DNA from: Tetmemena sp. SeJ-2015
Lineage: Eukaryota > Ciliophora > Spirotrichea > Sporadotrichida > Oxytrichidae
Reading direction: 5' to 3'
NCBI GenBank assembly: GCA_027382625.1
Contig: JAJKFJ010022651.1
Coordinates: 1-64,000 of the forward strand
DNA length: 64,000 nt
In this document: positions 1 to 64,000 of the stretch, piece after piece
Position numbering within the stretch: the first letter of the stretch is position 1
Layout of the letters: each line of letters starts with the position of its first letter
The notes under the pieces: generated by a model
Told to the model about the DNA's origin: nothing
The model's database searches: none
Seen by the model: the letters and a program-made list of their open reading frames with translations, nothing else
Translations under genes and position numbers: made by a program

Positions 1-450
1 AGGTGATCATATCCGAGAACTCTTTCCTAAAGAATGATAGCATTTAAAAAAAAAAATTTTTAAAATCGCCAGTCTAGAAGGGCAGATAATTCTCTAAAAT
101 CTCTTCTTCTTGCTCTTTTCAGCCTTTTGAGCTTGGCTAACTTATTGCTCATGATTTTGATTCCAAGTTTAAGGCAAAGATCTCTCAAGGGGTTAATCCA
201 ACAAAAATCAATAATTAATTAAAGATTAATTGGCATGTTGAAGACTCTTAAGATCTTGCTGCTTCTCTGGCAAGTCATGCAAAAATGTTTCAATGAGAGG
301 GCGGAAGGTCTTTCTATAAGAATCAAGTTGTTTGCAATAGATTTCTCTTTGAAGAGATAATTTCGTCAATGAAAAACGAATAAGTTTTATTACTTTCTCT
401 GATGTACTCGTTGAAAATATGAAGGAATAAATAGTGCCTTATTCTGAAAA
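1..450. other. Germline-limited DNA, no gene recognised
   Basis: AT-rich sequence beyond the last displaced CLU segment. The minus-strand reading continues open past position 451 for about 80 codons, but it no longer matches the CLU family after the AGCTGGT pointer, so I treat it as eliminated DNA or segments of something unrecognised. Confidence 0.4.
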
Positions 451-1275
451 AGCTGGTACTCCTTCAAGATTTTGTAAATCCTTGAGTAGCTTGGGAAGAG
501 CTTGATCTTTCAAGAACTTTGCAGAATTAGCACTATTTACGATTAACTAATTTTCTCCTCTGCTTTCTGCTTTGAATAAGCTTCCTTTTCCTCCTCATTC
601 ATATCCTCAATTTTCTTTTGCTCTACCTTTGACTTGCAATTTCTCACTTATTAACTACGATAATGATAAGCCATTTTAGCTTGAGCATAGTCAATATTTT
701 TGGTTCTCTGATAGATAAGGAGCAACTCAGGTCTGAGGAGGCAAGTGTGGTATTCTTCGCCCTTATAGTTAGCATCTCTAGGTGTGAGTCCCTGCAAGTC
801 TACTAGGTAATTTCTTTTGTCAGTTCCCTTGATGCCCTTCACTTCAATGCTGCCAGCGATTTCAACCTCTTTTCCAGATCCATCAATCACTTTATTCACC
901 TTAATTTAATTTATTAGGAATTAAGCACCCCTAACAGGCATATAATACTTAATCGATTTAAAGTAATTCACATGCGTAACTCCTTGATCAGTTGTGCCAC
1001 GTCACCGTGAAAGCCCATCGTCAGTTAGTTAGTGATGACGCACTACCTCCCTTTATAGAGATGGAGGAGGATCTCTACGTGGTCTTGCCAATCTAGCTCC
1101 ACTGATGTCGACCTGATATCCACCGGCTTTCCCAGAGGTCACCGCAAAAACCCCAACGTCCAATGCTGATCAGGCGCGGAAAAGGGAAGAAAAAATAGCG
1201 ACCCCTTATTCACCTTAATGTTCAACTGCTCACAAACTTTCTTCATCAAGCCGTGGAAATGCTCATTCGCATAGA
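451..1275 (-). other. Displaced CLU coding segments, cluster 3 (four MDSs)
   Basis: Four minus-strand segments of the CLU gene lie here: 1206-1275, 667-905, 553-635 and 451-523. Together they encode the part of the CLU domain missing from the main locus, including the LTPRDANY and LRPELLLIYQ motifs typical of CLU/CLUH proteins, then a KDLQNLEGVPA stretch. Segments 1206-1275 and 667-905 are consecutive and share the 14-base repeat TTATTCACCTTAAT (892-905 and 1206-1219). All other ends carry repeats that match the main locus at 6060-6373. The spacers 524-552 and 636-666 are only 29 and 31 bases, and they sit exactly where the main locus supplies a segment. Reading frame is kept at every inferred junction. 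Confidence 0.9.
906..1205. other. 300-base GC-rich IES inside a CLU segment pair
   Basis: Spacer between the two copies of TTATTCACCTTAAT (892-905, 1206-1219). Removing it with one copy joins CLU codons in frame. Unlike the other IESs here it is roughly half G+C. It contains short inverted repeats, for example TAGAGAT...ATCTCTA and CGTCA...TGACG. No ORF or known RNA family was recognised. Confidence 0.75.
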
Positions 1276-1894
1276 ACGTATCAGATACTATTATCATAAT
1301 GCTAAAAAGAAATTCAACTCAGCTAGAGAAGTGAGATCATTGTTATTCAAAATGCCTGGAATGATGCTCTAAGCAAATATATATATATATATATAGAGTT
1401 GATTTATGAATAAAAATGAGTTAAATAATGTAATCGCTGAAATTAACTTAATCCAAGTTTAAGCCTAATAGCTCTTAATCTAGCTATGATGAGCTCATCT
1501 TTTGATCAGGAGCAGAGTGAAGAAATGTCTGTCGCTTTAAGCTCAAGAAAGAGGTCCTCTAAACAAGCCATTTAAAACAAGTAATTTCCTCTTCTTCTTC
1601 TTCTCTAGAGCTACCACTTCTTCTTTAATTATAAAAATTAATAAACTTTTGTTATAGAAAGAAACTCTGTCAGGGAATTCCCAACAACTAGAGATCTTGC
1701 ACTTCAGCAAGAAAAAGCAATCAGCTAAATATAGAAAGTTCATAAACTTATTGCAGTTGTTCAGCTCTCTTAAAAAAAAATTTTACACTTAATAACGAAG
1801 AAAAGCGGATATCTATATTTTGATATTCACTATAATTGCTAAATTTGTCTTCCTCGACAATCCAGTGATGGTTTTGGTGCTTAATAAATATTTG
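1276..1894. other. Spacer with an AT dinucleotide tract
   Basis: No gene was assigned. It holds an (AT)n run at about 1377-1395 and a lysine-rich minus-strand reading around 1550-1640 that could be a further displaced CLU segment, but I found no pointer for it. Confidence 0.4.
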
Positions 1895-1972
1895 ATTGAA
1901 TCAAGATAGACCTCCAAGTTCTTTCCAATAAGATTTTCCATCAACTAAGGTGTAGGAGTAGCAAGGGTTAGT
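1895..1972 (-). other. Displaced CLU coding segments, cluster 1 (two MDSs)
   Basis: Two very short minus-strand segments, 1940-1972 (33 bases) and 1895-1933 (39 bases), are separated by a 6-base spacer. They encode the NPCYSYTLVD stretch and the following IGKNLEVYLDS stretch of the CLU protein. Their edge repeats CAAGGGTTAGT, ATCAA, TAAGA and ATTGAATC match 7069-7079, 7067-7071, 7027-7031 and 6976-6983 in the main locus. The joined reading is in frame and agrees with the CLU family order (GFYRN region, then the CYS-TLVD region, then the PALPVHHF region). Confidence 0.85.
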
Positions 1973-2318
1973 GCTTAATTAATTCTTGCAAATTAATTTG
2001 AAAAAAAATTTTGCCCCCTTTTTGGGAAATTTTAATTTAAAAAGGAAGTTTTTTTTGGTTTTAACCGGGTTAAATTTAAAACCCCTTTTTACTTATTGAA
2101 TTTCAATCTTCATCTTAATCAATTATAAGATGACCTAATAAATAATTCTATTTATAAGTTTTGCACCTCATAATCTCAGGTGGACCCCAATAGCCAAGCA
2201 ACTCTTAACGAAAACGGTAAATTAAACCTACCTGGCAAAATCTATTCTATAGAACTCCCCTTACCGAATAAGTTTTAGCTTAATTTAGAAGTAAAAGATT
2301 TCAAATTTTATTCCTGAA

Positions 2319-3168
2319 AGAGAGTTCCGGGGAGGGAAGGAAGTGCACCTTCCCCCTTTTTATGGTCAAAATCGCCCAAAAATCATCCATATAGGCCTAA
2401 ATGGGCCAAAAATGCCAAAAATTTAAAAGTTTTTTACCTTAAAAATTTCCTTGAGGGTCCCAAAATTTTAAAGATTTCAATTTTTTAAAAAAAATTCACT
2501 CAAAATATGTTTTTTAAGTCAAAATTTAAAAATTTTAAAATAATAGTTTTAAAATAATATAGGGCAAATTTAGGCAGATACTTGATCACTACCAGCAATA
2601 TCTACAATATTCGCCACAGATAGAGGCTAAAAGTTAAATTAGCCTCAGTATTTATAAATATTGTAGTTATTTGACTTCCTCCCAACATAGAGAAATCTTT
2701 CCTCGAATTTATTTCTTAAGAAGAATATGGCAAGTTAAGTTCAAAGTCAAGATAATTTCATCTATCGCAGTATTTGCTTTCTTACACTGAATTTAACAAA
2801 GAGAAGGTCTCGCTAATTCTATTTTATAAAAGTTAGCATGTTTTTTTACGATTTGAAAATTTAGATTTAAACTTCTTGGGAAATTAAAGAGAACTCCCCA
2901 CCTTTTTTTTATCATCATTTTAAGGTCTTTTTTGAATGAAAAAATATAGGAGTTCAAATGGAGCAGTCTTTAAAAAGGGGGGGCCCCAAAACATGAAATT
3001 TATCAAAATTTAATTTTAAAAAAAAATTTTTTGAAAAAATTTCAAAATTTATAAGGAAATTTTGAATCAAAAAAATTTTTGGTTTTTGGCCCTTTTTGGG
3101 ACGATTTTTGGGCGATTTTGACCATAAAAAGGGAGGGTGCACTTCCGTCCCCCCCCCCGAGAGTTCAT
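2319..3168. mobile_element. Non-autonomous element with terminal inverted repeats
   Basis: The left end (about 2319-2385) and the right end (about 3101-3168) are inverted copies of each other. Both carry the core GTGCAC flanked by C-rich/G-rich runs, then TATGGTCAAAATCGCCCAAA on one strand and its complement at the other end. The interior is A/T homopolymer-rich and no transposase reading is visible, so this looks like a MITE or a decayed transposon. It lies in germline-limited DNA between two displaced CLU segment clusters. The exact ends and any target duplication are not resolved. Confidence 0.7.
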
Positions 3169-3494
3169 ATTTGGTCTGCATGCTCATTTGGGCATAAAAA
3201 TTATTTGAAGTAGATTTCTTTTTTAATTCAAAATTAGAAGAAAAAGTGATCTAAGATATTTTAATGACCCAATTATGTGTACAAGTCGAAAGCCTTTATC
3301 AATTAGTGATGACAGGGAGCATCTCGCTAAGATCTGCAGGTCCTTAATCGTACTTTTTAAAAAAATAAATATGAGTCCTTAACTTGCTACTTTTGCTTTT
3401 AAGATAATTTTTAAACAATTAAAATGCATTTCAAAAGATTCTGCTCTAAGCGATAACTCTCTGACCTCAAATTTCAAGTAAAAGGACATAATAA

Positions 3495-3627
3495 CTTTCA
3501 TAGCAGCATCAAGGAAATCATTCTCACAAATCTTTATAAAAACGGTTTCTTTAGGAAAATCTTTAACTACTTGGAATTCTTCATTCCAATCTCTGACTCC
3601 CTTTGGGTCCAATCCAAAAAGAGGCAC
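3495..3627 (-). other. Displaced CLU coding segments, cluster 2 (two MDSs)
   Basis: Segments 3544-3627 (84 bases) and 3495-3522 (28 bases) are on the minus strand. The first encodes GVRDWNEEFQVVKDFP, a recognisable CLU-domain motif, and the second encodes a nine-residue NDFLDAAMK stretch. Edge repeats AAAAGAGGCAC, GGTTTCT, GAAATCATT and CTTTCA match 6844-6854, 6823-6829, 6769-6777 and 6713-6718. The 21-base spacer 3523-3543 is replaced in the mature gene by segment 6769-6829, which encodes the RIQRDRAIHKVYNDF motif. Confidence 0.88.
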
Positions 3628-4239
3628 CAACAAATTATAATTAAATAGCCACTTATAAAATTAAAAAGTTATTTATCTTACTAATTAATTTATTTTCTTT
3701 GGGCATAGCAACCAATAACTATGCAGAATACTTACTTCTTTTTATAATGATAATATGGCTCAACTAGCCTTCAGCGCGTTTGAACAAACTAATATATCAA
3801 TCTTAAGTGATTCTCAGTTGTGCAACGATTAAATTAAAGGGTGGGCTATGTGCAAGAACGAATTATCTTCATTTCTCTGCTCATTGACTTTAATAAATGT
3901 GATTCTTTGTCTCTGATTAACCATTTCCCTATGTAGGTGCATTCATTGGCTTTCAGATTCGAAGAGATGAAAATGGGTTGGATCCCGCGAGAATAAAACA
4001 GATTTGCAGATACTCTTTCCAGGGAGGCATCAAAAGATCTCATGATCGATCAACCATAAATCGTAGTTAAATAATTACCTGAAGTAGAATTATAATAATC
4101 TTTGAGCTGCGATTGCCTACTACTCTCTGACTAACAAAATAATTATTATTCCCTTTAATTAAATGGATCCTCCTGCTCTGAGACTTATTTTATAAATTAT
4201 TTTTTTTATCAATAATTTCCTGAGCTGAAGCCTGGACCT
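3628..4239. other. Unresolved stretch downstream of the CLU TPR region
   Basis: Minus-strand readings at about 3850-4040 are open and moderately complex. They may be further pieces of the CLU C terminus or IES DNA. No pointer pairing was established. Confidence 0.3.
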
Positions 4240-7200
4240 TAGCGGCTTGTAAGTATTTTTTTAAATATCGCACGTTCCTGGTTATCAAGGGCTTTTCTGA
4301 AGTCGTGGTTATTCTTTATATTTTATAAAGTGGTTTTCTCCGAACAGATTAATGTTTCTGTAAAGGCTCTATAGTATATTTGCAGCTTAGAAGTGTTCGA
4401 AGTCCTGATACATCATACATATTCACGCTTATTGCTATAATGAGAAGCTATCTTGAGAATATTCAAGCCTATTGAGAAAAAAATTGAAAGAAATTAAAAG
4501 TTAAAGCATTGCTGAAGTATCCGCAAGTGTGATGATAAAAGGCCAAGTTAGTATACCATATTTTTTAAATAAATTTAAAAGTCTTTCTTCTATGTACCAT
4601 CATATTAAAAAGTTTATAGTTGTAAGCAGTCTAAGGGTGATCTAAAATGGAATAGATATGAAATGATAGCCTTAGTCTGGAGTTCAATTGCTTGAAGGAA
4701 ATCTCCAAATTTGTACTGAATGCTAGCTAGCTTTGAAATGCACTGGGAAACCTCTTTGTTCATGGGTCCAGTTATTTACAGGAGTGAATTGATGCATTAT
4801 GTGTACCTAAATACTTTCATATCAACTTAATAGATCATTATAATAAGAAAGCCTTTTCATAGATGCCATCTTTGTAGGCTTGCTTAGCCTGGCTTATCAT
4901 AATTCTCACATCAGTGTTTTAAAGCTCAAGATGTTTGAGTACTGGGAAGATCTCCACAACATCGCCATACAAATTATCATTCCTAAAAAATACTTAAAGG
5001 CAGGTAGCAATACTTATTCAAAGAATCAGCTGTCACTTACTGGACAGTCACTGCCTTCTTCTTGTCTAGAAAATGAGCTTGGTGAAGATTCTCTGCAGTT
5101 AAAATATGTATTGCTTATTTAGCAATTAAGATAATTAAATAGGATTTACTTGTTGAGAGAGTTTGTTGAGGAGCATGTTCAAATCATTATCGAGAACGTA
5201 ATCTCTATTCTTGTGGCTCATGAATATAAATCCTAATAAACGACATGTGAGTTGGTAATAGGAATTTATCAAGAGAGAAAGCTTGTAGTTGGCATGAAAA
5301 ATTACTCGCTCATAAATTCAATTTGAAAAGTCATGGTTGTATCTCTTCTTTGCGACATATCTGATTCTTTCGTAAAGTTCGCTGGGTTTCAATTAGTCAA
5401 ATTATGTAATATTTTATAGAATTTGAAGAGTTCATCAATCGAGAAATGCTGAAGCTCCATATTTTACTTAAAGAGCATCTACAAAATTAATGTTAAATAG
5501 TAGGTCCTGAGTCACTTGCCTTAGTTTATTTCTTTACCTCGCTAGGTTATGAGTCCTTAAAATACGAGGTATTTCATATTTTGTGCTACTTTTGCTTCTT
5601 CTTTAGCTTCTTTTTCTCGTTTTTAGAGAGATTTTTAGCATCCAATTCTGCAGCAGCTTTAGCTGACTGATCTGCGGATGCCACTTCCTTCGATTCCTCA
5701 TCCTGTTTTTCTGACTTGCGAACTTCAGTAATAGAGGGCTTTATCAAATTTTGGATGGTCTGATCTTCGTACACAAGAGATCCATCGTTAAGTTTCTCCA
5801 AAAGGGGGAATGGTGCTGTCAGCAAATTGAAAAGGTGACTGACAGTAGAGGCGAGGTAAGTATCTGAGCTTTCTCTGATAAAAGTTAGAGTATAATTTAG
5901 GTAATTGAAAATGTGCTTAGCTGATCTGAATACTATTTCTCTTTCGATCAAAGTTGAGAGATGGTTGTATTCCTTATCTTTAAGTAGTTCAGCAACAGCT
6001 CCGAGATATCTAATGTTGATACCATGGGAGTGGAAAGCTGTCTCAAGTCCTTCTGAATCAGCTGGTTTTAAACTTTTGCATATGGAATCGAAAAAACTTT
6101 GCAAGATCTTCGACTAGCTCTTCATCTTACTTTACCTCTTCAGCGGGAAGAGCAAAGTTGACATTCTTGAAAACGTTTGTGTTGTAAGTGAACTTGGGTG
6201 CTTCTTTCAGGTACTTGTCGAACTCTCTCAATTTAGAGATATTCTCCTCTCTTAAATTAGAAAAGAGTACAAGCTCTTTATAAAACGACCTTTGACTTCT
6301 CTTCCTCCAAAGCTTTGTTATACTAAGCCATTTCATTTTCATTTAATCCACTTTACTTACTCATTCGCATAGATGGTCTTATTTTCGTCAACTGATCCAT
6401 ACTCAGCTTTAATTTTGATGAACATGATGCTCTAAGCAGTCATTAAATATATCAGACCTCTATAGTTTACAAGGCAAGTTGCGAGAAGATGGAGACCCTC
6501 TACATCTAAGATTTGGAGTTGTCTCAGGCCCATAATATCGTGGTTTGCTTGAGTGAACGAGGGGTTATTCTCAGAGCTGGTGAGATCACGGAAGGAGTCG
6601 ATCAAATCTACTGCATAACTGAAGAAGATGTAGTTATACACAAAGACTTGCTGCTTCTCACTTTCATTAGGGTTCAGTGGCATCAAGTTTCCATTTACAA
6701 TAGCTTGAGCTCCTTTCACAGCATACTAAGATATGATACTAACTTTTGATTATGGTATAACGAAGATTGAAATCATTGTAGACTTTATGAATGGCTCTGT
6801 CCCTTTGAATGCGCTGAATCATGGTTTCTACTAATTCCATTATAAAAGAGGCACAAGAGTAGAGGCTGTGTCGTCCTTAGATTGAGAAAGTCTCATAGCT
6901 ACTAACTTGTCTTTAAGTTTAAAATGATGGACTGGGAGGGCAGGCTGAGTCAAGAAGTAAGGCTCGGTGTTGAGAATTGAATCTAATGCAGACATAGGTA
7001 ATCATATTATGTTCTTTCCAAACTGCTAAGAAATTTGGTAGAGGCATCCAACTTAGATATCATACTATCAAGGGTTAGTCTTGGTTGAAGGACCAGGGGA
7101 GAATAATTGCTTCTCAATGCTGTCATTTCTGTAGAATCCATTCACACAGCAAGTCAAGCTGACCTCACCATGATCAAGGGTCTTCACTAATAAGTAGAAG

Positions 7201-8540
7201 AGATCACCTACAACTCTTCTGTATGCTGGAACAGGATTGAAGCCAGAATAAGAAACTGCCTCCAAGCACTTGACATGGTTAACCTTGTTCATCTCTCTTT
7301 CAATAGGGTTCTTGAATAAGTCCTTCAATAAGTGATGTCCATTCTTCTCGGGAAGAGGAATCTCATTCTTGGATTCTCTCTCGATAATAGACATGAAGTC
7401 AGAATAGTTCTTCTTCAATTTCTCTTCATAAGGATTCAGTGCTTGCTTTTCTCCATTTTCATCCCTCTCACCAGCTGCATCTCCATCCTAGGATTAGCAA
7501 TAAATACTGCGATCTATGTAGTCAAGCTAATTTAAAGATTGTGTTTCGCTTTGAGCGTGTTCGCCTTTAGGGGTGCTGCTAAGTTTTAATATTCGTAGTA
7601 TTCAATTTTTCTCTCTTTATAAAGTTGTTAAAGGCCTTGTGCAAGTCCAGCTTCGGTTTAAGCTTGAAGGACGGGAGGGTTTGAGAGAATCTCCTTGACT
7701 CTTTTGATATGTTGTCTGGCATTTTTCTCGTCGTATTTTTCTATAGTATATAATCATAAACATCTTTAATATTAGCCACAACCACTCTACAGGTACCAAA
7801 CCACCTTCCTATTACATATCTTTCACAATCCCTACTTTCACAACCCTTAACGGTTCATTTACTTACCTGGTCTCATGTAGATTTTGTTATCCTCTGCTAA
7901 GTTAAGTTCTATATTAAAATGAGAAAAAGCCCTACTTAACAATTTTAAAGTTCTGCAAGTTCAGTGTAGTCATTGATTTTCTTTCCTTGGTGCTCAAAGT
8001 GATAGTGAGTATGGAAACAGGTGTAAACATGCTTAAAATATTATTTAGTAGATTTTATAATTAAATGCTCGTTCAAGAATTCTCTGAGCTCAAGAACCAT
8101 TTCGTACTGCACGGCCTACACGCAAAAACATAAGCCTCGTAAGTTCATCATGCTTAAACTCAGCCAAAGGAATCCCTTCCACTTCTCAAACCCTTTTCAA
8201 AGGTTCAAAACCTTCCTTAGACTCTCATTTTACACTTACGAGTTTGGGGCTCAGTGAAAGAGAGTTAATAAGTGAAGATTGAGAAACTTTGAGTCAGGGT
8301 GAAAAGTAAAGGAGCATCTAGGCATAGATAGCTTTTAAAAGTGTTTTTAATTTTGAAAACCATTGATGAATTTGATTAAATGCTTACTCTAAGATTGATC
8401 TCTCTCTGATTAAGATCCACAATTGTCAAATTCAAGAAGCTATCTGCTAAAACTTATTTACTCTCAGAAATACTTTTTTCAATCCATATTTTTATAATAT
8501 AGTGAGATTATGAGGTGGCTTGGTTTTTGGAAGAGTCCAT
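4240..8540 (-). CDS. CLU/CLUH (clustered mitochondria) homologue, main scrambled locus
   Basis: In other eukaryotes CLU proteins bind mRNAs of nuclear-encoded mitochondrial proteins in the cytosol and keep mitochondria dispersed. The start is ATG at 8540. The order along the minus strand is: an N-terminal region with LREFLNEHLI (8.1 kb) and YDEKNARQHIKRVKEIL (7.7 kb); the NPVPAYRRVVGDLFYL motif (7.2 kb); PLNPNESEKQQ (6.7 kb); the GINIRYLG and RSAKHIF core of the CLU domain (6.0 kb); and TPR-type fragments such as GPMNKEVSQCISKLASIQYK (4.7 kb). The CLU domain is not contiguous. Segments 7027-7071, 6844-6983, 6769-6829, 6360-6718, 6288-6333, 6095-6250 and the one starting at 6066 must be interleaved with pieces at 451-1275, 1895-1972 and 3495-3627. 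The C-terminal part (5.57-4.24 kb) is only partly ordered and its last codon was not identified. Family assignment is firm; exact structure beyond the CLU domain is not. Confidence 0.88.
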
Positions 8541-9198
8541 TTTGTTAATAAATAGCGATCGAATGATGATTTGAGTGAGTGATTTGTTTATTGAGTAATA
8601 TATTAAAATATAATACACTTCCAAGCCAACACCCCTCAATTATAATTTATTAAGAGCCGTAGACAACAAACAGTCAACCCAAGAAGCACTCTCTTTTTTC
8701 CTTTATTTAATAAACTTAGAGATAAAAGAAAATATATGAGACTCATTTAAATTAAGAATATGCTTTTTCAAGTTTAAGAGTTAAATACTTGAGAATCTTA
8801 TCGGTGTTAACACATTTGAGCTAATCCCTATGGAATTAAATCAGCCATATGTTACAAATATATCTATCTCCTCTTCTTATTTGATATCTATAGGTTGCTT
8901 AATAAATTCTGCAAAGTTATGATTCAGAAATGTGAGAAGGAATGAAAAAATTATAATCTATCTAGAGTGACGATACTTTCGATTATTAAGGTATTATTTT
9001 AATAGGTTATTTGACTCTTCCTTCTATCCTTGGAAACTGGCTATATCTTTGATAATTTCAGTGTGAGTTTGTTCTTTAAAAATAATAATATTATGAAAGA
9101 CTGTAAAAATGTATTGACATTAATTTAGGTTCTATATTGGTGGATTAATATAAAAGATTATTTAGTATTACAGTACAGAAACTATAAAGCGACCTGAA
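8541..9198. other. Intergenic or germline-limited spacer
   Basis: AT-rich stretch between the divergent CLU and MMS19 starts. Nothing recognisable. Confidence 0.5.
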
Positions 9199-12100
9199 AT
9201 GGCAGATCACCCAATGCAAAATGATAGCTCCAGCAAATAGCAAGCACATAATGAGATGATAGATCCTGCGTCTGTATTATCTGCTCCACCAGTAGTTTTA
9301 GACCTCAATTATATGTGCTTTCTTATAATTTTAAGAGAAAAAATATAGTAAATTAGCAGCTGCTGCTTTTGAACGAAAGAATTCAGTCCAAGCAGCAAGA
9401 AGTGAAGGTATAAGGAGTTAAGGATTTAACGCAATTGGCCTACCATAAATAAAATTAAGTAGGATTCATATTTCTAATGAGCACCATGTGCTTGAATCCC
9501 CTTAGAGAGTTTCAGAGCATGCAGGAGTGCTAAACTCAGTAATTCAGATATGCACCAGTAAGCTTGGAGATGTGTACCTGGCTCTTCCTTGCGTGACTCT
9601 TCTCTCAGAAGTGATTCATAAATTAACAGTCTCAAGCAATGCCCTCATTTAAAAAGCGTCTCTTATACTCTAGCCCGACCCATTCATATTTTGCAATTGC
9701 ATTTTATAAAGACCTCGTTTCTGGCATTTTACGTCAGTGCTCTTCTCCCGCATTTCATGTGCCTGCTTACAACTTCAAGACGAGGAATGCCATCTTCCGA
9801 ATCTATTAGTGTTTCACTCTTGCCCCAAAAAACTTATTGCTCGACCATATTGAGCCCACATTTTTCATCACATCTATCCTAAGCGGTGTTGAAGAAGAGA
9901 AAGATCCCAGGAATTAATAAAAGTGTATACTATGCAAGCTCTTATTAATTTTGTTAAAACTTATCCCAGGAACTTGATTATAACTTACGATCTGATTCAC
10001 TTCATCCTGAGGAATTGGGGGAGTCAAAGTGCCCTCGCAGAAAGCGACTAAAACCAAAGGATCATAGAGCCCTTTCTAGATGAGCTATTTGACAAGGTAT
10101 CTTGCTACTTCCCCATTAACTTTGAGCCTCCAAAGGATGACAAGTTCAAGATAACTCCAGAAATAAGTAAATAGTTATATGGCATCTTTTCCTACTCTAT
10201 ATTCTTAATTTGAAATATTGTAGGAGAAACTGAATAGATGCTTTTTTGCGACTCCCTTATTCCAGCGCTTTTCATTCCCTTTCATATTAGATAAGCTCAA
10301 TTCCTCCCAAATAGACACTAAGCTTCAGTGCTACTCTCTCCTTAATAAGATGATTGAGCTCTATGATCACAGCTAAGATCAGCCTTTCATATAAAGGAAC
10401 AAGCATAACTTAGCTGCTGCTCTCAATTAAGTCATGAACTATAGCTAGATGATATTTTTATCCTATTTTTGGAAAATTTGAACGAGTACTTCAATAGCTT
10501 CGATGAGACGTAGTAAACTGCGGCTTCGGGAACTTTGTGCGCCATTCTCAAATGCACCTCGGAGTAAACTGCAAAGGGAATCAATATCACCTAAACCTCC
10601 AAAGAATTCGAAGAGGTACTAGTAAAGTGTATTGAGAATATAGAAGAGAGTTTAATAAGATATTTAATCACATTTGATTTTAATAGTCCTGAATCGATGA
10701 ATGCATTCCTAGCTAGCCAACTGCTCTCTGTACGTAAAATATATCTTGTAAAAGTTATTTTCTTAGAACATCGCCATTTTATCGAACCAACTTTAAGAGC
10801 AAGTCCTATAGCACTTCATTAGTGAGCATGTAAGATATATTTTTGAGAATAGATTCCTCTAACTTATCTTTTATATTTAGGTAATGACTGTTATAAGAAC
10901 TGAATTGGATTAGCACCTCTAGAATTTACCAAAACTTGCCTCCTACGTTTAGATAGTAGCTAACACTTTTGAAAAAATAGGATCATAAACTATTTAAGGA
11001 GCTACCCTGAAATACCTATTCTCTACCTCCACCAATTTAACTTAAATATATTTACTACCTTCATACTTTTTCAATATTTTTAAATGAATGAGTAGATTAT
11101 TTCCCTCCTCGATAAGGTGATAAGAGCTGACAATATATAATCTATTCCCATCGTGTTTGAGAAAGGGCTGAAACTTCTCACATCTCTCTCTAAATTTATA
11201 AACTCTATCTTTCAAGTAATCTTTGCTATTTAAATTCAAAGCGCCCACTTCACTAGACTCAAAGAATGATTTGAAGCTAGAGAAGCATATAGTGCTCTGC
11301 TAAAATTGATAGTAGGCTCCAATTCTTTAAAAGCAGAGGAATCTAAGCATTCAATTTATTTGGATGAGAACAGTATGGATATAGATCAGCAGTTCTCAGA
11401 TAATTTCTTAATCTCAAACACTGAACCTCAAGCCTTAGATTCGAGTGAGAAACTACATGGCCTTATTATAGAGTAACTGTCACTCATGTAGAGTAATAAC
11501 CCTAGTATAAGGTCTATCCTGGACTAAAACCTGTACCCTCTATTGGAGGGCAAATATTTACAATATTTTAGAGTCAAAAGATTTAATCAAATACGAAAAG
11601 AAGGGAATATAATATCTCCTTAAGAATAGATTCCTCGTTGAAAAAGTGCTTGTTCAGCTATTACAAACCTCAAGGGAGCACTTCTTGCTCTTAGAATTCT
11701 CTAGCACAATATCTAAATGCTCCCATCAGAAATTAAATAACGAGTTCCCCTATATTTGTATTATTAAATTTACCTTTGTCTCAAAGATTATATCAACAAT
11801 TTAAAGTTGTCACCTTAAGATAGCCAGATCTTTATTAATTTAATGTGTGCTATAAATCAAATGCTTATTATCTTAGAGTAATAATGCCTGCAAACCTTGG
11901 AGCAACTATTCTAGAATAAAACGGGTACAATTTAATCTCAATAAATTAATTCATAATATTCCATGCCAAATTTTAATCTCATTACCTTTAAGACTTCACC
12001 ATCCTTCTTTTATAAAAGATTGACAACCAGCAGGCCACTTAAATCGTAATAAATCTCTCCAGTTAAGCAAACTCTGATCATCCCAATCACCTAGAGAGTG

Positions 12101-13211
12101 TCAAATTAATTAAAAAGATTCTCTCTAAGAGAAAACTTATAGTAGATTAACTCCTTGAAAATGAGCAATTCTAAAATTTCCTCTCACAAAGTGAGAATCA
12201 AGCTTTTGAAAATGAGAAATGGCTTTAAGAATTTTCAAAGATAGCTTATCTATTGATAAATTAAATCATTAACCACTTTTGTGCATAATTTTAATGATCC
12301 TGAAGTCAGAGAAGAAGCTAGATGAGAAGTTGCTGAAGCTCTTAAACTTTCAATCTAATTCAGATAATTAGCAGTTGCCAATCCTACTTAGAATGTCCAT
12401 TCTAGGAGCTTTAATCATAAGAGGAGAGAACCTGGGCTTTTAAGAAATGAAAAGGCTTTTACTATAACGAGAGCAACTGCCTTTGATTACCAGATACTAT
12501 CAACTGACAGTGGCTAAGTCTTAAAAAATTATTTAAACAATAAGGGAGATGTCTTCGTTGTCAAAGTACACTAAAGAAAAGGGCTTTAACATCTATAAGC
12601 TATATCCACAGAGACTTTTCAGCACAGTTTACCCCTTGCTACAGGAAAGTTGTACCTAAACCCAGAGACTAAGAGCTTTGGAATTCAGCTTCTTATGCAG
12701 ACATGCTAACTACTCTCCTCTCAGTAACTTATTTAAACAATTTTCTTTTTTTTAATCTATATTGACTTTTAACTGCAAGAGAAGTTGAAGGATCTGCTTC
12801 CAATCGCGGAGGAAGCTTTGAAGCTAGAGTAGTGCAGCTTTGATGTTAAAATTACAGCCATGCAAGTCTTCAAGCGCACACTCGATGAACACATCTAAAG
12901 CGAAACTTAGGAAAATACAAAGGCAGCAGCTCCCTTTGCCCTTGAGCTCAAATACCTAGAATATAATTGAGTTATTCAAAACTAGTTATTATGAATCATT
13001 TGTGAAGTTCATAATAGAATCACTTTCACTTCCACAGATGACCCTCACATTCAAGCTAGAGGCCTTGAATACTTTGACTGAAGTTTCTCAGTTTAAGCTT
13101 AATAAGTACAAGGATTAAATTATAAAGCAAGCAAGGGCTTTGCTAGATGACCCTAAAAGGCCAGTTAGGAAGTTCGCAAGGTATTGTATCAACGAGTGGC
13201 TTAATTAATGA
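9199..13211 (+). CDS. MMS19-like HEAT-repeat protein (cytosolic iron-sulfur assembly)
   Basis: MMS19 is the scaffold of the CIA targeting complex that delivers Fe-S clusters to nuclear enzymes of DNA replication, repair and transcription. The ATG at 9199 opens a Gln-rich N terminus. At about 10.08-10.17 kb the reading FDKVSCYFPINFEPPKDDKF matches the signature of the MMS19 N-terminal domain (CYFPI-F-PP-DD). The region between is helical, HEAT-like and Leu-rich. The C terminus at about 13.05-13.21 kb contains LLDDPKRPVRKFARYCINEW, the conserved end of the MMS19 C-terminal domain, and stops at TGA 13209-13211. Several frame changes occur in between and are probably short introns or IESs that I did not resolve one by one. 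Segment order appears linear, not scrambled. Many codons are TAA/TAG read as Gln. Confidence 0.8.
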
Positions 13212-13417
13212 CAAGTATCTTAGTTTTTTACTGAATTTTGTTATCTTCTTTCATCTTGATAATAAATGATAACTCTTCTAAGAACCTAATGTTCATTCTG
13301 AATGTTAAATTGAAGCTTTAGATTATGTTTAAGAAAGTAAAATCATTTGATTCCCCTCTCTAAAATATTTTGTATTGTCTTTCAAGATCTTTCTTTTTTT
13401 CTTCATTTATCATTTTG

Positions 13418-14090
13418 TCATATTGAGTTAGGGCCAAACTTCTCGAAGAGCCTTCTTTGTTTGATATAGTTCTCTGCCCTTCTTAAGTCGCCATCCAATT
13501 TCTTACTCTTCCTCCAGTAGTCGTACACGTTATCCTCATTTATCTTTTGATTAAGAAAATATGGACAAACATTATGATCAATTGATAGAAGTATCTATTG
13601 GAATACCATTTTGAGCCAGTGACTATTATAGAACCGCCAATTATCCATACGAACGTGTTCCGGTTGAATGTTGCATACGCAAACCCACCTCCTAGTATCA
13701 ATCCAGCCATTTAGATTAGATTCTGTGAATTCCTATACATATCACACTTATACATTCATCATCTCCTTTTAATAAATATTTTGAAGAGTTGATCTTAGCA
13801 ATCTGCTCTTCCTTTTTGCCATTCTTGAGTTCGTAGAAATTGTCGAACAAGTTTGGATCCTAGCATGTTTCCAAGATCCAGGTCTAAGTTTAGCATCAGC
13901 TCCTTGCGAATGAATTCATAGTTCTTGCGTGTCAATCCTTGCTTTAACTTGTCGATCCTGTGTAACTGCAGCTTTCTCTGTTCCCTTCTGGATCTGTGGC
14001 AAGTTTATTTGGGTCCTTAGTTGGCTCAACTGGAGATGTACTTTGTTTTTCCCTTGTGCTGCCGCAGCCTGAGATTAGTGGTCTTAAGAC
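13418..14090 (-). CDS. Small predicted membrane protein, family unknown
   Basis: Minus-strand coding pieces end at TGA 13418-13420. From the N-terminal side they include a basic helical stretch (KLKQGLTRKNYEFIRKELML), an acidic/polar stretch (NLFDNFYELKNGKKEE), a Gly-rich hydrophobic segment (LILGGGFAYATFNRN, then WIIGGSIIVTG) compatible with two membrane passes, and a charged tail (NEDNVYDYWRKSKKLDGDL). Frames change between pieces, so introns or IESs are present. It overlaps nothing and sits tail-to-tail with the MMS19-like gene about 200 bases away. The layout (short soluble N terminus, helical hairpin, charged tail) resembles small mitochondrial inner-membrane proteins, but no family could be assigned. 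Confidence 0.55.
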
Positions 14091-14186
14091 ATCAATTAAA
14101 TTAATTTTTCAACTACTATACAAAATATTTTTATGTTAAAAAGAAATTAGAAAATTTAAATTCAAAAAAAATATATTTAAGCCAAA

Positions 14187-14792
14187 ATGTCCAGGAAATT
14201 AATTGACATGATAGGCATGAAAAATCAGAGTTATGAGAATGGCGAAGATAGAGAATATAAAGCTGTGATTGCAATCTAAAGTGTGTTCAGGAGCTACTCT
14301 GTGAGGAAAAGAATGAAGGAGGCGCAACTTGAATTCTACGAAATTTTCAAAGGCATAGAGGGAGACCTTGGAAGTAAGAAAATCGTTTTTGCTAACTTAC
14401 TGTTCTTAGTGAATGCTTGCTACTTGGATGAGAGTAGTTTTTTTGAAATGCCAAAAGTCACATCAAAGATAACCTCTGCTAAGTCTAGCAAAGCTGCTTT
14501 TGTAAATGAAGGCGATCGATAAAATGCACCAAACTAATACGAAATGAATAGAGTACAGTCTTTGAACAGTCTTAAAGCAGAATACCACCACTAAACTTAT
14601 AACAGCATAGACACAACAAAACTAATAGGACCTCCTGCAAATACATCTCACAGCTAATCTTAGATAGCCTAATAAAATCCACTAAATAACTAGAGATACC
14701 TTAAAATAAGCAATTAGAATAATAGGAAATTGCTCATTCAAGTTTTGATGTAGATATGGAAATAATAATGTAGAGAGGGAGTTAAAAAATGA
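14187..14792 (+). CDS. IQ-motif (calmodulin-binding) protein, hypothetical
   Basis: Uninterrupted 201-codon frame from ATG 14187 to TGA 14790 with TAA/TAG as Gln. Near residues 30-48 is IQSVFRSYSVRKRM, a good IQ motif (IQxxxRxxxxRxx), suggesting binding of calmodulin or a centrin-type protein. The N-terminal half is folded-looking and the C-terminal half is Asn/Gln/Ser-rich and probably disordered. In the last 60 codons a second frame also looks coding-like (AHSSFDVDMEIIM), so an unremoved IES near 14.7 kb is possible and the true C terminus may differ. No further family assignment. Confidence 0.6.
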
Positions 14793-15042
14793 GCTATTGC
14801 TACTTAAAAAATGGTTTATTATTTATTTAAGCAAATTTAATTCAGATGGCAATCCAATTTTTTTACTCAAGTACTTCTATTTATGATAAGTATTGTTTTC
14901 AATTTTTAATAAAAAATATTATCTTGACGATATTGAAATTATGTTAAATCATATCAGTATGTTGATTAATAAATAAATGTTATAACTTGCTTCAAAATAT
15001 TATCTTATATTATACTTCAGTACATAATATCCTTTTATTTGA

Positions 15043-18000
15043 TCAAAATCCAGCCTAGGGAGTGCCATTCGATCTATCCTCAGCCGCTCGCTCAAGGGAA
15101 TCTTATCGATTCTGAAATTATTAGTTGAACAGGCTCTTTGGCTATCTCTGTCGCTGCTGAGAATTTGACCTAATCTCAAATTCCTTAGTCCTCTCAGAAT
15201 CAATAAGGCAAGTCTGTCAGAGGTGTCACTCTCCTTGTAAGCCACATAGTTATAACGACTATTGCTCCTTTACTAGCTGATGAGTTCATTCCTATTTCTA
15301 TCTTGACTCTAGCTCATTTGATCTACATGAGAAGACTCAGTCTACTACTGTACTAAGCCCTCAGATGGAGGGTAGTTACTCTTTGCAGGGGTTTGTAAAA
15401 GCTGATTGCTACCTAATTTATCGTAAGTTCGAGGGGATTCGAATCTGTTACTGGTAAGTTCAGGGTCTCCTAATCCCACCTCCTGACCCTATCCTTCTAT
15501 CATCTCCTAATGATATCTCATGTCTGCATCCCTTATCACCTCGCCTAAATCTTCGTTTATTTTGACTTGCTAAATTCTAGAGCTCAACTAATCAAAGTTC
15601 TACTAGGAAAGCCTCTATTGATTTCCAGAAGCTGCTCTTTAGTTATTAATATTTTAGTTTGAAAGCATTTCACCTACTCTACTAGTGCTACCAAAGCGTT
15701 TGCTTTGAGAAGGGGTATCGTTCTGTAAGAGAGAAAAATTCGAAACTCTCTTGCTTTGCATTTCATAGAGGTACTTCTAGCTCTAAGTAGAAAGAGCTCT
15801 GTTATGATTCAGAGCTGGGAGCTATTGTAATTGTTTGATGTTATGTTGCGGACTTGTCGTAAGGGGATTTTAGATTTATGTGGGAGTTTCCACTTCAAGA
15901 GCTTACAGGATATTCAAGTGACTTTACAACATAGAGCCTCCAATCATAATCTTCTCATTATTTCTCAGTTGAAGGTAATTGAGGTCTTGATTGAAGTTAG
16001 GATGAATAGAGGATAGCATTGAAGGATTTTAACTTATGACAGCTTTGGGCTGGCTATAAGATCGTCTTTGATTCAGTTAATGAAATAAAGAGGGGTTATT
16101 CAAATCTCATATAAGTCAAATAGCTAATTATAAAATGGTACTTTTGAATCTCTTAGCTGCATCTTGTCAAGACTTTAAGTGTGATTAAGTTGAGAATTCT
16201 CGAGCATGGACAAAGTTCGATCTGCGCTCTCGTATCTTTTATAAGCGTCAGTTTTGTGGATGGCTATCTTGAATTGATAATCGGTGTTCTATTTCCTCAA
16301 ATCATGCATCACTACAACTTGATCGAGCTATTCCATCTACTTCCTCTAATTTCTTATTTCCTCGTCGAGCATCTTGTGCAATACCTGAGCGTCAAATAAC
16401 TTCTTCCTGACGTTTCTTAAGCATTATCTTTTTTATTTGGAGATCATAACGCATCGACTTCATCTTGATTTCGTGAGCGTGGACCATATTTTCAAGACCG
16501 ATCTCTGCGTTATTCTAAGATTAGTAGTCGCCTACAAGGATCTCATATCTCTACTTTTATAATCCAGCTAATCTATAATGGATTAAATGACTTCACTCTT
16601 TGATGCTTGACTTTTTCTTTCTTCAATTCTCTCTTGATCTCTTATAAACACAAAATATTATAATCAACCTTACTTTCATTTTCTCTTTGAATTTCAATCT
16701 TGCATCTTAGTATTTTAGCGCCTCTTAGTCAAAGGTCTGAGCATTTTTGCCAATCCCCCTTTGAATTTCCTCCGACTCAATTTTGTAGTAATCATTTTCG
16801 GTGAGTATCTTATAAGCCTCCTGCTCTTGATCTTTGTCCTCTTTGGAAGGTTTGCATCTTAAAATGCTGGTTTCTAAACTTCTACTGCACTTCCTTGTTA
16901 CCTATCTCTATGCTAATCACCTTTATCTGTTCATCAAGATAATATACAGTAGAAAAATAATAATGTTCAAACATTTTATGTCGTAATTTTAAATCAAGTT
17001 TATGAATCTTGCTTAGTAACTCTTGCTATAAATTTGTATCTTAGCTCTTATCAATCTGCTTCTATACAGTTAAAAACTCTGCCTGTAGCTAGGCAGCTCG
17101 ATGTCGTGCGTTCATAACTAACCTGTCTAGAATTTCTGGATCAGAGATGAAATTATCCAGGGTCTTGTGCGAAGCAATTCTATCTGGCGAACGAGAGCAG
17201 TTAGCTTTCATCAGTTTTTGATTTGTCTTTTCTGAGTCTATGATTTCATTTAGGCACTTATTCATGTCTTTCAGGTACTTTCTTATTTTTAAATTTTCAG
17301 TGTTCAGCTCACCTATTTCATCTTCATAAGCTAAACGATATCCATGAAAAGTAAATGAAAGTAAAAAAGAAAGTATCCTCTCTCCTCATCTCTGGATTAG
17401 GCCATACTCTCAATGTCCACTTAAAAGTTGAGATCAACCCTTATTTTTTCAAGCAAGCTCATTGGATCTATCTTATGTAAGAGTCTTTCCTAGTTTTGCT
17501 TGAGAGCTAAAATACTTCGCTTGGCTACAAGATCTTTACTGAATTTCTTCAGACTCTAGCTCACAGGCATATCTTTCTTCCTTCCGTTGTTACCATTGAC
17601 AACGTTAGTGATACAAAATAAAACTAATTTACATTAAAACATCACAAGATGAAAATTATTAAACCTAAATTTAGTGTGTGTATGTTTCTTAAGCTACTTA
17701 GGTTGAGGAAACAATTTTTTGCCTTTGAAGGTACTGAAGGCAGGTCTAGTAGCACTCCCTTCCTACCTCTAATTCTTCATAGTCTAGCTATTAATTTTTG
17801 CCCTGACTTTGAACTTGAACGCAGGAGTGTCGTGGAAGTTCGAAGGAGAATTTGAAACTCCATCAGGGTCAGTTGGAATATTTAATAAGTTCAGATTTAT
17901 CTGCCCACCCGAGCCTTCCCAACTATCCCTAGAAACCATCTGAAAGATATCCTCGTTGTTGAGACTTATCTTATACTGATCTTAGAGTTGAGCGAGGGAC

Positions 18001-18900
18001 TTCTATTATTCAAGGGTCTTAAATGTAGAGGTGGGTTCTCTGGAACTCAGAGCAAGAGGAAAGGTCATCCACAGGAAATAAATCAATGGGCCTTTTTTGG
18101 TTATCCTAAGATGGATTCCCAAGTGTGAATTACTTCTTACTGATGATGTTTTCTGCGATCCTCATGTTTTTATGATGCTGACTGTCCCTTGTCTCTTGCT
18201 TAAGAAAGATATTTGAGCTTTGCGGGAGAGGCGTGTCTGTTGTCTGGTCTTACCTTTCAATCGGAGAAATATCGAGGATATTCGACTAGTCTGTCTGAAA
18301 TTGAAAAATAGAGATCACAGGAAGGTGAATTAAATTGAGGCCTCTGTTAATCCTCAGTATCGTTAATGTCTATTTGAAGAGTTAATCTATCGTTTAGACT
18401 TTCATCTATTTAACTGTCCCTAGCTATAGTTATACTGTAAACTCTCATAGTTATCCCTCTTGAAGTCTTCTTGACTATTTAAATCTGATATTAGCATAAA
18501 ATGGACATTTGAGTGACTGATGATGCCACTATTGAGCTGGCTTTTGAACATGTCTATCTCCTACTGAATCTTGGCCGCAAAATCATTTCCTCTGTCAATT
18601 TCCCTCACTTTATTCAGGCCTTTCTATTCCACTCCTTCTTCTTCATCCTAAGGCAACTAGTAGTCATGCCTATTGCTCTTTAATAATCCCCTAAACTTCC
18701 TTCCTTATCACCATCGCTGCCCTTGCGTAGGCTTGATAGGCCCTAGAAACCCTCCGACTTAAGAAAAATCTCGTTTTATAAAGGAGTAGACGGTAGCTCC
18801 TACTGTAAGTTGTGCTTGAGTAGGGCTGAAGAGAAGTTGCTTTAACTTAGAAGTGGATCTGCAAGACTACTTGTTGATTGAGTTGAGGGCTTATTCAAGT
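15043..18900 (-). CDS. Long coiled-coil, Gln/Asn/Ser-rich protein
   Basis: A minus-strand coding tract ends at TGA 15043-15045. It includes an uninterrupted reading of more than 250 codons at 15.25-16.0 kb, a coiled-coil reading at 17.0-17.3 kb (EDEIGELNTENLKIRKYLKD and following) and another at 17.4-17.6 kb. Upstream, the reading from 17.65 to 18.03 kb (TLEQQKSLAQLQDQYKISLN) stays in frame across 17.6 kb, so I treat the tract as one gene. Two short IESs were recognised by pointer and frame: 15196-15233 and 18032-18059. Other frame changes remain near 16.0-16.9 and 18.4-18.7 kb. Composition and coiled coils suggest a cytoskeletal or basal-body protein, which is inference only. The start was not found; the tract may continue through an unlinked segment. 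Confidence 0.6.
15196..15233. other. 38-base IES, pointer CTCTC
   Basis: CTCTC occurs at 15191-15195 and 15229-15233. Deleting one copy and the spacer shifts the minus-strand frame from a dead end into the reading NYVAYKERTKEFEIRSNS, which stays open to the TGA at 15043. Confidence 0.65.
18032..18059. other. 28-base IES, pointer AGAGG
   Basis: AGAGG occurs at 18027-18031 and 18055-18059. Removing 28 bases joins PVDDLSS to TFKTLEQQKSLAQ on the minus strand in frame; without removal both frames hit TGA or lose coding character. The IES itself is not AT-rich. Confidence 0.6.
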
Positions 18901-19727
18901 GATTCAAAAAAATTAAAGTAAAGATCTTAACTCTGAAGTTAAAAGAAGTTAAATTAATGAATAAATAATTATTATAAAGTTGAAATATCTCCAATTATAA
19001 AGTTTACTTTATAATGATTGATCTGGTTATAGTTTATGGAGTTTTAATTTTGCTGATTAGAGTTCAAAGCATAGTTAGGCTGCTAGTCTTGCAAGAGCAG
19101 AAAGTCTGGCTCCGGAGTTTGCTAAGTCATCAAATTGCTAGTCGGCTGATGAATGAGCGAGAACTAGTTCTCTTAGTTTTCCTCATTAAATATCACCGGG
19201 TTCCCTGTTATTTTATTTGAATTGCTTATACAAGGGAGGAAGTCCATGTAACTGAGAAGATGTGCTTTGCTACCCTTATCCTATTCCTCCTCCGTTTTAG
19301 TTTCTTTTATCAGGCACCCAACTCTCTCCATCCACGTAATCTATTTCTCATTCTAAAAACGTCTATCCTTTTAAGATTAAAGATAGATTTATTCTTTTAA
19401 ATACATCTTTCTATACTTTTAATGGATGGTATTGAACTCTGGAGAGGGTTATTCATCTGTAATGTTGAGGTTTTGTATTTACTAGGGTGGTGGTTAATAA
19501 TTTCTAACTCTTCTTCGATCAAGCAGCTGAGCTTTCGAGTCATTTTCCAAAAGCATTTTATGAATAGCGAGAGCCAACCACTTTATCTTTATTTTTACTA
19601 GATTTATAAACCCTAATATATATTCTCATTCCTAAAATTAGCTCAGATTTCATTTAAAGTTAGACCCATTGATAAGGTGTGATCTTAAAAAAGCTTAAAA
19701 TAAATTTAAAGAGTATAGATGAGATTA
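18901..19727. other. Spacer between two minus-strand coiled-coil genes
   Basis: AT-rich. Short open readings on both strands but nothing with clear coding character; may contain germline-limited DNA. Confidence 0.4.
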
Positions 19728-22330
19728 TCATAGGATATCATATCTTGAGTTCCCCACACTAACTTAATTAACGTTAAAGTAGGATTTCTTAGCTGTATTA
19801 GACTTCCTCATGCTTGAATCCTCTTTCATATTTCTTGACTTTTTAATATCTTACTTTGCTTCTTCTGCATCTTATTCTTGTGTACTTTAGTCTACGTGGT
19901 ATCTAGTTATCCTTACTTTACTTGGCTTTCTAGCACTACCGCCCTATTTTGCTATAATTGAATCCTTCCATTCTTTTCCAAAAGCACTGCGCTGTTCCTT
20001 ATAGGCTTGATCTACTTTAGGCAAGAATTTGCTCAAGATCTTCTTCTAAATCTCTTTCTCGGAATATCTCTGCGATGCAAGTTCACTCTGCTTGTCCTTA
20101 AGTAAACTATTAGATTCCTAAGCTTGAGCAAGCAGATTTTAAGAGTTGCGAAACTTGTTGATCTCAACTTGCTCAAATTTCTAGCGATATCGCAGTTGCT
20201 TCTCTTTGAATCTAAAGTCAGCCTGCTCCTTTTAATCTTGGTAAAACTGCATCTACTATTTATCATGAAAGTACTAAGGGATCGAAGTTGACTAAGACGC
20301 TTGGTGCTTTGAAAATAAGGGGAGATGAGTCTTTACTTGATTGTAGTTGCTTAAAGTGAGATTATCGTTTTCACTATCAAAGTTTTTATCTCTCTAGGTT
20401 TAAGAATCTAACCCATGGTTCTACTATTTGAGATTGCCTAAGAATTTAGGATCTATTTTATCCATGTTAATAGTCTTCTTGTACATTTGGAGTTAACTCA
20501 GTGATTTAGTTTAAGATTGACTTCCTCTATATTGGTAGATAGTCTTGAATTAGTCTATGCTTAACTTGGGAAGCCTTCTCAAAGTTTCTATATCCTAGAA
20601 CTTTGTAGGCTCATAGTGATCTTGGGCCTGCTCAGCTAAGCTCTTTTAATCATCGTCAGGGACTTTCTCCCTTTCAGTTTTCTGTGGGCTCTCTTCTTGG
20701 TTCTATTGCTATTTTTTATCTAGAGCATTTTTATTCAAGCTTATCTTATTCCTCACTATACTTATTCTCTTTTGAAGTTCAGAAGCTTTAGGTTTTGAAG
20801 AGCTGCTTTCATTTACAAATATGGGAAAAATGAAAAAATCACTATACGCATTTTCCAGCTGAGCCCCTTCCCTCAATCTCATAATCTTTTACCTCTCTTC
20901 GTTTTGCCTTTCTAGCTCTTTCTCTTGCTCCTTAAGTTATTCCCTCCTTCTCTCTTTGGCTTCTAGTGCTTCCTATTTCTACTTCTTCTTATTCATTCTA
21001 TAGTTGCCCTTAATATCAGAGTGCTCTCCATTAAAAACATCGATAGAGGTGAAGATATCTATCTCAGAGTAAATTCGCTCATCTGGTATGAAAAAGCGAG
21101 GATCATCAAACATCTCCTAGAATTCCTCCTCAGTGAACTCCTTCAACAGCACTTGAAAATTCATAACCTTCACATTTTAATACTTTGTTGATGTCAAGCT
21201 TCTTATGTTGTTGCTACCTTTCTGGGCTATAAGTCTCCTGAGGATTAATTTCCGATTCATTCGCGATCTCTCGCTATGACTTCGGATTCAGCCTCTCCAA
21301 TGAATCAATTTAATTAACTACTGCTATTCTCGTACTATAATAATTTCACTAAATCATAGGAGGCCTTGGACCTCCTCCGAAGCCTTAATTTCATGTCGTA
21401 GTCATTGATTCTCTTTTTGTGGAGCTTGCATTCATTTTGCTAATAGAACTTAGCTAGCAATTACGTCACCCTCTGCTTCAGTATTTTCCTCTTCTCTTGC
21501 TGCTTTGCCAGCTCCTTCTTCTGTTAATCTGCCTCTAGTCTTCTCTGAGATAAGTTTATAACAAGAGACCTTGCTAATAAACGCCGGAGTGAACTCGATC
21601 TGCCTAGTGCGGAGATAGTCTAATTAGTTAGCTAATACTTATCTTCTGTAAGTTCTGTATCTTTATAGGGTGATTCCTACTTGATGACTGATCTGTCCTA
21701 TCTCTCTGTTAAGGGCGCGTCTCAAAATAAAAAGCAAAGTTTAATAAGCATCTTGCTGATAATCTTGCATGAGTTTGAGCTTAAATTAATTTTTTGGGAT
21801 CTGTTAAAATTGGAGTATTCTTTTTTTTATTAATTAAAAAAATTTAAAAATTTCAAAGGAAAAAAGGGTTTAAAAATTGGTTATTTTTGGGGAATCTTCT
21901 CAAAGACCCTTTTTTTTAAATTTAGGATTTTACAGGCTCATGATAGCCAAGATTGTGGTTGTAAATCAACTTCTCATCGTCATCTATCTTCTGAAAAGTT
22001 AACTATTCAAAGCATCGATAATCATTTGGATATGCGAGTAAAACTATTCTTGCTGATGGAGAAGTGTTTGCTGCTTATTGAGGGTCTTGGATCTGCGGGT
22101 AGGTTGAGGACTGTTTCTATTACGAGTTTCTTGCTTTGAGGTTTGATTTGTCGTGGCCACCCTGCTATTAACCAGCCCCGTTGACTAGGCAGGTTTAATA
22201 ATCATTTTAGTTATATTCTCATTAATTTGCTGTGAGTTTGCTACCTTGAGTATATCCTGTCTAGTATTAAATTAAGCAGTTTAAGTTTGAGACCTCATCA
22301 AGTCGGTTCCATGAAGTTGAGGGGCATTAT
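19728..22330 (-). CDS. Charged coiled-coil protein, family unknown
   Basis: One long minus-strand gene. The downstream 1.4 kb (21.17 to 19.73 kb) is a single open frame of more than 470 codons, starting with a possible internal MNFQVLLKEFTEEEF and ending at TGA 19728-19730. It is rich in Lys/Glu/Gln heptads (EQEKELERQNEERQKIMRLR; KEKQLRYRQKFEQVEINKF). Upstream are SQRRLEADQQKKELAKQQEK at 21.5 kb and a Ser/Thr/Gln-rich N-terminal region at 22.0-22.3 kb. Interruptions lie at about 21.78-21.96 kb (AT-rich IES) and near 21.33 and 21.17 kb. Long charged coiled coils of this sort are common in ciliate cytoskeletal proteins; function is not known. Confidence 0.65.
21780..21960. other. AT-rich IES with internal inverted repeats
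   Basis: Homopolymer-rich stretch interrupting the coiled-coil gene. It has A/T runs and matching arms (AAAGGAAAAAAGGGTTTAAAA and AGACCCTTTTTTTTAAA type) that resemble the style of the inverted-repeat element at 2.3-3.2 kb. The pointer was not pinned down. Confidence 0.5.
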
Positions 22331-22441
22331 TTATTAAAATTAAATTGATGATGCTAATTCAATATATGAACCTTGATATGTATTTATATTTCAAAGTGAG
22401 TTGTGCTCATTTTATCTTTTTAAAATTTCTCCGCAGAGAAA

Positions 22442-23395
22442 ATGACTAAGGCAGGTCCCAAAAATTATGTTTCGCTTGCAAGTTCTAATTTATAATTTAA
22501 AAGACAAAACAAAACCTATCAAGATAAGTTCGAGAGTATTTCATAAGAATTATTTAATTTTTCTGTTACAGATTAAATTAATCCTTTTAACTTAATATTT
22601 AGACTAATTTGACCTTCAAATTAATACCCTAAAATAATTTATTATCTTAAAGTAAGATTATGTTACTTTAAATTGCTTTGATGATTAAGAAGTTGTTAAT
22701 TTACATCCTAGTTAGTTTCTTCCCCTGTCTTATTATTTTCAATTACTTACTCAGTCTACTACTATAAGATAGGAACTGAGGTCATAAAAGAATTTGAAGA
22801 AGTGTTGGATCTTTAAAGTTATTACTGTCTCTAATAGTAAGAAAGTTTCTCATTGAAAGAGTGACTGGCCTCATTTATAGTGTTCCTGCTCTTAAGTTGA
22901 AGAATAACACGAGCCCTTTATCTTTAAGCATCTTGTGACTCAGTTGACACCGTTTGTAGATTCAGGTTGTGTCTGCTCATTATTTCATTTAAATTTTGAA
23001 TGATTATTCAGAATCAATTATAAATGTATTTCGGTGATCGACTTCTACAAATCTTAAGAAAAATTTCTAGTCTTCTAAGTCTCACCTGCAGTCGTCGAGG
23101 TGATTTATTTGTAGGGATCAGGCTAGAGAGAAGTCACAAGGGGCCTTGAATTGTATTTTGAAGCGATATTTTGAAGGGAAGAAAACTGCTGCAATGCAGT
23201 TTAATTGGAGGAAGGCTACACCTCCTGTTGTAGTAGTAGTAAATCCATTTTTATAACACAAATTGTGCTGGATAAATATCTAGATCTAAATAAAATTATT
23301 TGCTGAAACTAAAGTAAAAAAATTAAAAGCACTCTAACTCTATCCTAAATTATCCACAAAGGAATTATAAAAGTCATTTTGTCTTAGATTTATAT
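22442..23395 (+). CDS. Hypothetical protein in several segments
   Basis: Plus-strand pieces: ATG 22442 opens MTKAGPKNYVSLASSNLQF and runs about 57 codons; a second piece at about 22.75-22.86 kb contains YKIGTEVIKEFEEVLDLQ; a third at 23.11-23.39 kb contains REKSQGALNCILKRYFEGKK. Frames differ, so IESs or introns separate them. It is divergent from the preceding minus-strand gene. No family recognised. Confidence 0.45.
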
Positions 23396-23935
23396 AGAGA
23401 ATTTGAAAAGCAAATAGTAATAATTATACGCGCACACTATCTTTAGTTAATACAACTCTTAAATTGATTTATATGATTAATTGCATTAAGAGATCAGTTT
23501 ACAGCTTGATTAGCAGCTGAGAAAAAGCTTGAATGGACTGGCGGATATATCAAAAAATAAAAAATAGGTTGAAAGGATTGCCGTTGCCACCTCTCATATT
23601 TCGCTAATAGTTTTGTAGCACCGTGTTTGTATTATCCTTTAGGACATTTACTGATCTATAAAAAATTAATAAGATAAGAATGACTCTAGTTTCTTACTTA
23701 GTGAGAGTTAAGGTGGTGCCATCATTTAAGAATCGAATATCCTTGCAGACTCAAACTCATTAGATGTCCCAAGAAGTTAACTAAAAATATTTAAAGGAAT
23801 AAATTCATATTTCATTCTAGTTGACGGGCTGTCATTGAATAGGGATTATTTTCAAAAGTTTATGCAACTGGCCCGATACTCAAGTCTTCTTTCATTAGTT
23901 ATAAAATTTCTTCTCTATAAAGCTAATTTCAAAAA
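23396..23935. other. Spacer
   Basis: AT-rich region between the convergent small plus-strand gene and the FHA/RING-variant gene. Nothing recognisable. Confidence 0.4.
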
Positions 23936-25640
23936 AAAATAGTTAAAGTTGAAGCTTTAAATCTGTTTGGCTCTTCTCCTCATCTTCATACTTAATCTAT
24001 CTCTTTACTTCTAAAGGGAATAGCTTTAGCTCTGATTTGTCAATGTCTGGCACTTTAAAATCAAATTATAAAACTTAATGATTTTTGAATAGTCTTTTTC
24101 AATTTTAAACTTCTTCCTGATTTTTGGGATCATCCTTACTATTTCAATTATTACAAAGATAGCTATGTATTTACCTTTAAACTTTTATAGTGCTAGGTTT
24201 ATAGCAACAACTGAATATCTTTCTCATCAGGCCCTCCTATTCCTAGACTGCACTTTTCCCATCAAGTCTTTAATTCTCTAATTTATAAGAGAGTATAAAT
24301 AGAAAATTAAAATTTGATAACTGTCCTGCCTAGCTAAAATTGCATGCATCGGTTCACACTCGGGACAAAGATGTAGGGATAATTATTGAATACATTTTAA
24401 ATCATAAATTTAAATCTAGGGCTTGTGAATAAGAAGAAGTGTTCCAAATTTCGAGTTTAGGTCCTCAAGATAAAATTAGTCATTCTTCAGTACTATCTAG
24501 GCATGCAAACGAGAAACAGAGATGTCTGGTACTCGCATATCGGTTTCGTAGGCCCTTCAAAAAATATGAGAAGACATTTAATTTTGAGGATATATTTGAT
24601 CCTTCCCACTTTGGTAACTTTCCGTTTAGAAGTGTAAACAACATGGAAAGTTTTCACCTTTCTTATTTTGATACATCGTCTAGAAAACTATTTCATCATT
24701 AACATTTAATGATGTCTATTATATTCTATGTAAGGGCTTTCCTCGTTTTCAGGTTCATCAAAGTCAAATATCTTGTAAGTCTTTCCATTCTGAGCGACCA
24801 CAGTATCTGGAAAGCGTTGCTAACAAAGCTCGCAATCTATTGTGGTCCACTGATAGGAGTGAGTGGTAGCGGATATACGAGTTTCTCGCTTACTGTTGAG
24901 CCACTCGTTTATACATTTTACATGAATCAGGCTCATCGTTCCTGCACATTTACACACACTCAATAAAGGGTTGCTGATATCTATTTCTAAAAAATATCGT
25001 ATAAAGACTTCTTCTATAAACAAATTAAAAAAATTTCATCCTCGCAAAGGCAGATTCTACAAACTTGAGCTGTAGAAGGCCTCTTCAATTCAATATCCTT
25101 CTTTATTGATGATGGACTTAAACTTAGCTTTTTGTCTCTCCCCAGAGGTCTAAGTTCAGGCACCTTTGTATTTTGCAAATCACCGTCATCCCAGTGCTCT
25201 TGATTTCTCGAAAAATAGTTATCGCCCTCAGTTTGAGTCACATCAACTCCATTTGCACCACCAACTTAGCTTCCTTATCTGTTCACGATTAAAATATAAG
25301 CAAACTTGCTTTAAGATATTGATAATAGATTAAAGGACCCTTGTTTGGATTATAAATTTTTGCTACTTTGTAAGCTACTCTCCCGAATTTCACGACTTCT
25401 CCAGTCGACAGAGGATATCAACTGAGATAGAATAAAATAAACTGTAATGAAATTTTAATTCATAGATTTTTTTCATCTATGACCTTTCTGTTAGAGAGAT
25501 TCATTGCTTTAAGATCCAGATGCTTTATAATGAGCCAGATCATCTGCGAAGAGTCTTCGAATTTCTAATCTGTCAGTGAGCGTTTGTGGAACACTAAATA
25601 TTTTCCGTTTTTATAAGCTGCCTTAAATAAATCTTTTTAT
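23936..25640 (-). CDS. FHA and RING-variant (RINGv) domain protein, probable E3 ligase
   Basis: The order along the minus strand is as follows. An N-terminal stretch includes YPLSTGEVVKFGRVAYKV (25.4 kb). A C4HC3 RINGv domain at 25.06-24.82 kb runs from CRICLCEDE through LLSVCKCAGTMSLIHVKCIN to IDCELCQQ. An FHA domain follows at 24.62-24.42 kb with VGRAYETDMRVPDISVSRLH and FYLEDLNSKFGT. Then comes GRTVIKF (24.3 kb) and an acidic tail near 24.0 kb. RINGv domains bind zinc and act as E2-recruiting ubiquitin ligases; FHA domains bind phosphothreonine. Unlike many animal MARCH proteins no paired membrane helices are visible. The FHA domain is complete only after removing an IES at 24559-24605. 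Another break lies between YDLKC and GRTVIKF. The RINGv-FHA combination is a pattern I associate with ciliate proteins. Confidence 0.8.
24559..24605. other. 47-base IES, pointer CCTTC, inside the FHA domain
   Basis: CCTTC at 24554-24558 and 24601-24605 flank the spacer. Deleting 47 bases joins KVGR to AYETDMRVPD on the minus strand, restoring the FHA Gly-Arg motif and frame. Confidence 0.75.
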
Positions 25641-26158
25641 TAGAATGAGTGAGTAAGGGAGGGGGGAGTTAATGGAAAATAAAGAAGTCTCAAAGTAAAT
25701 TCACTCTTGTAAACTGACTTTATTAAAGGAGAATAAAGGATAGTGAGGACATTCTCTGAAAATAACTGAAGGCAGGGGTCTGGTTATTCTACGTAGTTAA
25801 TGTAAGGATTTTTTGTGATTATGGAAGATATTAGTTTGTTTACGAAAGCAATAATATTATTTAATATAATATATATCCAATTATAAGGTAAACTCTTTTA
25901 AGAACATAATTTGAACACCTTAATCTCGCTCGTTAGTCTAATTATTTTTCGTACTTTAAAAATTGGGATAATTTTCCATCCATTTATAAATGCAAATTAG
26001 TTTTTTTGTTGGCCTTAAACTAACTAGGTATTTTTAATATTTTTACTTCTTGTATTCTAATTACAAATATTTGTCTTGGTATAATTATTTCTCGGAATAA
26101 GATAGATTTATATAGGTGCGTCATTCTGTTTAGATTCTTAATAATAAATTTTTAAATT
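25641..26158. other. Divergent intergenic region
   Basis: AT-rich DNA between the minus-strand RINGv gene and a plus-strand gene. No feature recognised. Confidence 0.45.
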
Positions 26159-29100
26159 ATGTAATCTTCTCAAATAACTATAAGTCAGCCTCTCTATCTA
26201 GACTCAAAGCCACTTATCTTGCCCTCCTCCAAGTTAAACTCCCAAGTTCTCAAAATGAAAAGGGGGAGCATGAAATTGCCTCGAAATCTCCTTGATTAAG
26301 ACTTCGCCAGTCGATAATAAGACACTTTATAAATTGATCATAGCAAATATATATTTATTTGTGTGTGCGATAAGATATGCTGTCTAATAAGAAAAATGGC
26401 TGGATAAAGCAGTATCGTGAGTATCTAGACTGCTTCTCGCCCAAAAAAAGAAGTGGTTCCAATCGCAATTTAATTGAAAACTCTACTGCTGCTGCTTCAT
26501 CACATCCCTACTTAAACGCAAAGCAAAGTATAACGTCTTCATACTCAATCTATGATAAAAATGCAAAGCATATTCCAGCCAATTACCAATCGACTGACTC
26601 GACCAATCATAGTCAGTACTCTGCGGTAGATACCAACCTTTAGAGATTTATCATTAAGGCTTATTTATATGTCATTCTAAATAGATCGTAGTTAAAGGAG
26701 GCCATAGGGGGAGGGCCTAACTCTAATAACCGAAATAAAAGTTAGGATAGGACTGCTTACAAGCTTAAAATTTTAAAAGTCGAGGAAGAAAAGTGAGGAC
26801 TCTGAATCTGCAAAATCCCTGAATAAGCAAAAACTAACTTCCACTAAGATAAATCCAAGTCAAAGACATGAAATCCCAAATAAAGGTCAGTCTATCAGAT
26901 AAAGACAAAGAGAAAGAATAGGATTAGCTGGTAAATAATGTTTCATTCGGGAATCTACTCGTCAATTTAGTTCCTAATGTAGATAAAGAACTCTCCAGAA
27001 ATAGAAAAAACTTAATGAATTCGACTTTCTCAACCTTGATTCCTCAAAATAACAGCATCCCTTAATTTAATTTATACTTTTTAAGCGCTAAGTCTTTCTT
27101 CATTAAAAGGAAGAGGGCTGATACAAGCTGGAGAGAGAAGGCTCATTAGACGCTATCAACAAACAGTACTTTAACTGCAGCCAGCAATAATTTGCTAAAC
27201 ACTCTGTCCCTTAACCCATACTAAATAAACCCACATATTCAGCTCTTTCAAAATAATTAATCGCTGAATCAAACACAGCAAAATTTTCACAATTAAACTT
27301 ACTTCACTTCATCCTCTACTGCTCCTGATTAGAACTAATCTCAAAACCAAGATGGAGGTGAAATTTAATATCACACCCTACCTAGCTAGGGGTCTCCTAC
27401 TGCCAACGGGACTAGAACTAGGACTTAATTCTACTCTTCTTTTGTGGCCAAGAATAAACTTTTTTCAAAGCGTAATGAGGGCTTTGATGAATTAATAATT
27501 AAAAGCAGTAAATATTTCAAGTATCTTAGGATTAGATTAATTTTTGTATGAGCACATAGATAAAGTGCTGAAAGAGTTCCAATCATCGCGTGAAAACCTT
27601 CCTCACATGAAAATCATCCTGGAAAATTTACAGAAAGAGGAGAAAAAGTTTAAGTAACTCAAGCGTTAGGCACAGAAAAAGCAGTAATCAATACATGAAG
27701 CTGCTTATTTAAATGCATCATCTTAAGTATTTTTAGTAAATTGATAGGATTATTCGAGAGAATTGAGTGAGGAGGCGATGCAATACTTCGGATGGACAAC
27801 TCAAAATAATGAGAAACAAGATGCTCCAAATCATCGTCTGGCGAGAGTATCCCCTAAAAGAGAATAGTACTTTGCATTTCTTAATATAATTTATAAGAGA
27901 TGAGGCTTCTTAATATGAGAATAGTATTACTATTTTCGACTAGTAATTAGGATAGAAGGGCCTTAATCTACAAGTTATCTAAAGTGTATCATTGTTATTA
28001 TATTCTAAATCCATATTTATTTTTCTAACCTGTAACTCCCACTGCTGATAACCACGATAACAAATAATCGTAGAATAAAAGTGCTAAGAGTGTCTTAACC
28101 CACCACCGACTTTAATCTACTGAGGCTCTCGATAATAAAAGAGCAAGGAATCACTACTTAAGAATAAAGCCCCCTCTCATAAACACTGTCCGTCTCAATT
28201 TATCATGGCACAGTCAAATCTCAGTGAAGAGAAAGCAGTAAGTGTAGGCACTACAAGGACAAGACGAGCACTCTCTTAAGATGGGGAGGAAGAAATAGCT
28301 ACTGCTCTTAACTTAAATAGCAACAGAGATAAAGCTGAAAGCTAGAAAATTGTCTTTCAAAAATCGCAGTAGGTAGATAAGGCCATCTTAAAAGCTGCCT
28401 ACCAAGATGAAAAGTTCATCAGGTTCTTGAATCATATTTTCATTTATCTTAGCGTTTAAATTTTCTATGAGACTAAGTACAACTTTAAGATTGAGGATAT
28501 AGAGCCTTTTAATGCTGCTGAGTCTCAGAGGAAAAGAGAAACCTAAACTAAGTCTCAATAAGCACTCTCTCATATTCCTAAAAATAGAAAGCTAAGCAAA
28601 AGAATAAAAGAAAAGGAGTTGCCCTAGGTAATTGAAGAAGTAGCAAAGTAAGCGAAACAAATCGATAAAAATTATCGAGACTAGGTGTTATCTAATTGAT
28701 AAAATAAGCCAACCAAAAGTCATCATAAACACGATAAAAACTAACAAAAATAGACGGAGTAGGTGTTGTAGTAGAACTAGTATTAGCAGTAGAGAGAGTA
28801 GTAGAGTTAAAATGAATAGAAAATTCTTAGCCTATAATGCAGGAATTTGGGCTTAAATCAGTAGTAAGTTGACTCTTTACAATTCTAGTCGTCTAAGGAG
28901 ACCTCAGATAGCCCTTATTTTGATGCTGGTGTGGGATTTACTGTGAACTAAAAGCACCAAAGTTTAGAAAACTTCTTTTCAAAGCGCAACAATAGTTTAT
29001 TATAGTGATTAGCTTTTGCTTTACCTTTATATCTAGCTTGAGAAATAAGAGTCCTTTCTCAACGTTGTCTAACAATTAAAGAAGCCAGCAGCATATGAGT

Positions 29101-29650
29101 CCCTAATTAAATAAAACGGAGATTACGTAAGAAGGGCACTATCACTTTGATTAAAGCCACTAGTCTTCTGCTATGAACAAGACTCTACGGGAGGGTAGCA
29201 CACGAAGCAATTAAAACATTCAAACTGATAAATAATCAGTCCTGAAAATCAAGAATATGCTAGAATTCTATTTCATCTTTATAGTTGGCATTTATTATTT
29301 TTTTATTAGAAGTTCAGAAGAATTCTATAAGCAAGAGTGAGCGCACCCTAGCCAAGCACTCTCGGATGCAGAATAAGCAATACAGTTCTATCATAAGAAA
29401 ACTCAACATCAATATGAAGTTTTTCGGAAAGCAAAGTACTGAGTAAATTGGAGATGAGATCTAGCAACAAATAGTGAAGGCACTAGATAAAACCGATTAA
29501 GAGGCGCTCTATTCTTCATATGCTTTTTTAATTTATAGAGGCGAGGCAGGAGATTTAATATGAGAGACTGAATGACAAATTGATGATAAAGCAGCACTTT
29601 GGTGGGAGGGTCTAGGTTACTGTTAAGGATCAACTAAGGGACTTACTCAT
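26159..29650 (+). CDS. Gln/Asn/Ser-rich protein with coiled coils
   Basis: The start is proposed at ATG 26159 (MQSSQITISQPLYLDSKPL). Open plus-strand readings follow through 26.38-26.76 kb (KKNGWIKQYREYLDCFSPKK), a Gln/Asn/Ser-rich part to 27.5 kb, a coiled-coil part at 27.55-27.7 kb (HMKIILENLQKEEKKFKQLK), then 28.2-28.9 kb with a run of TAG-encoded Gln (about 28.76-28.80 kb). An IES at 27888-27916 links two of the parts in frame. The last coding-like stretch ends near 29.65 kb. Several further frame changes are unresolved, and it could be two adjacent genes. Low-complexity composition prevents family assignment. Confidence 0.55.
27888..27916. other. 29-base IES, pointer TTCTTAATAT
   Basis: The 10-base repeat TTCTTAATAT at 27878-27887 and 27907-27916 flanks the spacer, which contains an in-frame TGA (27901-27903). 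Removal continues the plus-strand reading FAFLNMRIVLLFSTSN for about 100 further codons. Confidence 0.75.
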
Positions 29651-30201
29651 TATAGAAAGAAAAACTTTTTTAACTTGGAAGATCTTGAGAGAATATGAAA
29701 TGCAAATTGATAAGATCATATTGCTTTTTATTTGCTCTCTAAACTTTGAATCGTAGTATTTTAATTCAAGTTGTTGATAGAATTAAACTTGATTGAAATA
29801 TTCCATTTTTTAATTCTTTTAGCTATAATAAGTACAAGAAGAACAAGAATAGCGTAAACTATTAGATTTAGCACCTAAATTTATAATTCATAGTACTTTT
29901 TATTAAATTTCTATTCATTTAAGTTTAAAAGAGAACGATAGCAAATGACGATTATCAAAGACGAGAGATGATAAACTAAAAGAGAGACTATAAACTTATT
30001 ATCAATTATAAACCTATAATAACATCACAATTACACGTAATGATTTAAGATGATTTCATCATTCAGCTGCATATAATATGAACTTTTTGTGATTATAATT
30101 TCTTATTTTGAATATATATTCTCTTAAATTCACAATAAATGCATTCTTACCTGCTTTAATTAAGGGATAAATTATTTGAGAATGTTAAAAATTACCCTGA
30201 A
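29651..30201. other. Spacer between two plus-strand genes
   Basis: Strongly AT-rich. Nothing recognisable. Confidence 0.45.
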
Positions 30202-33200
30202 ATGTCTGATACTTCAGTGAGACCAATCTAATAAGATTCTTAAAAATAAGATCTACGACATTATTCGGAAGTTGAAGAGTTTAAGGAAGCAGAGGCAAGG
30301 AATTTAACATAAAATACCATCGAAATAACACAGGCTTAAGAATCTTCTTCAAATTAAAATCCTTAAAATTTGGGGACAGTCGTAGAACAATAGAAACCAA
30401 AGGAGTTACTTTTAGAATAAAGCGGTGAGAAAATTATTTCTTAAATTAATGGCGTTAGTGAAAATGACTAACTATAACATTAGAACGTAAAGGGTGATCT
30501 GTCAATTAAAAACTATACAAAGAAGAAGAAAATTGAGCCTGATACATGTTGCAAATAGAACATGAATTATATATTTAATACACATCAGGGTGAGGCTATA
30601 AACTACCTCAAGATGCATCCTCTATCAATGGGGCAGATAAGTCCGATCAAATAGCAACTGCTTTACCCAATTTTTTCTAAAAAGAATCCCATCAACCTTC
30701 ATCAGCAGCATCTCTATAGTAATCATAGCTTCGAGCACTCTAAATTTTTATTTATTCTCACAAGAGACTAAAGGACTTTAACTAAGTCACAATAAATAAG
30801 CGTATTTCACTTAAACTTTAAACGTCTTTCTATGTAGTAAATTAAAATGACAAGAATCTGAAATTAGAGATGAAAGAGTAGCTCAATATTTCCAGCATCA
30901 ATATAGATTCCACAGATTAAAAGAGCACCAAAGCTTAATAAAACAATGATGAAAACTAAAATAAAGATCAAAGTTCAATAATAGAAAAATCAACCTATCA
31001 TCAATAAATTCATTTACTAAACGCCGACATCTCGAATATAAATCCATCGGCTTAAGAACTTACCGATAATTCTGACTCTAGAGACTTGATTCATCAACAA
31101 CAAGTTGAAGATTTTTAGAAGTACTTGATGGGATACAGACCAAATCTTTATAGCTCTCTCTTTGAAATAAGTATTGAATATAATTTTTGTATTTTTTAGC
31201 TCGGGTGAAAATAATTGTTAGAACCTGTCTTATCAAGGAGGGGCCATGTTTGAGACTAATTAGTACCGATCTGAGAACAGTATTTAAAGCAGCAGTCCTC
31301 TGCAAACGAAATACTTCATCATGAATAACTCCAAAAAGGCCAACGCTAATCAATTCCTTTTTCAAGATCAAAGTGCAGACTAATAACATTAGCAATAGCA
31401 GAAACAGAAGACTAAATAACTATTTCATTATCTTTCATTATCATTTGAAGGTTAAAATCATCAACATGAATAGTCTCTTTCTTCAGAAAGTGAGACAAAA
31501 TAACCAACCACTACTCTAGGATAATAGAAGCCAGACTTATGGATAGAAAAGTGAAGATAATGAATAAATTCCAGGTGCTCAGATGACAAGTGATTATTGC
31601 AATCCAGCCATATAATAAGTGAGCTACCATAAGATACCTCTTCATTTAAAAACTGAAATTCCTAGTCCTCAAAAGATGCAAGACTATGAGAAAACTATTA
31701 CAAACCCATACTCTAATTTCCTAATTAAAAGAGAGGAGTTTTCTAAAAGTAAGAAAATTAGTGGTATGATTTAAGGTGCTTACTCCTCTGATAACATAAC
31801 TTAGAGTTAAATTTCTAGAAGGTCTTAGAATAGCCAAAAGCTTAATCAGATTATTCTCTAGCCACTCAATCACCAAGAAACTACAAAAGAAAAATTCAAT
31901 CTGAGCTTTCAAACTGGTTCCTAGCCTAATTACTTAACAAATTAAGAGCTAGTCTCCAAACAGAGCTAACACTAGCAACTTTAGAATTTCTAATAGACCT
32001 TCTTAAAAAGCATCTGCTTTATAAATGCAACTTTAACAGAAGATTAGAGACATTTATTGAATAATAATCAGCAGAGCAAGAATTTGAATTAATCTAGTAG
32101 TAGGAATGGAATTGAGATTAATGTAGACATTCAAAGAACTCTCCTCGAATAGAATGAGTAGTAGCAATTTTTCCTTGGAGGGAGTAAATCTATGAATTAG
32201 AATACGATACTGACTACTCCCTCAAATAAGCTATAAGTCGCTTTTTATGAAAGATAATTTTTGCTAGTATTTGTAAGCTATTAAGTTCTAAATCCGCGAA
32301 CTAAACTCAAAAACGAAGAAAGATTATGAGATATGGATCCAGTAGCAAAGAAGCTATCACTAATTAAGTGGATAGTATATAGCTGCAAGTGGGGTCTAAA
32401 AATTAAAGTTCAAGTCCCTAGGTTCAATTCTTAGTTTAGCCAACTCGAGTAAGTAAATTTTAAATTTATAATTTATCAAATATTGATAAGCAATTAGAGC
32501 AATTCCTATTTTCAATCATTTAATGGAGTGGTTTATGAGAATATAAAGCCAAAGGTATTTCAACTTAGCAGCATGAGAGGACTAGGGGCATCAGCTGAGG
32601 GTTAGAATGAAAGTATAAGCCCGTTAAAGCAACCTACCAATAAAATCTTAAGAGATAAGAAAATCTAATCACCAAAATTGATAAAAACTCAACAGAGTGA
32701 AAATTAGCTTATAGAAGAGAAAAATCTTGAAGTGATTTAGAGCATACTTTCTATTTAACAAAGCTATTTTTCTGTTTTCTACTTTTAAAGGATAAAACTC
32801 AAAGCTGTACAAGAAGGAAACAAAGGTAACTAAAGAAATACGATTCCTCCAACCTTTTCATTTATTTATAATACTCTCTATTTTTATTTTTTTCATTTAT
32901 AAGACAAAGCATCCAGATAATTACTGGAGTATTCCAAATCCTAATTCAACTTCTAGCTAATTAGCTTTCTAGAGATAAATAGGTGGTACAAATAGAGAGC
33001 ATTCAGAGTCTTAAGATGTGTAAAATACTCGAACCAGGAACTTACTAATCCATTCCAAAACTTATGATTCCGCTTTAAGCCTTCAACCCAGCTCAACTTA
33101 AAGAGGAATAAACTCAATCTCCTTAAACAAGTATAACGTCTCTCTCACAAAACTGGAATCACCTGCTGACAATGGAGGTTCAGAACATAACCCTTCTTTT

Positions 33201-33390
33201 TCAATGCAAGGGTCTAAGAGCATCCTTTAAAACTAGATGCTATCGAATCGGTAATTCAATAATCTATCAGTGGGCGACTATGATGCAAATGCTTTTGCTC
33301 TCAAAAATAGAAAGAAAACAGCTGATTTTAAAGTTACTAAGCTCAAGTTAAATAGATCGCCCTATAATATATTCTAAGATTGATTTAAAA
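30202..33390 (+). CDS. Asn/Gln/Ser-rich hypothetical protein
   Basis: ATG 30202 opens an uninterrupted frame (MSDTSVRPIQQDSQKQDLRH) of more than 200 codons if TAA/TAG are Gln, ending at TGA near 30.86 kb. Further plus-strand readings of the same character (Asn/Gln/Ser-rich, some charged helices) continue in pieces to about 33.39 kb and are probably separated by IESs. Very high TAA/TAG use fits a weakly expressed, disordered protein. No domain recognised; gene limits after 30.9 kb are uncertain. Confidence 0.5.
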
Positions 33391-34036
33391 ATAAACAATT
33401 TTCTTATCTATATTCATGTCTAAAATTTCTATGTTATTCTCATAATTTTAAAATCTTAAAATTTCCTCTATATTGCCTCAAGAATCTTGAATTGGTGACA
33501 GTTAATTATGAATTTAAAGCTTTAAATTAGGGTTTACTGACTCCGTTAATAAAGTGATATTACCAGTTTTCTTGAATTTTAAGAATTAGGTTCACTAATT
33601 TGATAAATCCTTGCTTGATTATTACGATTGATTAAAAACAGATCCATACTACCGCTCTGTTAAACTAATATGGTTGAACAAAAAGTTAATTTTAGATTAA
33701 GGAGAAAAGGGATATAGAAAAGAGTAAATGGGTTTAAAGTTTAACAAAGTTAGGGGCTTCATAGGGGGGATTTCAAAAAATACTTGCTGGCTATATTATA
33801 TCAAAGTGCGATGGGGGCAAGGCCTCAACTTTGGTTCTCTTTCTCAAGTCCCCATAATCTGCAGAGTTACTCAGATAGAGAAGAGGGCAGGGGAACAAGC
33901 GAAAAGTCGAGAAAAAGCGAGACCTCACACCCATACGCTTAAAGTTAACTCTTGCGCCAGAGCAGACTTGCTCAGTGCACAAGTTATATGGATACACGCC
34001 TCACAGGCAGAGAAGGTCTCAGCTAGAGAGCCTACT
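33391..34036. other. Spacer and 3' flank of the GC-rich gene
   Basis: The first 330 bases are AT-rich. From about 33.73 kb composition rises toward G+C, reaching the stop codon of the minus-strand gene at 34037. Open readings here on both strands have no coding character. Confidence 0.4.
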
Positions 34037-34645
34037 TCACTGGTTGTCAGGAGCGGCTGAGGAGTCACCGCCCTCATGGTGCACAACTTGCATCTTCTTC
34101 TCAGCAAACTTCATAGCGGTGTTCACCTTGGCTTCGAGCTGCTTCTCGCGCTTGAGGGATGCGGAGAGTTGGCGATCGTGGAGTTCCTTGCGGAGAGTGT
34201 CAACAGAGGTCTGTCTGCGAGTGGCCTGGACCTTGCAGACTTCCTCAACCTTGGAGATGTGGTTGCGAAGCTTCTCCTTGAGGCGCTGTTGCTCGATGGT
34301 GCGCTTCTCGTCGGCCATTGTCAGGCCGCGCTGGATCTTGTCCTTGAGGAGGTCGATCTGGACAGACTCGTTGGAGATGCGGTGGTTGATGACGTCGTGG
34401 CGTCTGCGCTCCTTGTGAGTCTTGGTCTCGATGTGGGTGATGTGGTTCTGGCGGCGCTTCTGCTCTGCGCGCTTGAGCTTCTCAGCGATCTGGTCGATGG
34501 TGGGAGCTGCGGCTCTCTTGGAAGCCTCCTCAAGGCGCTTCTTGACAGAGGGAGGAGAAGCTGCGTCTTGAGCGGCGAGGGGGTTCTTCTTGATCTCCAC
34601 GTTGAAGGAGATGGCGTTGGAGGTTTGCTTCTCTTGCTGGAGCAT
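34037..34645 (-). CDS. Highly codon-biased coiled-coil protein, stathmin-like
   Basis: A single uninterrupted 202-codon frame, ATG 34645 to TGA 34037, with no TAA or TAG codons and almost only C/G-ending codons, unlike every neighbour. Such bias usually marks highly expressed ciliate genes. The N terminus has a short beta-like SNAISFNVEIK stretch and a Pro/Ser linker, followed by about 150 residues of continuous charged helix (TIDQIAEKLKRAEQKRRQNH; ERRRHDVINHRISNESVQID). That layout, a short N-terminal strand then a long Lys/Glu/Arg helix starting with an I-EKL-AE-RR pattern, resembles stathmin-domain proteins that bind tubulin; striated-fibre or other coiled-coil proteins are alternatives. 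It is intact with no IES, so it could be expressed without rearrangement of its body. Antisense open frames over it are composition artefacts. Confidence 0.7.
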   Translation of the reverse strand: MLQQEKQTSNAISFNVEIKKNPLAAQDAASPPSVKKRLEEASKRAAAPTIDQIAEKLKRAEQKRRQNHITHIETKTHKERRRHDVINHRISNESVQIDLLKDKIQRGLTMADEKRTIEQQRLKEKLRNHISKVEEVCKVQATRRQTSVDTLRKELHDRQLSASLKREKQLEAKVNTAMKFAEKKMQVVHHEGGDSSAAPDNQ

Positions 34646-35045
34646 GGTGGTGTGGTGTAGGTGGTGGATAGGGTAGTAAGGATAAAATTTAAATTCTATT
34701 TAAAATCATAAAATATTCGTGAAAATTTAAAGTTAAAAAGTACTTTAAATATGGGATGAAGGTTGACTGGGAAATTTATTAATTATAAACTGAGAGGAAA
34801 ATGGGTTTAAATATGCATTTGTCTGGCGAATAGCGAATAAATTCTATTAATCTCCGCAAGAACAGACCTTGATCCCAACAATTACTCCCCAATCTACTCT
34901 GATATTCATCTCTCATCCTCATCAACTGTCTGGTTAAAATCATTAAGAAAATTTAATCATAACTCAAACCAGAATCCTCAACTTACTATGAGGGAAGTAT
35001 TTTATGATAATCTATATTCTGTGTTTTATTGGTTTTAAAATCTTC
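34646..35045. other. Intergenic spacer
   Basis: 5' flank of the codon-biased gene and 3' flank of the cyclic-nucleotide-binding gene. AT-rich; nothing recognised. Confidence 0.45.
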
Positions 35046-36900
35046 TCATCTTTTAAATACCCCCTGATGCTTTTCCATGAATTGGCTCTTTCTAATGTTC
35101 ATCACTGTCTGTTGTTTGACTTACTCCCATTTCTGTACTTTATTCTTGTGTCTTATGATCTCAGTAAGTGAAGTAGGGTTGTCTGGGTCTATATTTGCGG
35201 CAATAGCAGTGTATAAAGCATCCTTCTAATTCTCTGGGATGCAGTTCAGGATGTGCGATTTGAATACCAGGCACTCTACTTCACTCGAATCTGCAAACTA
35301 AAAGAAGCAATAATTAAAAAACTTCCACTTTAGCTTACAATTGATAGAGAGCTTGTCTTTTAATCATTTAAAACCTTTCTATAGAGATTCATGATATCAC
35401 TTGTGAAGTAGGGTTCATCTTTCTTGTGAAAATTGCTGAGAGGCACCCTCTTAAGTGTTGACTTCCTCTTAATTAAGTTTAGCTCTAAACCTTTGCGCAA
35501 ATCATCCGCACTTAACTCTATCCTCTTCAAGATTTCCTCTTGTGGAAGTAAAGTTCTCATTCCGAAGTTATCACCAGGAACTAACCTGTTGAATACCACC
35601 TAAAGAGAGATAGAGTCAGATGAATTAAGATCAATTCTAGTTTCTTACATTATCTTTGAAAGCTGTGAAATTTGGCATATGCTATCCTAGATCATCTACA
35701 TATATCCTCGTGCTTTAGAAATTCTTGTTTGGATCATGTTTTAAGTGATTCAGAATTGAGATTGAAGGATTGAAATTAGTTAGATTCTCAACTTTTGGTT
35801 TCACTTGCTTTTATAAATAAGATGTTATAATTTAAAGTGTAAATTTTAAACACTTGCTTGTTACTATTCTTTGCATTTTTAACCATGTCTTCCTTATCCC
35901 CATTAGGATTTTCAATAGCTACTGCCTCACTGGATTTCCTAAAATTAGGCTGCTCTTTAAAAGGCCCGCATTGAAAATTCTTGGGCTACTTTTAGAATCT
36001 GGAATATTGACTTCCCAAGTCTGCTTTCTTCAGACCGACTGATTCAAACACGCACAAGCACTAGCCCTTTGTAATGATGAACATTCCATCTGGTTTTTGA
36101 CCACTTCGAGTTAGAAACTCACCATACTTATACACTCTTTTCTCTAAGCTAAAGATCATTTGTAGCAGGTAGAAGACCTCTGTCCACTTAAAGATATCTA
36201 GTTTCTAAAGCCACTGCAGATTCCTCAAATATTCTTTCGATCCTTCAGCCATATCGAACAGCTAGGCCTTCACAGAGTTACTGATACAGAGCACGTAAGT
36301 TTATTCGCAAGCAAGAGCTGTGGACTCTCTGATCAAAAGTCTGTCAGCCTGCTCTTTAGAAATTTTGAAGTTGCCTGATTGGTCAAATGTGTTCTGAGAG
36401 ATACTACCTGATGAGTTCGAGAGGACTGGCTACTCACCGAACATCTCCCCGTCATAGTAATTCTTCAAGAAGAGGGAGTAGTTTCCGAACTCTGGCCTTG
36501 AAGAGAGGAGTGTCACACAACCTCGTATGAGGAAGTAGTAGCATTCACCTATCATACTTCTTGTATCCTTCGTAATCTCTGATAGGATTTATTACAATTA
36601 TGAGGAAGTAGTGATAATTAGGTATCTGACTTCTTCACTCAGATTCTTAAAGCTACCTAATTTTTTAAGCATGAATCTATCTTCTCTACATGAAAATCAT
36701 ACACAAAGAAAGATTTTTAAGTATTTAATTTTTCTTCATAGAATTTAAGATATTGTGTATGAATCTACTATTCAGAAAGTAGACTCTGCAGGTTTTGAAT
36801 ATCTTTCAAGCCAAATTTCAGTTAGCTATGACTCTTGCTCTCCTCATTCACATTCTATCTATTATACTGAATTATTTTAAAATCGCACCTTTTAAAAAAA
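35046..36900 (-). CDS. Cyclic-nucleotide-binding (cNMP) domain protein
   Basis: From about 36.7 kb downward: a helical lead (RFMLKKLGSFKNLSEEVRYL); a first cNMP-binding fold with GECYYFLIRGCVTLLSSRPE and the NYYDGEMFGE cassette at 36.45 kb; helices; a second fold with GEFLTRSGQKPDGMFIITKG at 36.1 kb and VPGDNFGMRTLLPQ at 35.56 kb; then a C-terminal helical part ending at TGA 35046. Neither cassette shows the full FGE...R-A consensus of high-affinity cAMP sites, so binding may be weak or lost. It has no kinase or channel region in view, so it is probably a standalone or ciliary cNMP-domain protein. An intron at 35298-35338 and a Gln/Asn-rich insertion near 35.9 kb interrupt it. Confidence 0.72.
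35298..35338 (-). other. 41-base spliceosomal intron
   Basis: On the minus strand it starts GTAAGC, ends TTTTAG and is AT-rich. Removal joins TSSLSI to FADSSEVECL in frame. The edges carry no direct repeat, which separates it from an IES. Confidence 0.7.
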
Positions 36901-37723
36901 TAGTTGCATATTTTATAATTAGGTTTTTGATTTGATTCTCTTCGATTTTCACACCTCCACCAAATCCTTCTCTGCTTTTTTATTGATCTCTATTATCCTC
37001 TGATGATAATTTATGATAGTTATAAGACTTAGTAAAAAGTATTTATATGAGACTATGCTGCTCCCCCTACCACCTTTAACCTCTAGCTTGAAGTTCCGAC
37101 CCCACCCTAATATCAAGTTTACTTCTGAGTCTCGACATTTGGTTCAGGATCTTAAGATATAATCTACAAAGTTAGACTTATTAATTTTGTTGAATCTTTT
37201 GATAAGTCCTCTCATCATTTTACTTCTACTCAGCATCAGGCAGCACATTTTTGTCCTCTAACTTAAAAAATGCTCCAAATAGTAGTTCAGTCTCTACTCA
37301 TATTCTTCCTCCTCCTTGCTTAAGTCTCCTGAGGCCTCCTAATTTTCTGATTCTGGTTTTTATGGATCTAGATAATTTATTATTGCATCTTTTCGGATTT
37401 CGTTCTTCTCATGGTCATTTAGGGTTTCATGGGCCTTTTATGGCCTGAAACTGCTGTGATTCCCAAAATCTTCTTCTAGTCTTACTTGCTTCACATCTTA
37501 TAGTATAACTCAAAACATTTAATGTTGAGAGAATTTTTGTAATGTCCTCTCATGCATTTTACTTCTTATAGCATCAGGCAGCATTTCCTTAGCTATATTC
37601 TTCCAGATATGTTTTCCTGACTCTTTTCTTCTTCCTCCTTCTTATAATTTGAGGCCTCTCTTTAATTTCATTCATTTAGAGGGTTTTATAATCTCAGTTG
37701 GATTCGTTTTCTCTGTCTTTTTT
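36901..37723. repeat. Spacer with a diverged tandem duplication
   Basis: Two related stretches, about 37.15-37.45 and 37.50-37.70 kb, share the order CTCTCAT-CATTTTACTTCT, then AGCATCAGGCAGCA, then a CTTCCTCCT tract, then GAGGCCTC. Identity is patchy with indels. They could be duplicated 3' segments of the neighbouring gene or an eliminated repeat. Confidence 0.5.
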
Positions 37724-40089
37724 TCATAGGCTTATCCTGAAATGTCTAAATTGAATCATCTCTTGCCAACTTCTTACATATATTCCTTATCCTACTCTGT
37801 TTATCTCTGAGGGAGAGGCATCCAAATTTTCCACTTGGAAATGCCCTTCTTTCTAGTCTAATGAAAAGAATGATTTAATTATCTATTTGCCTTAGTCGAA
37901 TATCTTAATGTTGGGAGAGGGAAGGGACCTCCTGCGCTTTATAAAATCTTCCCGATTAGCAATCCTGTCCTCAGGCGAGGAATCGTCTTCTCTACTATCT
38001 AAATCCGTCAGATACAACTTATTTCCTCTTAAGTATATAAGTAACTATGATAAAAAGAAATACTAAAGTGACATCGAATGTTTATATCTGTCCTCTTTCA
38101 TTCCTTGCTTTGGCTGGCCTGAACTGAGACACTTTGTAAAGTTAAATTTAAATTTAAAAAGCATTATGGAAGAATAAAATTGTAAAGGTTCTAATTTAAA
38201 GTGATTCGTGGTTCTTTTAAGCCACTTGCTATCTATTCATCAGACTAATCGTTCAAAAGCTATTTTTCTCCAATGAGCATGGATCCTCCAGATCTCACAG
38301 TAGTCCTAAGTGTATTCTGAGAAATAGTTTTACTCTTAAGATACTCCATCAATTTATCTTAGATCTGTTTGCTTAACGAACCTAAACCAATTCATCAAAA
38401 TACATTATAATTTTAGGAAAATTTAAAGGCTCTTACGCTTAAATAGAATGACTAAGTCTCTCTGTCGATTTGCTTTGAAATTCTTTGCTTCAAGGAAAGC
38501 TTTTCCAGCTTGCTTCACATTCTTCAGTCTCAGTTAGCAGAGTCCAATGATTTAGTAAAGATCACACATCATTTCTCCATCACTTTTCCCCTCCTTCTTT
38601 TTCTTAGACAACTTTTAACTAATAGGATAAATATTTTAATTCACTTCTTAAGGCAATCTTGAGCGAGTGATATTCCTTCTTGAAATTTGCCAATTTGCAA
38701 ACAACACAAAATACGATTGTAGATAACTACAGTTTTCTCCTCGAATCCAACACTGCAAAGTATCTCATATTGAAGGTATGCTTCTTCGAATAAGCCAAGT
38801 CTGAATAGAACTACTCCTAGATTGAATCTGCAAAGTAGATGATCGTATTTTATCTCAAGTCCTTTCTAATAGGAATGTAGAGCGTTAGCGTAATCTTCGT
38901 GTGATTGGTATTTGAATCCCTTTAGAAAAAAGTAGTCTGCATTCTTACCGATTGGATTTGCATCCTTAAAAGGAATCACTAGGATTTTAAGTCTTAAAGG
39001 ATCAAAGAACTAATCTTAAGGATTCATAACATTTAATATGCAAACTGAAAATATGTAAGATAGATTACTCTTGTTAAATCCTTGCTTGTTTAAATCTGAA
39101 GGAGGGTGCATAAGAGAATTGTTAATAATTCTTAGTCTGTTAGAAGTGGATGGTATCCTCATAAATTTGTCATCTTACTACTGCTCCTTTTTAATAAGAA
39201 GTTTTTCTTCCACTGAAAATTTCTTCTGCTTCTTTTGACTCATGGCTTTGATCATGTGAGTGTTGGTAGATTCCTAATAACCAGCTCCTCCTCCTTGAGC
39301 CTTACTTCTTATACTTAACTTATTCTGATCCCCACCCGCGTCTATAGTAAGAGTTTGCTCAATAGAGCCTTGATTAAGAGGATTTTAACTCACAGAAGAG
39401 TAATCATCCTTCTAAAATTTAGCTCTTATGTCTTTCAGCTGCTGAATTAGGATGCTGTGCTTGCTAAGTCTGGTTTTGTTAATCCTTTGTGGACTAATTT
39501 AGGAAGATAGAGAGAGCCCACTCTATTTGGGATTGTTGGAAAGAAGGTTAAGCTTTGTAAGAGAAGGAACTCTTGTTTGAATGGTACTCTTCTTTAAATT
39601 TTCTACCATGCTTCTCTCTTAGCTGACTCTAGAAGCCAGCACAGAAAGTTTCCTTTGTTCTAAGATATTTTAGTGAGTAACTCTCCCACCTGTAGTTGAA
39701 CTAGGTCTAAATTTATGCAAGCATTCAAAAGCTCTAAATACTACTTTATCTTCAACTTTTAAATCGCCAAAGGGTCTAAGATCTAGACATTAAATTTCAG
39801 CTACATATTTTTCAAGTGGGTTTTCCTATTTAGACTTTTCAAGCAGGAGTTTGCCTCCGTTTTACATTCTCAATTTATATGTTAAGTGATTTACCTCTGA
39901 GACAATTTAAACAGTAGGAACTTATTTAGGAATGAAAAATATTTCACTTGTTTATCATTAATTAAATTATTTGTCACCTTCGCTTTCCATCTTTCTCTGA
40001 TATTCTCTAAAGGCTCTTTGATTTATATTTTCCTCTATCTTTTTTATCTTGCTTTGAATTTTCCTTTCCTGCCTTTCATCTTAAGACAT
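37724..40089 (-). CDS. TPR-repeat protein
   Basis: ATG 40089 (MSQDERQERKIQSKIKKIEE) begins a basic coiled-coil N terminus. At about 39.75 kb is DLRPFGDLKVEDKVVFRAFE, then a Ser/Gln-rich region. From 39.24 kb (SVEEKLLIKKEQ) one frame runs through 38.65 kb and includes tetratricopeptide-type helices: GFKYQSHEDYANALHSYQKG, LCRFNLGVVLFRLGLFEEAY and CLQIGKFQEGISLAQDCL. Another TPR-like piece is at 38.5 kb (KNVKQAGKAFLEAKNF). The C-terminal reading ends at TGA 37724. TPRs scaffold protein complexes; ciliary (BBS/IFT-type) or cytosolic roles are possible but not shown. Small introns or IESs break it near 39.95 and 38.6 kb. The end of the next gene overlaps its start in another frame, so the two may be one gene after IES removal. 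Confidence 0.65.
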
Positions 40090-42460
40090 CGTGATCTAAG
40101 ACTATCCCTCTTAACTCATCATCGTAGTGGCTTTATAAATACATATCTTTGAAAATAGCTATACATAAAGTATAATCTTCTTGGTCTAGTGATTGGGTAG
40201 ATTTATGAGTTGTCTTTTCTATTTTACCCTATTTCGCACTTCCATGCCTCCTATTTTAGAATTAAGATGCCTTTTTAGTAGAAGATGCTGCTCTTTGATA
40301 GCCAATGTTATTATCTTCATCAAAGATAGAATCCTCAAAAAGTTTATCCTTTGCGTTTTAATCTGTTCTGTTCTATTAGCTCTAATATCTTTATTATCTA
40401 AGGAAGTGAGACTAAAATAATCAGCATAATTTTGAAAACTCAAAATATTTAAACTCTCTATTCTGTTTCTAGCCCTTGAATACGCTTTGATGTCTCTAAG
40501 TCTAATATCTTTACTTTTGAGACTTCATATAAAGTCCCTTCATGAGATTATTTGCTACCTTTTCCATGTCTAATTTATCTTAAACTCCTTTTCCTACATC
40601 TCTAAATATAAATACAAACTTTACATCTTGCTCATTAGATAAGTTCCCGTTGATATTCTTGCCCATTAATGCTCCTTTCCCAAAAATTCTTCTCTCTTAC
40701 ATACATAAAAAAATGCGTTATTCATTTTTATTCTCTCTGCCTGTGCTGTTGATCCAACTGCGTGCTATCCAGAGAACTGTAAATGATTTTACTGCTTCAT
40801 TTTCCATTCAACAAGCATCTATTTTTAAGCTTTCTCTTGCTCTTTAAGTTGCTAGATCTCCGCTTCTCCCTCAAGTCGTTCGAAATTTTGCAGGTGCTAG
40901 AAAAAGCTCTCATTGATTTGAATTGCACTTGAATCCTCCCTTTCGAACTTAGAGTGCTAGCCTTGAGGGCCGCTTCCTTAGGAATACTGCTTAGACTGAG
41001 AGAACGAAAATTGCCCTGAGCCCTTCATAAGTTTTTGAAATTTGTCTTCATTCTCATGCTTGAGTTTCTGAAACTCTTAGTTATTGTGGGAGAAAATCAC
41101 TGAAGTTTGACTGCTGGATGGGTGAGAAGATATCGGGTGCTACAGGTATTAGTGGTGCTATTCCTACTTAGGCTGCTGCTACTGCTGCTGAATCGATTAG
41201 ACACCGCTCTATTGAAAGTTCAAATTAAGGAGAGTGATGTTGGAACTTGTGTTGCTAGCTTTCCTCTTTTTGGCAGAGGAATTTTGAGCAATTAGGCCAG
41301 TCCCAGAGTACCGATCAGCCTTTTACTTCTTAGAAAAAGTTGCAAGTGGAGTCTGTATTCTCAAAAGCCCTTCCTCTGAGAATATCTGGTTGGTAATTGT
41401 ATCTGACATTCCATTTTAATAAAGACTATGCTACTTGAGCAGCTCTAGCTTATCTTGCTTCTAATGATATAAGTCTTGGTATTTTTTGTTGAACTCTTCA
41501 AGTCTCTTTTGTGAGCTTCTCAGAAGAGAAGAGTTCATGCTTGCGCTATGAAGGTTTTTGAAAAGTAATTTGGGTGTCGAGCCACTGCTAGGTGCGTTTC
41601 CTTTCTCATTGTGAAGATTCTGCGAAGACATTCGAACTGAAGCATGATAAGCAGTAGCTATTTAAAAAAAGGATAAAATTTTTAAGACTTCGCTATCCTT
41701 GTAGAGTTATCGACATCTACTAGATCATTGTTGAAATTCATAGATTGACCTCTGCTGTGATTTTATGTCAGAGGTTATTGGTCGTTCTTTGGTCGATGAT
41801 AGTAATTAGAACTCTGAATTCTGCGTTTCCGATACTTGTTATCACCAATTGATGTGCTTTGAGGCTCAACTTTTCTCATTATTTCCACATTCATTAAAAC
41901 TGTACTATTGCAATATAGGTTAAACTTTAAATTCTTCAAGCCAGAGAGATCAAAGCTTTCTGAAGCTAGTTATAAAAAAATTATATATCGACATAGTTGC
42001 TTTTATCTTTCTGCATTTTGTCTAATGGTTTCAGATTTTGAATTCTCTAGATCGTTTTCAGATTGCATATAAAAATACAGTAACACTTCACTTTTATATC
42101 TTGCAGTAGTTTTGTTTAATTGAGTTCTTGAGTCTGCTCCTCAACTTTTAGTCTTGGTGCATTTTGTGCGTAAAACTGAAACCCATCCCCTAACACCCCT
42201 CTAAGCGCAGACTCTCTGCCTGAAGCTTCCTAGAGTGTTGAATCTGCGACTCTACTCTCCTTGCTATTATGATACCGCTGTCTAATTTTGATAGTTTCAT
42301 CTTGGGCCTGCTCTGAATTCAATATTTCACTGCTAATTGGCTGATCCCATGCTCCAAATGAATTTGTAGCTCGTACTGCTGCAGAAGCACTCCCACCTCT
42401 AAACACTGACTTGCCTTGGACCAGCCCTTGATTCAAATATTTTTATAAAGTATGAATAAA
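40076..42460 (-). CDS. Gln/Ser/Asn-rich protein, family unknown
   Basis: Minus-strand readings: 42.44-42.1 kb (QGKSVFRGGSASAAVRATNS), 41.96-41.66 kb, then one uninterrupted frame of more than 350 codons from about 41.64 to 40.54 kb (MSSQNLHNEKGNAPSSGSTP onward) with poly-Gln written in mixed CAG/TAG. A final acidic piece (KDKLFEDSIFDEDNNIGYQR) ends at TGA 40076. Frames differ between pieces, so IESs or introns are present. The protein is largely low-complexity with short charged helices. Its terminal frame runs 14 bases into the TPR gene start on the same strand, which is odd for two independent genes. Confidence 0.6.
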
Positions 42461-42599
42461 AAATATCTAGTTATGATTAGGTGATGGATGCTATTTCTAC
42501 TTATTGAAATGAGTCTTTGTGAGGATAGTTTGTTTCATAATTAAATTAAGATAATCTCAGGTGGTATGTATTTAAATATAATCTTTTAAATTAAGTCAG

Positions 42600-44160
42600 T
42601 GGAAAATAATATTCAGATTGTTCCTTTTTTGAAACTAATTCAAACCCATTTCCTATGCTCAAAGTCAAAAGTTATGTCACACTCAAGCTTTTCGATTGGC
42701 TTAAAGCTTGAAAATGTTTCTCTAGGTATTTAAAGTATATAGTCAGGCTCATTATGATGACCAAAGAACTTTAATTAAGATTAATTTATCTCTTCATGCT
42801 GTATATAAAATATGATCTTAAAATGCAGCTTCTTTATTTTATAGTAAAAGTTTCTCTATGAATATAATTTGATGGCTATTGCAAAGCATTCTTAAAATAT
42901 TCATTATTGATGTAAGGTTCTCTATATCATGGATATAAGGATTAAGCTTATTTTTTGATAAGGTTTCTATCTTTAATTAGCTTCATAATTGGATCAAGTT
43001 CTTCTTATTTTAATGAGCTCAAAGTTTATTCTTCTTTTCAATACGTAAGGCTCAATTTTTATCGCTAACTGTTGACAGACTAATTCTAGAACTTGATCAG
43101 TAAATGAGTGAATTCTATACTCTGCTAATTTATCCAATGGTGTCATTTGTAAGCTATAGAAGAATTAAATATAAAAATAGAGTTAGGGGAAATACTTACT
43201 TGACGATTGCTATTTTGCCCTTATTCTTTAAAGTTTCTACAGGAATTTTAGCAGCAGGATTAACTCTTAAGGAAGTTCCCATAGGCGAGGCATAAGTCAC
43301 TCTGAGAACTTATACTTAGAGCACCATATATTTTCTCCTTTGGAACGCCTTCTCCAAAGTTCACAATTTCATCGCACAAATCTCCTCCACAATTGGTGTC
43401 TTCGCATTTTCTCCCAGTCTCTAGTAATTATAAATTTCATTACATTGGAAAAATTACTAGTCTCATGAATGAAAGGGTCTTCGTTAGTTCTGCATCTGTA
43501 GTCTCTAAAGTATATTCTATAGCAATCCTTGCAATATTCAACAGTCGTGTTTCCATGCAGCTCTATCAAATTTTTATAAGGAACTCCAGACTTCATGTGA
43601 AGTGCATCTGTATTTTGACTGATGATGTGCTTTAAATAGCCATGCTACATTATAAACTAAAGAGTCTATAAGGTGAAACATTAAAATCAGTCCAACATTA
43701 AAATAGTGCAGAGAGAGCCATGTGCGAAATTCCAGGTTTAGCTGATTGAACTAGCAATCTAGTTGCCATTTATCGTTATAGCTTTTCTTCTTAGGACATG
43801 CCTCTTGGTAACTCATAGAGTCCTGGTCCAGTTTTTACTACACTATCACTTTGTACTTCTGTAATCAGGAATTCCTGTGTCAGTACTTAAGCCAGCACCT
43901 GTAAGGCAAATGAAGTAAAATATTTCTTCATTGGTAAATTTTTTAAGTTTTATGCCTTTGAAATAGCTTCTGCTAGTCTGCAACTCTATTCATAGACATC
44001 GTGGTAATTATCTATTCTTTCTTCTTTGAGCAGCTCCTCTATTCGATTTCTTTCAGACTCTCTTTCGCTTTGTTGTTGAGAAGAAGTGTTCACAGACGAA
44101 GAGTACTTTCTAATTATATAGAAGGCTATTTTTTTAAAAAACACCCTTTAATTATTATTT
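42600..44160 (-). CDS. Sirtuin (Sir2-family NAD-dependent deacylase), SIRT6-like
   Basis: Sirtuins remove acyl groups from lysines using NAD. Along the minus strand: an acidic N-terminal helix (NRIEELLKEERIDNYHDVYE, 44.0 kb); the Rossmann NAD motif LTGAGLSTDTGIPDYRS (43.9 kb); the catalytic-core ISQNTDALHMKSGVPYKN stretch and LIELHGN, which carries the catalytic His (43.6 kb); a zinc module of CKDC plus CEDTNCGG (43.5-43.4 kb); IVNFGEGVP; MGTSLRVNPAAKIP (43.25 kb); and a C-terminal TDQVLELVCQQL stretch (43.05 kb) with a tail reading near 42.7 kb. CEDTNCGGDLCDEIVNFGE is characteristic of the SIRT6/7-like branch. Two IESs (43422-43464, 43688-43704) and one intron (43154-43199) must be removed. 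All catalytic residues I can check are present after removal. Confidence 0.9.
43154..43199 (-). other. 46-base spliceosomal intron in the sirtuin gene
   Basis: Minus strand GTAAGT...TTCTATAG, AT-rich, no edge repeat. Removal joins KGKIAIVK to LTNDT, matching the end of the sirtuin core. Confidence 0.7.
43422..43464. other. 43-base IES, pointer AGTCTC, with 8-base inverted ends
   Basis: AGTCTC at 43416-43421 and 43459-43464. The spacer begins TAGTAATT and ends AATTACTA, a perfect 8-base inverted repeat. Deletion restores the second zinc pair of the sirtuin (HETGRKCEDTNCGG). Confidence 0.85.
43688..43704. other. 17-base IES, pointer AACATTAAAAT
   Basis: The 11-base repeat AACATTAAAAT at 43677-43687 and 43694-43704 is separated by only 6 bases. 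Deleting 17 bases restores the frame from MALSALF into LQFIMQHGYLKHIISQN of the sirtuin core. Confidence 0.8.
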
Positions 44161-44793
44161 CATGGCTTATTTTTAAGATTATTAACTCATAATCAAATTA
44201 TTCTTATAGCTCAAGATGGAAGTTAATTGCGGAAGTAGAATAATTAATACAAGTTTTTTTTTATTTCTGACGGTTTTATGGGGGGGGGAGTGTATTTATA
44301 GTAAGCATAGTGCCGAAGACGAGTCAGTAATTCTTAATTAAAAGGGTCCGTCCCCCCTCCCCGTTTAATTTGATTAGTAACCGACCTCCACTTCTTAATT
44401 ATTTAACGATCACTTTAATTAAAGATGCGGACCACCGTCATGCCAGCCCAGCCGCTCCGCCACCGCCCCTCTGCCTGCCTCCATTGAGCCCATCAACCCT
44501 CCGAGGCTCCCCCATAAATTCCAAAGTAGGGTATCGCGAATGGGAATAGTCAATTTAGTCCATGGGACCCTCATTCCTCCCCACACCTGAGTAAAACCAA
44601 AAATGACCTCCTTCTAGCCCCCGTTAAAAATGGGGGAGCCCTTGCTCGGGGACCCGTGGTCAACCCAAGAAAAACCGTACCATTCATCTCGGGTTTTGGA
44701 TGCTCTACCCATTCTGTAAGAGGAGATTACCCTTCAGGGCCCCTTCACATGCTCAGGGGCAGAGAGAGACCCTGTTTCGAGCTTCCTTAAATA

Positions 44794-46337
44794 ATGGCAG
44801 TCAAAGTTGGCGTTGTCCGAGAGGAAAATGCGCTCCACTAATTGAGAGCGAAGGTGACGGATGCCCAAGAAGCCCTGGGACGACTTGAGTAAGCTTTCAG
44901 AGGTGTCATGAGACAGGCAGCAGGCCAAGACCCAACCGCTCTACGCGACACTTTGCTACCTCATCGCTGCTATGCTTAAAGCGAAGGCCTGAGGAGGCGC
45001 CCGTGTATGGAAACAGTAGAGATAAGAAAATGCACAGAACTCTGTCACTTACCGGATTCCACCCACTCATATTTGAAGAGACTGAACGACTTGCGCCTGA
45101 GTGCCAGAGGATACCAGGGAATGCTCCTGTCTGATTTGAGAGAGGCTCTCAGGCTGGAGGAGTGTTAGCAGGCTTCCTTGAATGTATCAAAGAGGAATAG
45201 GAGGAAATAGAAACTGCTTGCGTGGACAAAGTAAGCTCATCAACAGCAGAGGAGGAAAGAGCTTAAGGTTGAGCTTAGAGCCATCGCCCAAGGGAAATTT
45301 GACAACCTCTCCGAGCAAAGGTTAACCCAGCCATCTATAGATAGAAATTAGTCAGACTCAGAAGAAGAGCTCCCAAACAATCAGGCCGCGACTTTCTCCT
45401 CGCACGCTTTCCTAAATAGCCTCTGAGAGTTGCCTTATGAAATTAGCGACGGAGAATCGGAACTTGAGAGGAGTGAGCCAATGCACATACAGTAGAATAT
45501 GCTTAACGAGCGAGAGCTCCAAGCTGTGTGCTATATCTTTGACGACTCACTCCAGATTCATTCGATGGCCAAAAGGGTCAGAAGGAGTCTCAAGAATACA
45601 TTCTAGATTATGGCTAGCAAATCCAACATCTCACCCCCTCCCCTTCACACTGAACTCAAAGCCCTTGAAAAGGAGTTGGACTTCATAAACAAGAAGGTCA
45701 GCAACAAGCGAAACTATTTGCTGTGTATGATCGCATTGGCGATAAGCTAGCGCTGCCTTGACTCAAGGAGAGGAAGAGTCTATGTCTTCGACGAAAGCTT
45801 TGCTGGACTGGATTTCTCCAGAGTATCTCGCAGGTCGCGCCAAGTCACAATTAAAGAGTCTGCACTTTCGCATAAAGATACTCAACCAGACTTGAGCCAA
45901 CGCATCGAGAGCAGCATATGCGATTTAGTAAACTTCGTGAGGGGAGCAGAGAAGATCCTTGGCGCATACGAAGACTTAAGCAAAACTATAAACAAGGCGG
46001 CCTAGAGGAAGGTCACCCACATCGAGTGCGCAGTGTTCAGCCTTAGACAGTTGCTTCCACAGATATAGGGAGTTAGGAGGAGGGAGGCTAAGTACTTTTA
46101 CAAGAAATCATTCAGCAGGCAGTACAGGATCATGAACCACAACTACGAGGGAGCCTCGGGGTGGGACTGGGAAAGTAAGTCAATGGACTATCGCATCTTA
46201 CTGAAGTCAACTCAACTTGATGTCGAGTTCATGCTAGAGGCAAATAAGTTTCTTCTCGTGAGCTACGAGGAGGTTCCAAAGTATGTTGATGCCCCTCTCG
46301 TTGAGATGGAGCACTCCCCCCTTTAAAAAAGATTATG
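44794..46337 (+). CDS. Transposon ORF, about 57-60 kDa, with one in-frame TGA
   Basis: A frame from ATG 44794 (MAVKVGVVREENALHQLRAK; upstream ATG 44752 is also in frame) runs 515 codons to TGA 46335-46337 with TAG/TAA as Gln, broken only by a TGA at 45424-45426 between HAFLNSL and ELPYEISDGESE. The protein is charged and helical (RRKQKLLAWTKQAHQQQRRK; ELKALEKELDFINKKVSN), with a C-terminal part containing GASGWDWESKSMDYRILLKS. Size and position suggest the 57-kDa ORF of TBE elements; I see no clear zinc finger or kinase motif. The single internal TGA is either a point mutation in a decaying copy or a sequencing variant. Confidence 0.65.
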
Positions 46338-46880
46338 AAAGGAACTGATGTACTGGAGAGTTGGCAGAGTAAGCTTGACGAGGCATGCTACATTGCCAAG
46401 AAGGGATCACTTTATAAGCTATTCCTGTAGCGTGGCGCGGATGTGAAGATTCTGAGGAATGATGATCCTCGCGAATGGACAAAACTTCGAGGACGTTATG
46501 AATATTCGAGTCGGTTCCTCCTGCCTACTAAAGAGTTCTCCCCTCCACACTCTGTAAATAAATTTCTACTTATTATTTTTAAGGATGAGACCTTCGATTG
46601 TTCAAACGATCCCAAAGCAGAAACTTATACGGGAGGAGCAGAAGCAGAGTAAACTTGCGCAATAGATAATCGAGCTGGACGAGGACGTGGAGAGCAGCGA
46701 GTCAGAAGTGGATCTGGAGAAGAAATATCGACGAGGATGGAACAGATAGGGAAATAGCAGGAGAACCTAAGCATTCGGGCTTAAGATCTACAGAAGGAAA
46801 TGATGAAGCTGGAGAGGGACATGCAGACATAGTCAAAAACCTTGCCAACCTGGATGCATTAATGGGAATCCTGAAGAAAT
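46338..46880 (+). pseudogene. Degenerate transposon ORF region
   Basis: Coding character continues but jumps between frames: GTDVLESWQSKLDEACYIAK at 46.34 kb, then LIREEQKQSKLAQQIIELDE at 46.63 kb, then HADIVKNLANLDALMGILKK ending at TGA 46878-46880. At least two indel-type breaks are needed to connect them, so this looks like a decayed reading frame. No function recognised. Confidence 0.5.
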
Positions 46881-46903
46881 GAGATCGTGTCCAATCCACA
46901 AGG

Positions 46904-47422
46904 ATGGGCTTTCGTTCTTCAAATTACTAGCAAGGAGGTTTAGACGGCAGATGCTCGACAGAGCGGAGCAACGAGGAGTCGCTCTACATGATGATGAACG
47001 ACTCGCACTTGAAGAGAGTGATGCTCGAGCTGCTTCACGGGCCTTACTGGGAATCAGTTATAAAAGTGGGATCAAGCAAGTTCCTACTGATGGAGAAAGA
47101 GGCCAGCATATTGCGAGAGAGTATGAAGAAGAGGAGAACCAAGATAAGTGGACACTCTTACGCTAATGGAAAGCGGAGCCTGAGGAATCTGCAGATAATT
47201 TGGGAGAGCGAAAAGAACCAGTCTGTAATCGGCATAACCGCTTTGGTCTTCTTCCTGGTTGGTCATCAAAAGCAGGTCTTGAAGTATCTCCTCTAGGAGG
47301 GAATATGGAGAGAATGGAAGCCGCAAGAGATCCAGTCATTCATCCAAGCCTTGATAGACCCCGAAACCCCTGACTTGGATGATGAGAGCAGTTAGAGCAA
47401 GCGAAGAAAGTACATGCAATGA
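46904..47422 (+). CDS. Transposon ORF, 172 codons (about 20 kDa)
   Basis: Open frame ATG 46904 to TGA 47420-47422 with TAG as Gln. Helical and moderately charged (LKRVMLELLHGPYWESVIKV; a Leu-rich ALVFFLVGHQKQVLKYLLQE stretch; an acidic-then-basic tail). It lies inside the GC-rich element and shares its codon use. It could correspond to the 22-kDa TBE ORF or be the C-terminal half of the broken upstream frame. No domain recognised. Confidence 0.55.
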
Positions 47423-47586
47423 GAAGGAAGAGGCTTGAGTGAAGATAAGGAATTTGAAATATATTCATAACTTATAAGCTCCCCCGAGCATATTAATTTC
47501 TAATGTATAAATTGTTTATGAATTAATCTCTCTTCCTTTAATAGGGTTTTAGAAGCCCCCTTATAATTAATATTAAGAATCTTATT

Positions 47587-48267
47587 ATGGTGGACTCCAA
47601 GTCGACAGTGGACCAGCTAGCGAAATGCATCAATTCCAAAATCGATCTCTACGAAGCAGCATTGAGGAATTACTACTACCTTCCAAGCATCAAGTCGAAG
47701 CTCGTAACTGAGGATTATATCATGAGTGTGATTAACGGCACTACCTGGTGCCCATTCTTTAAGGATATAAGGTTGCTTCCGTGCCCTCGCCCTCCCTCCA
47801 TGGAAGTCCTTGTCAAGAAGTTGCTCGCCGTTGCCGAGAAAATGGGAAAGAGCCTAGGCATTGATAAAACTCATCTTCCTGACAAGAAGTGGATAATCTC
47901 CCTGCTCTCAACATATTCTCCCAAGGAAGACATATTCTAGAAGGACTATGTTGCGCCGAAGAGGACAACAGTGGACACAATGTACCGGACAGTAGAACTT
48001 GCGCCTTAATTCTTAGAGGGACTTCCTGCTTCCTAGAAGAAAGGCAAGGTGCTTAGGCTGAACTTTGCGAACAGAGGCAGGGCAACATTGAAGTACATGA
48101 GGCTGCGAGAAGCTAGGAGCAAAATCGAGAAACGGATAGAACTGGAAAAGCAGACGATGGAAGCAAGGAAGTAGAGCAAATCTAAGATCACGGAGCGAAA
48201 CGCCATGCAAGCTTAACTAATCCAATCAAAGCAGCGGACACCTGTGAAAGGGAAGGCCCCAGAGTGA
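47587..48267 (+). CDS. Transposon ORF, 226 codons (about 26 kDa)
   Basis: Uninterrupted frame from ATG 47587 (MVDSKSTVDQLAKCINSKID) to TGA 48265-48267 with TAG/TAA as Gln. The N-terminal half is folded-looking (NYYYLPSIKSKLVTEDYIMS; LLPCPRPPSMEVLVKKLLAV), the C-terminal half is a basic helix (RLREARSKIEKRIELEKQTM) suited to nucleic-acid binding. It ends 2 bases before the convergent transposase stop. Candidate for the conserved 22-kDa TBE protein, whose biochemical role is unknown. Confidence 0.65.
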
Positions 48268-48269
48268 AC

Positions 48270-49493
48270 TCAGACGGAGTGACCGCGGAGCGAAGTTATT
48301 AGAGTTCTGTAGTGTGAGCGTGCTAATGCTTAAACTTAGTTATAATTTAAACCTTAAATTGCATTTTAAAGTATCTACTCGGGAGGGGATGAGTCCTTAG
48401 CCAGGACGAGCTGTGTGATCGTAGCCTTACGCCACTCGTGCTTGAGGACGGACCAAAGTCGCTCGATCGGATTAAGTGTGCAGCTGTACGGTGGGAAAAA
48501 CTCGATGGCGCAATCTACTGGAATGGCGAGCGGCACTCTTGAGCTTCTGTGGATGGAGAGGTTATCCATTAGTAAAATACTCCCAGGAGGGAGGTGAGGC
48601 GAGAGCTCCCGAATGAAGGCTAGAAAGTGCTGGAGATTATTGCTGCCTGATATAATCTTCGAGTGGAGAAGGCCGCCTGCTTCGCTGATTGCTGCAATGA
48701 CTGACAAAGATTTCCCACGTGTGCTGGGTATCTGAACCTTCATGCGTTCCTTGAGCCAGCTCTTCTTGGGTGACTACCAGGCATTGAAAGTAGACTCATC
48801 AATGTAGACGAGGTGCCGTCCCTCGTGAATCCACCGAGCGACGCGCTTGGAGAAGTCTTGTTGACGTGATTGGGCCTCCTGCTCCTTATCCTCCTTTCGG
48901 CGATACTGGTAACCGGCGGCACGAAACTTGACACCGTTACGGCGATAAACCTGTCTCAGCCAGAATGTAGACAGCAGAGGAATGCCGAAAGTGTGATGGA
49001 GATAGTGGCAGCGCTGCTCCAAGTTCAGGTGCGCAGTTTCATTCAGCACCTTGATCGAGGTGATCCGACGTTCAGTCTCTGGGGGAAGCAGTGGAGTGCG
49101 CCCTCGCCTAGTCTTGCTAACTATCACCACGTAGCCATTGCGCTTCCAGCGTTGCACGATCATATTCACTGCGCCAACCCGGAGTCCCAGAATCCGAGCG
49201 ACCTCGGGGTAGGTGAGCTGAGGATGAGTGTCTGAATGCAAGGATCCAAAACGAAGAAAGATGGCCGAGAGCTGCTATTCATACGAAATAGTTTATCTCA
49301 CTCGCAGCTTGAAAGACTTGACTTTCTTGATAGCCCTTGACTTAGGTTGAGGGAGGCGACCCTCCAAGAATGGAATGAGATTCATATCAGGGATGTACGC
49401 TCTGGATCGGGCTTGCTTGAGCAAGGAGGAATTGAGAGGTTCGAAGACGTCAAACTTCCTCTTTCGAGATGGCCGCGACTGTAGAGACTCCAT
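48270..49493 (-). CDS. IS630/Tc1-type DDE transposase (TBE 42-kDa-like)
   Basis: Uninterrupted 407-codon frame from ATG 49493 to TGA 48270-48272 with TAA/TAG as Gln. Residues about 1-80 are a basic leader; next is a helix-turn-helix region (YPEVARILGLRVGAVNMIVQ) and a linker (RRGRTPLLPPETERRI). The catalytic triad is visible: Asp in VYIDESTFNAW, Asp in ILLMDNLSIHRS, and Glu in CTLNPIERLWSVLKHEWRK. Spacing between the last two is about 35 residues, as in DD34E-type enzymes. In Oxytricha the related germline TBE transposases take part in genome rearrangement. The frame looks intact, so this copy may be functional. Some C-terminal residues follow the usual end of the domain, but convergence with the neighbouring stop supports the TGA at 48270. 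Confidence 0.9.
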
Positions 49494-49500
49494 AATAAGT

Positions 49501-49678
49501 CACCGATTTTATTATAATTGTAATACACCTAATTAACAACTATCTTAAGCTATTAGAATTATAAAATCTTTGATGAAGAAAATGCATAAAATTATAAAAT
49601 TTTGCGTCTGTAAAATAATAATCTAGTTATATAAAAACTCGAGTTCCTTCATATATCTTCTCTTCCTTCTTTAATTTA
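49501..49678. other. Transposon/gene boundary
   Basis: AT-rich junction between the transposase start and the coiled-coil gene 3' end. No inverted repeat matching the left side of the element was seen. Confidence 0.4.
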
Positions 49679-52600
49679 TCAATCTTCTTCTTAAATGCAG
49701 TGTAAATGTCCTGCTAATTAAGTCTCAATCGCTTTCTCTAGCTTAGATCTTTTCTTAGGGTTCAAATTGTGCTTCTTGCAAAACTACTCCACAATGGTTG
49801 GTATATTATCGTCCTCATTTATTATGATACGCTGCATTTTATCATTTCCCAAATTTACATCAAGGAACAGCAGAGGTATCTAGTTTAAAGATTTAAATCA
49901 TCATTTTAAATAGTTCAGATCTAGTTTAGAACTGAAGTAAAATAGAGAGATTAAAGCTTAAGTAATAAAAGTAGGGGAGTGATAAGGCTTGCTTTAACTT
50001 GCTAACGGAGAAAATTATGCTGATTCATTTCCTAAAGAGTGAGGCTAATTATTACCTGCTGCATCTTGCTCAAGTTACTATTTGTTTAATTCCAAACTCA
50101 CCACTGATACTCGTTTCTGAGGTTCTCTTACAGCAGAGTTCTATCTTGATCCTTCTTAACTTGAAATTTAGTTTATGCTCTATTTTTGTTGCGAAGCAGA
50201 GTTCTTCCTACCCAAAGAGTGTAGACTTTAAGGGCTCTTTATCAATATAGCCTTAGTTTGGCTTTTCTCATTTCTAGATGTCACGCTTTGGTATTATTTA
50301 AACTCAAATTTAAATCTAAGATTATTCTAACTATGTTTCATTACTATTGTAGCGCTCCTCTTGAGCTGTTTAAGGATTTGAATTCCTAGCACTCCAGCTT
50401 CCCAAAGATTTTAATCCATTAAAATCCCCTTAAACTGATGCTAGCTAAAGGCCTGAAGGGATATTAATTTTAGTCTATTAAGGTATGGATTGATTCCTAA
50501 TGATGACATTTTGATCCTTCTGATCTTAAAGTTTTGAGTTGGACTTTTAAGTAACCTAAGCATTTTTGCATCTTTTGTTGATTCTTTAAGCCTCTAGGGT
50601 TTTGGATTTGAGACTTCTCTTTTGGCATTTGCCTTAGAAGCAACTTTAGATACACCAACAAGCGTAATAGTGGAATTTACAGTTTATTAAACTTCATATA
50701 AGCTAAGATTGCATTCAAATTTGGAGGGCCTTGTTTTTACTTTAGATTAGGGAGATTTTGAGTAGTTTAAGTTATATTCTAGAAGGTAAGGTTGACTTGA
50801 TTATTTTATTGATTCTAAGTCGGCAGAATTTAACTCTGAATGGATTGCTTCTAGGAAGGAGCACATGAAGAGTTTAAATCACTGCTCTTGTGCATAATCT
50901 TAGGAGATAGAATCATTCCTGAGTTCACTTTTGAAGGACCGGCATCTTTTCTTGAGGGTGAAAAGAGCTTGTAGTTTTATCCTATAGAAGATCAAATATG
51001 AATAGAATGAGTAATAATCTAGTCAAGATTTATTGTGGAAAATTTGCTCCTTAACTCTCTTTGTAACTTAATTTTCAGATTCAGCCTGAGTTGAGCTATT
51101 AAGAACAACTACCTTTTGCTTTTAATGATTGGTGATAGGAGCGAAAGTGCACTGCTCTTTTTGCATTTCAAATTCTATATCTTCGACTGGCCTCCCATCC
51201 TTGGACCTTCCAACTCTTGGATTTTCGCTAAATAGCTTAACAAACCTATCCTTATATCTCTCTTAGCTGGTGTTGTTCAAATTGCTTGCCTCAGGATTTC
51301 TGAGAGTGGTATCATTCTCATCAATCTCAAGCTTTGAGATCAGCCCTTAGGTAGATACATTAAGTCCAGCAAAGGAGCTTTACTTATTTATGGTTGGCTT
51401 GAAAGTGCAGGGCTCCAGTTCTTGTTCAATTAACTTCTATTTTCTCAACTCATTTTTCTGATGATAGACTTTACCTCTTAAAATCAGGCTTTCGGCAAAG
51501 TTCTGCTGCTAATTAAGAGAAAGTTGAACGCTAGAAAGTAAATTTTCACTTCATACAAATAATTTAAGTGATTAGTTTCCAGGATTAAAGTTTTGAAAGT
51601 CTTGAGATTTGGTGTGTTGATAATTCCCTCCTAGATCATTAGTGGAGGAAAACATTTTTTGATTGCTGGAATAAAGATTATGACTTTGCTTTTTGCAGCT
51701 GTGATCTCTTTTTGCACTGAGTCTCTGTATTCTTTCATTGTCTAGATATCTTCTTCTATTCTACAGCATATTGAAAAATCTCTTTGAGATCTATGCGGCA
51801 TTAACCAATATATAGTAAGATTATTATTTCATCATATACTGTGGCATGTTCCTAGTCTCTGAGATATACTACATCCTTTCCTTATGTACACGTTGCGCTT
51901 TATCTTTTGGCTTAAGCATCCATTCATAAAATACTCCCTCGATTGCTGTAAGGTAAATTTTCAAAGTAAAGATGGGAATAGTCTCGAGCATATTGCAGTC
52001 AGACATAAGCTACCAAATCTGATTCTCTTAAGACTTTTGATTCAACTTCAAAATGTCAACCTAACTTTGACGAGCGTTTTTTGTATAACCTAAGCTTGTA
52101 AGGACTGCCATAACTTGATCGTAAGTTAAGGAATCTTAAAATATTGAGAACAGAAAATTAAAGCAACCTTTGATAGAGTGAGAAGCTACTGTCTTCTCTA
52201 AGTCTGAGTGCAATTTCTTAGTAACATATTCAAGGCTCTTGGAACTTATGATAACCTCGGTCTAGCTTCTTTAGCTATGAACAGAACTCTCTCTTCTAAG
52301 CTTCTACTTTGAGTGTGAATAAAGTCTTGTAACTATTTAATCTACGGATGAATTGTGATCCTGTCTATTTTTAGCCAGTGATCTCGAATTATTTCTAGAG
52401 TCCAAAGTTCCATAGTATTTATCCTACAAGCTTTACAGATTCTCCTCTTTCTTATACTCGAACATTTTTGTCCTCGTCATGAAATCTAGGGAAGCAAGAT
52501 TTGTGCCACTGTTGAAACTCCGATTCTCCTGCACAAAATTCACCCCGAAGTCGTTACTCTTATACTTTCTTCTGCTCCTATCTCTGATTACATTTCTCTA

Positions 52601-53760
52601 AGCTCCCACGGCCTTAACATGAACTTAAGTTTTCATTTCTTCTGAATCCTCCTTATAATTGGACTGTTCACTTTTAAGATTTGACTTTTTAGATGCTTCT
52701 TTATTGACGCCGCCCTCTCCTAGATTTTTATTTGAAGACACTTGCATTCCTTTCTCTTGCATTTTAATAAGCTACTGATTAATGAAGTCTTCTCTAAGCT
52801 ATCTTAGTCTGTCCTCTCGAAGCTATTCATATCTCTACTAATCCATTAAGAATTATTCGTGTGTTCTTGAAGAGAGAGCACCTGCTGAGTTTAGAAGATG
52901 GGCATTTTACCGATCTATAGAACGGCTAGTTTCTCTGATGGGTGATTTTGTCAGGTTTGGATGAAAAGTGGAAATATAAATAGATAAAATATTTGCAAAG
53001 TGCAACTCTCTGAAACTTCTTTTTCATAAATATCAGGTGGCTAGTATTCGTTTTTCTGCTTAATCCAAAAAATATTTATGAAATTATTTATCCATTTCTC
53101 TTGACTCTCGATTAGTCTACTAAAGTTTGAATTACTTTGATTTTGTCCTCCGTTCAAAGGTGTCTTAATATTTGTCTTGCTTTATGACAATTACTACTTC
53201 TTATTTCTCTTGTATATATTAAGTTTAATTAAATGATGAATATAAAAAGCATTCAATATAAGTTAGCTCTAGATAATCTATTTCTTGAATTGCTCATTTT
53301 AATAAGCCAAGTTGTCTCTGTTTACTTTTATAGCTTGATTTTCATATCTTCGAGAGGATTTTTAGGACTGAGAAACTTCTCACCAGGAATAAATCCGAAT
53401 TGCATTTAGATTTCTTCCATCCTCTGTCCATTTAGTTGCAACGCATCTTAGCTAAATATGAATAAGGGAAATCTTTATACTAAGCTGAAGGTGTAGTTCA
53501 AGTGCTTTATGTTGGAGGTTTCCTTCTAGAGGAAATTAGATTATGACTACTGAAGTTTTTTAGAATCAGGGTACTAATCCAAAGACTTCATAATTAGAAT
53601 GTTCTAAGAAGAAACCTCTTGCAAATTACTGCTGTTATCATTCATTGCAGATGAAGTCTTGTTTTAGTGATAGTTCGAGTTGCGAGATCTTGCCTTTTTG
53701 TCTCGTCTTTGCTTCGAACCGGAGTTCGAATAATTTATAAATTCTTTATATTATAGAATA
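49679..53760 (-). CDS. Large coiled-coil protein with C-terminal DVNLG-type motif
   Basis: Many minus-strand coding stretches. At 52.9-52.4 kb an open reading of more than 130 codons (RYEQLREDRLRQLREDFINQ); at 51.2 kb SENPRVGRSKDGRPVEDIEF followed by QCTFAPIT, a Cys-Thr-Phe-x-Pro motif common in ciliate axonemal or cytoskeletal coiled-coil proteins; at 49.85-49.75 kb LFLDVNLGNDKMQRIIINED and FCKKHNLNPKKRSKLEKAIE, a small C-terminal module I associate with long ciliate cytoskeletal proteins. After this the frame shifts by a 4-base TTA-flanked gap (near 49718) into QDIYTAFKKKIDKLKKEEK and runs without TGA into the transposon, so the true stop is not in place. Alternatively the gene ends at TGA 49679-49681. 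IESs and introns abound. Function is inferred only from composition. Confidence 0.55.
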
Positions 53761-53849
53761 AAATGCTAAAATTTGGATTGTCTAAAGAAGAGATATGTAA
53801 GTCCACCTAACTTTTAACTTGAGAGGATATGTTGCTAATCTTTCTTTTC

Positions 53850-55701
53850 TCTTGAGAGTATTCTATTTAGTTATCATTTTCAATATTTATGCTATCCTAT
53901 ATATTCACTGCTTTATTTCGAATTTCTTCATTCTAATCGCCTCCAAGTTTCTAGTTTTTCATTTGATTCTGATATACAATGGTTTTAAATGGAATACTGT
54001 TCATAGTACTAAACCACTTTCTTATTCAATTAAAAGATTGAATAAATCAAATCTAGTTGCCTTTACTAAGGCTTGGAGTTTAATTAACTGGAGGTATTTT
54101 AGAGTCTTTGGTGTTCAGAGCTTTTTACTTAGAATTCTTCTTTAAATCATTGCTAGTTAGTTTGCCTCTATTTTTATTGACTTACTCAATATTTTATGCA
54201 CTTTTACTGCTGTCCAGCTTCTAATTCTTGTTTAGTGGTTATGAGGATTGTATACTTTGTGGAGTCACCTAATTTTTGACTACTTTATCTGTGATCTCTA
54301 GTATCTGCTTCAAGTCCATCTGCTTTAAGTTATTTTAATTGTCTATCTCTCTATGATCATAAGTGGCAGCTGTAAGGGAAGAAGTAAGCTCCTTGCTGAA
54401 TGAGTTACCATGAAGATTATTGAGGTGGTCTAGATTTATAGTACCTTGTGATTAATTAGGATTCTCGTTATTTACTTTCTCTATTTGTCTCTTCTGGGTT
54501 TGATGAGGGTTTTAAAGCTTAGAAAGTTTGGTGCTCGGCTGGTTGAAAGAGCGCATAACTTGTTTCTTTGAAGCTTAATTGTTTCTATGAGTTTAAACCT
54601 CCAGCTTCTCTGTAGCCTTAATTTCTATAGGGGGATTTTGTTTGATGATCAAGGTGAGAAAAGTTTTAATCAGTCCTCAGTTGATTCGAATAGGTGCTGG
54701 AAAGAGTGTTGCTATCTGTGGAAGCCTAATTCAATTCTTGAAGTCTAGAATGAGGAACTAAATTAGCGCGACCTCCAGGTTACTAAAAATTGGTGTCGCT
54801 TAGAAAAATAGAAAAATAAATATATGAGGCACTTCTGAGGTTGAGGTTAATAGACTCTCCATCATCAATGCGTATTTTATTGTTTGCTTAAATACAAGCA
54901 TTATGTATAATTATTGAATTATAAGATAAATTGAGCTCTATTGGCTGAGTGAATGCTCTCTTTTAAGTAAAGTTCAGTTTCTCTTCTTTGTTCGTAATTC
55001 ATGCCCACAGCAGTTTAAAATCCATTTTCTTATTCCCCTAAGGGCGAGGCTCTAAGTTCATTTGCAACTACTATGTCATCATCAAGCTCGGCATCAGGCT
55101 GAGATTTTTAAGATAGCTGTGCTCTATTTGCAACTTTATAGAGTTTTTCGGGATTAGTCTGAGCAAGAGTTGGTTTAGTAGGAGTCTTTACAAAATCAGC
55201 TGAACTTTCAGGGTCAAGATTGTGATTTCCATTATAATTTTAGGGATAAGGATGATAGTTGATTATGATTGTTCAATTAAGACTTTGAATCTTGCTTATT
55301 TTAAAATATGAATTGCTATATCATTGAGTTTGCTGCATACCTGATCTTGAGTAGTCAGACATTATTTCTGGGGAATATTTGTCAAACAAAGTTACTTGGT
55401 GAGGTGGATCTTGGTTCATGAATAGATTTTAAGATGAGACAAAAGAGGAAATTATAAAAAACTTGGTCAGTTTTAAATTCCAAATACTGAGGATTTGAGA
55501 TGGAGATCCCTCTCTCTGGCAGATTAAGCTTTCGGATCTATCATAAATCCCTCATCAACATCGAAATTCTCCTCAAATGAGGAGTTATTTGAATTCGAAT
55601 CTCTTCGTTCTTCCTCCCTCACTTAACTTTACAATAAAGGAAGTCAATCACTATTTGAAATAACTTTTATTGTCTAGGTCTGACATTGAGTAGCCGTTCA
55701 T
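53850..55701 (-). CDS. Ser/Asn/Gln-rich coding tract, possible 5' part of the preceding gene
   Basis: Starts at ATG 55701 (MNGYSMSDLDNKSYFK), then an acidic stretch (NSSFEENFDVDEGFMIDPKA) at 55.6-55.5 kb, and a TGA-free minus-strand reading of about 140 codons at 54.78-54.36 kb (GGLNSQKQLSFKETSYALFQ). Same strand and style as the tract below 53.76 kb, so it may be the N-terminal part of the same large gene. No domain recognised. The plus-strand hydrophobic open frame over 53.8-54.8 kb is judged an antisense artefact. Confidence 0.45.
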
Positions 55702-56423
55702 TCTATGCTAAGTTATTGAAGAGGAGGACTTAGCTAAATGGCTTTAGCTTGTAGGTATGGGCTGATAATGGCTCTGGGCGGTGTTAGGGTTAGTTGGCGG
55801 ATAGGCTTTTGGCGGCCTTTGAGTGCTCTTAGTTTGCTATGCCTTTTACTCAAAATAAATTCCTTATATTCAAAAGTATACTTCTAATTATTACTAGCTC
55901 ATATTTGTCAATTTAAGTGAAAATTATCGTTAAATATATTAAGTTCTCGCTTATAAACTCTAAATAAAACCATCTCTACTTTAAATAAGATTTATTTTAA
56001 GTTCGATAGTTTATTATATTTGAGATAATATAACTGAGTTGATTTCTCTCTTCAATAAGCTTAATTATTATTTTGAAGGGTATAAATAAGATCTAACTGT
56101 AACACCTATTTATATTTAGCATATAAAATACCACATCTCATATAGAGACACTAACTTATTTTGATATCCTTTTAAAAAGATTGACACGCACTCAAACTAA
56201 CTCACTCTCTCTATCTCTATCTGCAGTCATTTAATTTATAAATCTCCTCTACTCAAATCTTTAGCTATAAATTTAAAAATTGAAATTAAAGTAAGGGCAG
56301 TATACTTTATAAAAGAGAAAATGTATAGTAACTTTGATTGCATGCATATTTATCATTATAGTTGACTTTTAATTTTGTAGATAAAAATTTAATAAAAGTT
56401 ATCTAAGTTTTTTAATTACTCTA
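55702..56423. other. Divergent intergenic region
   Basis: AT-rich region between the minus-strand coiled-coil gene and the plus-strand membrane-protein gene. No feature recognised. Confidence 0.45.
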
Positions 56424-59400
56424 ATGGATTAGCAACTGCAGCAATAAATATAGACGATTTCAGATAGAAATCAGGATGGCTACCTTGGACTCGATTCCTA
56501 TCGAGGACTTGCCAATGACTACAATTCTTGCCATTTTTAATTTAATAACATTTATGATATTTCTATTCTCAGTATAACTCTTAGGTGCACATGCTCACTC
56601 AGCCCTCAGGGGTTCCTAATTTCAACCCAGGTGGCTCTTTCACAAATGCAACTCAGAAGCAATAAACCAACTATACCAATCCCTCCTTCGTTAAAGATTA
56701 AATTAATAAAGATAACATATATATGTAAGTGTTTTGTTAAAGCTGAGGCGAATCCGAAGCTTAGTTTGCAATTGAGTGCTAGGAGCGTTAAATAAACAGC
56801 CTAGTCATAAAGAAAAGCCTCCTATTCATCACTAAATGTAAGTCAAAAATAATAATTTCTTGGATAAAACCCCATCAAACCATCAAATTAGTATCAGTCA
56901 TATTTCACAAAAGGATAAGGAAAAGAATTCGTTGCGATTGGTTTATTAAGCAAAGATAGATTTTACCTTGTTGGTTTAAATATTAAATTCATTTTAATTA
57001 ACAGTTGGTGTTTAGATGAGACCATTCTTCACAAAATGATAAGCTTCTATAATTGATTTATTAGAGAGTACAAAAATTAATTTGGAGGCTAATTTCTTTC
57101 CTTTAAAGAAATATTACACAATTAGTTTCGATTAAATTTTACTATCTATTTGAACAAGCTCTCTATTACTGCAATCAAATCCATATATTCTTAATTTTTA
57201 AATTTCTGCTCTTAAAAATGTCTCTGTATTTTTATTTAATGATTTTTAATGGGAAGAATTAAACCTCTCCCCAATTAATTTGGTGTGTTATTTAGGTTGA
57301 AGATCGAGAGCAGAACTTGGGTAAGAGACTCTCACGGACTCTACGATTACGAGTCAAGCCAACTCAACATCTTATAATAAAATATAAAGCATCATTTATC
57401 TATTTATATCTAGAATTTAAAGGTCAAAGGCTCATGTAAGGCAAAAGACTTTGCATTTTATAAGTTTTATCACCTTTTCTTCTTTTAACACTTTAAATAG
57501 TTTATTGTGTGCGCAAAAACAAAGATGTGAGCATTGTCAAGCCCTCCTCCTATTATGATGAAATGGATCAACAATATCTTAAAAATATTTTATTTAAACG
57601 AAACTTTTAAATGATATGAGGCACCTGCAACTCTCGAAGATGAGGCAGACCCTGATAAGATGGAGATTCTCTTCAAGGCAGCTTATTTATTCTATCTTAA
57701 GAAATTTTAATTTAGTATTTGTGTTACAGTTTTAAGGATTTATAAGATAAAAAAAGATTTAGTCTACTTATATTATTAAAGGTTTATCAATAAAGCAGAT
57801 CTTAAAATGAAACTCATCTGTATTAGCAACCTAGACAGATAACTTAAAAACAAGAAAAAATTCAGAACGCATAAATAGAAGTATCAAGCCAACCCTTCTC
57901 ATGATTATCTGAAAAATTAGTCGTGAGAGAGGCTCGACCAATAACAGAAGATAGAAATATAGAGTGCAATCTCAATTAGAAACTTTGCGAAATTTGACTT
58001 GTTGAAGTTCTTGATTCTTCTAGTGGTTGTCATGCTCTAATTTTAGCAATAGAGGCTCAGTAAAAGGTGTTATCGAGTACGGAATTCAGAACAGAATATC
58101 TGTGTAAATTACACGGGTGCGAGTCTCTCGATAATTACACGCACTTCGACATTTCACTCAATCACTATGGCAGCAACTTGTAGTTGACTCAAGGAACAAA
58201 GTAATCGCATTCTTAGGAAGATAGTGTAAGTAGTCGTCTAATAATAGATCTCTCTTTTTTACTATTACTATTTATGAGTAAATATAAAATTTGTAATAAA
58301 ATCAATGATTGATTGCTCATCTGATGTCATTATCTATAGCAAGTTATGACACTAGTAACATCACCTTCTATAAAATGGACATAAAAAATCCAGACACTAC
58401 ATTCAAGAAGACAAATGTAAGATCTATACTTTGAAATAACGTGTTTGATAGGGCTTTGGAACAAGCAGCTTTACACTCCCTTATTTCACGGTCTATGGAT
58501 TTACTTACTAAATAATAATGGACTTATAAAGTTTCTCATATTGTTTACTACCAAGAAGCTGCAAGTCCATATCTTGTAGATATAGTAGGGCTCGATCAAA
58601 CGACTAACCAAATAAGAGTCATCAAGGTATTTTTCACAGCAGCAGATGATGAAGATGGAATTGAAGAGAGCCTCGTTACCTCTTACTACAAAGAGGTAAA
58701 GAAACCAGAGGGCGTCCAGATTGGTAAGTCTCACGAGAAGATTCAATAGTTACAATAACAATCTGTGTAGTGGAGGATTTGAAAAATGGTCAAGGTGGAT
58801 TCATGGCGCAGCATGATATTTCCCAAGATAAGTTAGGTTTTTACGAAATTTTCATCGCTGCTACTTCATAAAACTGATATGGTAATAAGACTCCTTGCTT
58901 TAATAGGATATAGGAAATGATACTGACTACTTCATATGATTTTTATTTTTTGAAATATTATCTTAAATTCATCTCTAAGTTTAATACGAAGTATAACTCC
59001 ACAGAATGGACTAGGACTTCAAATTAAATAGGGGTTAATGAAATAGTGAGAGGCCTTACTTACGATAATCAAACTGAGATTTGCTTCATTCATTAAATTT
59101 AATTGAAATACAACTAGCTAGACTAATTTCTATAAACCTATTTAAATTTAATTCGAGTATCTCAAATGTTAAGGATAAATTAAATTATAGATTTTGTATT
59201 GCAGTTGAAGTATCCTCAAATTCCTATATGAACAAGGGACCTTACAATCAAATCTACGCACACAACCCTACACAAATTAAACAAATATAGCTATAGTAGC
59301 TTACGATAGGTTTTGTAAGCAGTATTTAAAGTCTTTAATAAACTTGAATAATAGATGGCCACAAAAAGTACTCCCTACTCCTTGGAGACCCAAAATACAA

Positions 59401-62400
59401 TGACACCTTCCGTGGTATGTCAGTCTATAACATGCGAGTGTATCTCCTGCTTAAAATATTTAGTCTTCTAAAATATTATGTGATAGCTCAAATAAGATAG
59501 GCCAATCTTGACAGCATGGGAAAGAACTTACAACATCTACTTGGTTGAAGTTAACTAAGACACGGGGAATGTTAATTAGGAACTCAGCATGGGGAGCTAA
59601 GGTCAACTCGATGAGCCTCTAGATGTTATAGCCACTAAGATAGGAGTGTTCATGCTCGCAAGAATTGGAAACTTAAATTAAATAAAACTTAGAATCCTAT
59701 TTACAATCCCTTACTAAATGGAAACTACTTTTGCATAAAGTCTCAGTGCGGAAGCGTTAGCAATCAGTGGGAAACTACCTCTTCTTATGTTCTAACGCAG
59801 GCAGTAATTCATCTGAAGTACGGTGAGCCTATCACTATACTACAGATAGAAGGAAAGCTGACAGTTCTCCTAGTAAGTAGGTTGAAATACCTACCAACTA
59901 CAATGAATGAATAAGGTTAACAAATTAAGATAGATATTTATTTAACTAGACTACTAATGCCAGCTGTAAATGACTTTAAAGAGAAGGTTCTCATCTTCAA
60001 ATTTCTCTTCTTGGCTCAGAGGGAAGACAACTCCGGCTATTACATGGCTAGCTATGAAAATCCAGCAGATGGCTTTCAAAAAAACATTTGTTCCACTAAA
60101 CTCAAGAGCACTTATTATCTTATGATAAAGTTCATAGTTACTTGATTTACTTTTTGCTCAGTCTGTTCAAATAACAACAACTAGTATTCAGTAAATTTCA
60201 ATGGCATGATTAAGATTTGATAAATCATTTAATATAGATTGCTTGCAGTGTGATCATTAGATTGAATACAATATAACAGATTTCGGTACTTGCTACAACA
60301 GCAACTCGCTCAGAAAATTCATCTACATAGAGCCACTCACAGGCCTTTATATATCTATGAATTGTGTCAAAAGTTGCTATCAGTGCTTCTAGGCGATTAT
60401 TAGTATCAATATTTTTAAAATGGCTTAATTTTTTTGTAATTAAAATTAGCAATAACAAATTCAAGCAATGCAACTCTAAAATTTATCACTTTCCTTCGCA
60501 TATTTTAAAGTATCTTGCTTAAACTATTGCGACAGAACTGTTAATGGCGTGTTTTAAGACTATTTCAGCCCTCTGACTCCTTTCTACCTATGTAATTGTG
60601 GAACCAGCTCCGCCTATCTCAGATCAAGAGCTGATTGCGTCAGCAGGTGCGCATCTTCATAGTGTAAGCGTATTTTTGTAAGTCAAAAACAATTTTTAGA
60701 CGCAATCTTGAATAAAATATGCATTAATGAGTGCCCTTCTAACTCTTATCTTTATATCAGGAATTTCATTTGAATATGAATTTTTATCCTCTGCTAGATT
60801 TTAAGTCTACCACTGCACCTACTATGAGATCTAGTTCCTACTCGACTCTTACATATTCAGAAGCACTCATTACGAAGACTAGCAAAACTTAAAAGCCAAT
60901 AGTTTTGAATATTACAAATGCCCTGAGCAAGATACCAATATCTTTTATATAAATATACTGTCTATAAATTCAAGATGCCTTTAGAATTTACTTTCAGCTT
61001 TTGGTTGATTAAACTTGACGACGGGAGTGGCTCGGTTTCTTCCTCGAACTTTGACATCATAAATGCTTTTGGAAGGATCTACTGCATGGCAAATAAGACA
61101 TCTACTGCAAACTAGCATGACATAAAGTGCAAACTAATTACAGATAACAAGAATAATTTCGTTCAACTGCCAAGTACCACTTCAAATCGGTTGCCCCTAA
61201 ACAAATGGGTGAAGGTAGTTCTAAGTCTGGAGTAAAATAATCAAGGTATGAAAGTTGTAGTGTTTTAGCTTAAATTTCTTCTTTAATTGTCTTAATTTAC
61301 TAATTCATTCATTATAGGTCTCTTTACCTTGAGAACACTGATCGCTCAGAACGACTATCCAAATAACCCTCCGACAACTTACACAGCAGAATCAGTTTAA
61401 TCTTCAAGCTTCTTACAGTTACCTTTTTCGTCTTTGATAAACTTGGGAGTTGTAACTTCTCCTAACTATAACTTTGTGTTCCCAGGAGCCATCAAAGAAA
61501 TTTTCTTCATGAACAAATGCCTAGGGAGCATGTAGATCCTGCAAGATTTGTACAGGGCTTATAGTGGATTCGGAAATGATAAATATCTTGATAATATTCT
61601 TGTGTACTATCCAATGATCAAAGAGACTGTTTCAAATGACTGGGGACAGAATACTTATTTTGTCAATGACTATTCTGGCTATACTGGTTAAAAATAGACA
61701 ATGATAAAATGAAAATGCTAAAATATGTTCATCGTTTTCATATTTCTCCCCTGATCAAAAGACAACAGATCCTCAATTTTCGACTACACCTCAGACTCTA
61801 AATTTAGAGATCTGGAATGATGTTGCGGATTGCCATTATCTATATGCTGATTCCAAGTCTATTATGAATACAGTGATACGTGGAGATTATCTTGCTAAGT
61901 ATATGAGTAATCTTTAATATGTGTATCCAACGCCATCACAAAGTCTTGATTATCATATTTAAGAAATATGTTCAAGTAATTAAGCATTTTATTAGGGATA
62001 ATAAATTTTGAGAGCACAGACAGAATTCTAATGTGTAGAGAGAACTGCAGTTGCTCTTATGCTTAAGGAATTGAAGGAATCTTTTAAATATCTTATCCTT
62101 CTGGTGCATCGTCTATCAGTATTTACACAAATACTGCCATCCCACCCAAGTTCGCAACTTAAGGTGCTCATTATGAGCTTTGCTATCAAAAGAACTCGGT
62201 AACTGCCTCCTAGAACTTTTCAATCGGTTAAGTTTATGTCTAAAATAGGTAAAAGTAATTGTATATAAATGATGATGAGTCTGTAAGCTCAATTAAGATC
62301 TATTATTTTCTAATAGAATCTCCTGTGAAATATGTGAGTCCCTTTAACAGAGGAATCCTAATAATTCAGTACAGCACATTCGTCTCAGATGGTGAGGATG

Positions 62401-64000
62401 TTGCTTACAACGACTACATCTTGTTTACAGACTCACCTAATTGCAGCTATGTGAAAGACTTAGACAGCTCTACATACTATTCTCGCCAGATTAACACTTC
62501 TCATACTTGGAATTATATGTAAGACTTTACTTATTTCTTTCTAAAATTGCATTTTAGTTAAAATTCTGGAAGATACCTGATGTGCTGGAGATCGGGTGCA
62601 GCATTGGCTTTAAATTATAACGACCAATCCTCAGATCCATTTATTAACTCCTTCATTTAAGTCAATGAGTTCAACTACTATATGGGGATTCAGCAATTGC
62701 AGCTCTCTGATAACTCTGCTCCTACTCAAACAAACTTTTAGGCTGAATACCTCTTAATATATAACCATTAAAAAAATGTATGAATAAGTTAACCTCTCAA
62801 TACACTTGAACAAAGGGTACTTTTTACCAGGTGATGTCTTTCGTTTTTATTCGTCTCCAGGAAATTCCGATCGCTGTTTCGTTTCAAATTTAAAGACTCC
62901 AGTTGACTTGCGATTTTATAACATATAAGCTAATGGGGTGCCACATGTTGGGAGTTTATGGGTTGGAAAATAAGGTATGATTCAGGGCTTGACCTCAGTA
63001 ACTGACGATAATAAGCTGCATATGTGCTACAGGCCACTTTGTGAGCTTACCAACGGCTAGCTACTAGATGGTAAGTGAAACTAGAAATCAAAGCACCACA
63101 TCTTAAAGCCTGTTTATAGTAAAATCTTATGCCAGTATCAAGATGAATTATGATTTCTATGTGATGAACGTCACTCAAGTGGCTAACTTTTTCTACTTGG
63201 AAATTTCAGAGTGGTTTACATCTTATGGAGGCACTATCTCTTCTACAGATTACGTTTACTTCAGATTCTTCGATCAAGGCATGGGGAAACTTTATCCTGC
63301 TAGTCATCCTACCATGGTCACCTCATTTTTAATGAAATTTGTTTTGATAAACATTTGGGCGTATTGACATAGTAAGGCTAGGTGTGGATAGTGATGGCAA
63401 TTTTATTGAGACGAGTGAAATAGTATGGGCCTAATACAACTTAACAAATAGAGTTCTCAACTAAGTCCAAAGCGATGTGAACTGCAGCATAGATTTTACT
63501 TGCTATCTTTTCAAGTCTAGATACAATACAACTCTAGTGGCAGGAGAAATTTACTACCTGAATCTATACTCCTACTCTTTCATGCAAAGAATAAAAACCT
63601 AGAACTACTACCTGTTTGGAGATGTGTATCCCTCCCTTGTCTCGCAGTAGTATCAACACCTTTTCTTCGTTCGCGATTGGGACGTCTATCCCATAGATGG
63701 AGGCTTCGTACCACAAGACGCTTTCTAATTCACTCTTAGGGGCAAGAATCTCCTTTACTCTATACCTAGCAGATCACAAATCATAAATGGGAATAAACTG
63801 TAAGTCGCTAACTACACAACCCTTGGCATCAATGTAACATTCACAATACTCAATAATCTCGACTGCTCTGTCAAGAAGAATCCTATGGCAGTGATACTTA
63901 AGGAGAATATCAAGAATGATTAAATCACGCTGAGCAACTTCAATTTGTACGGTTGCTCATCAGGAAGCGTCTAAGCCTCTTTCTACGTATGGAGAGGCAT
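56424..64000 (+). CDS. Large type II membrane protein with extracellular LamG/ConA-like region, partial
   Basis: ATG 56424 (MDQQLQQQIQTISDRNQDGY) starts a polar N terminus continued at 56.59-56.72 kb (MLTQPSGVPNFNPGGSFTNA) and 57.3-57.7 kb. At about 57.97-58.03 kb is a single strong transmembrane segment (FAKFDLLKFLILLVVVML). Beyond it lies a long extracellular-style region rich in Asn, Tyr, Cys and beta propensity, for example YLVDIVGLDQTTNQIRVIKV (58.6 kb), QREDNSGYYMASYENPADGF (60.0 kb) and NCSYVKDLDSSTYY (62.4 kb). At 60.98-61.25 kb WLIKLDDGSGSVSSSNFDII and PLNKWVKVVLSLEQNNQGMK resemble a laminin-G/concanavalin-like jelly roll, with GAIKEIFFMN at 61.5 kb as its last strand. Numerous introns or IESs separate the pieces. 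Coding continues past the window end. It is likely a cell-surface protein; no named family. It could be two genes split near 58.3 kb. Confidence 0.5.

Follow-up and report, generated by a model that had tools for sequence, protein, structure and literature searches.

The DNA analysed here, referred to throughout as the window, is a 64,000 nt stretch from Tetmemena sp. SeJ-2015 (GCA_027382625.1, contig JAJKFJ010022651.1, positions 1–64,000). It is ciliate germline DNA in which TAA and TAG encode Gln, and it contains a CLU (clustered mitochondria) gene that is split between two clusters of segments, both on the minus strand: a main cluster at about 8540–5590 and on, and a second cluster at 3627–451. 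The corrected map presented here has 19 segments and 18 pointers, and the clusters alternate for 19 of 19 segments. The odd-numbered segments (MDS 1, 3, ... 19) lie in order within the main cluster, and the even-numbered ones (MDS 2, 4, ... 18) are in the second cluster, 2–6 kb away, in the minus-strand order 6-8-10, 2-4, 12-14-16-18. A direct repeat of 5–14 bp is present at all 18 junctions. There is strong support for reading the locus as a CLU gene scrambled by odd-even interleaving, and we regard it as highly probable that the segments of this micronuclear gene are joined alternately at the 18 pointers.

The gene begins with MDS 1 (7069–8540), which carries the 5′ part of CLU with an ATG at 8540 and is matched by P0001 and P0003 in tblastn comparisons. 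Within it are two probable introns (8387–8116 and 7866–7741, from sequence and coordinates) and two probable conventional IESs with pointers read by eye (AGCAT, 8069–8065/8033–8029; AGAACTT, 7954–7948/7910–7904). The pointer CAAGGGTTAGT (7069–7079) leads to MDS 2 (1942–1972; pointers CAAGGGTTAGT 1962–1972 and CAACT 1942–1946), which encodes NPCYSYTLV and aligns to P0002 residues 150–158. It is followed by MDS 3 (7011–7053; CAACT 7049–7053 and GTTCTTTCCAA 7011–7021) and by MDS 4 (1895–1928; GTTCTTTCCAA 1918–1928 and ATTGAATC 1895–1902), which encodes GKNLEVYLDSI and aligns to P0002 residues 169–179. MDS 5 (6844–6983; ATTGAATC 6976–6983 and AAAAGAGGCAC 6844–6854) lies partly within a stretch that is variable among the homologues, and MDS 6 (3544–3627; AAAAGAGGCAC 3617–3627 and GGTTTCT 3544–3550) contains the homology stretch VPLFGLDPKGVRDWNEEFQVVKDFPKET. 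MDS 7 (6769–6829; GGTTTCT 6823–6829 and GAAATCATT 6769–6777), MDS 8 (3495–3522; GAAATCATT 3514–3522 and CTTTCA 3495–3500) and MDS 9 (6455–6718; CTTTCA 6713–6718 and GACCTC 6455–6460) follow.

Two very short segments come next. Micro-MDS 10 (3442–3468; GACCTC 3463–3468 and TGCTCTAAGC 3442–3451) encodes GQRVIAQS, the counterpart of GHRVIAQS in P0001 and P0002; a G-H-R pattern search for the missing HRVI codons gave nothing, and a shared-word search located GQRVIAQS at 3468–3442. MDS 11 (6424–6437) is 14 bp long and is made entirely of overlapping pointers, TGCTCTAAGC to MDS 10 and ATGATGCTCTAAGC to MDS 12. It is identical in the haplotig C746. It may be no segment at all but a relic; MDS 10 would then pass straight to MDS 12, which would leave 17 pointers and one even-even join. 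MDS 12 (1317–1374; ATGATGCTCTAAGC 1361–1374 and ACTCAGCT 1317–1324) encodes AQSIIPGILNNNDLTSLAE and aligns to P0001 residues 464–484. Thereafter the order is MDS 13 (6360–6408; ACTCAGCT 6401–6408 and CTCATTCGCATAGA 6360–6373), MDS 14 (667–1275; CTCATTCGCATAGA 1262–1275 and TAAGCCATTT 667–676), MDS 15 (6288–6333; TAAGCCATTT 6324–6333 and ACCTTTGACTT 6288–6298), MDS 16 (553–635; ACCTTTGACTT 625–635 and TTCTCCTCT 553–561), MDS 17 (6095–6250; TTCTCCTCT 6242–6250 and AACTTTGCA 6095–6103) and MDS 18 (451–523; AACTTTGCA 515–523 and AGCTGGT 451–457), the last aligning to P0003 residues 683–709. MDS 19 (5590–6066; AGCTGGT 6060–6066) carries the eIF3_p135 region, and the 3′ part of CLU, also on the minus strand, occupies 4100–5589 in tblastn searches with P0005, P0007 and P0008, the end at about 4100 being a guess; stretches here align to the C-terminal part of P0007 and P0008, and frame breaks are present. 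A MITE-like dispersed element (2320–3166) sits between MDS 10 and MDS 2; its ends are inverted, and the 8-bp sequence GAGAGTTC is directly repeated at 2320–2327 and 3159–3166.

All 15 repeats named in a first-pass annotation of the locus are present where it placed them, and its central proposal of a scrambled CLU gene is borne out both by the homologues, whose order is that of the joined product and differs from that of the window, and by purifying selection on the joined frame (see below). The earlier join carries the Pfam CLU and eIF3_p135 domains and, in its 5′ part, CLU_N. The exact order and list of junctions required revision: set against the homologues, 12 of the 15 hold as pointers and two are wrong, one is the target-site duplication of a retroposon, and four more junctions had been missed. 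ATCAA (1940/7067) and TAAGA (1929/7027) both leave the frame open when used as pointers but introduce extra residues relative to the homologues; replacing them with CAACT (1942–1946/7049–7053) and GTTCTTTCCAA (1918–1928/7011–7021) restores the conserved TLVGCLYQ-x-S-x-x-FGKNLE, and MDS 3, in place of the earlier 7071–7027, restores GCLYQISQQFGKNLE. Treating 6718–6360 as a single segment yields LIYLMTAQSIMFIKIKAEYG, compared with HRVIAQSIIPGILNNNDLASLAEYG in P0001 and P0002, and the four missed junctions (GACCTC, TGCTCTAAGC, ATGATGCTCTAAGC and ACTCAGCT) lie within it, so that MDS 10 and MDS 12 were absent from the earlier map. The frame had been said to be kept at every join, and there is indeed one TGA-free frame with code 6; nonetheless an open frame is no proof of the joins, since the two wrong ones kept it too.

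The corrected join gives an open frame of 738 aa with no stop (7487–5590 plus the second cluster, starting at 7487 with the 5′ part excluded). Its best alignment score exceeds that of the earlier join for nine of nine homologues, although with P0009, the most distant, the earlier join aligns in two pieces summing to 210 bits and the corrected join in one piece of 203. The alignments of P0003 and P0005 span all 18 junctions. Pfam CLU (PF13236) scores 245.7 bits against the corrected join, compared to 211.1 bits with the earlier one, and the match covers positions 1–225 of 225, above the curated cut-off. Taken together the pointers are 166 bp long, while 20,000 draws, each of 18 site pairs picked at random, averaged 66 and reached at most 86, though the shortest are individually weak, with chances in the same null of 0.17 for the 5-bp CAACT and 0.05 for 6-bp pointers.

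Allelic contigs show that the joined frame is under purifying selection in both clusters, where these contigs cover them. Changes in the joined frame across three contigs comprise 62 synonymous and two nonsynonymous, where 21% synonymous is expected for random changes; C746 contributes 44 and two, C4491 seven and none, and C2386, which covers the second-cluster stretches 451–905 and 1206–1374, 11 and none. Substitutions between the window and C746 are found at 47 of 1178 MDS positions (4%), 1 of 142 pointer positions (0.7%) and 32 of 229 IES positions (14%). C746 also has a 1-bp deletion at 6917 inside MDS 5, a sign of allele damage or else of faulty assembly. No alleles of MDS 2, 4, 6, 8 or 10 were found in the assembly.

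These data bear on three other accounts of the locus. The first-pass annotation had itself named evidence for 451–3627 as part of a separate paralogue as grounds for refutation; on this account the second cluster would be a fragment of another CLU paralogue, perhaps a dying one, with the main cluster as the gene. CLU genes have been duplicated, as a divergent colinear paralogue of about 40% identity is present elsewhere in the assembly (C3551). The two clusters, however, are complementary and not overlapping, each coding for residues absent from the other; the main cluster by itself lacks conserved CLU residues, and the changes in the second cluster in C2386 are all synonymous. The complementarity and the selection in the joined frame contradict this account, and we consider it very improbable. 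A shade less probable still is a chimeric contig in which the pieces of one colinear gene have been mixed by assembly. C3287 is the only contig that links both clusters, and their linkage lacks confirmation from a second contig, since C4491 and C746 both stop at window position 5941 and C2386 matches 1–1545 only; but the interruptions within each cluster recur, those of the main cluster from 5941 upwards in C4491 and C746 and those of 451–1374 in C2386, and matching 5–14-bp repeats at 18 borders are not expected from misassembly.

Finally, the DNA might not be rearranged at all, and the pieces might be exons that trans-splicing or exon shuffling brings together in the RNA. At least two probable GT-AG introns are present in the 5′ part of the gene, yet direct repeats stand at the segment borders, and the frame is kept only when one copy of each is dropped. 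We consider RNA-level joining very improbable. No macronuclear or cDNA sequence from this species was found, and the joined molecule itself was not seen: DNA searches of the assembly gave germline-order copies only, the second-cluster pieces matching just the window and C2386. A scan of the assembly for telomere repeats returned 0 forward and 21 reverse matches (overlaps counted) on three contigs, the reversed control giving 4 and 24.

MDS 14 is broken in the window by a SINE-like element of about 300 bp (approximately 906–1205; 892–1219 with its duplications). The flanking 14-bp sequence TTATTCACCTTAAT (892–905 and 1206–1219) had been taken as an ordinary pointer at 892/1206, but it flanks a dispersed element whose copies have flanking repeats of their own and which is absent from C2386, where MDS 14 is uninterrupted and TTATTCACCTTAAT is single; it is therefore a target-site duplication. 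Copies were found at 39 other places among 40 scored of 610 candidates, all 39 running from query positions 497–518 to 799–804, and direct repeats of 13–18 bp flank 13 of 20 examined copies with one mismatch allowed, and 7 of 20 without. These dispersed short copies, with fixed ends and target-site duplications of variable length, show features expected of a SINE. Apart from the insertion, the window haplotype departs from C2386 at several bases within 667–905. As to its ancestry, no Rfam match came near the gathering score in 860–1260, and a tRNA search of the window with ARAGORN was negative.

If kept, this insertion would shift the frame (by 314 bp) and bring in TGA stops, so that its likeliest fate is deletion as a young IES, and we lean slightly towards such a deletion with the 14-bp duplication acting as pointer. 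Ciliate development is expected to remove insertions that the old macronucleus lacks, and the MDSs around this one are without decay, all nine coding changes in 451–905 being synonymous. The alternative, which has a substantial though somewhat smaller claim, is that the element is retained, this allele giving a broken CLU chromosome and function coming from the other; it draws on the same frame shift and TGA, and on the existence of an allele without the SINE. We put at about even the chance that the SINE-like insertion in MDS 14 is a newborn, still polymorphic IES whose duplication works as a pointer from the start. Retroposition would then be enough by itself to furnish a scrambled exon with DNA to be eliminated and with the repeat at which to recombine. 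Since the assembly also contains an allele without the insertion, a pointer's birth is directly testable here.

The CLU locus is a further case of a kind of gene already known, the odd-even scrambled genes described in the main text of Feng et al. 2022 (PMC9797194) for Oxytricha, Tetmemena and Euplotes woodruffi, where typical pointers are 2–20 bp. As in those genes, even and odd MDSs lie in separate germline clusters, with direct-repeat pointers and IESs. By analogy with Oxytricha (PMC9797194 and background on that system), template RNA would guide the joining of segments alternately at the 18 pointers (5–14 bp) as a new macronucleus forms, one copy of each pointer being retained and the IESs between segments eliminated. 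The CLU locus differs from the genes described there in the disorder of its even segments, of which 6-8-10 precede 2-4, and in the MITE-like element that divides their cluster, and no MDS/IES paralogy was detected. Similarity between IESs and the MDSs they replace reached p < 0.05 in one of 15 pairs, with a Spearman rho of −0.05 for length; the IESs are thus unlike decayed MDS copies, and an origin by duplication and decay is without support at this locus. The same text notes weaker MDS/IES similarity at older loci. There are 0 whole-word occurrences of CLU in that main text, and no paper treating Oxytricha scrambled genes and clustered mitochondria together was found in the literature searched. 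Nothing is unusual in the protein, which like other CLU/TIF31/FMT proteins has CLU_N, CLU and eIF3_p135 in that order and a C-terminal stretch that aligns to P0007 and P0008.

Known founder elements of IESs in Paramecium are DNA transposons. Transposon-born IESs of that genus are treated by Sellis et al. 2021, a study to which PMC9797194 refers, and in PMC8384191. PMC9797194 describes TBE and Tec as DNA transposons inserted in IESs. The present case resembles these, as far as those accounts extend, in having a mobile element within germline gene DNA whose removal is needed at the DNA level, and differs in that the element is a retroposon, SINE-like and flanked by a 14-bp duplication, that interrupts a scrambled MDS and is missing from another allele of the same assembly. 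What may be new is a polymorphic SINE within a scrambled MDS, its 14-bp duplication a ready-made pointer; no title on a SINE-born pointer appeared among the matches listed in a literature search for SINE- or retroposon-born IESs.

As an example of gene scrambling the locus is compact and has its own internal controls: homologues fix the junctions, and selection on the joined frame is visible in the haplotigs. The differences between the two maps illustrate that, with TGA as the sole stop, a frame readily stays open across wrong pointers. The polymorphic retroposon bears on a question left open in the main text of PMC9797194, namely by what route Oxytricha came to have so many IESs in its germline.

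The CLU gene at the start of contig C3287 (153,734 bp; source assembly of 146 Mb in 5,213 contigs) is well supported as an odd-even scrambled gene of the known kind, and its map can be drawn more exactly than in the first-pass annotation. The corrected map contains 19 kept gene segments (MDSs), alternating between a main cluster (odd-numbered, ~8540-5590) and a second cluster (even-numbered, 3627-451), both on the minus strand, and their linkage is seen on a single contig. The segments are joined at 18 pointers, short direct repeats of 5-14 bp of which one copy is kept; 12 were proposed previously, two are corrected and four are added. On the minus strand the second-cluster order is 6-8-10, 2-4, 12-14-16-18. 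Between 7487 and 5590 the joined segments encode 738 aa in one stop-free frame, TAA and TAG being read as glutamine (code 6), and the sequence argues strongly for this joined order. Because the code-6 frame is open, short direct repeats lie at the segment borders and small interruptions are present, we infer that this is germline (micronuclear) DNA of a ciliate, most likely a spirotrich. Base composition is 45-46% G+C in a block at 44001-50000 and 30-41% in the remaining 2-kb steps of the window.

All 15 repeats claimed in the first-pass annotation are present at their positions, and joining the segments there does keep an open frame and yields a CLU product (matching Pfam CLU at 211.1 bits and also eIF3_p135; the 5′ part matches CLU_N). 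A protein search with this join as query (7,991 candidates scored) gave nine homologues at E ≤ 0.001, the best with 60-62% identity; the six closest sit on contigs of 2.4-4.5 kb, and P0001-P0006 are continuous proteins that can therefore serve as judges of each join. Alignment to the homologues retains 12 of the 15 repeats as pointers, replaces two, leaves one that is no ordinary pointer, and adds four junctions. P0001 and P0002 read TLVGCLYQLSPxFGKNLE across the second and third junctions, and TLVGCLYQISQQFGKNLE is obtained from the window only when MDS 2 is joined to MDS 3 at CAACT (1942-1946 and 7049-7053, minus strand) and MDS 3 to MDS 4 at GTTCTTTCCAA (7011-7021 and 1918-1928, minus strand). 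The repeats previously favored there, ATCAA and TAAGA, also keep the frame, but the product is unrelated to this stretch of the homologues. P0001 and P0002 carry NYRGHRVIAQSIIPGILNNNDLASLAEYGSVDE where the main cluster gives NYRGLIYLMTAQSIMFIKIKAEYGSVDE; two sequences absent from the main cluster, AQSIIPGILNNNDLTSLAE and GQRVIAQS, are found at 1374-1317 and in a micro-MDS at 3468-3442, respectively, and the four added minus-strand junctions around these segments have the pointers GACCTC, TGCTCTAAGC, ATGATGCTCTAAGC and ACTCAGCT.

The corrected join has the higher best alignment score with all nine homologues (660 vs 595 for P0001, 642 vs 576 for P0002 and 566 vs 508 for P0003), and its Pfam CLU score is 245.7 bits. 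The most distant homologue, P0009, aligns to the earlier join in two pieces (119 and 91 bits) and to the corrected one in a single piece (203), and alignments of P0003 and P0005 span all 18 junctions. The summed pointer length is 166, whereas sets of 18 randomly placed site pairs, drawn 20,000 times, averaged 66 and never exceeded 86, under a null that allows ±8 bp and 13 registers per site and covers part of the choices made in placing junctions. A 14-bp main-cluster word at 6437-6424 would read as a tiny MDS consisting of overlapping pointers throughout, which keeps the alternation; MDS 10 might instead be joined straight to MDS 12 at a 10-bp word, giving 17 junctions.

The 5′ part contains two probable conventional small eliminated segments (IESs), which P0001 supports and whose pointers, AGCAT and AGAACTT, were identified by eye, and two probable GT-AG introns (8387-8116 and 7866-7741, minus strand) recognized by reading the sequence. 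P0004 has additional residues at the position of the first intron, as expected of a prediction left unspliced. Further 3′, to ~4100, the gene matches the C-terminal parts of P0007 and P0008.

Allelic contigs bear on whether the second cluster might belong to a separate, dying paralogue. C4491 and C746 are further copies of 5941-20122, and C2386 of 1-905 and 1204-1545. Relative to the window, C746 has 47/1178 substitutions in main-cluster MDSs, 1/142 in pointers and 32/229 in IESs, with one, zero and three deleted columns and one (an overhang ending the aligned stretch), zero and one insertions, respectively. Synonymous and nonsynonymous changes in the joined frame number 44 and 2 in C746, 7 and 0 in C4491, and 11 and 0 in C2386 (second cluster), where random changes would be ~21% synonymous; these counts use only the pointer copy in the join and start 2 bases later, so that totals differ slightly from the substitution count, and in the second cluster they cover MDSs 12, 14, 16 and 18, as no allelic contig was found for MDSs 2, 4, 6, 8 and 10. 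In C2386 the IES separating MDS 14 from MDS 16 has also lost 22 bp to a deletion, and nine changes lie outside coding segments. A contrary result is a 1-bp deletion at 6917, within MDS 5, in C746. The predominance of synonymous changes in the joined frame argues strongly against a dying paralogue. In DNA searches of the assembly for joined copies, second-cluster pieces matched only the window and C2386, and 5500-7500 matched only the window, C4491 and C746. The latter two contigs, which share ~95-97.5% identity with the window across 5941-20122, terminate together at exactly 5941, perhaps an assembly-graph break. Just past the last CLU segment, 61-450 is almost identical in C2386 and may be a coding part of a neighboring gene. 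A divergent CLU paralogue (~40% identity) is present elsewhere, at 63368-64111 of contig C3551 (locus L023, 57000-66900), with its entire CLU domain colinear in a single open stretch.

The second cluster is split between MDS 10 and MDS 2 by a MITE-like element at ~2328-3158, which has inverted ends and is flanked by 8-bp direct repeats GAGAGTTC (span 2320-3166). Of 535 candidate matches to this element 40 were scored; besides the window itself they comprise 39 others that share 79-89% identity with most of the element. Only one of 15 MDS/IES pairs is similar at p < 0.05, about the number expected by chance, and MDS and IES lengths are uncorrelated (rho -0.05, p 0.86), so that an origin by duplication and decay gains no support here. 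Feng et al. (PMC9797194) report that such similarity is weaker at older loci; the scrambled locus is either old or of other origin.

The remaining repeat of the first-pass annotation, TTATTCACCTTAAT, was rejected as an ordinary pointer: it flanks a dispersed insert within MDS 14 (892-1219 with its flanking duplication), and C2386 has a single TTATTCACCTTAAT and is insert-free. The insert, 906-1205, is one copy of a ~300-bp repeat family dispersed over many contigs, of which 40 out of 610 candidates were scored: the window copy and 39 others, 93-96% identical and covering the same stretch. Direct repeats of 13-18 bp, with one mismatch allowed, end 13 of 20 examined copies and are absent in seven, these copies being partly dependent (two pairs have both flanks in common and a third pair one). 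Rfam and tRNA scans found no relation to either. Given the dispersed copies, the flanking repeats and the insert-free C2386, the most fitting interpretation of the insert is a recent SINE-like retroposon, and that of TTATTCACCTTAAT its target-site duplication. If retained, the insert would lengthen the sequence by 314 bp, put it out of frame and introduce TGA stops; deletion at its duplication, the most likely fate, would restore the frame exactly. This polymorphic SINE-like element, with its pointer-like duplication, is the part that merits a bench test.
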